This document shows positions 1-64,000 of a DNA stretch of 64,000 nt, in pieces. The notes under the pieces are model-generated. The model had not been told where the DNA came from, made no database searches, and saw only the letters and a program-made list of their open reading frames with translations. A program made the position numbers and the translations under genes. How positions within the stretch are numbered: position 1 is the stretch's first letter; each line of letters starts with the position of its first letter. This stretch comes from Bryum argenteum (lineage: Eukaryota; Streptophyta; Bryopsida; Bryales; Bryaceae), in NCBI GenBank assembly GCA_037043015.1, contig CM073329.1, forward strand, positions 5,100,648 to 5,164,647, written 5' to 3'.

Positions 1-1919
1 TAGGGTTAATTTCTCTTTGATAAGTAGAATTTTAGTGTGTTATGAATCTGAAATATCAAAACCTCAAAATCAAAAAAAGGTGATAGTTTACGTTATTAAA
101 AATTGATACAATTGGTTAAAATAATATTTCACATGATGATATTGACCACTTGTTACCTTAAAAAAATATCATCAGTAACCCAAAAAAATAAGTAAACCTT
201 GCCTTGATTGTGTTTGAAAAATCTATGATCTAGACGTGGTACAATAAATTGCATATGGATCTGAACTCATTTAAATTCTTGGGAAAAAACACTTCCTTAA
301 TAAAAATAAAAATAAAAATAAATAATACAACCCACACTATTTTAATTCTGCTCTAATTCCATCACCCACAGTGAAATTCGCCGAGGTCTGCTTGAGCGGT
401 GAACAATCACTCCTCGCGATGTGCACAATCGATCTCTCTCCCGAATCTCTTCAATCAGCTTCGACTTCCTGTTGAGTCTCTTGGATTCATAGTATTCAAA
501 GTTGTATGAAATACAGGAATTCAAAGAAGGATTAGAGGCCATGGCCGCGAAGAAATTGGTAGAGCATGCTGCCGATCCGGGGCTATGCAATCCCAAGGAG
601 CTTGGATTGCAATGAGATCACTCAAGCTCACTTGAAAGATTGACCATGCGCCTCTAATACCATCAGGTAAATGGACTGCGGAAATTCTTAACCCTAAATC
701 TTTGAGCTGAATTATACCTCTGATTGAGATTTTTTGTTTCGAGTGCAATGGAATTCCAGAAAATTTATTAGTTTGCGAATTTGATAGCGCGCTCACTCTG
801 AGTCTAGTTCAATAGGCTCGAGCTCGTGTGCTATCCGATGCCTGCACGTTTCGCAAGGTGATTTAGGTGATGGATTATTTACATGTTTGATCTTAATTTC
901 TGGTTGTGCGAGCTTCTTGTATCAATGCCTTAATAAGGTTTAGTGTTTGAGCTTAATAGCGATATCTAGTTCAAATTATTGTAGATTGTGAATGCCTGTT
1001 TACTAATAATGAGCTTCCCGGAAGTTTGCCAGTTTTGTAGTTGCAAGGAGATCGCTCTGTAATTACTGGTCATTCATTAGTTCCTTTCTGTTATGTCTAG
1101 ATTGCTTCGAGAATTGTGATCGGCAATCCAGTTGCTTGGTTCATTGGATCGCAACTTTTGTAGTGTCTGGAGGTGTTAGGGTGCGTTTATTTGGTTAATT
1201 TCGAGCTCGATGTCTTTTCGTGCCCACATTTCTAGGGTTTAGTTTTTCTTCATGGATAGGCAATCCATCCGATCAATCGTTAGCTCAAGGTTCTACAATG
1301 TGTTTCTCCTTGCGTTCATGACTCACTCACCTTTTCTCCTCGATTTGCGGTGCCTTTTGGAGCCATTCCCCTTATTGTAAGTCCAGCATGCAGGAGTTGG
1401 AAATGATTTTGTCCATAGCAGTGTGATGAGCACATTCTCGGATCCTGTTCTAGGTCTGTTTCAGAGATATAGGGGTTCAAGAGTGCTTCAACTTCGTTGT
1501 TGGATGACGTAAGTGTTATAGTATTGTCTACAGCAGAAGCTTGGAATCACCGTGCCGGCCTTAACTTGTTTCTTTACTTGTGCGTGGAAGCACAGTCGAG
1601 GTTAATGAGTGTTTTTGGAATTTTGTGAAATGGACAGGTTTTGCTTTGTCTTTGGGGTGTCCTTCGAGCGAGTAGAGCTGTGGTACTAATCCTTTCACAG
1701 GCTGTGATCATATGTTACAATCGGCAGTATCACCGAAGGATTAACTGAGTAGACTGAAAGCATCGGCCAGAAAGCTTCAAACCAATGGAGAATTGACACT
1801 AATTTTTCGAATTGCATTTATTGCTTGCAGTGACGGTTTGGCAACAAGCAGGACGATGAATCGAAGTCTCTTCACTGACGATCAACAAGCTTAAGTTGTC
1901 ATTCTAAGGTTTGGGTACA
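1..1919 (+). promoter_or_regulatory. Upstream region and probable intron-containing 5' leader of VPS16
   Basis: No coding segment was recognised here. The first ~340 bases are AT-rich with a short aaaaat run. From about 350 composition becomes more balanced, as in a transcribed leader. A good donor (catcag/gtaaat) lies at 667 and a good acceptor (ttgcttgcag) ends at 1830, so an intron of about 1.16 kb in the 5' UTR is plausible; the leader would resume at 1831 and reach the VPS16 ATG at 1920. A telobox-like aaccctaa lies near 691. Leader structure is inference from splice consensus only. Confidence 0.4.
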
Positions 1920-4900
1920 ATGGCAATATCGATAGCGGCGGAATGGGAAGCACTCTACAATCGGTACTACCGGAAGCAGGAGTTGTACACGATGTGTTGG
2001 AACAGTGTGGATTTGAGTCGCCACAAAGTGGCATGTGCGAGATATGGAGGACCAGTAGCCATGGTTCGTGATGAATCGAAGATGGTGCAGCTGCGAGCAG
2101 AGTCTGCTCGAGCGAAGCTGCTTATGTTCTCATCGTCGGGGAAGCTTTTATCTTCAGTCCCATGGGATCGTCCCGGTGGTCGGCTTATCGCTCTTGGGTG
2201 GACGGACGAGGAGATTCTTCTGGCTGTTGTGCACGACGGCACCATATTCCAATACAATATCCACGGGGAGCTTATTCCGGAGCAGCTATCCTTGGGACAA
2301 GAGTGCTGGGATCAGGGAGTGGCCGATTGTGTCATCTGGGGGAGCGGCCTTGTTGCGATCACTGAGCATAATCAGTTGTTTAGTATCCCAAATCTGGAGT
2401 CCCAGAAGGTTGTCAAACTTGCGGATCCTCATCTGGAGGATCCCCCACATTGTATGGCTGTTGTGGAACCGCTCTATACTCTCTCTGGAAACTTGGAAGT
2501 TCTCTTGGCTGTCGGATCCTCCGTTCTCATGGTGGACGCTGAGAATGTGCAAGACCAGATGGTTGATTTTGGACCTATTCAAAAGATGACCCTATCATCA
2601 AACGGAGGTTTTATCGCCTGTTTCACTCACGATGGTCGCCTTCTCGTCGTCAACGCAGATTTTAGCAAGACCTTATTGGAGCACTTAACAGAGGTCTGTT
2701 GGTTACCCTCATTCTGCCATTGGAGAGATGTTGTTATTGAACATTTGCTCACATTCATGTATTGTTGCTGTGGATATTGCAGTCAGCTTTGCCACCAGAG
2801 CAGCTCGTATGGTGTGGCGTTGACAGTGTTCTCCTTTATTGGGAAGAGCAGCTTGTCATGGTAGGCCCTTACGGTGATGTGGTCAGATTCTCGTACGATG
2901 AGCCGATTGTTCTGATTCCTGAATGTGATGGCGTTCGCATATTGTCCAACACGTACATGGAGTTTTTGCGTAAGGTGCCCGACTCTACAGTTTCGATCTT
3001 CAAGATTGGCAGCACTTCTCCTGCAGCCATGCTATTTGATGCGTTAGAGCAATTTGACAAACGAAGCGCAAAGGTATGTCTATTTCTTTCTGTTCCTCTC
3101 TATATTGTACAAGAATGCTTCATGATCTAATATGTCGGCATGTTGGTTGTTACCATCAGGCCGATGAGAACATCAGACTGATTAGTGACAAACTCCCGGA
3201 GGCAGTCGCGGATTGTATTGATGCAGCAGGGCATGAATTCGACATCTCCCTACAACGTACTCTACTGCGAGCTGCTGCTTATGGCAGAGCATTTTGCAGG
3301 TTGAAACTTTGAGTCAACTTTTCCCATAAGGAAGCAATTTGTTGCATGAGTTCGTAATCATCAGTTTTCTGTGTACCCCGTTTTTTGTTTCTGTAAATCT
3401 GGCAAGATGGATGGAACTGTAATTCTAATGCGCTGCTTTCTCTTCGCAGGAAGTTCGACAGGGATCAGTTTCAGGATATGTGTAGGACTCTCAGAGTACT
3501 GAATGCTGTTCGCCAGTTTGAGATTGGAATTTCTTTGAGTATTCAACAGTTCAAGGTAGTTGTTTCATCCCACGTCTACTTTTTCCGGCCCTGTTTATTA
3601 TTGCCTTTATAAAGACCTCAAATTACGATATCAGTTCCTATGCACCTTATACCATGGCACTCCACGTCGTCGCTCTGAAAGTCTTACAATATGTCCAGGA
3701 GCTTACAGCTACAGTTCTTGTAGAGAGACTCGTGAATGCTCATCGACACCTTTTAGCTCTACGCATATCGGAGTATCTGGATCTAAACAAGGTCAGTGTC
3801 GCGTTCTACCATCAAAGTTGCTGTTTTGATGTTAGTTGTATCTTCTCTTCGTCATAAATATAATGCTAAGTAGATGATGCTAAGTACTCTTGGTGGTGAA
3901 CAGGAAGTTGTGCTGGTACATTGGGCATGTACTAAGATCATGGCATCAAGTGATGTTCCAGACGCAACCCTTCTGGAGGTCTTATTAGACAAGGTATCCT
4001 TTCTTTTTGAGCTAAGCTTCTGATGATGCATCCCAGTTACCGGCGACAGCTTACTTTGACGGTGTTTCTCTTTTGAGATCTAAAACCATGTTTCTAGTCA
4101 AAGCACTAAATCAGACGTTTTGTTATGAGATATGCAGCTGAAAGCGTGCCCGGGAATTTCGTATGCTACTGTGGCTGCTGATGCACATCGGAATGGGCGG
4201 CAGAAACTTGCTGCGGCTCTTTTGGACTACGAACCACGTGCTTCTGAGCAGGTACTTCAGAGGATTAGATGAATTAACTGCATTTTATGTGTGAGAATTG
4301 GGTTCTCACTTTATGGTTTTTTCTTGAAACGTAGGTTCCTCTTTTGACGAGTATGGGCGAAGAGGAGAGAGCACTTGTTAAAGCCATCGAGAGTGGCGAC
4401 ACCGATCTGGTCTACTTTTCAATTCTGCACATATGGCGCCAAGTGAGTTTCATCACCTTGATTGTAAAACTTGTCAGCTTGCTACTTGCTTCTGAAATTA
4501 ATTGCTATGGATCGAAGTGGGAGTAGAATGGGAGTCCTGGCTCGCCTCATAAGATAGTCTCATTCAACCCATATCTTCAAGCGTATCTTGTCAATATTGC
4601 TCACAAACATTGTATCATGGAATGAGTATGTGGATACTATCTTACGAGACTACTTTCTATCGGCCTGCACAGAAATCTCTGCCAGACTTCTTCCGCATTA
4701 TTCAATCGAAATCTCTTGCTCGCAATCTGTTCATTGCTTATGCCAGGTACTTGGCTGATACTCTTCGGTACTTCCAGTCAACATTTGGGTCAAATTCTAT
4801 GTGCCAGTAGCTGGCTTTTCGAACTTTTTACACAAACGTTTCGCTCACAAGGATTTGACCTGCTTAAGAATCAGTAATGAGCGAAGTTTACACTTTGAAC

Positions 4901-6526
4901 CATATGAAATTGTTTAGTTTCATCTGCGCCTAATGTTTTGATCTGTTGCAGGCAAAACGAGCCTGAGATTTTGAAGAAATTTTTCATATCAATTGGTCAA
5001 ATTCAGGTACTCATCACACTCATGATAGGTTCTTTATGCATATGGTAGATTTTGACAAATTTGTGAAGCCCATCTTCTTATTTGGTAATGTGGCTGATCA
5101 ATTGGCCCTTATGGCTGGAGATTCTCTGGGTGCTGCTCTTGGGTACTTCGCAAATTCGTAAGACCTTAGAAATTCTCATGCCAGAGCCTGTTGACGGCAT
5201 TCTGATGTAGCCGACTAATCTTACGGGAGCTGTGGATGAGCAGAGTGCCGCTGAAGTCGTTTTGAGAGAGTCGTGGAGTTATTCTCGCAGCATAGGAAGT
5301 CGCTCTGGGTCAGCTTTGCAAGGGCCCCGCTTGAAAACAATAGAGGAAGCGAGTGAGTTGTATGCACAGACCAAAGAGCACAATTTCGAAGCAAAGGCAG
5401 CTGAAGAACAGGCGAGGCTGCTCAAGTACGCTCTTGTTCCTCCTAGTCTTCACGAAAACCATTTCTTTCTGTTTGTAGATCTCACACGAATGCATTTTCT
5501 GACAGGTTGCAACAAGAGTTTGAAATATCCACGGGACAGTCATACTTTGTGGACTCCAGTGTCAGTGATACGATACGAACACTCATTACCTTGGGCAATA
5601 ACCGAGCTGCCACAAGAGTGAAGACGGACTTCAAGGTATTGACTCCATTATTTCCGAGGTTCTATCCCTGTTGCTAGTGATGCTTGATCTGTCCTTTCTT
5701 TACGGCTACTGGTTATTCATCTGGATTTAGAGTTTTATCGTGGCCGTTTGGCTTATTTTCAGCTATTAAAGAAAAGTCCACCTTATTCTACAGTGTCTCA
5801 ATTAGGTTCCATGATGTAAGCTTTAGGTGTAGGTTCGTATCAAGCAGGTCTATGCATGCTTCATTATTTCTTGAATCTGGATATGATATTCATACTATGG
5901 AACTCATGGCTATTCTCCTAATAAACGTCAGAACATGGTTTTATGTGTTGTCCAGGTCCCAGACAAGCGATTTTATTGGCTGAAAGTATTTGCACTCGCA
6001 ACCGCGAAGCAGTGGGATGCACTAGAGAAGTTTTCGAAAGAGAGAAAACCTCCTATTGGTAAGAGGTTACACTTATCTTGATGCAAAATCTCCTATCCAC
6101 AGAATATAATAGTCTTGGAGTCTCATCTCCCCACACATGGAAACTTTCTCAACCTGGGCAGCAGTGTAAATTTCTGATGTGGGCTTGTGCAGGATTCAAA
6201 CCGTTCGTTGAGGCTTGCATAGAAGAAGAGGAAAATGAGGAAGCCTTGAAGTATATTGTGAAGCTGACGGATCCTCAAGAGAGAGCCGAGGTATGCTTCT
6301 TTTGAATGTGATTTACTGAGTTACAGTTAAGGACATTCAACACTAAACTACTTGTATGGTATGGTTTCAGGCGTACGCGCGGATCGGAATGGTGAAAGAA
6401 GCGACCGAAGCTGCCGCACAAGCCAAAGACAGTGAATTGCTGGGCAGATTGAAATCCACGTTTGGACAGAATACAGCCGCTGGGGCTCTCTTTGATACTT
6501 TACGTGATCGCTTGTCATTGACTTAA
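1920..6526 (+). CDS. VPS16: VPS16, core subunit of HOPS/CORVET tethering complexes
   Basis: Vacuolar protein sorting protein 16 (VACUOLELESS1 in Arabidopsis), a core subunit of the HOPS and CORVET complexes that tether late endosomes and vacuoles before SNARE fusion. Fifteen coding exons join in frame: 1920-2693, 2783-3073, 3160-3299, 3450-3555, 3699-3791, 3904-3993, 4138-4251, 4335-4442, 4673-4746, 4952-5006, 5244-5425, 5506-5635, 5956-6058, 6193-6290, 6371-6526. The product is about 837 residues (Arabidopsis about 858): an N-terminal beta-propeller (exons 1-2) and a C-terminal alpha-solenoid. Segments such as PECDGVRILSNT, DAAGHEFD and LALRISEYLD match the plant family as I recall it. The ATG at 1920 is preferred; the frame is open three codons further upstream without an ATG. 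A poly(A)-like aataaa lies at 6623. No break was seen. Confidence 0.95.
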
Positions 6527-8050
6527 TGAGCGAGGTAACTTTCTTCATGCATTCTTGTTTGTACATTTGGTGTATTCTGGTGGTTCATCTTGTAACGTTG
6601 GTCTTGATTGAGAGGCGCTTGTAATAAAGAGTGGGTTGGGTGTCGGACATTGTTCATTGACCGTGTCCCGTAAGGAGGGTACTTGGCCCAAACTCCCATT
6701 TGTCCCACTGTGGGTCACAATTGCAGGATGCACGCATAAATGTCTGGAAAAAAGGCTTATGCAATCTTCACTGCTAAAATCACAGACAACAAACACAAAA
6801 GGTCCAAGCATATATACAACATAAGACCACAGATAGTTGCTTTCCATCTCCCAGCAACTAATTGTCACGCATTGATACCCAACTTCGTTCCAAGCTACAT
6901 CAATATAGAAAGTTTGAGTGTTTGAGAGCTTCACTTGCAAGTATTAGTAATTGCTATAAATTTGCTCATTTAAGTGCACTCAAGCATCTGCTGCAGGAAG
7001 ACGCGACCAGGAAACGTCAGAAATGCCGAACACAACAAAGTCATAACTTTAGCTAATGGGTCCATATGTAAGACGGTGGCAAACGATGGTTTCAGAAGCA
7101 AAATATCATATTAGAAACAATAATTAGTGACAGAAAGTAGGGTTCCACAGCTAGAGATGATGAAATAGAGTTGGCCTTGATATTCAATCGACAAGGACTC
7201 TAATTCTAAATTTGTCCTGATGACAGCCAATAAAGCACTTCCCTACATACTGAAGTTGACAATTAGAAAATTAAAAAAACTCGGTATCAGTGCACAAGCC
7301 TGGTACCATTTGACGTTTTGCAAAGGAGGAATAGCAATGCTCAAACATGGTTCACTTATCTGTCGTCCAACAACACGATTAAATCCATTGATAAGGTTGT
7401 TGTGCTTGAAACTGCTCTCATGCATACAAAAGATCAGTCATTGGCTCAGAACCTCAGCTAGTCTATCAGAAAATTTCATTCAATCTGAACGAACGAATTC
7501 TTGAACAACTTGCAACTCTAAAATGATCTGGAACTGGTAAAACTAGTATCATGCTGGTACAAGCTGCACAGCAATCATGTTTGATAAAACATCCAACTAT
7601 GGCTACCTCCCGTTCAGCCCATGAAGTTGAGCTTCTTCATGACTTTAGCAAGTGCAAGGGGAGCAATCGACGGCCGGCGAAGCTGTCGTCTTTGCTTGGG
7701 GGTCTGCAATGGTCCATCAATTCAAGGCTATTAGCAAAGCTTATTCACAATAAAATGCCATTGTATGCCCTCTAACAAAAGGCAGGATCTTTACGCACTC
7801 CATGCACAAACTGATGTACTACTAGAGCCAAAGATAAGAGCATGCCTTTGAATGAGCATTGTGCCGTGTGCCAGATCTCCATCGTTTATACTCTCCGTTC
7901 GCCATTCCCCTGAACCGCTCCTTATACGACCTGCATCACCCTCCTCCCAAGGTTGTTAATCATCCATCTATACAATGTTACATCACGAGAGCCGAAAGGT
8001 CTCTAGCTATCGAGAAACGAAGTACTGACACAATGAAACGAGGAACAAGC
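6527..8050. other. Intergenic, no gene recognised
   Basis: 3' flank of VPS16, with the likely polyadenylation signal at 6623, then about 1.3 kb with only short shadow reading frames. The right part probably contains the 3' UTR of the minus-strand gene ending at 8051. No repeat or RNA gene was recognised. Confidence 0.5.
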
Positions 8051-8583
8051 TTACGAGTAAGCCTTGATCTTCGTCTTCTTCAATTTGGTTAGCGTCCGCC
8101 TCTGCTGCACCTGCGCATGCAGCACTTTCCTTTTAATGTTCTCGCATACCAGCCAGAGCTTCTGCCAATATATCCCGAAGTCGATCGCCGCATTCAACCA
8201 CATGTGTTTAGGTGTTGTGTATTGGAGAACAAGATATAGCATCTCTCTCCCCCACAACTCGTATCTCTTGACCTTGGTGAATGCCGAAAGCGTGAAAGTA
8301 GAGTTCAGGTTCAGAAACTTACATGAGCGAGGTTAGTCGTTGTGCATCCAACCTTGCAATTGACCTCATTCCTGAAGCCAGGAACTAACGAGCTCGCTGA
8401 ACAACTTGGAAACAAGCTACAAGTTGACAGACTTCTGCTGGCCAAACCATAACGTTGAAGCAGACTAGTTCTCGTCACATCTATGCATGGAGTAGGAGCA
8501 TGCACAATACGATGAGCAGTGTTTGCAGTTGCTAGTCGACTAGCAGGCAGCAACAGACGTTGCAGCACTTGCCTGCCAGACAT
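8051..8583 (-). CDS. Small putative mitochondrial protein, two exons, unknown function
   Basis: Two minus-strand segments join in frame: exon 1 8583-8323 (87 codons from ATG) and exon 2 8272-8051, separated by a 50-nt intron with a strong donor (gtaagtttct) and acceptor ccaag. The product is about 160 residues. The N-terminal ~60 residues are rich in Arg, Ser, Leu and Ala with almost no acidic residues, and include RSLSTCSL, as expected for a mitochondrial presequence. The C-terminal part is aromatic and then strongly basic (QQRRTLTKLKKTKIK before AYS and stop), the size and style of a small organellar inner-membrane or ribosome-associated protein. I do not recognise the family. The intron is at the short end for plants, so the model needs transcript support; it could also be two unrelated open stretches. 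Confidence 0.45.
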
Positions 8584-10294
8584 TGTGGGACCTTACACTC
8601 CCCCAAAATGACAATGGCGCGGATTATCACACGGCCTGCTTCAGTGGCACACATGCATAAGTTAACCTCCGCCCCAGCCAAGCAGCACGACCGCAACATT
8701 GGGCATCCTATACTCTACTGCAATACAGAAAAATCAGATAGAGTCTGCCTAAACCGGATTCGCCTCAGATATCTATGTATCAATAATACGTTAAAGGGCA
8801 AAGCTAAACGTATACTGTGACAATTTTACACACCTTGACAAAGATGAGTAAAATTGACGAAAGAGGAACGAATGCAAGTTTCTTACACAATCAGCATAGC
8901 AAGTTGGCAAGAGTAACCCAGAACCCTAACTCAGCTACATTGTAAGTCGAGCGAGAATGCTCGATTCCTGCCGCGACCAGCTGCATTGTCCATAAAAGGC
9001 AAGATCCTCCCTTTTGTACTACTTTTCTGATTGACTTAACCTGCGACGCAAATCTCATTTTTTTGATGATTCCAAACGATTGCTGCTGAGCCCGTCATAA
9101 TTGCTACCGAACTACACGATGAAGAATGGGAGAGGACCATTATACTCCAGTCACCTAACGCCAGCGAGCTTAAACCCTTGCAATCCAAATATAGTGATAA
9201 CAGATGCAGATTACTAAGGCGAATATATTTCCGGAATCAGAGGACCACGAAATGACCTAAAATTCAACCTGAGACAGATGCTGAAAGTGAATCATTTGAA
9301 ATACGCCAATGACCTAAAACCCTAATTCAGCTACAATGCAAGACTGTCCGAATGCTGACCAAATATTCGTGTATCAGTAAAAGAAAGCCCCAGGGAGCTA
9401 GAACTCTAACAATGCGACAGAAGAAACTCAAAATATGAACGATCAATTTTACTCCTGGTGACCACGTGGAGCTCAGATTCATACAGGGGGTTGATATAAA
9501 CTCTCACATTACTACTTTGGATTGTGAACATCCTCGGATCAGATATGCGATACACGCTTGGAAATGAGTAGGAAATGCATTGATAACGAGAAAAACTGAC
9601 GACTGGGTCAATTCAGACGCTAAAAAGCTCAAAAAAATTCCACTAAACGAGCAATACCTTTCACGAAGCGGTTGCGGCCGCTTCCGCATAATCGAAATTT
9701 GATGAGACGCGCACAGATCGATCCAACGCGAGGATTGAAAATCGATGTGCCAGCAGCTGAGGAGCTGAAGAGGGAGCAAGACGACGATGTTCTCCTTGTT
9801 CCTATTTGGGGAACTATGGGAACGTTGTTCGCATGTTGGGAACTTCAAAACTATCTTACTCTCTTGAATAGCACATTTATAACCTTTGCCCTTCGAGCCT
9901 ATTTGAGCCACTCAAAACTTTTAACAATTCCATTGTACTAATTAAAAAGATTGGTAAAACTAATTTGAGACTTTTGAACATTGAGATGTAAGATCTTGAA
10001 GTCGATTCACGTGTTTATGTCATTGCGTTGTCAAAATTTTATTTTGTGAATGTGTTGTGCAAAATTATGAGGTATTGAATTTGGAAACATGAATTGCCTT
10101 GTTGGAAAGATATGGGAAAAGTCTCATCTATTGAAATTGAAAATAGTATTGTCTCCTACTTCGGTATCTTAAGTCATTTGTAACCTAATTGAAGCTGATT
10201 TTATAGAACACAAATTTTCATATAAAAGAAATGTTGCAGATTTGTCAAAGTTACCTAAGAACCAAAAGTTTAGAGGTTCTAAATTAGACCAAGA
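8584..10294. other. Intergenic, with one imperfect local repeat
   Basis: No gene recognised. A stretch at about 8921-8960 (accctaactcagctac and following) recurs in diverged form at about 9313-9353, a small local duplication containing telobox-like accctaa. Longer frames at 9504-9911 (-) and 9672-9941 (+) overlap each other, lack recognisable motifs and were not accepted. 9912-10294 is AT-rich and probably the 3' flank of the GLR gene. Confidence 0.4.
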
Positions 10295-15984
<5,690 letters not shown>

Positions 15985-18900
15985 GCTCTTTAGTACGTAA
16001 ACTTTTTAGTCCCACCTCACCCAAGTTCTACCTCCTGGGGCATATAGGTCAAATACTTAACCCTTTCCTGCCAAATGTAACGCCACCACGACCATCTCAA
16101 CCATTCACTTGGATGCCAATGCAGATTTTAGAGCAACTCTAAATCCACCATGAATGACCCCTCATTCCAAAATAGTATCTACATTATAATAAAAGGTGAG
16201 TTTAGGCTGACTATATTTAGGCTTATTATATTTGATAAATTGATTAAAGCGCAATTTGTAATGATCACAACTTGAACATTCAAAAAGCTCAACCGCCTTA
16301 TCCAAACTTACATACCTGTGTATTTCTTTCACTATAAAAGAACTTCTATTCAATAGATGTAATGAATTGTGTCATTGACTTCTCACCTTAGAACAAAACG
16401 TTATGATCTTTAGTCAGAGATGAAATTTTTTTATGAAGCAAGGTAGGGAATGGCAAACACTAGCAATGCTCGAATCAATAATTACCACCCTCCTTTAAGT
16501 ATTTATTGATCCCCTGCACCAAAAAACTTACAAATTCGTGTCAATTCAAGTATACAATATTTACATTTGTAGCTCTTTAAACAAGACCACATCCCTAAAT
16601 ATGATGTATAATTGCTCTCATTTAGCTCTCGAATCACTAAAAGGATTGGTTCTCATAGAGTATCTTTGTAAGGTTTTGTTGCTACACTTATGATGATTCT
16701 TAGAACTTATTTCAAATATCATCAAGGTCAATTTGCAAATTTTAGATATAAGTAGGAGGTCATGTACACATCTTAAATGAAAAAAGTTCTCATTTGTAGT
16801 TTTTAATCAATTTGCACTATATTTACATATATATTGCCTTTATGTCTCACCAAAATGAAATGTCAAAAATGTACCTCCCGAAATTCGTAAGCTAAAACCA
16901 ATGTGTACTAAGAGTTGGAGCAATTGTAAGTCATATGTGCATCTTCATTCAACAAAATATCAAAGTAAATGTATCATTAATTTGTAAGAATAGTACAGAG
17001 AACATGAGCTCTCTAACTCAATTTTACTCCAAGTCTCTTGCATTTATTACATGTTATTAAAGTACAACTAATGAAAGGAAATTGGCCCATTGATGTTTAA
17101 TAACAACTCAATGATGACTAATAAATCTTGAGATTAAAAATAAATAAATTTATATCACGTCCTTTTTTCACCTTAAAATCTATATACTTTTTCTACCTTA
17201 CAATCCAAAAACTTTGGCATTTATTTTTTGCCACCCTTGCCCTAAAGCTGTAATAAACTCATATTAGTTTTCCATAAAAAAATTCATAATAGTAAATGGC
17301 TGTCAATTATCATTTAGAGTGTTTTAACTTTCTCAAATTTATACGACACAAAGACACCTACTTTTTATTGTTTAAGATTAAAGAACAATGATTATGTTGT
17401 TTTGCACATTGCAGCCAATGATATTGTAAGGTATAACCAATCCATACAAGCATATGTATACCATCAATAACTACTTTGTATAGTCAAGAGTATATGTCAT
17501 TAAGTTCTTAATGCAAGATCATTAAATAACTATCTTGACTTCCATTTATATAGTGAGAAGTTTGTGATGACTTTATAAAAATCAAATACATCTTAGTTAT
17601 CCAATTCACTATAACCAACCATAGTTTAGAGAGAGTTTATTAGAATCAAACCCATTTTCAAAGTTTTCATGTAATTTATAGCACCTATTTCCTACGCATT
17701 CATAACTATTTTGACTTTATATAGTATCAAGTCTATTTTTTTAATAAATTCTTCAAGAACCCTTGATCTGATATACTATCTCCAAAGTCCTCATTGAGAC
17801 CACCCAACAATTTGTTTTTTCATAACCATGACTAGAGATCTTGTTCTTCTTTCTTGTTTCATCTACAAATTATACTAATACAAGAGCGTAGAAATGGATT
17901 CGTGATTGAAATTTGAATATAAAACAAAAAAGTCTAACACATTCACACCCGAATTCAACTTAAAACTTTTCGTACACAAAGGATCTCATATCCTAAAGTA
18001 TAACTTTGTGAACTCAATTTATGAAATACTTTATACATAATTCAAAATATCAATACCAACTTAAACCCACCACTATCACATACATCGTTATAACCTTGCT
18101 CCATATTAATTACCTAGCTATATTTAATTTTTCAACCATGAACTGTGAAAATTCTTGAATGACCATGAAACATCAACTTGGAAAAAATCCAACAAAGATG
18201 AAAATGTCACTCCTTGTACTACAAACATACAACAAACAATTAATATTGGAACTCAGAATGTTTAATTTCAGTTCTATGGATGGTGTAAGAGTCAATGAAA
18301 AACTATAGGATAAGTCTATAGAACCTTATCAGTAGTTCATAAGCTTCAAGTACCATAAAAAACATATGTAAATTTCCCTAACAGATCGAAAACTAGTTCA
18401 ATTTTCCAATGCCTCGGTTGCCACGCCAACGAAGGAGGAGCTGCAACCGATGCATCATTCAAAAAACAAAAATTAAATTATTGCAGATAGAATGGAGAGT
18501 GACTGCGCTATTGTTCGATGTCAGTAAGCAACAAACGATGCGGCAAAATGTAACAACACATTCAAACTAAAACTTACATTCATCAGAGGAGCAATTTCTC
18601 TATGAAAAAAAAATGATGGTCTAGCTCAACAATCGGTGAGTATTTGTATGGAAAAAAAGGGTTTGGTCCATTCACAAGCGCCCCATTCAAGGAAGTGCCC
18701 CATTCAAGGAATAGTACAATTGATAAGGTATAGAGTCACTCATTCCCTTCCAACTAGAGTCACCTATATTTTCAAATTGTGAGATGTATCGTTATCCCTT
18801 TTTTGAACATTTTGTTAAATTCCACAAATCAAGAATATTTCTCTTCTTGGTGCCTCTACCTTAGTACTTCTAAACTTTCCATTAGGTACCAATAAAAACA

Positions 18901-20169
18901 AGTCCTATATATAAAACGAAACATTTAGGAATTCATAGAATAATCCAACTTCAACTCTTCCTTGGTGAAGTCAATAAATAAAAGTGGTATTAGATATCAT
19001 AAAACAATACATGGTAGGAGGGGTAACATTACAAATAGTAAAAGGATGATATCATAAAGGAAAAAATAGAGGTTGGAGGGATGACATTACATAAATAAGA
19101 TGTGATGAGGAGACACAAGTACATTCTAGTAGTATCGTATATTAGGATAATTTGATTCATGCTCATTTACACGTAATTCCACAAGGGCAATCAAGCAATT
19201 GGGTATTTGAGAATAAAAGGAAAATGTATTCAAATGTGATCATTTAGGAAGCACATATTTGAGTGTGGAAGTGTTTAGTAAGACTAGATTTTTTTAGTAA
19301 TAAAGAATGCAACATTTTAAATTTTTTTATTTTTTTATTTTTTATTTTTTTTATTTTTATAGATATACATATTTTTTTAATTTTTTTTTTTTTTTTTTTT
19401 TTTTTCAAAAATGGGGGTGTACATGCATGTATGGCGAACTACTCCTTTGCTTCAAGGGGGGTTTTCATTATGGGGCCCCAAATTGGTGGGCTGTGTAGGT
19501 AAAGGAGTGGGTACACTTGTTAGGTGAGGCTCATGTGATATCTGCTCCTTTCACTTTTCATCAAATTTAGGATGTCAAATAGTAAGGTGGCCAATAATGG
19601 CGCAATTTTCAGCACAAAAATAAATAAAAACTCGAGTCCCGGTTAAGGGGCCAGCGTGAATAAAGTGTCCGTTTGTAGTGCGTGTGACCCTATGCCCACA
19701 TGAAAACAAAGGGATACTCGGAAATTCTACATAATAAGTAAGTGTGAGTTACTGAGGGTCCCTTTACACTATAGAGCAAGAGCAATGACTAAGAAAATTG
19801 TAATCATTTTCATGGTCATGGCTCTTGAGCAAGAGCTGTGATCATGATAAATCAGAAATAAGTTTTTGAGTGGCTTGGTCACTCTTGGGGTGTAAAGTGG
19901 ATTTGGAATGTGAGAAGTTTGAGCTTAATCTTCTAATATAAAATCAATCTTTGATATGCATTGAAACTATTTCATAAAATGGAAAAATCTCAAATTGGTC
20001 CTAGTCTAGAATTCATGGATGGGTTGAGATTTAGTTGAATATGCAATATATATTGAAGTTCAAAACTTTTAAGTCTTGGGCTCCAGAATAATCTCCTTTT
20101 GTTGATATGCTCATATGGTCATTACCCTGTATGTTGAAAATCAACAAAATGGATGACAAGTTGAGACTT
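15985..20169. other. AT-rich intergenic DNA upstream of GLR
   Basis: The first ~150 bases are presumably GLR promoter. The rest is very AT-rich with no reading frame above 100 codons that carries a motif. A short direct repeat (gccccattcaaggaa, twice) lies near 18680-18710 and a long T-rich tract at about 19318-19405. Open frames through the T-tract (poly-Phe) are artefacts of composition. Probably decayed repeats, not classified. Confidence 0.5.
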
Positions 20170-21205
20170 TGACGAGCTATAACTTCTTCATCTAGAGTTT
20201 CTTTTTGACAAAATTACTTCGGCTAAATTCCAATTCAAGTCTAGTTTGTGTTGTGAAAATTGGACTCATCCGAGAAGGTATAAATTTATGGCATGCATTC
20301 CAGTGAAGGCAGCTTATGTTTTAGGTTTTTCAAAGATGTTTCACCATTGCAAGCTCATTATGTGAAATCAAAATTAGTTTTTCATAAATTAGTTTTACAC
20401 AACTATGATCTCGGATGAAATCCAACAACTTTGTAGTTGGAAGATTTTCGATCTGTATAACTTTGTTATTGGATTTATAATGATGTTTCTATACTGAAAA
20501 AATTCAAAAGATACATGGTTTTTGAGGAGCTCTTTCTCCTTCATTCACCAAATACTTAAGAACGCTTTACATGGGGAGTAAGCCGTACATGGCGCAAAAA
20601 ATCCTCTTAACCCTCAACTGGGCCGAGGGTCAAAAATCAACATTTTGGATGATTGCAAAAATTTTGAAGAGCCATAACTTCTTCATCTAGAATATTACTT
20701 GGATGAAATCACTTGGGTTGCATCCCAGATCAAGTCTAGTTTGTGTGGTAAAAATTGCAAATCCATACAAGAAAGTATTAGTAAATGCATTTTAGTGAAG
20801 GCAACTCTTGTTTTTGAGTTTTTGAGCACAAGGCATGTTTTGCCATTGGGAGGCAATCATGGGAAATCAAATAGATAATTTCATGGATTATTTATAGAAT
20901 CATGGTCTTAAGAAAGGTTTTGGATCCAAATACTTTTGGTATTGGATTTGCAAGGATGTTTCTATTCTTAAAGAAAGAGAATAAATGGATGATTTTTGAG
21001 GAGCTATATCCACTTTGTTTTTTGAGATGCTTTCCAATTAGGTTACATTTTTAGTGTTATAATCCTTGAAAAAACTAAAGATATATAAAAGTTAAGGCAT
21101 AGATTTAAGTGCAAAGGATTGGGTTTTGGACTATATTTCCTTTGAATTTTTTTTGGGAGTTTTAACATGTGCAAGGTCATTATTTGCGCAAATAAACTTT
21201 TTATG
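20170..21205 (+). repeat. Diverged tandem repeat, ~470-500-bp units
   Basis: Three diverged units follow each other. The first two share phrases such as cataacttcttcatctaga, caagtctagtttgtgt and agtgaaggcaact/gcttat at about 20170-20400 and 20673-20900. A third is marked by gcaaggtcattatttg near 21168. No reading frame runs through them. The units form part of the left arm of the inverted repeat described separately. Confidence 0.6.
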
Positions 21206-22640
21206 GATTTTTTTGGTTTAAGGGTGTTATTGAAATAAAAGAAAACATCTTTGTAGTTGGTGATTTTTTTATTGTAAAAATATATTGGTAGCATTTTCAC
21301 TTCAAAGTGAGAACATTGAGATTTTGTGATGTTTTTTGAGTACAGATATATTATGATCTTGAAATCTATTGAGCTTCGTCACTCAAAACTTGATCCACAT
21401 GATGTACAATATGTTTACTACAAGTTTGTACAGTTGAGATCTGAATTACTTACCTTCATTATGACACTTTTTTTGATGATGAGTTCTTTATTCTACCAAT
21501 GAGTCAAACCATTTAGGGGTTAAGGCAATTGGTCCATCTTGTGTAATTGGAAAAAATAACCAATTAAGTTGAGCAGATTTTTGCTCTCATTCAACTGCAT
21601 ATATCGCTTGCTCTCCATGTAAAGCTATTCTTGAAGACGCTTTGAGAGTTAAAATCTTTCTTAACCTCTAACGTTGACTTGCCTCAAAGCACATAGAATA
21701 TCTCAAAATTGCCAAATACTACCAACTTTGATGTTAGGTGGAAGTTTACATTTGACGTATTTTTAGGTATTTTAGTGCAAGATCTAGTACTCAACTTGTA
21801 AGTGTATGTGTATATCAAAGCTCACATTCAAATTCAATTCCAGTTGCAAGATCATAATGTTCATAGTTGTAAAACGAGATTTTTTTACTTGTTGTAGAAA
21901 GGGTAACTAGTTTTTTGGAGGCCAAAAAGACCATTTTTGGTAGAAAGTTTGGTATGAGACTTTTTAAATTCTTGTTCCTAGATAAATAAGGAACATGCCT
22001 ATGCAATTTTTACCCTCATGCGATTTATAAAACCCATTAAAATGCTTCATTATTCACATAAAGGCATGCTAAAATTAATATATAAAGGCTGATGTTTGAA
22101 TGTAAAGATGACATCTTAAGAACCATTGGATTAAAAATCCGAACAATAAGATCATGCCTTAACCCCTAAGTGGTTTGACTCATTGGGAGGAGAATATACA
22201 CGTTCTCAAAAAAAGTGTTATAAATTAAAGGTAAGTTATTCAAATCTCAATCCTGCAATCTTGTAGTAAACATATTGTACATCACATGGGTCAAATTTTG
22301 AGTTATGAGGCCTCAAAGATTGCAAGATCATGAGGAATTAGTACTAAAAAAAAAATCACAAAATCTCAACAGTTTCATTTGAAGTGAAAATGCTACCAAT
22401 ATATTTATCACAATGAAAAATTTATCATCTACAAAGAGCTACACCTTCATCTCAAGATAAACCTTGAACAACAGAAAACCATGAGAAAAATTTCTTTGCA
22501 CAAATAATGACCTTGCAATGGTGGAAACTACCAATCTAAATTGGACTTTGGATGAAGAAGTTATGGCTCTTCAAAGTTGCGGCAGTCACCCAGAATGTTG
22601 AATTTTGACATTCGGCCCGGTTAAGTGTTAAAACCTTAGT
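20600..22640. repeat. Large imperfect inverted repeat (foldback), ~2 kb
   Basis: Sequence at about 21245-21535 recurs as reverse complement at about 22450-22160; shared phrases include tattggtagcattttcactt, gtacaatatgtttactac and caatgagtcaaacca. Further out, 20600-20710 (gagccataacttcttcatc) pairs with 22640-22530. The right arm lacks about 470 bases present in the left arm, corresponding to one tandem unit. The central ~600 bases (21540-22160) are unique. If transcribed, it would form a long imperfect hairpin. Whether it is a foldback transposon or a small-RNA locus cannot be told from sequence alone. Confidence 0.7.
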
Positions 22641-23377
22641 TACATGAAAAAAAGACAAAACTTGAAAAAAAAGTAAAGTCTCAAATTTTGGTGACATTTT
22701 GGAGTTTCTACGATTTGATTGATTTTGGGTAGAATCTGAGGATAAATGAGCATATACACCCCAATTTAGGTAGTTTTGGGCAGTTTTCAAATGATGTTTC
22801 AAACTTCAACCGTGAATAATTCCTCAAGCATGAGGAATTTTAAGGCACAAAAGGAATTTTCAGAACAATATAGAAAACTCTACAACGTGCAAAAGGTCTC
22901 AACTTCACACAAACTAATTTAGAGGGAGGGACTAACCGAAGCCAAAATAGATAGATTCGAACCTCAGTCGACTGTAGGGGTTGATATCATGATACTCAAA
23001 CCCCATGATCTTTGATCACTATTAAACTCGCTACAAAACCAAATGATTTGAAAAATTTACTCATTTAATCAAACGACAAGGGCAACATGAGAAACCAATA
23101 CATCATTTGCAGCAACATTGTTCTTCAAAGATCTTGTAACTTTTTCCCTTCTGCATGCTTTTCAACTTGTATTTACATGTTTATAAGTCAAATTACACCA
23201 AACAGACTAAAGAGTCTTTCATCTCTAAACCTGCAATAAAATAGTAGATATGATGTGCCACTAGTGTACCAAGAACTTTAGTCTTGAATAATTTCTTCAC
23301 AACAATCATAGAGATCAATGTCATTTCTAAATATTTGATGTTGGAAAAGTCATGTACAACTTCACACAAAGAATTGT

Positions 23378-23750
23378 TAGCCTTCGCACATGGCAGGGGG
23401 CTGGCGCCGGCGGCAGCGCCTGGCAGCCTATTCTGGGCCAGGTGCCGACCGGCCAGCCAAGCGCCGCCCCTGGCCGCCGCGAGACGCGGGCAGCCAGCAG
23501 GGCTGACCCGCCTCGCTTTTTTTAAAAATTTTAATTTTTTAAAAATAAAAATTAATTAGACGGGTCACTTTTGTTTTTTGTTTGTGGTTGGGGCAGGTGC
23601 TGCAGCGTTTGGGCAGGGTACCGCAGAGACCAGGCGCTGACGGGCACTGGCTGGGCGCTGGCTGGCGCAAGGTTTTCCCGAAGTCTGGGGTGAGCCTCCA
23701 CCGTCGGCGTTTCGGGCGTCAGCGTCGGCTCAACGCCTCATGTGCGAAGG
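23378..23750. mobile_element. GC-rich insertion with 13-bp terminal inverted repeats
   Basis: A GC-rich block of about 350 bp (many GGC, GCC, CAGG words) in otherwise AT-rich DNA, with an AT-rich centre near 23520-23560. It is bounded by gccttcgcacatg at 23378-23390 and its exact reverse complement catgtgcgaaggc at about 23738-23750. Copy B lacks this block at the equivalent place (about 32950). That supports insertion of a short non-autonomous element. A target-site duplication was not clear and no coding capacity is evident. Confidence 0.6.
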
Positions 23751-23970
23751 CCTTGTGTGCTAGTGCACCCTCAAAAGCCGTCCTTGACTTCTTCAAGGTC
23801 GGGAATATTCAAAGTAACTAACATTGACTCTACCGGCTGCAAAGAAACTCATCAAGACTGATGTTAAAAACATATCATGCACACCAAGTCCATGTAGATT
23901 TTGAGATTACAGCAAATTACTTCAATAAATCCAGCTTGTTGGGCCTTCTTCACAATGCTTGGTAAATAAG

Positions 23971-24940
23971 GTACAGTACCCACCAACAAGTTTACGTTCA
24001 GAGCAAGAAGAGATAACATACCTTCAACTTTCAAATGATCACCATGTTTGCGAAATCTATCCAAATTGCAAATTATGAAGTATGAAAGAAAGGTAGTGCA
24101 TTTTTCTTTACCAATACATGAAAAACCGCCAAAAAATGTATAAATACATTTTATAACTTTGGTGTCTTTTAACTTACTTTTCAGTATCTACCTTCGACTA
24201 TTATAAAGACCATTACATGGTGAGGTTTGTTAAGGAAGAGAGTAATAATATCTCTTTAGAAACCTCTCTTGATGCCCTTTACATACATGTGGCTCACATT
24301 TACAAATATTGAGTTGGGTTGGTGCAAGAAACCTTCATGTTGTCTCTTATTGAAAAAGCAACGTACACATTTTGAAGTGCAATAATTGCTCATAAACTTT
24401 TCTTAAACATGGGGCTTGGATCAGCAGAGAAGAGATAGTTTCGATAACATTTGCTACATTTCGAGCACTTTGGTGGTAGTTTCATCGAATTTGGTTATTC
24501 TAGATGCTAGATATGATCATTTGAAGTTGCCCTTGTTTATCGCTGCATTTACTAAGAGTACAAAAGTCCAATGTTGAGCTTCTTGGGGGCTACAATTCAA
24601 GTTCTTTCTAAAAAGCTGTTGCATATATAGAAAGTGTATCGAAGTAGCTTCCATAGAAGATTGTTGAAGTTTTCCATTGTCTCATGCCTCAGCAAAAGTA
24701 GCTCGAGATAAGAGCTAAGGGTAAATAGTGAATAATATATTAAAAAGTCATATATTAAAATAGAAATTATAATTTTTATTGAAATTTCTTCAGATGATGG
24801 TATAAAATACTACATGATCTCTCCGATACAATTTGTAGTTGGCAATTTGGATTATTTTTGTGAACATGGCAATTGTTCAAAGATTACAACATGTTCTCTT
24901 GTTTCAATTCTGAACGTAAACTTGTTGGTGGGTACTGTAC
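23971..24940. mobile_element. Non-autonomous foldback/MITE-like element, 970 bp
   Basis: Bases 23971-24002 recur as a perfect 32-nt reverse complement at 24909-24940; similarity continues more weakly inwards. The equivalent site in copy B (about 33340-33360) reads straight through a related gtacggtacagt sequence, so B preserves something like the empty site. No transposase frame lies inside. The terminal gtacagta is partly palindromic, which makes the target duplication ambiguous (possibly gtacagt). Confidence 0.7.
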
Positions 24941-24959
24941 AGTCGATCTTAGGCATCAC

Positions 24960-26790
24960 TCAAAAAACTGAAATCAGAGTGTGCACCAAGATCATAAAAA
25001 TCGAACACAAAAACTCCACAAATGAAAATACGAAATTGAGAACGCAAATGCAAGCACAGTTAGTTTTACAAAAAAGCTGAATGCAAAGTCTGCCGTAATG
25101 CCATACAGATCTCTTGTGAACTGTTTGAATGATGTCTGTCACTCCAGTCATGTGAACTAGGATTGCTACTGCAAAACGAAGCAACCCTTGCTCGTCGTTG
25201 ACAGGTTCAGCTCCTATCAAACTGGTCTTACAGAACAGGACTCGCAGCTTCTTCTGATTCAAAGGCACTAGAGAGGCATCAACTTCCAAGGAGTCATGTA
25301 ACATATATTCCAGCGACTCAAGCGATGAATCAGAATTGACTTTCCGCTGCTAGTCCGGCTGTTTCAACGCCTGTTTTCTTGTGCAGGTCACTCAATTCGT
25401 AGGCGACCTCTAGCTGTACCGAACCTGCATCTTTCAATGAAGCTTATCATGGTCAACTCAGCAAGCATTCTTGCGCTGAACCCTGCCTTTTTCGATATAG
25501 CAAACAAATGATGTCCGCTTGGTTCTGGATTGACAGTTGAGTAGATTTACTTTGAAGGATCGATGATCATGCCCTCACCGGAAATTCTGGTAAATTGCAT
25601 CTACCTGCAACAACATACTAAGTGGTGTTACTCCAGGTAAAGAGCCGGGGTAAACAAAAACAATAACGAAATTCTTTGGTATCTCCATTTGTTGATCGCT
25701 GGATTTATGAACCGCATGATCTGATTTGTTGTTAAAGTATGAATCATCTCGAGTATGATGCACAGATTCTTTTTAAAAAACACCTGTTCTGTATATATGA
25801 TTATATCAGGTACGGATGTTACTATTAACCATAAAGTATCCCGAATGTGAAATCATTAAATGTGAAAAAAGCACTCACCTTCTTGAGAAAGACCTCATTG
25901 CGTAAATGGGAGAGTATCAATTGTCGATATCCAGAGGTTGAAAACCGGGAAAGCTTTCCGAGGCCGCCTTCAAGGTCTTACGACTGCATCACCAGAAGAG
26001 CATTGGAAACGAAACTAGCACTCAGGAAAATAGTGCAAGGTACATCGATGGAATGATCTGACAGAGATGAAAGCAGATCGTACCTGCTGCTTAGAGTGTT
26101 TGATGTGGATCAACAGCAAAGTGAACCTCTCGCACGATTGAGCTGCCGCTCAATCTTTCGATGGTCACTCGATGTCTCGGGAATCACAATTCTCACCATC
26201 ACCATTCTGGCAATGTCTCCGAACTGATTCGATAGTTTCTCTGTTCTCTGTCAGTTTCCTTTTCTCACAGAGTCTGTTGCAGAAAACGACGGTGTTGGAA
26301 TATCAACTCTTACAGAGCATGGAGAGGCAAGAACTCACAGCGGGAGAAGTAACAAGGGTCACCATCTTACCTCCAGACAGACCTTGTTCTCTTAATCAGT
26401 GCCAAAACATTTGCGAATACACTATGAGTCTGAAGAACATCATCTACTGTCTCTCTCCTTGACAACGACACTAAATTGAAACGAAAGACATGAAGTTCTA
26501 CAGTATATCGCTATCGTCTCCCCGGCCAATATATATCAAGAGTCGTTACTACTAACAGCACCAATGAGGACGATCTATCGATGTGGGAATTGAAAAGCGT
26601 ACCTCTGTAAATATTCCTCTGTCTGACACCATTTTCGAGGTGGGTTGCCAGGATACAAATCTGCTTCAACAAAAGCATCGTCAGCAGGAACATGCTTTGA
26701 ACAATAGGGACAGCGAGACTGGACGACTAGATCGTCCTCACGGCAGAACTTTGTTGTAGAAGCCCTTCCATATTCACGAGCTAATCGTCA
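24960..26790 (-). pseudogene. Decayed coding-like segments downstream of TIR-kinase A
   Basis: Several minus-strand stretches keep a reading frame shared with copy B although neither copy gives one complete gene. They include about 26770-26600 (QSRCPYCSKHVPADDAF, a CxxC zinc-ribbon-like motif), about 26465-26375 (VLQTHSVFANVLAL), about 26085-25930 (VRSAFISVRSF, then broken), about 25440-25345, and 25304-24960 (open, 114 codons, LVHMTGVTDII). A 230-base stretch encoding a membrane-like segment in B is missing here. They may be remnants of a second gene or 3' exons of the TIR-kinase. Function unknown. Confidence 0.35.
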
Positions 26791-26876
26791 TGGGCGATGG
26801 GGGGAGGACCGCCATGGGAAGGCTGTCGATGTGTCCTCGGTGATGGGTTCAGGGTAACTGTCAGCGTAAACAGGAC

Positions 26877-29604
26877 TCAAATGAATACATTTCTTCTGCC
26901 ATTACAGAGCCAAAAGATAGATGTTAATGTGCTCCAAATCCCTTTTCTTGGAAGCTCTCCTCTTATTCTGGAATGTTCAATTCCCAAATTCTCCATTCTT
27001 GTCCTCCCCATGCGCCATCTCCTAAAAAATTCCGACACATCTTCATCCAAAACTCTCCAAAATTTAAGCGTAATTTCCTTCCGAATAAGTTCAAAATCTG
27101 GTCGGTGTTCAGGGTCAGGATGCCAGCACTTCTCGATCAGCTCTTTCCAGGAAGCAGAAATGTAGTCTGGAAACGATGGCCGCTGTCCTGCACAAATTAA
27201 TTCCACCACTTCCGCAGACTTTATATCTCCTTCAAAGGGACATTTCCCAGTCAGAATCTCATACACGGTCATCCCAAAACTGAAGACATCGGCAGGCCAT
27301 TTGTACGTGCAGTCCTCTTTCTTGGCATGTAGCTCGGGAGCCATGTAAGCTGTGGTCCCCTGCTTTCTTGTGTGGCAATTGGACGCATCTCTACCTCGCA
27401 CCTTAGCTGATCCAAAGTCGATCAGTTTCACCACATAGTACGTCTCCCCACCTTCAATCTGCCTTATTCTCCTCTTCGCACTTACAAGAATGTTCGCAGG
27501 TTTTAAATCCCGGTGCAACACTCTGCACTCTCGCAGATGGATCATGGCTTCAACGATTTGAAGTATAATATCTGCTGATACAGATTGGGAGAATGGCATC
27601 CCACCATGTCCTCGAGCCGATCGAGCCGATCTTATCAACTGGCGAAGATCTTGTTCCATGTGCTCTGTCACAAGATACCCGGACTCCTGCTCCTCATCAT
27701 ATGCACACGCGTACAAGTTGACCACATTGGGGTGCTGAACGCTTGCCAGGATACCCCCTTCTGCTTCCAGATCCTTCTTTGCATATTCACCTTTGTAAAC
27801 CGCTATGGCGACCTCCAATCCCAACCACTGACATTTCAAGACCTGCTTGAAAGAACCTTTTGCAACACAGTCTTTGAATGAAAACTCCAGCTTTCCGGGA
27901 ATCCAACACCATTCTGGAAGCAAACCCGGTGTACTTGTCGATGCATCACTTTGGAGCCTCTTCCTGAGGAGGGTATCAAGCACTTCCTGATGATCTGACC
28001 CGCTTTCCAGCTTGTCTAAAAGATATGACCGATCTTCGATGTTGGCAACTTCAAAAGAGGAAGTCCTCAGCGGAGGACTTACTCTATCTTTCAACGGAGG
28101 TTCAAATGCAATCGAATCTTGTAACCAAAATCGGACCATGTCACATGAAAAATCTAAATCACGAGCTACAAGAGCAAATTTGGAGTCGCTTGCGGCACAT
28201 GATGCGGGTAGAAACACAGAAAGGGCAGCTAACTTCCAATCCTTCTCAGCACAACGGTAGAGTAAGTCCTCAGCGGCCGCCACATTACACAAAAATCTGT
28301 CGAGCTCAGCTTCAATCTTTAACCAGCGGCTACCGGCATAGAACAACGTCGACGACGACGACTCTGCCAAAGAGTAACGTCTTGATGATTGAAGAATACT
28401 CTCCAATATCTTAGTAGATACTTCCTGGATCTTTGTAATGAGGCACTGACTTTGGGAAAAGCAAATCACCACCTGGCTCCGAAACTTTTCCAAAGTATCC
28501 TGGATTCTTAGGACGGTTCGAAGAATTGGGGCTTGACCCCCGGTAAGACGCACAACTGTGGAATGCTTGTCTGGCACCACTTCGCAAACGGCATCGATTA
28601 TCAGCTTTTGATCAATCACTTCCGTATTTCTATCGAAGTATAAGCCATCTATCAAAAAAAAAAGTTCTCCCAAAGCCCTCGACCATTCGTTTTTCTCAGT
28701 GACGGAAACATCAGCCCATTGATGCCACTCTTCCAACCATGCGTTAGGTAATTGTTGCCATTCCTCTGCTGTGACACCAAGGAAAACTGGAATGATCCTC
28801 ACCTTCCTCTTGGATGTTACAATTTCTCCCAATTCCCACAAGCAATACTTTGAGAACAGATACTCTGAAGATATAATAACCACAACAACTTGAGACTTAT
28901 CTATCCCAGTGACCACATGTCGACCGCGGCTCCTGATACGAGCACACAATTGCTCCTTGAAATTTTTCAGGATTATGTGGGAAGTAATAAAGACTCCGGG
29001 AAAGATTTCATGTTCATCCAACCTGCACATATCCACACTTACAACGTTTCGTTACCTCCGTTCAAGTATGCAACTCCAACGTTTCACTGTAATGAAGTAT
29101 CGAACAGCTAAATGAAGGCTCCACCAACCTCTGTGGATCTTCGAGGTCCATAAGCATCGTACCGCCACCTTCCATGTTTCAGATCCTTGCACACTTCTTG
29201 TGTTCAAAGTAAAAACATCGATATGTAGCACCTATGCTAACTTCAAATCAACAACCTGCAAGAAGTAGCAGTCGCTGAGTATTTCGTACGTCATTACTCA
29301 AGATGCCCTTTGAACAAGCATTCAAGAAACTTCTAACTCTACTATCTGAAATTCAGAGTCGATCTCAGATGTTGAATCACGAAGACAATCACTAGCATTG
29401 CCACGGAGCAAAGCGAACCATCCATGAAGTCGGAACACTATGATTTGAGCTTGTAGGTTTAAAGCTCTGAGGGAATGCGCCTCACTACGAATAGGACACA
29501 CTAAAAGTTGCTGGCGGTGGCGGTTCCTTGAGGTTTCTAAAGTCTGAGCCGTGCTGAACATGGACGACTATGTCAGAATCATTCTCATCGTCTACTTGAG
29601 CCAT
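26877..29604 (-). CDS. TIR - helical bundle - protein kinase protein, copy A
   Basis: Main exon 29022-26877; a short first exon 29604-29489 (starting MAQVDDENDSD) joins it in phase. If unspliced, translation could start at ATG 29030 (717 aa; spliced about 753). Numbered from 29030: TIR domain ~10-157 (GVFITSH, KNFKEQLCARIRSRG, VVVVIISSEY, SKYCLWELGEI, RIIPVFLG), with Glu66 at the position of the catalytic NADase glutamate in plant TIRs but no normal BB-loop; Cys/Leu-rich helical region ~165-290 (DLLYRCAEKDWKLAAL) resembling the DUF1221/HeLo bundle of plant MLKL-type proteins; kinase ~383-655 with HRDLKPAN (Asp508), DFG (538), APE, but VAIA instead of VAIK; C-terminal motif IWSTLTSIFWLC. Probably an immune or cell-death signalling protein; this is inference. 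No NB-ARC or LRR is present. Confidence 0.85.
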
Positions 29605-30620
29605 CCAACCCTAATGAAGAAGCATACACCATGCACTGCCGCGCACTTACCGACACAGTAGATCTCTTTGTCATGCACCAGGTACCCGATCGAGCCACGA
29701 CGGCGAAACTCTCGATTCCGCAACTGTCTCAAATTCTCTTGTCTCTTGCCTCAAAATCTCTTGTCTCGTCTCAGAATCTCCCAGAGCGCAATCAATCATG
29801 CATACTCTGATTCTCCGATACCACGGGAGATTCAACCGACGCTTGATTGAACTGGATGCGCCTGCGATCTCCACCTCCAGTGCAAGCGATCGAAGCTTGC
29901 TCCCGCACAAATCGGCGAACACCAAGTCCTGCTCTGAACCGCTAATTCTCTGCGGAGATTCCAGGCTTCGAGACTGATGGCCCCATCACTGTAGTCGGCA
30001 AACACTGTAGTCAACGGAGGCATTCGTCGGGCCAAAAGGGCAACGGACTACGGAGCCTCCATAACTGCTCAAGGTCAAATTGACAAGCTCTTCTCTCTCT
30101 CTCTCTTTTTCTTTTAATTGGAATAGAAAATCAATGTATCTATCAATTGGAGAAGAAACATCTAAACCGAAGCAATAGCTTGCCCGGAGAAGCAAAAACT
30201 GGGCACCCATGTCTGCAAGGATGAACACAAGGGAGATAGGTGCAGCAAGTGGAGACCTTCTCTCCTGACACATGGAAAAATGACTATGCCACATGGTAGA
30301 TTGCATTTTCTTATTTCGTTTTCCTATTTCTCAAAGTAGGAATGGTCCAATTTTTGCCAGGTCGCCAACTGTATGAAGTGGGAAAAAGAGGGGTAATAAT
30401 TTTACTTATTTCTAGGAGGGACAGGCTCATGTGTTTCTTGTGGAATTGTGGATGGGAAGGTGAGAATATAAAGAGGAGTATTGTGGGTGTCTTGAAAATC
30501 TCGTACATGTGTACAATATGTAGGAATTTGAATCAATTTTAAATTTGTAATCATAAAATTAGGATTTACCTAAAATAAGTTATGAATTTTGGAAGTAGAA
30601 TACGTAAAGGTTCCAAGAAT
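29605..30620. promoter_or_regulatory. Upstream leader/promoter region of TIR-kinase A
   Basis: Homologous to 38252-39100 in copy B. It contains the telobox-like aaccctaa at about 29608 and two copies of a 16-bp unit beginning cactgtagtc at about 29987-30012, which is expanded to about four copies in B. Minus-strand frames at 29671-29925 and 29986-30306 differ between the copies and are not accepted as genes. Confidence 0.4.
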
Positions 30621-32039
30621 CGCTCACTTTGTCACCATGAGTACGTTGAATATTGAAGGTGGCACCTTCGAATTTATGCACTACCTCACATACTAGTGAT
30701 TTTACACCTAGAAATCTATAATAATCTGTGGGATCGTTATCATGATGAAAAATAAAATTCTCCTCTCTTGAATCATGCATGTGTATAGTATTCATAATTC
30801 CATCTCTAAAATATCATGTTACACAAACTTATCCATGTTGACTTCCCTTCTATAAGACAAAGGTTGTCAACTCCCTTCCAAGTCATACATTCCCAAACCA
30901 TACTGATATTTCCACCTCCAAATTTGATTATAGGTTGCACATGCTGATCTAAAAGATGTTATCCTCTCTTCTTTTAACAATAGGAATCTCCCATGTAATC
31001 CAAATAAATTGAATTTGACTTATCTAAAAAAAACCACATAACTCCTATCTATCCAACTTGCATGCCTATACTTCTTTGTCCATGCATGTCAAACATGGTT
31101 TTTGCTTCTTTGACGGGAATGGCTTTTCAATTTTCACTCATGCTATCAATTCTTGCATCTAAAGACATCTTCTAATTGTATCATCACTCAAATCCAATCC
31201 TTGAGATCGCATTTCTCTACTCACTCTTGCAGTTGTACAATTAGGTGGTGCATTCAATAGCCTTACAATCATATGATCACAAGGACCACTGAAAGTTCAA
31301 AGATGTAGTCTCTTCCTCATGCATATGAAGAATTAGCTCACGTTCAGCAAGAGAACTTCTAGGAGCCATAGCTAATCAACAACAATCTTAATCACAATGA
31401 CTTTTGAAATGTAAGAGGACTTCTTAAATACATGTTGATCATTAATTTTTTTAGATGCACAAATTGTGATTGGACAACCCATTATTGACACATCAAGAAC
31501 TGTTGCCCTTGCAAGTGGCTCTATGTCAATTGTGGTACTCTTTCTAGTTTATAAATGGCTATTTACTTATAAATAGTTGAAAATCAGCACCTACCAACCA
31601 AAGTTAACAAGTATTACTACTAAATCAAGATTGTCATTCTTGTCTGAACACTTTTGCTGACCACTGTATATAGATTGAGTCACCTTATAATACCTTTTAT
31701 TTGTGAAAGTTATTGCAAGTAGTAGAACATCTTTATATAATGTGAATTTCAATTACTTAGTGTAATACAACCTAATTACAATATTTAGTGTAGTAAACAT
31801 TTGGGTACAAACTTTGAACATAACTAAGATTGACCCCTTATAAGAATACATGTAATCTAGTCACACAATCTTCTTAACTCATGACTCAAGCTTGATTATT
31901 CCAAGACTTGTTACAAACAAATGAGTGTGCATTCACGCCTTTCTACTTGACATGAAATGATTGCTTTCCAACATCTTTTAATACACCACAATCATACTTA
32001 CGGATGCTATGAGTATAATAATCTACTTCGATGCCACGA
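30621..32039. other. Spacer between the two duplication copies
   Basis: AT-rich, no intact gene. It includes the transposase fossil at 30990-31369. The stretch at about 30640-30725 (tgaaggtggca, gattttacacctaga) is homologous to the region just after the GT14 gene at 41105-41175, which shows that homology with the copy-B side resumes beyond that gene. Confidence 0.5.
30990..31369 (-). pseudogene. Fossil of a Tc1/mariner-like transposase N-terminus
   Basis: The minus strand from ATG 31369 reads MAPRSSLAERELILHMHEE, resembling the first helix-turn-helix of Tc1/mariner transposases. After a stop and a frame change comes TARVSREMRSQGLDLSDDT, then IEKPFPSKKQKP: the order and spacing of the second helix-turn-helix and linker of that family. 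Several in-frame stops and no DDE catalytic part. A dead fragment in the spacer between the two duplication copies. Confidence 0.5.
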
Positions 32040-33499
32040 TTCTTAAACCCCATAATGCTTGATCACTATTGGACCTGCTACAAGACCAAATTTTTGTAAT
32101 TTATACCCATGAATGCAAGAACATAATAGGCTAATTGTACTCGTATGGGTGTGAAGCTCCACATGCAGTCAGCCTTGTAGGTTGTCCCAGGTAGACAGCT
32201 CCTTACCGACAATTCAAACTCCACGAGGAGTAATGATTGCTAAATCCCCCTCCCCCAAATGTCCCTGCTGCCACTTAGTGATTAGGACGGGCACCCAGAC
32301 CGTAGTGTCTCACTCTCTTTGTCTATGTATTATGTGTTGTATTGCTCTCTAAGATTAGCAGTTGTATGTGTCATGTGTCAGTGGAAGCAAGTCCGATTCT
32401 GTAAGCTCCATGCATGAGCTTTTTGTAAAAGTAAAACTTCAATTGAGCTTTCTTTGTAACATTTCATTTGGCAATTGAGTATGAACCAATCTGTGCATGT
32501 CTGTCATAAAACGTACCTTGAGTCTTCGTTCTAGAAGTTGAGAGAATCTCGTTTGTGAAATAACCTCTTGGATAGACAATGAGTTGGTAAAGTTTATGCG
32601 ATGAGAGAATAAGAGCGACTAGAGTAACCAATTCATCATTTGCAGCTACATCGTTCTTTGGAAATTTTGTAACTCTTTCTCTCATGCATGCATTTGAGCA
32701 TTTGCTTTCTTGCTTGTAAGTTAAATCACACCGATGAGAGTGAGGTGTCTATATCCTCTAAATCCAAGATGAAATGGTGGATATGATATGCCACTTACGT
32801 ACCAACAACTTTAGTCTAAAATTAATCTCTATGCAACTTTCAAAAATCAATATCATTTCCAAATATTTGATAATGAAAAAGTCAAGAACAACTTTGCAAG
32901 CTGCACTAGAAGAGGAAATGTTCATATCCAAACACAAAGAATCCTGTGCAACGGTACGTCCTCTAAGGCTGACCTTGACCTTTGAAGTTGTTACATGCCA
33001 CGATAATTTCAATTTCTATAATCAGATTGAAATGACTTAAGTAAATAAAACATTATCTATGGCCTTGTAAACAATGTACTTCCTCTAAGGTACGTCCTCT
33101 AAAGCTGTCCTTGACCTTTGAAGTTGTTACATGCCACACTGATGTATATTTCAAGGTCAGGTTTTCAAGGTCACCTATATTCAAAAACAACATTAAATAA
33201 CTCTAATGGCTCCAAAGAAAGTGGTAAAAACTAAAATTACTAACACGTCAAGGACATATCTATCATATCCACCAATTCCTCGTAGATTTTGAGATCACAG
33301 CAAACTACTTCAACAAATCTATTTGCATGATTGGCAGTGCTTGGTACGGTACAGTCAATTTCAAAACTTTGGGATGCGCTTGAAAATCTGAACTCAAAGT
33401 ATGCACCAGCCTACACAAATCAAACACAAGAACCCCACATCTAAGATATGAAAATGAGAATGCACAAGAAAAAGACGTCGATATTTCTATTGCAACCGC

Positions 33500-35459
33500 A
33501 GTCACGTTGTCTCAAAGTTGCCGTAATGCCAAACAAACCTCCTGTGGACTAGTTGATGTCTATCACTTCAGTCATGTGGACTGCAACATATACTGCAAAG
33601 GTAATGACGAATCAACGATGTAACAAGGTTGACATTCCGCTGCCAATCTGGCCTACGACGCCTCTTTTTCTTGCCGCCCAAAATGTGCATGCAGTTGATT
33701 GGCAAGTTCTCTCTGTACCGAATCTACAACTTCCAATGAAGCTTATCATGGTTTCAACTCAGCAAGCATTCTCCACTGAACCATGCCCAAGAGTATCTCT
33801 TTCGATCTGAAACAGCAGTCAACCAAACGATCATAACTTCATGTCCGCTATAGCCAGCTACGTACGTAAGCTCCCCACCGACAAGCAGGCGGGATCCGAT
33901 GATATATGGTTGAGCTAGAAGCACCAGCTTTCCTTACTGATTGTCTGCATCTACCTGCAACACCATACTGAACTGATGTTACTCCATGTGAAGTTACACT
34001 AGGCTCATTCTTAGACCAGAAAACGTGTCTTAAAAGTTCGCATGAGATAGAACGAGGTAGATAATCAACACAGAATTCTTTTAAAAAGTCCACTCGATAA
34101 TATATATCGCTATAAATATGAACCGCTCATGATCTACTTCGTCGGTTGAAAATTGAGTCATCTCGAGTACCGGTAAATATAGTACACAAACTTTAATAAG
34201 AAAAAGAAACTTTCTGTTTATATTAAGTATTTACGATACTCTTGAGTCATACAAAAATCAACAACTTCCCCAACTGTAAAAACATTGAATGCGAAAAATG
34301 TACTCGTCTTATCAAGGTATAGGAAAAGTGATGCGGTAATGGGAAAGTATCACTGACCCATCAATATCTACTAGAGGTTGGAGACCAGGTACGGTCTCCA
34401 AGGCCGCCTTCAATGTAAGGTCTAACAACTGCACATGCTCACCACGAGAGCATTGCAAACGAAACAAAGTTAGCAAGTGCTCAGGAAAATAGTGCAAGGC
34501 ACATCGACGGAATGATCTGACAGAGATGAAAGCAGATCGTACCTGCTGCTTAGAGTTTCGATGTGGATTTCGAAGTAAACCTCTCGCATGATTGAGCTGC
34601 TGCTCAATCTTTCGATGGTGTAAGGTCACTCGATCTCTCGGGAATTACAATTCTCACCATCACCATTCTGGCAATGTCTCAGAACTGATTCGATAGTTTC
34701 TCTGTTCTCTGTCAGTTTCCTTTTCTCCAGAGTCTGTTCCAAGAAGCGAAGGTGTTGGAATATCAACTCTTACAGAGCATAGAGAGACACCCAACCTTGG
34801 CCTCACAGCCGAAGAAGTAACCACGGACACTCACCATCTCTAAGTACATAGAGACAGACCTTACTCTCCTATTCAGCGCCAAAACATTTGCGAATGCATT
34901 ATGAGTCTGTAGAACTTCATCTATAATTGTCTTCTCGCTGATCACGAAACAACAATGAAATGGAAAACATCAAGTTTTACAGGATGTCACTATCGCCTCT
35001 TGTTACTACTAACAACATCAAAGTGGGTATTGAATTTAAGCTTACCTGTGTTGATATTCCCCTGTCTATCTCCATTTTCGAGGTGGTTGCCGCGATCCAC
35101 ATCTGCTACAACAAAAGCAAGGTCAGCAGGAACATGCTTTGAACAACGGGGACAGCGAGACTGAACGACTGGCAAGCACAATCATGGTGGACTACTGTGT
35201 GATAGTCGTAGAAGCGTAGTGCAAAATTGGCGAAAACAATAGCCATGACTGAGCCCACCGTTGTAGTTGCCAGATCCATTGATGCCTTCTGCCACCACTC
35301 CATTGTGCACTTTGTACCTGTAGATCGAACACAGCGAGAAAATCTCCCCAGGACAGATGTATCCATGGACAAGATCGCAGAGACGAGTCGTCGGATCATC
35401 ACACTGGGGATCTCCATGGCAGAACTTTGTTGTAAAAGTCCTTCCATATTCACGAGCAA
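33500..35459 (-). pseudogene. Coding-like segments downstream of TIR-kinase B
   Basis: Minus-strand segments with frames shared with copy A: 35447-~35190 (from MEGLLQQSS; includes a hydrophobic run ATTTVGSVMAIVFANFAL, a possible membrane segment), ~35175-35055 (QSRCPRCSKHVPADLAF, CxxC motif, ending at a good donor), ~34937-34838 (VLQTHNAFANVLAL), ~34590-34362 (VRSAFISVRSF, about 75 codons open) and 33800-33500 (broken). They could be a separate small gene with a zinc-ribbon-like and membrane segment, or its remains. I could not join all of them in phase. The intact zinc-ribbon frame in both copies suggests past selection. Confidence 0.35.
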
Positions 35460-35477
35460 ACCGTAACCTACGCTCGA

Positions 35478-38251
35478 CTATCCCTCTGAATCACTTTCTG
35501 ACATGGGAGGCTGAGGAGAATATTGAGTTTCTTCCCGGAAGTTTCTGTCACTACAGAGCCAAAAAATAGATTTGACTGCACTCCAGATCAATCTCTTCTT
35601 AGAAGCAAACTGTGTTCTTGGAAGCTCTATTTCTATTCCGGAAATCTCTATTCTTGAAATTTCCGAATGTTCCTCCGGAATGCATCTCATAATTCCCTCC
35701 CGAAGGAATTCAAAACTTGGTCGGAGATTAGGGTCGTGTTCCCAGCACGCCTCGATCAACGCTTTCCAAAAACTAGGGATGTAGACTGAAAATGATGGCC
35801 GCTCTCCTCTACAAACTCTTTCTTCCACTTCCCCTAACTTCATATCATTTCCGAAGGGACATTCCCCAGTTAGAATCTCATAGATGGTCATCCCAAAACT
35901 GTAGACATCGGCAGGCCATTTGTACGTGCAGTCCTCTTTCATGGCATGTAGCTCGGGAGCCATATAAAGTGTGGACCCCCGCTTTCTTGTGTGGCAATTG
36001 GACGCATCTCTACCTCGCACCGTAGCTAATCCAAAGTCGATTAATTTCACCACATAGTACATCTCTCCACCTTCGATCAACCCTATCCTCTTCTTTGCAC
36101 TTACAAGAATGTTCGCAGGTTTTAAATCCCGGTGCAACACTCTGCACTCTCGCAGATGGATCATGGCTTCAACGATTTGCAATATGATATCTCTTGATAC
36201 AGACACAGAGAATGGCATCCCACCATGTCCTCGAGCCGACCGAGCCGATCTTATCAACTGGCGAAGATCTTGTTCCATGAACTCTGTCACAAGGTACCCT
36301 GCCTCCTTCTCCTCATCATATGCACACGCGTACAAGTTGACCACATTGGGGTGCTGAACCCTTGCGAGGATACCCGCTTCTGCCTCCAGATCCTTCTTTG
36401 CATACTCACCTTTGTATACGGCTATGGCGACCTCCAATTCTAACCACTGACATCTGAAGACAGACTTGGAAGAACCGGATGCAACATAGTCGGCGTATGA
36501 AACCTCCAGCTTTCCGGGAATCCAACACCATTCTGAAAGCAAACCCGGTGTACTTGTCGATGCATCATTTTGGAGCCTCTTTCTGAGGAGGGTATCAAGC
36601 ATTCCCCGGTGAACTGACCCGCTTTCCAGCTTGTGTAATATAGTTGACCGATCCTGCCTGTTGGCAACATCAAAAGGTAGGGACAGAAGCGGAGGTTCAT
36701 AAGCAATCGGACCTGCTTCTAACCAAGAAAGGAGCATGTGATATGAAGAATCTAAATCACGAGCTACAAGCGCGAATTTGGAGTCGCTTGCAGCACATGA
36801 TGCTGGTAGAAACACAGAAAGGGCAGCTAACTTCCAATCCTTCTCAGCACAACGGTAGAGTAAGTCCTCAGCGGCCGCCACATTACACAAAAATCTGTCG
36901 AGCTCAGCTGTAATCTTTTCCCAGCGGCTACCGGCATAGAACGACGACGACGACGACGACTCTGCCGAAGAGGCACCTCTTGATGATTGAAGAATCCTCT
37001 CCAATATCTTGCTAGATACTTCCTGGATCTTTGTAATGAGGCACTGACTTTGGGAAGAACAAATCACCACCTGGCTCCGAAACTCTTCCGAAGTATTCTG
37101 GATCCTTAGTACGGTTCCAAGAATTGGGGCTTGACCTCTAGTAAGATGCTCAAGTGTGGAATACTTGTCTGGCACCACTGCACAAACGGCATCGACTATC
37201 ATTGTTAGATCAATCACTTGATTCGCAAAGCATAAGCCATCTCCCGGTTTAAGTTTTTTCAAAGCCCTCGACCATTCTTGTTTCTCAGTGAGGGAAGCAT
37301 CAGCCCAATTATGCCACTCTCCAAAACATACGCTACGCAAACTTTTCCATTGCTTTGGTCCGACAGTAAGGAACACTGGAATGATCCTTATAATCCTCCT
37401 GGATCTTACAATTTCTCCCAATTCCCTCATGCAATACCTTGAGAGCAGATACTCTGTAGTTATAATAACTACGACAACTCGACACTTATCTATTTTATTG
37501 ACCACGTGTAGACCACGGCTCTTTATTCGAGCACACAATTGCCCCTTCAATCTCTCCTGGAATAGATTGGAAGTAACAAAGACTCCAGAAAAGATTTCAT
37601 CTTCATCCAACCTGCACATATCCACAATTACAACATTTCGTTACCTCCATTCAGAGTATGCACTTCCCACGTCTCGCTGTAATAACAAAAGTATCGATTA
37701 GCCAAATGAAGGCTCCACCAACCTCATTGATTCTTCAAGGTCCATAAGCATCGTACCGCCACCTTCCATATTTCAGATTTTGTGTTCAAATTGAAAACGC
37801 TGGAAAGAAGCTACTTGAAAGAAGCCACTTGGTTTGAGCTAAGCCAACTTCATATCAACAACCTGCACACAAGCATGTACAGAAGCAGCAGCAATCAGTC
37901 GATGTTTGTGGTCCGCAACCTCCTTCGTCATTACTCAAGATGTACGTAGAACAAGCACTTGAGAAACTTCTAACTCTACTATCTGAAAAATAATCAAGTT
38001 AGTAAATTTCGAATCTTAACTCAAGAAGACATTCACACCTGAAACCACGAGCATCGCCACGGAGCGAAACGCATCATCCATGAAGTCGGAACACTATGAT
38101 TTGAGCTTCTAGGTTTGAAGCTCTGAGGGAACGCGCCTCACTACGAACAGGGCACATTCAAAGTTGCTGACGGAGGCGGTTCCTTGAGGTTTCCAAAGTC
38201 TGAGCCATGGTGAACATGGTCAGAATCATTCCCATCGTCTACTTGAGCCAT
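35478..38251 (-). CDS. TIR - helical bundle - protein kinase protein, copy B
   Basis: Tandem paralogue of the gene at 26877-29604 with the same order. Main exon 37611-35478; short first exon 38251-38145 (MAQVDDGNDSD) joins in phase; alternative start ATG 37619 (713 aa). TIR: GVFVTS, RYCMRELGEI (Glu retained), RIIPVFL; helical region with DLLYRCAEKDWKLAAL; kinase with VAIA in place of VAIK, HRDLKPAN, DFGLA and MAPEL; C-terminal motif RLIWSAVKSIFWLC followed by a Ser/Glu-rich tail absent from A. The kinase is slightly more canonical than in A (DFGLA against DFGSA). Frame open throughout. Likely signalling role; regulation unknown, although both copies share an upstream leader. Confidence 0.85.
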
Positions 38252-39845
38252 CCAACCCTAATGAAGAAGCATACACCATGCACAGCCGCGCACTTACCGA
38301 CACTGTCACGCACCAGGTACCCGATCGAGCCACGACGGCGAAACTCTCGATTCCGCAACTGTCTCAAATTCTCTTGTCTCTTGCCTCAAAATCTCTTGTC
38401 TCCCGTCTCAGAATCTCCCAGAGCGCAATCAATCATGCATACTCCGATTCTCCGATACCACGGGAGATTCAACCGACGCTTGATTGAACTGGATGCGCCT
38501 GCGATCTCCACCTCCAGTGCAAGCGATCGATCGAAGCTTGCCCCCGCACAAATCGGCGAACACCAAGTCCTGCTCTGAACCGCCAAATCTCGGCGGAGAT
38601 TCCAGGCTCCGAGACTGATGGGCCCCATCGCTGTATCGGCACACACTGTAGTCGGCAGACACTGTAGTCTGCAGACACTGTAGTCTGCAGACACTGTAGT
38701 CAACGGAGGCATTCGTCGGTCCAAAAGGGCAACGGACTACGAAGTCCGTTCAGGGAGGCTCCATAACTGCTCAAGGTCAAATTGACAAGCTCTTCTTTCT
38801 TTTCTTTTCTTATTTTTTTCTCTTTTTTAAGAAAAAAATAACTTATGTATCAATTGGAGAAGAATACATCTAAGCCATAGCAGTAACTTGCATGGAGAAG
38901 CAACAACTAGACACTCATGTGTGCAATGGTGGATGGGAAGGTGAGAATGTAGGTAGGAGAATTGTTGACTTCATTGCGAGTGTCTTGAAAACCTCGTACA
39001 TGTGTAATGTATGTAGGAATTTGGACCAATTGTAAATTTGTAATCAAAGAATATGGATTCACCTTATGAATTTCTTAAGTGGAACACGTAAAAGTGTCGT
39101 GTACCGATTAGGATTAAAACGGACTTGATTGTCATGCGACTCTAGACCTAAGAATTCAAGTTCGGACCAGATGTCGAGTGGCTCCCAAGCGTGACGAATC
39201 GTGTTTCACCGGCCACAGCGTATGCATCAAAACTTCAGTTTTATGTTCACCCACATGCTATAGCAATATAAGAATACATATTCAAGTGGCTCCTTCTTAG
39301 TATTTGTCATGGTTTGTAAAGATTTTATTACACAGTGAATCTGAAAAGGGCTGAGCAATTCCAAACGAATATTCGCAAATACTTCCCGTTGTTGCCTAAT
39401 GGTTAGGCCCATCCCTTTCATTACGATAGAACTTTGACACTAGCTTCTTCAATACTTAACCTCTACTCCCTGGATAGGTTTAGGATCTTAAAACTTTTAA
39501 TTTAGTGTTTTTATGTCTTTATGTTTTTAACCTTGAAGAACTTGATTTTTCTAAAAATAGAAGGTAGTTGTAAAATTACCAAAGTAAAATGTTCATTAAG
39601 TCGTAATAGATGTTAGTTTAAGTATGTGAAGTAAGAGTGTTTTATAATATTGACAATAGTGAAACTTCCACTTTGAGAGACAAGTAAAATGTTTTCTTTT
39701 CTCGAACTATTAGTAAGCATGATGGTCTGTTGGTATATAAATGTTTTCTAAATAGGTGGACTTCAATTCATGAGTAGATAGAAGTATAAACAAAAGTGAA
39801 GGTTTGATTCAAGCTCTCTAGAAGGTCTTGTCAAAATTTCAGAGT
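38252..39845. other. Leader of TIR-kinase B and spacer before the GT14 gene
   Basis: 38252-39100 is duplication copy B leader/promoter, with telobox-like aaccctaa near 38255. 39100-39845 is not matched in copy A and probably holds the GT14 promoter and leader. No other gene recognised. Confidence 0.4.
38644..38701. repeat. 16-bp tandem repeat upstream of TIR-kinase B
   Basis: Three units of cactgtagtcNgcaga (38644-38659, 38660-38675, 38676-38691) and a partial fourth. Unit junctions create the palindromic ctgcag. Copy A has only two units at the corresponding place (29987-30012). Confidence 0.85.
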
Positions 39846-41087
39846 ATGGATACTTTCTTTAGAAGAGTACTACCCATGAATCAAAAGTGGTGGTTACCAC
39901 TTTTAGTTTCTTTACTCATAATTTTTGTAGGAACTTCAATTGTCTTGCCAAATCTCAGGCCTTCATTGTGTGTAAGTAAAGATGCTACTACTTATGTATT
40001 TCCAGAGGTTCCAAATGCACCTATTGAATCCAAGCCCGTTCTTCCTCGACTCGCATATCTAATCTCGGGAACTCAAGGCGATGGATTGCGAATCCAAAGA
40101 ACGTTACAAGCTCTTTACCATCCAAGAAATTACTATGTGCTCCATCTTGATCTCAAGGCATCATCAGAAGAAAGAGAAGACCTGAGTAGATACGTAAGCG
40201 ATCATCCTCTTTTCCAGAAGGTGAAGAATGTACTGATGATAAAGAAGGCCAATTTAGTGACATATAGAGGTCCAACTATGGTTTCCGAAACCCTTCATGG
40301 TGCGGCGGTACTACTAAAGAATTTTACCGATTGGGATTGGTTCATCAACTTGAGTGCTTCCGACTACCCTCTCATGACCCAAGATGACATTTTGCATGTA
40401 TTTTCATCCTTGCCGCGAGACCTCAACTTTATTGAACACACTACAGACCTCGGATGGAAATATCACGGAAGAGCACAACCTATCATTGTTGATCCAGCAC
40501 TATACTTAACTCACGGTATTGATGGAAACATCGTGGAGACAAATTTTCTTCGAGACCTTCCGACATCATTTACTCTATTTACGGGATCTGCATGGACGGT
40601 CCTTTCAAGATCTTTCATGGAGTATACAATTATGGGTTGGGACAATCAACCACGTACTTTGCTCATGTACTACACAAATTTTGTGTCGACACCCGAAGGA
40701 TACTTCCACACGGTCATTTGTAACAGCGACGAGTACAAACATATGACGGTGAACCATGATCTACACTATATTACTTGGGATATACCGCCGAAGCAACATC
40801 CATTATCTTTGACTACGAAGGATTTTGCAAACATGACTAAAAGTGGAGCTCCATTTGCTAGAAAATTCAGAAAAGAAGATCCGGTATTGACACAAATTGA
40901 TAAAGAATTGTTGGGACGGGCACCTAGGAATTTTACTCCCGGAGGTTGGTGTGCAAATACATTGTGTATAGAAATAGGGGATTTGGATTTACTACAACCA
41001 GGTCCAGGTGCTGAAAGGTTTCAAAGTTTAATAGGTCCTTTGTTGATAAAATCAAAACAAGGTCATGATCAATGTGTCATTTTGTAG
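39846..41087 (+). CDS. GLCAT14: GT14 family beta-glucuronosyltransferase-like protein, intronless
   Basis: Type II Golgi glycosyltransferase of CAZy family GT14 (core-2/I-branching superfamily). Plant GLCAT14 members add glucuronic acid to arabinogalactan-protein galactans. One uninterrupted frame, 413 residues from ATG 39846 (the frame is open six codons upstream without ATG). A short cytosolic N-terminus, a signal anchor (WWLPLLVSLLIIFVGTSIV), then the catalytic domain with PRLAYLISGTQGD, NYYVLHLDLKA, FINLSASDYPLMTQDD, TGSAWTVLSR and NHDLHYITWD; C-terminal GGWC...CIE. Length fits (Arabidopsis GLCAT14A about 447). Plant homologues that I recall have introns, so a retrocopy origin is possible, but the protein is intact and presumably functional. 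Close specificity is inference. Confidence 0.9.
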   Translation: MDTFFRRVLPMNQKWWLPLLVSLLIIFVGTSIVLPNLRPSLCVSKDATTYVFPEVPNAPIESKPVLPRLAYLISGTQGDGLRIQRTLQALYHPRNYYVLHLDLKASSEEREDLSRYVSDHPLFQKVKNVLMIKKANLVTYRGPTMVSETLHGAAVLLKNFTDWDWFINLSASDYPLMTQDDILHVFSSLPRDLNFIEHTTDLGWKYHGRAQPIIVDPALYLTHGIDGNIVETNFLRDLPTSFTLFTGSAWTVLSRSFMEYTIMGWDNQPRTLLMYYTNFVSTPEGYFHTVICNSDEYKHMTVNHDLHYITWDIPPKQHPLSLTTKDFANMTKSGAPFARKFRKEDPVLTQIDKELLGRAPRNFTPGGWCANTLCIEIGDLDLLQPGPGAERFQSLIGPLLIKSKQGHDQCVIL

Positions 41088-41606
41088 TTTATGTACATGA
41101 TTGACTTGAAGGTGGCAACTAGGACTTTATGCACTTTCTTACACACCGGGGATTTTACACCTAGAATTCATAATAGGACAGGTTGGTTTTTGTAAGTGAA
41201 CGCTTATAGATGTATCTTACTTTGGTCTATAGATTATTCTATGTACATTGGCCATGAGGAAAATATCCCAGGTTGTCCACTGAGAGGGTACCGAAAGTAG
41301 AAACTATCTCGTCATCTTGCTGAACATGCATGAATGTCATTGCAATGTGCCACATATTCTAGCAATGAACTGTGAAACAGACACTCAGGTGCCCATTTGC
41401 AATGAACACACATTCTGATGCAAGCAGATAAAGAACAGCTGATACATATCATAATTAAATGGAGATGAAGGAAACAGTATTGCGGACACAAAAATGAGAA
41501 GGAAGCAGTAAGCATGGGACAGTCAGTCAGTTCAAGGGATCAAACGTTCTTGGAAGCCCTACTTATTCCCCACCCAAGCAACCATCGCTCTTCTACCCTC
41601 CCTCTC
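41088..41606. other. Intergenic between convergent GT14 and adenylosuccinate synthase genes
   Basis: 3' flanks of two convergent genes. 41105-41175 is homologous to 30640-30725. No other feature seen. Confidence 0.5.
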
Positions 41607-44600
41607 TCATTGTTTCACGATCAGCGCGTCTCGCCCGGGCCCCACGCCGATGTACTGGCACGGCAAACCCACGAGCTCTTCTATCCTCTCCACGTATCTC
41701 TGCGCCGCGCTCGGCAGGTCCTCGTACGACCTCACCCCCGTGATGTCCTCCTTCCATCCCTCCAAAGTCTCGTACTCCACCTGCCCAACACGCAAGCATT
41801 AATTAAAATGACCCTCGCGACCCACAAGTACATGCAGAACTCCCAAGCAAGCTCACAAGCAGCAGTCAGAAAGCCGCACTCACAAGCAGGAACTCACAAG
41901 CCAGCACACACAAGCAAGCACTCATAAGTGGCACTCACCTCCACTTGCTCCAGGATGGACAGGTCTGATGGAAAAGATCTCAGCTTCTCCCCTGAGGGTG
42001 ATCTGTATGCAATGCCCAGCTTCACCTCACTCAGGCCTGACAACACGTCCAGCTTCGTGAGATTGATGGCAGTGAAGCCGTTGATCGTGCAGGCGAAGTT
42101 GAGCGCCACAATGTCCAGCCATCCGCACCGACGGGGCCTTCCTGTCGTCGTTCCCCACTCGAACCCTGCCTTTCGAAGATCCTCGCCTTCATCCCCGAAG
42201 AGCTCCGTTGGGTATGGTCCTGCCCCTACTCGTGTTGTGTATGCTTTTGCCTGCACAGGTCGAGCTACGCTTGTCACAAATTTTGTACCCATAAGGTTAA
42301 ATGGAAATGAATATACTATTGCAGCAACGTACCACGCCGACGATGTCGCCCAGGCGGTTCGGTGCCATGCCCAGCCCAGTGCAGATTCCGCCAACCGATG
42401 GGTTGGAGGAGGTCACGAAAGGGTACGTGCCGAAGTCGATATCCAGCATCGTTGCTTGACCCCCCTCGATCAAAATTCGCTTGCCTTCCGCATACGCGTT
42501 GTTCACGTAGTCAACAGTGTCCACGATGTAAGGCTCCAGCCTCTCCGCGTACTGCACGTACTTCTCCATCTCCGCATCCACCTCGGCGGACGAGTACTTG
42601 AAGTCCTTGAATCGTGCGGCCGCATCGCGGAACAGCACGTCCAGCTTCTCCCGGAACGTGTCCAGGTGCCGCAGGTCACCAACTCGGATGCCGTTCCGGA
42701 TGGCCTTGCTCGCGTAGCACGGCCCGATTCCCCGCTTCGTTGTCCCGATCATCTGCCCTGCTAGCTCTGCTTCCCGCAGCCCGTCCACCTCTTGGTGAAG
42801 GTTGAATAGCAGGTGGGCGCGGTCTGAGACGAGCAGACGCCCCGTACAGTTCACACCCTTCGCCTCCAGGTTGTCGATCTCCTTAAAAAACCCTGGAAGG
42901 TGGATCACAACTCCGTTCCCAACCACGCAAGTGGCCTTCTCATTCAAGATCCCTGACGGCACCAAGTGCAAAGCAAACTTCTCACCCTCGTTGTTGTAGA
43001 TTGTGTGACCGGCATTTGCGCCTCCCTGAATCACAACAGGGTACATCATACATGTGCGCTACACCAACTAGTAACCTCATCTCAAACTAGAAGCCTGAAA
43101 CTGCCGAAACTATCTATCGGAAAATTCCACCACGTTACTCGCTACTTCTCAAACACGAGCGTTTGAAATGTAACATATGCATGCACGTGAAGGAATTCAG
43201 GTCCGGCATCCACAGCCAAGTCCAATGATAGAAGGCACTCAAACCCAAGCATGAATTTAGCAGCAGATGCAGATACAATCACAAGCATGTGTCGCTCAAG
43301 CATGCCCACTTATGAGCATGATTCAGGTGAAACATCGAGGGGTGATCATCACACGCTACATTCGAACAAAGAACTACGCAAAAGGCATCAGATGCAGAAA
43401 TGTCATCCACACATGCCTGTAACAGGTCATGTTTCAGGTGAATCATCGAGTAGTGATCATCATGTGCCACACTTGAAACACTTACACATAGACGATAGAC
43501 TTATCTAACGGGCAATTCTATAGCGTCAGATGCAGAAGTGTCGCTCATCCGTGCTCAAGAATGAACACATTACGGCTGAATCTCGAGAGATGATCATCAT
43601 GCGCTGAACCTATGTTACTCACAAAGACAACCGACTATACTAAAGCTTAATTTGAAAAGTATGGATGAAGCGTCAGATGCAGAAATGTCGATCATACATG
43701 CCCACGCATGAACATAATTCAGGTGAATCATCGAAAGGTGATCATCATGCGCTACACCACCTCTTTTCTGCTAAGACCGTGCTGTCACCCTATTACCGGA
43801 CCATATGACCATCGCTTTCCAGGTCCTGCTTTTATGCTAAAGCAACTCTTCAACGCACAGTACAAAAAAAGAGATATAACTGCAATGCATGCATTGGAAC
43901 AGGCATTACGATAGATCACAAGAGAAAAACTTGCAAGATGAACGAGGACCTAAAGCAAGTCTCCGCTAAAGTACATTCCAAGAAATGCAGCTGCAATACT
44001 TTCATACACAATCGAATTGATTCGAAAATAGGGATGTAGCGTCAGATGCAGAAATGTCGCTCATTTATGCCCACGAATGAACACAATTCAGGTGAATCAT
44101 CGAAAGGTGATCATCATACGCTACAGCGCCTCCTTTCTACTAAAAAGACGATTTCGAATTGCAATCACCCGTACTACCGAACCACAAGACCATCGTAAAA
44201 AGCAACTGAATAGTATCCTTTAAAGCAACTAAAAAGCATCTTGAGAAGCAACTCTCCAGCGTGCAGAAATCTCATTCATCACACAGCAGGTTCGCACACG
44301 AATGAAAAAAGAGGAATTCAAAAGCAAAAGAATGTCTCGAAACCGGCATTGCGATAGAAAACGTAAAAGAGAGAGATTCGCATGATGAAGAGGGACCTAA
44401 AGCAAGACTCCCAGAGAACACATTCCAAGAAATTCAGCTGAAATTTTCTAACATCAAACTAAAGAGCGCGATATCATGAAACAACATTCCAGTAACTCGT
44501 GAGCACGAAAATCGCACGCATTGCTAAGGATCACGCGCAAAAGACAAGAATTCCGACCAAAAAAAAACACATTCCAAGAAATTCAGCACAAGAGGCGCAA

Positions 44601-44960
44601 TTTCCGCACCTGGCAACGAGCCACGATGTCGAAGCGCTGCGCCAAGATATCAACGAGCTTCCCCTTCCCTTCATCACCCCATTGCGTGCCAAGCACAGCG
44701 CAAACCTGCTTCAATCCACGAAACGCATCTTCGTCGTTACCTTTGCTAACTTTCACAGCCTCACGCTCAATAGCTTGCGCCTCACAGCGCACACCGCCAC
44801 TCCTCACACCCTTAACGCCATTGCCATTCGCGGCTTTCACAGCCGTGAGACGGGCGAAATTCTTCGATGCAAGAGCCTGCTGCTGCTGCTTGGATGATGA
44901 TGATCCTCCTGCGACAGCAGCAGCGAGGCCCTGCGAGGCCACGGCCGCTGCCATAGCCAT
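41607..44960 (-). CDS. ADSS: Adenylosuccinate synthetase, plastid-targeted
   Basis: Catalyses IMP + aspartate + GTP to adenylosuccinate, the first committed step of AMP synthesis; plastidial in plants. Four exons join in frame: 44960-44610, 43025-42333, 42250-41939, 41780-41607; 509 residues (Arabidopsis about 490). The N-terminal ~70 residues are an Ala/Ser/Lys-rich plastid transit peptide. Family motifs are intact: [11 protein letters not shown] (GTP loop and catalytic Asp), [51 protein letters not shown] and the C-terminal guanine-binding region ([12 protein letters not shown]). ATG 44960 is the first in frame. Intron 1 (43026-44609, ~1.6 kb) carries the C/D snoRNA copies listed separately, so the gene is also a snoRNA host. 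A telobox lies about 60 bases upstream. Confidence 0.96.
43257..43360 (-). ncRNA. C/D-box snoRNA copy 5, probably degenerate
   Basis: C box GTGATGA (43352-43346) fits the consensus, but the D box reads CTGC (43266-43263) and the terminal stem is only partly kept (TAGC/GCTA). One base of the antisense element differs. Likely a decaying copy. Confidence 0.45.
43384..43468 (-). ncRNA. C/D-box snoRNA copy 4, compensated stem
   Basis: C box ATGATGA (43463-43457), D box CTGA (43391-43388) and intact D' with antisense element. The terminal stem is GGCA/TGCC instead of AGCG/CGCT: both sides differ from copies 1-3 yet still pair, as expected for a selected RNA structure. Confidence 0.72.
43521..43605 (-). 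ncRNA. C/D-box snoRNA copy 3, diverged
   Basis: C box ATGATGA (43600-43594) and D box CTGA (43529-43526) with a short AGCG/CGCT stem are kept. The internal D' box is lost and the antisense element upstream of it is altered (ATTCAG in place of ATTCACCTGA), so this copy may no longer guide the same site. Confidence 0.6.
43667..43755 (-). ncRNA. C/D-box snoRNA copy 2, same intron
   Basis: C box ATGATGA (43748-43742), D box CTGA (43676-43673), terminal stem GTAGCG/CGCTTC with one mismatch, internal D' CTGA and the same antisense element as copy 1. Copy 1 lies 368 bases away within a duplicated intron segment. Confidence 0.75.
44035..44125 (-). ncRNA. C/D-box snoRNA copy 1, in adenylosuccinate synthase intron 1
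   Basis: On the host-gene sense strand: C box ATGATGA (44117-44111), D box CTGA (44045-44042) and a perfect 7-bp terminal stem TGTAGCG/CGCTACA directly flanking them. An internal D'-like CTGA lies at 44091-44088. The sequence before D' (TCGATGATTCAC) is complementary to GTGAATCATCGA, a conserved stretch of 5.8S rRNA as I remember it. The best formed of the five copies; 91 nt, intronic as usual for hosted snoRNAs. Confidence 0.8.
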
Positions 44961-45017
44961 TGCGAAAAGCACAGAAACGGAATGTAATGCGAGACGAGGG
45001 AGAGTGATGCAGCCCTT

Positions 45018-45026
45018 AAACCCTAA
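45018..45026 (-). promoter_or_regulatory. Telobox (AAACCCTAA) upstream of adenylosuccinate synthase
   Basis: aaaccctaa at 45018-45026, about 60 bases before the ATG; a second related aaaccct follows at 45029. Teloboxes are frequent in plant promoters of translation, ribosome-biogenesis and snoRNA-host genes, which suits the snoRNAs carried here. Function inferred from motif only. Confidence 0.45.
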
Positions 45027-48000
45027 TTTAAACCCTGGAGGGAGAATGAGACTCTACGAATTGCAGCAGATGTTGGAAGGGGTATATACCCCCTCCACTA
45101 AGGAGACCGTCGAGGGGGGGGGGGGGCAGCTGGATCCTCCTCTTTCCTCCAATAGCTTACTAGCATCTTCTTCTTCGGCCCCTTTGGCACTAACTGTCAC
45201 TTTTCTTTTGATACCGTTATTTCTCCGGGGCTATATTCATTTTTTAACCCCTTGGTGGTACGTGTACTCTTATATTATTGTGTGTTTGGGCAAAAGCAAA
45301 AATGATAAAATTTTAATGTTGCTTAGTTCATTTTATAGATTTAGAATAATTTTCAATAGTTTTTGTGATAGATTTTAGATATTACCTGGTGAAAGATATT
45401 TATGATATATTTTTCTCCGTTCTTTTACGATTGCTGAAATATTTATGTCATTTTTACACCCTGAGGCTTTGTCACACTGAGTCATGTGAGAGAATTAGTC
45501 ATTAATGATCTATTTATATGTATTATTAAAAAAAAGTAGGATCTCTCTATCCATGTTGGAACCTTTTATATTGATGGGAGCCAGACAAAAATAAAAATAA
45601 AAAATAGCAAAGTAAAATCTATATTACAATACAGGAGGCTTTGTCTCATACGACGGTTCCGCGCTGGAATCCGTCGTGGAGACCTTGAAGGGAAATTAAT
45701 ACCCTTTTACAAAGAGTAAAGGGATTCCAACGATCAATACCCATTTTGACTTATTTGAAGTTTATGAATGTTTTATAGCTTTAGGCAATCCAAGTTGAAC
45801 GTGCTCAACGGCACGGGTCCCATTAGTTAATATATAAGGTAAAGTTTAAAATGTAAAACAAAACAAGATTTGAAACTCATTGGCGCCTCCATAAAAATAC
45901 TCAAACACTAATGTGACCCTTGCTTCTTTTATTTTTTGGTGACTATTCACCTTCATAGTGTTCTTTTTAATTGCTTAAGAGTCTACAATAAGTTGTAATT
46001 TTGAATCCCTTTTGGTTAGCAAATTTATTATCAATGAATTGGTTAAAATCAAAATAAGGGAAATAAATTAGTCATTATAATTCATGTTTTGGGATTTTAT
46101 GTTTTTAACAACGTTAGGGCAACCCGCATTATGGCCCTCCTCTTGCAAACCCTTGGAGGTTCTTTTTGTCAATGTTCGAAACTGGATGGTCAAACCTTAT
46201 GACTTTCTTGAATATACATTATACGATTTTCACTTTCTCAAAATTTACAATATAATAACAAAAAACAAGTGAAAGAATCTCAAATTCTAAGTGTTGCAAG
46301 TTTGAATCTCAAAACCTCCTTATTGATGCCTTTAATTTTGTTCAAGGAGATTTTAAAAGCCTTTTAAGTTACTCAAATAAGTTGACAGTTAACCCCTGAC
46401 TTTCCTTAAAACGTGAAACGGGTTTTGGAAGTCTCTTGTCGGAGAAAAACTCAGCCAACTTTGACCATTATAATCTCACAAATGACAAAGAATGAACGGT
46501 TTAAATTTGGTATGTGGTAAGAATGTCAAGTGAACTTTGAGATCTTACGGTTGAATCATTTAAATAATGCTTAGATTGAGATTTTTTGAGCTTAATCTAA
46601 AGGAAGGTCAAATTTTGTGACTTGGACCGTTTTGCAACAAGAAAATTTAGAGGTTAAGGATTGAACAAAATATTCTTTTAGGAGTTACTCCATGATAAAT
46701 CATCTATATAATGCAAAGTTCATAAGTTCCTTCGATGTTGGATACAACATTTTTTAAAGATCAATATTAGAGATATATGAAGTGACATGAAGAGACACTT
46801 GCATGACTATTTATGGTTTGTGTACTTTTTAAATACTACTCATGGGCTTATGGTTTAATAATTTAGCAAGTCGACACAAAACACTATATGAAAGCATATC
46901 ATCTAGTCTTTTTTATGCCTTATCATTGTCTTTATGCAATACTTAGATTGTAGAGAACAAAAATGAATTTTGAAATCTCAATAAGGACTTAAGGGTTACA
47001 GAATTCTTTTACAAGTTACCAAGTGATACCTTAGGGCATTTGCAACGGACTGGCCAAAGAGACAAGACTGGCTATTTGTAGCGGGTCAAAGGTAATTTTC
47101 CTTTCCCAACAAATTGGTTGTACGACCTGCTACCTTTGGTGGCCCGCCAAAAGAACGCATGCCATAGGTAGTGGCCTGCGAGAGCCCTCGCTACCTATCC
47201 AACTCGGACTCAAACATGTTGTTTACTTCAAGTTAACTTGAATTTTGGAAGATTTCATGCCGCATATTGGAAAACCTCAAATCTTGGAATTTCTGGACTT
47301 TAAATACTTTCAAATTTTTGTCATGTTGTAGTAAAAGACTTAATATAGCAAGGTCATTTAGCTAGTCTATTGGAAAAGGGTGTGAATTCTAAGGGGTGCT
47401 ACATACAGCAACCCCTCCTTCGATCCTAGCTACAGTTACCTAGTCGTTTAGCCAATTCATTGGGAAAGCCCTTATCTCTTAACAATAATATGTCTATGAG
47501 GGTGTTGTCACACTCACATAAATATTTCATCAACCATGCTCACATACCCATCCCGGCTATCATCTCTATCCCCGTCCCTACTAGAATTCAAAAATACAAG
47601 TTTCCTAGGCTTCTTTTTAATATGAGAAATTTTTCTAGGGCTCCACACGACATAATTTTTGCACGGTCAGGTTTTATTGTTTTTCTCCTCAACCAAAATT
47701 TAGGTTTTGTAATTTCCAATGCTTTTTAGGGCCACAAATACTTTGAGCTTCGATATCTTGGGATTTGCAAGTCCAACTCACAATCTAACCATTGCCATTA
47801 CCCCTACCAAATTTCACTTCCAGCAACACCTCTAGCGCCCTAATCGTACTTGGCCTCTTTGAAATTTTACTTCTATTTTTTGTTTTTAATTTAATATTTT
47901 ACTTCTTGAAATTGGGTTATTTACATTAGTGTCTACACCCTCCATATGAGTTTCAAGCATCCAAATTGGTATTACTTGTTGAGAACGACCATTGAACAAT

Positions 48001-49662
48001 ACTGAACTCTCTATAAAAAAGTCAATCAAAGACCAAATATACACAGGGACAACCTCCCTATGCCACGGCATTCCATCATCCCAACGCGCAAATCGCTCCG
48101 TTAGTGACCATGAAGCAATACCAAATGCCGTATGAAGAGGCAATCTAAGACCAATTGTATATGCATAGGACTTGATGAATCTTACCGAATGCCAAATGTT
48201 GAGTATTTCCTCCAAGCAAGACAGGGAATTGCCAACATCTATGTCTACAAATGTAACTCTATCTGTGATTTTCAAGCCCTAAAACTTCAATAGTAAAAGC
48301 TCACCATAACGATAAGCTGCCATTTGAGTTCACACGTATCCGATTGATATTCTTGTTGTGGTTAGGAGATTTGTATGAAGTGCACAAATATGAATAAAAT
48401 ATTGGGCCAAAACAACCCCAATTTTGACGTTCTGCATATCACTCCAATTGCCTCAGCGAGGACCGTTTAAACAACACAATCCTTCACTCAAAACTTTAAA
48501 TTTACAATAATCCAAGCACTTTTGTAAACGAGATATTTATTTTAGGAGGGAGGGAGTATAAAAATTTTATCACAAATTGATGTATATTTGTAGTTTTATA
48601 GGCATATAACAATAAGATTGTTGGGATGAGAAGGATCCTATCTGTGTTACATATGATTCCGTTTTTTTTTCACAATGAGGAATATTCGGGTGCCATCCTA
48701 GTTCACCTTTAGATAGTAAGGATTGTGCGCATGTATAACATCTCTAATTGGTATCTTAATTGTTGCATGAATTGTGCATATGAGAGTTGAGATCGGAAAG
48801 GTAGACTCAGAAACAAAATGACCCAATCTCATATAGTAGGCAGCCAAACGGGTGAGGTGGTTGCAAGTGAATATCGTGTTTTGAGAATATCATGATTTAG
48901 GGTGAAGTATCATGATATCGAGGTGGTTGCCAAATGCACCCTTAATAATCGAGAAAGCCAACACAAAACATTATATGAGAGCATATCATTTAGTTTCTGT
49001 GCCTCACCTATGGCCTTTATCTAGCCCTTAAATCCCAAGATTCAAAAATGAATTTTAAAAATTCATCTTGTGTCAGTTTCTCAAAACCATATATGGCCGC
49101 TTTCATCTACATCCAATTTTCAACGGTCAAACCTTATGATGTTTGCAAATTACAACAATTACAAGACATTCACAACTCTATTACTTTATTGGGGAATTAA
49201 CTTCCAGACCTTGCGGCTGAAGATTTGATATCTTTGGTTTCATGACCATTCTTTCCAATTTTGTACAAACAAATGTTGGGGAGAGGCTTTTGAGAACATG
49301 GACATTTGAGAATTAATGTGTGCACTTGATTTCAACAATTCGTGCAGTTTCTCTACTTCAGCCCAACATACAATATGGCTCTACCATCAAAATTCAGGAT
49401 TGAAGTATAATAACTTTGATAATTATGATTCGTCATCACACCAATATCTTACAAATTTGAACATCCTTCTCGCAAAAAAAAAAAACTGTAACTCCATAGT
49501 TGTTTACACCAACTTTTCCAAAACGAATGCTTCCTCATACTCGCGAACATTTCTTTTCCCACCCAAAACTTTGAGTCCTGAAAATCGAATTTTACAATTG
49601 TCCAGAAGCGACTTTCTGGAAGGTTGTTCCAATGTCAGGAGAACTTCTAAATTAATTCTTGG
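45027..49662. other. Long intergenic region, no convincing gene
   Basis: A run of 13 G lies at 45114-45126. A diverged repeat links 46853-46985 and 48951-49071 (cacaaaacactatatgaaag against cacaaaacattatatgagag), probably remnants of an element. A locally GC-richer block at about 47035-47200 (gggcatttgcaacggactgg at its left end) looks like a small inserted element but its right end was not found. A minus-strand frame at 47886-48275 (129 codons, GMPWHREVVPVYIW) has no family I know. The rest is AT-rich. Confidence 0.45.
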
Positions 49663-56641
<6,979 letters not shown>

Positions 56642-56762
56642 CGCTCTTTCCCACTCTTTCACCCTCCCTGTCTTTCACCCTCTCTCGCTTCAATCTTCGA
56701 AACGATGAACAATGTGACAACACCTTGGTGTCGGTGCGAGACAGGAAGGTGAAATGCCAGGG

Positions 56763-56772
56763 TTTAGGGTTT
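56763..56772. promoter_or_regulatory. Telobox (TTTAGGGTTT) upstream of TRM4
   Basis: tttagggttt, about 120 bases before the TRM4 ATG on the opposite strand. As for the adenylosuccinate synthase promoter, this motif is common in plant genes for translation and RNA processing. Motif-only evidence. Confidence 0.4.
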
Positions 56773-57334
56773 TAGCAACGAGAGCATCTTCGTCGTTTGT
56801 TGGGATCTGTTTCCTTCTGCTTCCTTTTCCGATGAAGCTCAGAAGGCGGTTTGATGCCCAATACCATACTATTTTCAGTATACCATACTATTTTCAAAGC
56901 AAATTTAGAAATATTATAACTGCATCATTTTATGTGTGGGATTGTTTTTGTAGGAGAGTAAATAGTCATGTTTCTTATTCTAATTGGATAACATAATATA
57001 AGTCCTTAGAACATAGGTGGAAGTAGGGTTTCAATCATATGAGAGTACCATAGTTATAGAATGCAAAATAGATTGCATTTTATTACAATTTTATATAATA
57101 TGAACTTAAAGTGTTTGATATGTAAGGTGATGTGAACTTATTTTTCATTTTATAGAATTTTAAATAATATGAACACAGAATGTAAAGATGACAATTGTAG
57201 GCTCAAACTTGAGTATATGTAATGTGCAAACCACTCAATTATTTTTAAAAGTAAACTTGAGGATATATTCTGACACTAAAGTTCACATTTGTATTCTCGT
57301 TTGCATTAATTAATTAATGGTTGGTGAGATGAGG

Positions 57335-57555
57335 AGGTATGGTGAGGGGGCATGGTATTTATGCCATGGTATGGTATGTATGGCATCGTGGGGATAGTAC
57401 GTATGGTATGCTATTAGTATGTATGGCATCGTGGGGATAGTATATATGGCATGGTATGGTATGTTTGGAATGATATGGTATGTATGGTATGCATAGGTTG
57501 TATGGTATGTTTGGAATGATATGGTATGTATGGTATGCATAGGTTGTATGGTATG
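57335..57555. repeat. GTATGGTATG-type minisatellite
   Basis: Many variants of tatggtatg, with two longer higher-order units: atggcatcgtggggatagta twice (57379-57441) and atgtttggaatgatatggta twice (about 57461-57530). Apparent reading frames here (His/Tyr/Thr-rich on the minus strand) are repeat artefacts. Confidence 0.8.
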
Positions 57556-57868
57556 GTGATTGGAGAATCGTTATGGTTTGAGGATTAGGAGAAGTGAGAA
57601 AGTGTATAGGTGAACGAAGAAAATCAAAGGAGGTGGTTGGGTTGGCATGTTAATTCACCAAACAATTACAGATTGGTACTAACATTTATCTCAATGAAAA
57701 TGTACCTTTTTTGCATGCCATGTAGGAAAACTCATGCCTTATATCATTCTCTCTTTATTAGATCTCTTTTTTAAAAAATTTAAAAAAAATTTAAAAAAAA
57801 ATAAAATAAAAAAACTTATCAAATACTAGACTCAAACATCAAGTACCATGAAGTTGATAAACTCAGGA

Positions 57869-57950
57869 GTGGATGAAGGGGAAAGCAAGAAGCGGATGAA
57901 GGTGAAAATAAGAAGCGGATGAAGGGGAAAGTAAGAAGTGGATGAATGAG
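57869..57950. repeat. 23-bp tandem repeat (GCGGATGAAGG...)
   Basis: Three units of 23 bp plus a partial fourth (57869-57891, 57892-57914, 57915-57937, 57938-57950), each beginning gYggatgaag and ending taagaa or caagaa. Confidence 0.85.
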
Positions 57951-58429
57951 ATGAAACGAAATTAGATATAACAGGAAGCACATGAAGTGAAAAGCGAATG
58001 AATTAGTTTAAACAAAGATGATGAAGTGGAAAGCATAGTGAAAATAAGATTTTGAAATGGGAAGCGATAGAAATATGATTCAAGTACACTCTTCAAGTAC
58101 CATGTGAATTTTCACTTTTTTCAATTGGAAAATATCATTTTACCAATTAAAACTATTTGGAACAAAAAAAAATTTAATTAGAAAGATTTTCTAATAATGC
58201 GTTTAGAGGTTAAGGAGCAAAATTAAGTATTAATCTGTGCTTATGGAAGTAACATGTTGGTAACATGATGTGGTATTAATATAAATCATTAAAACATCTA
58301 TATATCAAAGCTTCGAATGAAGCAACCAAACTTTAATGGGTACTAACTTTCCCACAACCAATTGATACAAAGATATTGTAAAAACTTACTAAAAATATGA
58401 AAGAAATACTATCAATCTACCTTATTTAT

Positions 58430-58915
58430 CACCATCTTCATCACCATCATCATTGCCTTCTTCATCACTATCATCATTGTCGTCTTCATCACTATCATCA
58501 TTGTCGTCTTCATCACTATCATCATTGCCCTCTTCATCACTATCTTCTTTCTCCTCTTCATCACTATCTTCATTCTTCTCTTCATCACCTTCTTGATCGC
58601 TGTCTTCATCACCCTCTTCATCACCTTCTTGAACGCTGTCTTCATCACCCTCTTCATCACCTTCTTGAACGCTGTCTTCATCACCATCTTCATTGCATCC
58701 TTCATCACCATCTTCATTGCTCTCTTGATCACCGTCTTCAACACTATCTTCATCACCATCTCCATAATCTTCTTCACCACCTTCTTCAACGCCATCTTCA
58801 CCACTCTCTTCATAACCTTCTTCATTGCTCTCTTCGTCACCTTCTTCAATGCCCTCTTCATCACCTTCTTCAACGCTATCTTCATCACCCTCTTCGTTAC
58901 TATCTTCATTGCCGG
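58430..58915. repeat. Low-complexity tandem repeat, (Asp/Glu)-rich if read on minus strand
   Basis: About 480 bases of imperfect cttcatcactatcatc-type units. Because of the trinucleotide-like structure three frames are open: minus 58422-59207 (Asp/Glu/Ser/Gly-rich), another minus frame (Lys/Met/Val-rich) and plus 58397-58939 (His/Leu/Cys-rich). No flanking domain or splice-supported gene is evident, so I call it repeat DNA; a real acidic low-complexity protein on the minus strand cannot be excluded. Confidence 0.7.
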
Positions 58916-58929
58916 GGAAACCACCGGTG

Positions 58930-59838
58930 TGAGCGTTGAGCGGTGAGCGGTGAGCGGTAAAGTTTGAGCGGTAAGTAATAAAAATTTCCAAAGTTAATGG
59001 CCCTATTACCATGGAATGTGTGGGTCTGAAATTACGAAATTGTTTTTTATACGCATAAAAGTACCCAAAACCGTGGATATTGGTCCTAAATCCAATTATT
59101 TTCATGGTATTGGGGTCATACAATATTTCAGAAATTATCCACATTTGCAAGCTTAAATAAACTTTAATTAAATTATGGGCTGGCATCATCATGTGTAACC
59201 AATACAATTCAAATCATATCCAATATCTATACCTTCACTTGTGGCTTGCCATTAGGTAATCAATAAGTTTTATTTTATCGATCTTAATATTTAGAGACCA
59301 ATTAGGGCTGACGTCACCAAATTCCTATTTCACTTGTCACAATTATATGTAAATGCTTCGGAATATATAATCTGAAATTTATAACTAGAGGTCGTCTTCT
59401 TGTCTCTTCTTGTAAGGCGTAGAGAAAGACATTCACGTGGCATTGTAGTGGTCCGAGTTCGATTCTCCTCGGCCTCGTTTGAGCGTTGCATTGCGTCTTT
59501 AAGCCGCTATCTTGAGCTATACAAATACCAGCCTATAGCCCCTACCAACATTGGCAAGATTCAATCTCACCAATGGAAAAAAAAACCTTCTAAAGCTTTT
59601 AGTCCGCATTGAGTTTAGAACTTAAATATTAGATAGACGGATGCATTGAAATTGGAGTTGAAGAAGTTACATAAAAATTAGAGCTGACGTCACCATTAAA
59701 CGATAATCACGATAAATAAAAATATAAAACCATATATATTGAAAAACACATATAGATAATATATAAGTAATAGGTCATGTTAAACTACGAATGTATGGCG
59801 CTACCATATCCTATACCTATCAGAAAACAAATCACACA
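58930..59838. other. Intergenic, AT-rich
   Basis: Begins with a few gagcggt repeats (58930-58975), then AT-rich DNA with the SINE-like stretch and the TGACGTCA-containing direct repeat. No gene recognised. The last ~200 bases are probably 3' UTR of the minus-strand gene ending at 59839. Confidence 0.4.
59390..59585 (+). mobile_element. tRNA-like sequence, possible SINE
   Basis: taaggcgtagagaaagac (59412-59429) resembles the D-arm region of Leu/Ser tRNAs. About 30 bases on, gagttcgattctc contains a perfect Pol III B-box core (GTTCGATTC, 59456-59464). A 9-A run follows at about 59577-59585. No complete cloverleaf can be drawn. This arrangement suggests a tRNA-derived SINE with an A-tail. A near-direct repeat (ctgacgtcacca) lies at 59308-59319 and 59684-59695, but too far out to be a simple target-site duplication. 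Confidence 0.35.
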
Positions 59839-62800
59839 CTAGGCTGAAGGTGTAGAACCATTAAAGTGCTGATCACACTGTTCAGCCTCGAAGTCAATAA
59901 ACTTAAGCACACTCTTGCTATAACGTCGACGTGGAGTGTCAGACAAGATGGGAGATGGAGCTTGAACAAACTCTTGAGCAAGACGCTCAGCGTACGATGG
60001 TAGGGTGAATTTTGATGGAGGGCTCTTGTAGAGATGAGCGTTGCGAGTCAATCGCTCTTTCAGACCTGCGATCCTAAAAGTACAAAGAAAGTCAGTACTA
60101 CCGAATTGTAAGTATGTATTTTAAAATCTAGAAAAAATATAGAAGATGGTATTACGCACCAATGAACTTTCGTGGCTTCTTCACGACTGGTTCGTCAGAG
60201 TCATAATCAGCGGGAGGGATAGATTCTCCACTCTCTTCATCACCGAGAGGACCATTCTTGTAATCTGCGAGAAGACCATCAAAGATCTCTTCATCGGGCT
60301 CCATGGCGATGAGGTGTCGGTTGGAGCGCGCGCAAGCAATCACAGATGCACCTACAAAATCAGATGCCCATGTTAGAAATGCAAAATGTATAAACAGTTT
60401 TCAATAAAGAGTTCACAAAAACATTACCTGTACTTGCGCTCCAGTCGAAGACTATACCCCCTTCGTCCGTGAGACAATCGACGAAACATTGAATGAAGGA
60501 GGGGTCCTTCTCTCGTGAGCCTCGCCATGGTGTACCATCCGGACGATAACGCAAGGTCTCTTTGTCTGCAAAGTTACTGAGGTGGTCTTCCTCATCAGGT
60601 ACGATTGCCACACCTGCGTATGCATGTGCAACTTCTCGAGTTTCGAACTTTGGGAAATAATCTTTTCGAACATACACTTTGATATGGAAGCAGTGAGTCT
60701 GCAAAACACAAGTTGAAATATGTTAACATAGAAGCATAAAAGAGAATAACCATAAAATGTAAAATTGGAAACTACAATCTGGTGCGTACCTCCATCGGTA
60801 TAGGCACGGTAGAGGCCATAGGAAGGGGGTTATAACCCCACCAGTCGCGAACAAGACGAAAACTATATGTATGCGACTCAGAATCGAGAGTACGCTCGAT
60901 TCTACGACATTTTGGATGCATCAGGAGAATGGCTCCAACGTCTGTCAAATGATACGCCGCAAACACAAAGAGGCTCTCAAAGTAGGTTTTGTCTCGCCGG
61001 TTCCAGGATGGAATTTCTGTTGGAGACACTCCTGGCACAAGCAAGTTCTCGGGAGAATCTGCAAAAATGAGATCAATCCCTGGATGCTTGGGCTGATACT
61101 CCATCGCCGAACACGGGTACTTACGGTCTTTGCCAATCTGGGATACAAATGAAAAATCAGTTAGTCGCTAATAGATTCACTAATATAAAACGTAATTAGA
61201 AGTATAATGAATGACAAATGTATGATATCATACCTTCTTGATGTGCTCAACGATGTCAAGGATTTGCGAATCCCAATTTCCTGTCTTCGATGAGTGATGG
61301 ACCAAATCTCCAATGTTTCCCTTCTCGAGATACATTGGCAGAGTTACTGAAATTTTCGACGACGAGCTACTACCAATGTGACTGGGTTTTGGAAGAGGGC
61401 GTTTAGGAAATTTTGGCTGACTGAGGCGACGAGGGGTCTGCTGTGAGTTGTGGTCCACGGTGAACGATTGAGGAGGGGACCCTGCGTTTGTAAGTCCACC
61501 TGTTGAAAGCTGAGTCAGTCTTGCATTGCGTCGATTCGCGTTGTTTGTCGCTCCCGCTGAAGCCTGAGTGAGATCTGCATCTTCTGGTCGTGCAATGTCT
61601 TCTAGAAGTGGAGCAGTATCTTCGGATTCTTGCTCAAGATCTACAACAGGTTCCACAAGAGCATTGCGACGCTTCCTGGTTGCACGAGACTTGGGCACAG
61701 CAACCGGTGAAGAAGGAGAAGAGATTGGTTCTGGTGCATCTGGTAAAATGGACAAGTCGTCATCGTCATCGTCGTCAATCTCCATCGGTGCGGAGTCAGC
61801 CGGGTTTGAAGCCAGGTTTCGAAGAAGATGCTTCTCCTCCTTGTGCACGTAGTTGTCGTCGCACTCAAGAAACCATCCACCAGTCGTCAGTTGGGAGTTA
61901 GAAAACCGCTCTTGTTGGGCTGAGGAGAAAAAGCTTCGGGGATCATTCGTCACAGCAACGTCCTCGAATTCCATTGGAATGGAGAACGAAGGTAAAGCTC
62001 CCTTGGCGACGAGCTCCTGTTTTAAGTAACTACAAGAAAGTAGATAAAAATTGCGTAAGAAATGTGATTACTTAATCTACTTTCCATCAAATTTTAAAGG
62101 AAACGAAGGGAGACATACCGGAATAAAAGCCGCTTGATTGTGGCTTTGCCTCCAGTAATTTTACGAAGATCAGAGCCTTTAATGAACTTCGGACTTGCAG
62201 TTGGAGCAAGATATTTTCCGAAAGCCTTCTCCCACAAGAGCAACCTCCACTTCTCGACATATGCTGACGGCTTTAGGACAACACTAGACCACTCAATGTT
62301 GAGGTTCTCGTTATCCACCAGATTCTGCAATTCACTTTCTAGTGATTGCTCAAGCTGAGAAAACATGAAAACTGTTAATACTTGAAATAAGAAATGAATT
62401 TCGAATTTGAATTCAAGGAACGAAAATGTAATTTACCTGTGCCCAAAAGAAGCACGGTGAAGAAATGCAACCAAAGCTTTATCTTTCATAGGACGATCCT
62501 CAGGGAAGCGAAATGATCGTCGATCTTCGTTTGATGAGTTCCACCATTGCAGCCACTTTGCCTTGAAATCAAAATGAACGTTCGTAGTGGCGACCATGTG
62601 TAAGCGATCAAGAGTCATGTCGGGTTTTAGATTTTGGCTGTAATGAGAATTAATCTGCACACCAGACTCAACAGTTTTAATTAGAGCAATGGAACTTAAT
62701 TTCAAATAAATACACTATCATAATTCGGAGGACCGAGTCACAAATACCTCTTTCGCAAATACTTTGCCGAGTTTGTTATTGGCCACGGCGACCATCTTAT

Positions 62801-64000
62801 CGAAATTCTTGCCACGAATCGCTTTGATTTCAGCCTTGATTGCGTTATCCATGGCACTCCATACTCCTGGTCCGGTTTGTTTATCTTTTGGTACCGTGGC
62901 GTAGTAAGTAGCTTCAGCGTCGTCGGATTTCTTCGCTAACCTCCTCTATAGAACAACCAGAACACAAATGATAAGTTGTTTTAAATAAATTTGTAGAAGA
63001 GGAGTCGAACACATAAGTGGTTAACTTACCGCGTATAGAAACTTCACAAAAACATCTATTGTGACAGGATACCAGGTTTCCCTTTTTGCTTTGGCGTTCT
63101 TACAGATCCTGTAATCTTCTTGGGAAATAAGGTCCTTGAAATCTTCGAGTTTCAATTTACCAAACTTCCTCATGCGTTGGAGTTTCGCACATAAACTGTC
63201 TTCGACGTGATCATGTTCAGTCGACCTACATCATGTACCAGACGATGAGTAAACTTGTAAATGACAAAATTTTAAAAATACGAAATACAACATTGCGACA
63301 ATCACTTACCAGTTAATGTCGTTCATAGCATCGAGGAGGAGGTTGCTCTCTCCACGAGCATCCAATACGATGCAATCCACTGAAATATACCACGAGGGAT
63401 CATTCTTGTGGTACCTCTCGATATGTCGCATCCAGGCTGTAACACGGTGGTTACCTTCGTAGACATAGAAATATTTGTCAGAAAGGTAACTAAGATCAGG
63501 ATCGGACCGCAGTGTGCTCTCGAACTCTTCATTCGCAGCTTTCCATAGGGGGTTCTTCCAAAGTTCATCTTGAGTGTCAACAATTTTCTCACGGCCTTTT
63601 CTGTCAAAGGGAGACACGTACATTACCCGATCGCCTTCGCGATAGCCCTTGTTGAACTCATTTTCGAGTTTTCTGACATCTTGTTCAGAGATCGGGCGAA
63701 CCTTCGGGTAACAAACGAGGCGACAAAGAGGAATTAGCATACGAGACTTCTTAACAGGTTTGTAGCGCAACCTGTTGATGACTGCAATTGAGTCACTCTT
63801 GTGGAGCATGCGCATCTCGTTTGCACTCCAGTCGGGATCTTTGTTTTGAAGATGCGTAGGCATGTGAATGATTCCCACGTTGACACCTTCAGGCAACGTG
63901 GATTCTTCCTCATCCGAGAGAGATTGTTGTCCATCAAGGTCTTGAGTTGGCAGATGGATATCTGCAGCTTCAAGTGTGAGTTCAACTTCGTCGGAGATAA
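59839..64000 (-). CDS. ParB-like / N6-N4 methyltransferase-like fusion protein, 5' end outside window
   Basis: Ten minus-strand segments join in phase: 64000(open)-63310, 63225-63030, 62945-62748, 62654-62437, ~62334-62119, 62029-61234, 61137-60790, 60698-60428, 60351-60160, 60065-59839; over 1,100 residues are visible. The first segment contains VRPISEQDVRKL and YVYEGNHRVTAW, resembling ParB/sulfiredoxin-fold proteins. The middle exon (62029-61234) is disordered and acidic, with an Asp run and Arg/Lys patches. The C-terminal part fits a beta-class N6/N4 DNA methyltransferase: DLIFADSPEN at the DPPY position, YHLTDVGAILLMHP, then GGIVFDWSASTGASVIACA...RHLIAMEPD at the FxGSG/SAM-binding position. 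DPPY and FxGSG are both altered, so activity is doubtful. Function unknown; possibly derived from a mobile element or phage. Confidence 0.6.

Follow-up and report, generated by a model that had tools for sequence, protein, structure and literature searches.

Two tandem genes encoding predicted TIR-kinase proteins

The window analysed here, a stretch of 64,000 nucleotides of contig CM073329.1 from the moss Bryum argenteum, contains two tandem genes on the minus strand, with main exons at 26877-29051 and 35478-37640, whose predicted proteins (P0001 and P0002) are 72% identical. The tandem duplication also included flanking DNA. Neither frame has a stop across the TIR domain, the helical middle region and the protein kinase (2/2 copies), and the motif DLLYRCAEKDWKLAAL is the same in copy 1 and copy 2. 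The following features were defined:

26877..29051, minus strand: main exon/ORF of copy 1, 724 codons from stop to stop; P0001 start at 29033
29489..29604, minus strand: predicted candidate first coding exon of copy 1 (MAQVDD...), whose phase fits the main exon
29129..29175, minus strand: predicted alternative candidate first coding exon of copy 1 (MEGGG...), in phase
28557..29012, minus strand: copy 1 TIR domain, P0001 residues 8-159; E67 retained, shortened before helix B
28116..28538, minus strand: copy 1 predicted four-helix bundle, MLKL HeLo-like, P0001 residues 166-306 (low-confidence models)
27918..28055, minus strand: brace-like segment of copy 1 (P0001 residues 327-372), which aligns collinearly to the pre-kinase segment of 6ka4
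27057..27872, minus strand: copy 1 kinase domain, P0001 residues 388-659; K396 in the Gly-rich loop, A411 at the beta-3 Lys position, E425, HRD 507-509, DFG 539-541
35478..37640, minus strand: main exon/ORF of copy 2, 720 codons from stop to stop; P0002 start at 37622
38145..38251, minus strand: predicted candidate first coding exon of copy 2 (MAQVDD...), whose phase fits the main exon
37723..37769, minus strand: predicted alternative candidate first coding exon of copy 2 (MEGGG...), in phase
37155..37601, minus strand: copy 2 TIR domain, P0002 residues 8-156; E67 kept
36714..37136, minus strand: predicted helix bundle of copy 2, placed at P0002 residues 163-303 from the alignment with copy 1
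36537..36674, minus strand: brace-like segment of copy 2 (weak), roughly P0002 residues 317-362
35679..36491, minus strand: copy 2 kinase domain, P0002 residues 378-648; K386, A401, HRD 497-499, DFG 529-531

The first-pass annotation of this DNA described both copies as a TIR domain, a helical segment and a kinase on one chain, and this description holds: the frames are open and the Pfam TIR and kinase matches fall on the same frame in both copies, the helicity of the middle region being predicted by low-confidence models. The reported lack of NB-ARC and LRR domains was borne out, as neither was found among the Pfam families at E <= 1 in either main frame. The end coordinate of that annotation, 38251, corresponds to the ATG of the candidate upstream exon of copy 2, which would join the main exon in the correct phase on splicing. 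None of the 2 pattern-matched stretches in viral contigs and none of the 9 in prokaryote contigs encoded a relative, a result that applies to viral and prokaryote collections and not to the distribution in plants.

The kinase domain

The Pfam kinase family PF07714 was matched with 145.5 bits by copy 1 and 135.4 bits by copy 2. In the first PDB search, 6ka4, which we take to be an Arabidopsis MLKL, and 6lba (AtMLKL2) ranked first and third (best 60 of 2533 matches), and with the two-copy profile these Arabidopsis MLKL-type proteins occupied the first two places, with E values of 6e-34 and 1e-29 (best 60 of 2387), RIPK1 and TAK1 appearing lower; with few plant kinases in the PDB, this order is a ranking and not a phylogeny. 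At the sequence level, a closest relationship of the kinase to Arabidopsis MLKL-type proteins among solved structures is supported within these best 60 matches of each search.

The HRD, DFG and APE motifs are intact in both copies, and the residue that aligns with the alphaC Glu is also kept, whereas 6ka4 and 6lba have HGE/HGD and GFG where aligned. However, the beta-3 lysine is replaced with an alanine in both copies (A411/A401, at the VAIK position), and both have a lysine in the Gly-rich loop (K396/K386, within GSFK/GSSK; the WNK1 motif reads GSFK). The copy 1 kinase aligns without gaps to TAK1 over these sites. The first-pass annotation mentions neither the loss of the beta-3 lysine nor the lysine placed as in WNK kinases. 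WNK kinases likewise lack the beta-3 lysine and use a substitute lysine from beta-2 (PMC4718504). No WNK was found among the best 60 of 2533 or the best 60 of 2387 PDB matches, and within these the kinase is closer overall to MLKL, RIPK1 and TAK1. The kinase may still be active via the WNK-like lysine. An MLKL with a complete kinase is known from a wheat relative: Pm13 (AelMLKL) has the bundle-brace-kinase order in common with the proteins described here and is described as an MLKL_NTD and a kinase of the receptor-like type, without a TIR, with all key kinase residues and a kinase predicted to be functional (PMC10951266). Moss kinase-NLRs of the PpC24/PpKNL type, compared by description, also have an intracellular kinase within an immune-type protein, but theirs comes with NBS and LRR and replaces the TIR (PMC3991678).

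The TIR domain

Both TIR domains exceeded the Pfam cut-off of 21.3 bits (copy 1, 33.9; copy 2, 31.3), with partial matches that span 44-135 of the 179 profile positions in copy 1 and 48-150 in copy 2. As in the TIRs of plant TNLs and TIR-only proteins (L6, SNC1, RPS4), there is a significant sequence match (L6, 1.8e-8; SNC1, 2.1e-8), a TIR-like fold in the model of the region, and a glutamate (E67 in both copies) that aligns to CLxEL of L6 and SNC1 and that we take to be the catalytic Glu. However, no NB-ARC or LRR follows the TIR, and the range is 12-22 residues shorter than in 18/18 plant TIR rows, according to a low-confidence model and the alignments. Most of the shortfall appears to precede helix B. 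Up to the first residue aligned by HMMER there are 28 residues where L6 has 46, and 121 versus 121 after it, a comparison that assumes one numbering of 3ozi in both alignments and involves a low-confidence model. The same model has a strand (14-16), a helix (23-35) and the next strand (51-53), and helices corresponding to alphaA and alphaE are still present. Losing strand B together with the BB loop would be the simplest explanation of the short TIR.

The first-pass annotation proposed that the protein could couple NADase signalling to cell death. The catalytic Glu is in place, but the NADase coupling is weakened because the TIR is short, most simply via this loss. It is quite improbable that the TIR is an active NADase with a BB loop that is present but divergent, or supplied by a partner TIR. 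Such an activity would be consistent with the kept glutamate and with HMMER, which places residues 28-37 without gaps on the final part of the BB loop in SNC1, counter to the loop-absent model. It is opposed by the missing residues and by the upstream DNA: inspection revealed a TIR-like start in neither candidate first exon, and six upstream open pieces tested gave no Pfam match.

The predicted helical middle region and the brace-like segment

The first-pass annotation called the middle region MLKL-like and proposed its comparison with MLKL HeLo bundles. In the structure ranking of two poor models (mean pLDDT 45.3 and 33.3), in which copy 2 served solely as a second alignment row, the AtMLKL2 bundle ranked third and first, respectively, with 12-13% identity in the model comparisons; no DUF1221 match was seen in Pfam. 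The helical character of the region is predicted by these low-confidence models, which are suggestive of an MLKL-like four-helix bundle. One MLKL-type alignment obtained with the two-copy profile (6ka4) extends from the kinase into the region before it; in comparisons with shuffled sequences, this brace-like segment gave 6/2000 for copy 1 and 186/2000 for copy 2. The MLKL-like designation is supported for the kinase by sequence and weakly for the pre-kinase segment, and it is suggestive for the bundle. The proteins resemble plant MLKLs (6lba and 6ka4) in kinase sequence, and may also do so in the collinear pre-kinase segment and in a helical domain modelled, at low confidence, as a four-helix bundle. 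However, the bundle is N-terminal in plant MLKLs, whereas both copies have a TIR of some 150 residues in front of the middle region.

Divergence between the copies

The identity between copies is 61.8% for the TIR, 81.8% for the bundle, 79.9% for the kinase and 33.3% for the C-terminal tail; among these domains and the brace, similarity is lowest in the TIR, and only the tail differs more. The dN/dS ratio is 1.22 for the TIR and 0.79 for the whole, at an overall dS of ~0.23, and dN is lower than dS in 9/12 kinase windows. The low dS of the bundle suggests gene conversion there.

These values could indicate decaying relics, in which what was once a TIR gene, now joined to a kinase gene, is losing both activities, with weak or no expression. 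The dN/dS values, the short TIR, the lost beta-3 lysine and the divergent tails would be expected of such relics, but both frames, of more than 700 codons, are still open at this dS, most kinase windows have dN below dS, and the HRD, DFG and APE motifs, the TIR glutamate and the counterpart of the alphaC Glu in the alignment are kept, making decay improbable.

Alternatively, the proteins may be kinase-fusion immune sensors or decoys, the kinase being the working or bait part and the TIR and helices integrated parts that perceive or relay, with no membrane-acting bundle. We consider this unlikely, albeit less so than decay. The most divergent domain is the TIR, as a sensor might be, and the bundle has little identity to AtMLKL2. 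TIR-Pkinase is listed among the R-domain combinations in a flowering-plant survey (PMC4234491), and kinase-NLRs are described as expanded in mosses (PMC10952240). However, conservation is highest in the bundle, although its low dS leaves room for gene conversion, and the closest PDB kinases (best 60 listed, from a database with few plant kinases) are of the MLKL type and not receptor-like kinases.

Interpretation and significance

We favour, with a probability of roughly 0.5, the reading that each gene encodes one intracellular immune protein made up of a TIR, a helix bundle, a brace and an MLKL-type kinase, which would act as a TIR-scaffolded immune or cell-death switch. The TIR would be a protein-protein or oligomerisation module and not a classical NADase, and the bundle would be kept in check by the kinase and brace. 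TIR-TIR contact or a phosphorylation event could then free the bundle, which would work on membranes and bring about cell death in defence. A bolder version is doubtful: that a non-enzymatic TIR without a BB loop directly oligomerises an MLKL-type executioner, with the WNK-like kinase as a lock, possibly ion-sensitive, in a cis-fusion of both arms of plant TIR immunity. If true, a single protein would lead from TIR to membrane damage independently of EDS1. EDS1 usually relays TIR signals; it reportedly does not occur in mosses (PMC11850516) or in seed-free plants at large (PMC11218826), although it has been found in some ferns (PMC12512272).

Seed-plant MLKLs reportedly act in TIR-NLR and not in CC-NLR immunity, as proteins separate from the TIR (PMC9950082), whereas in the proteins described here they would be joined in cis. 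A natural fusion of a TIR and an MLKL-type kinase in a bryophyte would be a 'Rosetta stone' hint of their joint action, and it would offer a small system in which the TIR-MLKL link could be tested directly.

Organization of the tandem genes

The two genes are tandem copies, encoding proteins of 718 aa (P0001, copy 1) and 714 aa (P0002, copy 2) with a mutual protein identity of 72%. Self-comparison of the window gave 85% nucleotide identity between 27071-29184 and 35690-37778, together with several duplicated flanking blocks between 25.1-30.6 kb and 33.5-39.1 kb. A tblastn search of the window with both proteins (E <= 1) recovered both genes plus, at E 0.91, a single match of 27 residues, and a third copy is therefore absent from the window.

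Annotated features
26877-29051, minus strand, copy 1 main frame (724 codons, stop to stop)
35478-37640, minus strand, copy 2 main frame (720 codons, stop to stop)
29638-29931 (copy 1) and 38285-38572 (copy 2), near-identical 5' stretch ending near a GTAAGT donor
1908-2861, Vps16 (Pfam)
11242-16005, glutamate-receptor-like gene (PF01094 ligand-binding region at 13538-14545; other exons by inspection)
39822-41084, Core-2/I-branching glycosyltransferase (Pfam)
42300-43058, adenylosuccinate synthetase (Pfam)
50345-53736, NSUN2-like RNA methyltransferase (Pfam)

A long imperfect tandem repeat with several open frames occupies 58382-58993, and several dispersed direct repeats (70-130 bases, 77-88% identical) lie at 43290-44444 in the adenylosuccinate synthetase gene region. 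No Rfam family reached the gathering score across the whole window.

The first-pass annotation had placed a TIR domain and a kinase on one chain lacking NB-ARC and LRR, and this was borne out in 2/2 copies: Pfam identified both domains on a single frame above curated cut-offs, and neither NB-ARC nor LRR was found in either frame (Pfam, E <= 1). Candidate first exons of two kinds, one starting MAQVDD... and the other MEGGG..., would splice in phase to a common acceptor in both copies, and would give predicted proteins of 753 (copy 1) and 746 (copy 2) residues or of 730 and 726 residues, respectively. We consider a single chain carrying TIR, a middle region and an MLKL-related kinase to be well supported (probability about 0.85), and for the middle region we lean towards a HeLo-type bundle.

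Relationship of the kinase to MLKL

With copy 1 alone, the first-ranked PDB chain was 6ka4 (2.4e-30), listed as F22L4.1 protein, which we take to be an Arabidopsis MLKL; 6lba, entitled AtMLKL2, was third (7e-28) and TAK1 was further down (6.5e-22). The second rank was held by a double-kinase EGFR chain (5.6e-29), the score of which is the sum of two 51-bit stretches. The profile built from both copies ranked 6ka4 (6.3e-34) ahead of 6lba (1.2e-29) and RIPK1 (9.7e-26). The 6ka4 match covers profile positions 296-655, beginning ~90 positions ahead of the kinase, and the 6lba match begins at 388. In pairwise tests of the brace-like segment (FEVANIEDR... in copy 1), the observed score was reached by 6/2000 shuffles for copy 1 and by 186/2000 for copy 2.

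HRDLKPAN, DFG and APE are present in both kinases. In the ungapped alignment of copy 1 with TAK1, the VAIK lysine is matched by an alanine and the third loop glycine by a lysine (A411/K396 in P0001 and A401/K386 in P0002, positions from motif starts). The corresponding WNK1 motif is GSFK. Both copies resemble WNK1 in lacking the beta-3 lysine and having a lysine in the glycine-rich loop; in WNK1, a beta-2 lysine replaces the beta-3 lysine (PMC4718504). Given this likeness, the domain may retain kinase activity by a WNK-like route, or it may be a pseudokinase.

The TIR domain

The two-copy profile matched L6, 7vu8 and SNC1 through its TIR at E ~2e-8. With the threshold at E <= 1, 18 distinct PDB sequences were hit, 17 of them TIR proteins; at the sequence level, the TIR match is real. 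E67, within YCLWEL/YCMREL of the two copies, aligns with CLMEL/CLNEL of L6/SNC1 and is at the position of the catalytic glutamate. The Pfam match begins only at profile position 44 (copy 1) or 48 (copy 2). In the full-length model, a strand (14-16) is followed by a helix (23-35), a strand (51-53) and the rest of the TIR, with pLDDT mostly 26-56 here.

By VIA-aligned ranges, the modelled TIR fell 12-22 residues short of the matched chain in 18/18 plant TIR rows (for example, 9-158 on RPS4 15-176 and 8-154 on RUN1 23-191). Residue 37 is anchored to L6 position 80 by HMMER, and the VIA range is 9-158 on L6 34-201; assuming one L6 numbering, 28 residues precede the anchor vs 46 in L6, and 121 follow it vs 121. 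On the model, the residues missing relative to L6 fall before helix B. Residues 25-37 show, by inspection of the P0001/P0002 alignment, an F/L-x3-L-x3-I-x3-G spacing, which we take to be the TIR helix A pattern. HMMER alternatively aligned residues 28-37 to the end of the SNC1 BB loop, hence placing the gap differently from the model. The simplest account would be that strand B and the BB loop have been lost, together with part of helix B.

In plant TIRs, the NADase site is built through BB-loop contacts (PMC9153377), and classical NADase function is therefore less likely if that loop is lost. The suggested NADase coupling is consequently weakened: the glutamate is kept, but the domain is 12-22 residues short in the model and is probably not a classical NADase.

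Divergence between the copies

NG86 dN/dS pairs, computed on 697/735 alignment columns after removal of gap columns, were 0.180/0.228 (whole protein), 0.239/0.195 (TIR), 0.139/0.220 (kinase) and 0.663/1.037 (C-tail). The C-terminal tails of P0001 and P0002 are strongly different. dS was only 0.05, 0.02 and 0.05 in windows 181-240, 201-260 and 221-280. Across the first 640 comparable codons, excluding the divergent tail, the least divergent 70-codon stretch was matched by 11/2000 shuffles, which makes gene conversion likely there. The 81.8% identity of the predicted bundle (121/148) cannot, for this reason, be read as selection alone.

A 5' stretch of ~290 bases (~300 columns, 251-550, of alignment A4) was 98.9-100% identical in 5/5 windows, exceeding the coding region, with a GTAAGT donor common to both copies (~29650 and ~38297); this points either to gene conversion in the recent past or to conservation of a leader sequence. 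Upstream of copy 2 (38600-38740) there are additional tandem GACTACAGTGTCTGC-like units, with fewer in copy 1. Duplication is also seen downstream (26380-26860 vs 34850-35480), ~230 bases of copy 2 being missing from copy 1.

Known architectures and proposed function

A TIR fused to an MLKL-type kinase was not found in searches of the open-licence PubMed Central literature, and public proteomes may already carry annotations of this architecture. Terms such as TIR-kinase or TIR-PK occur in three papers. The bare combination of a TIR with a kinase is known, since a flowering-plant survey includes TIR-Pkinase among R-domain combinations (PMC4234491). In a survey of land-plant NLR N-termini, both MLKL and TIR-X were placed among the NLR-associated proteins (PMC11218826). 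The full mechanism proposed, an MLKL-like immune or cell-death switch in which the TIR would act as a protein-protein or oligomerisation scaffold and the kinase and brace would restrain the bundle until it was freed to act at membranes, stands at about even odds.
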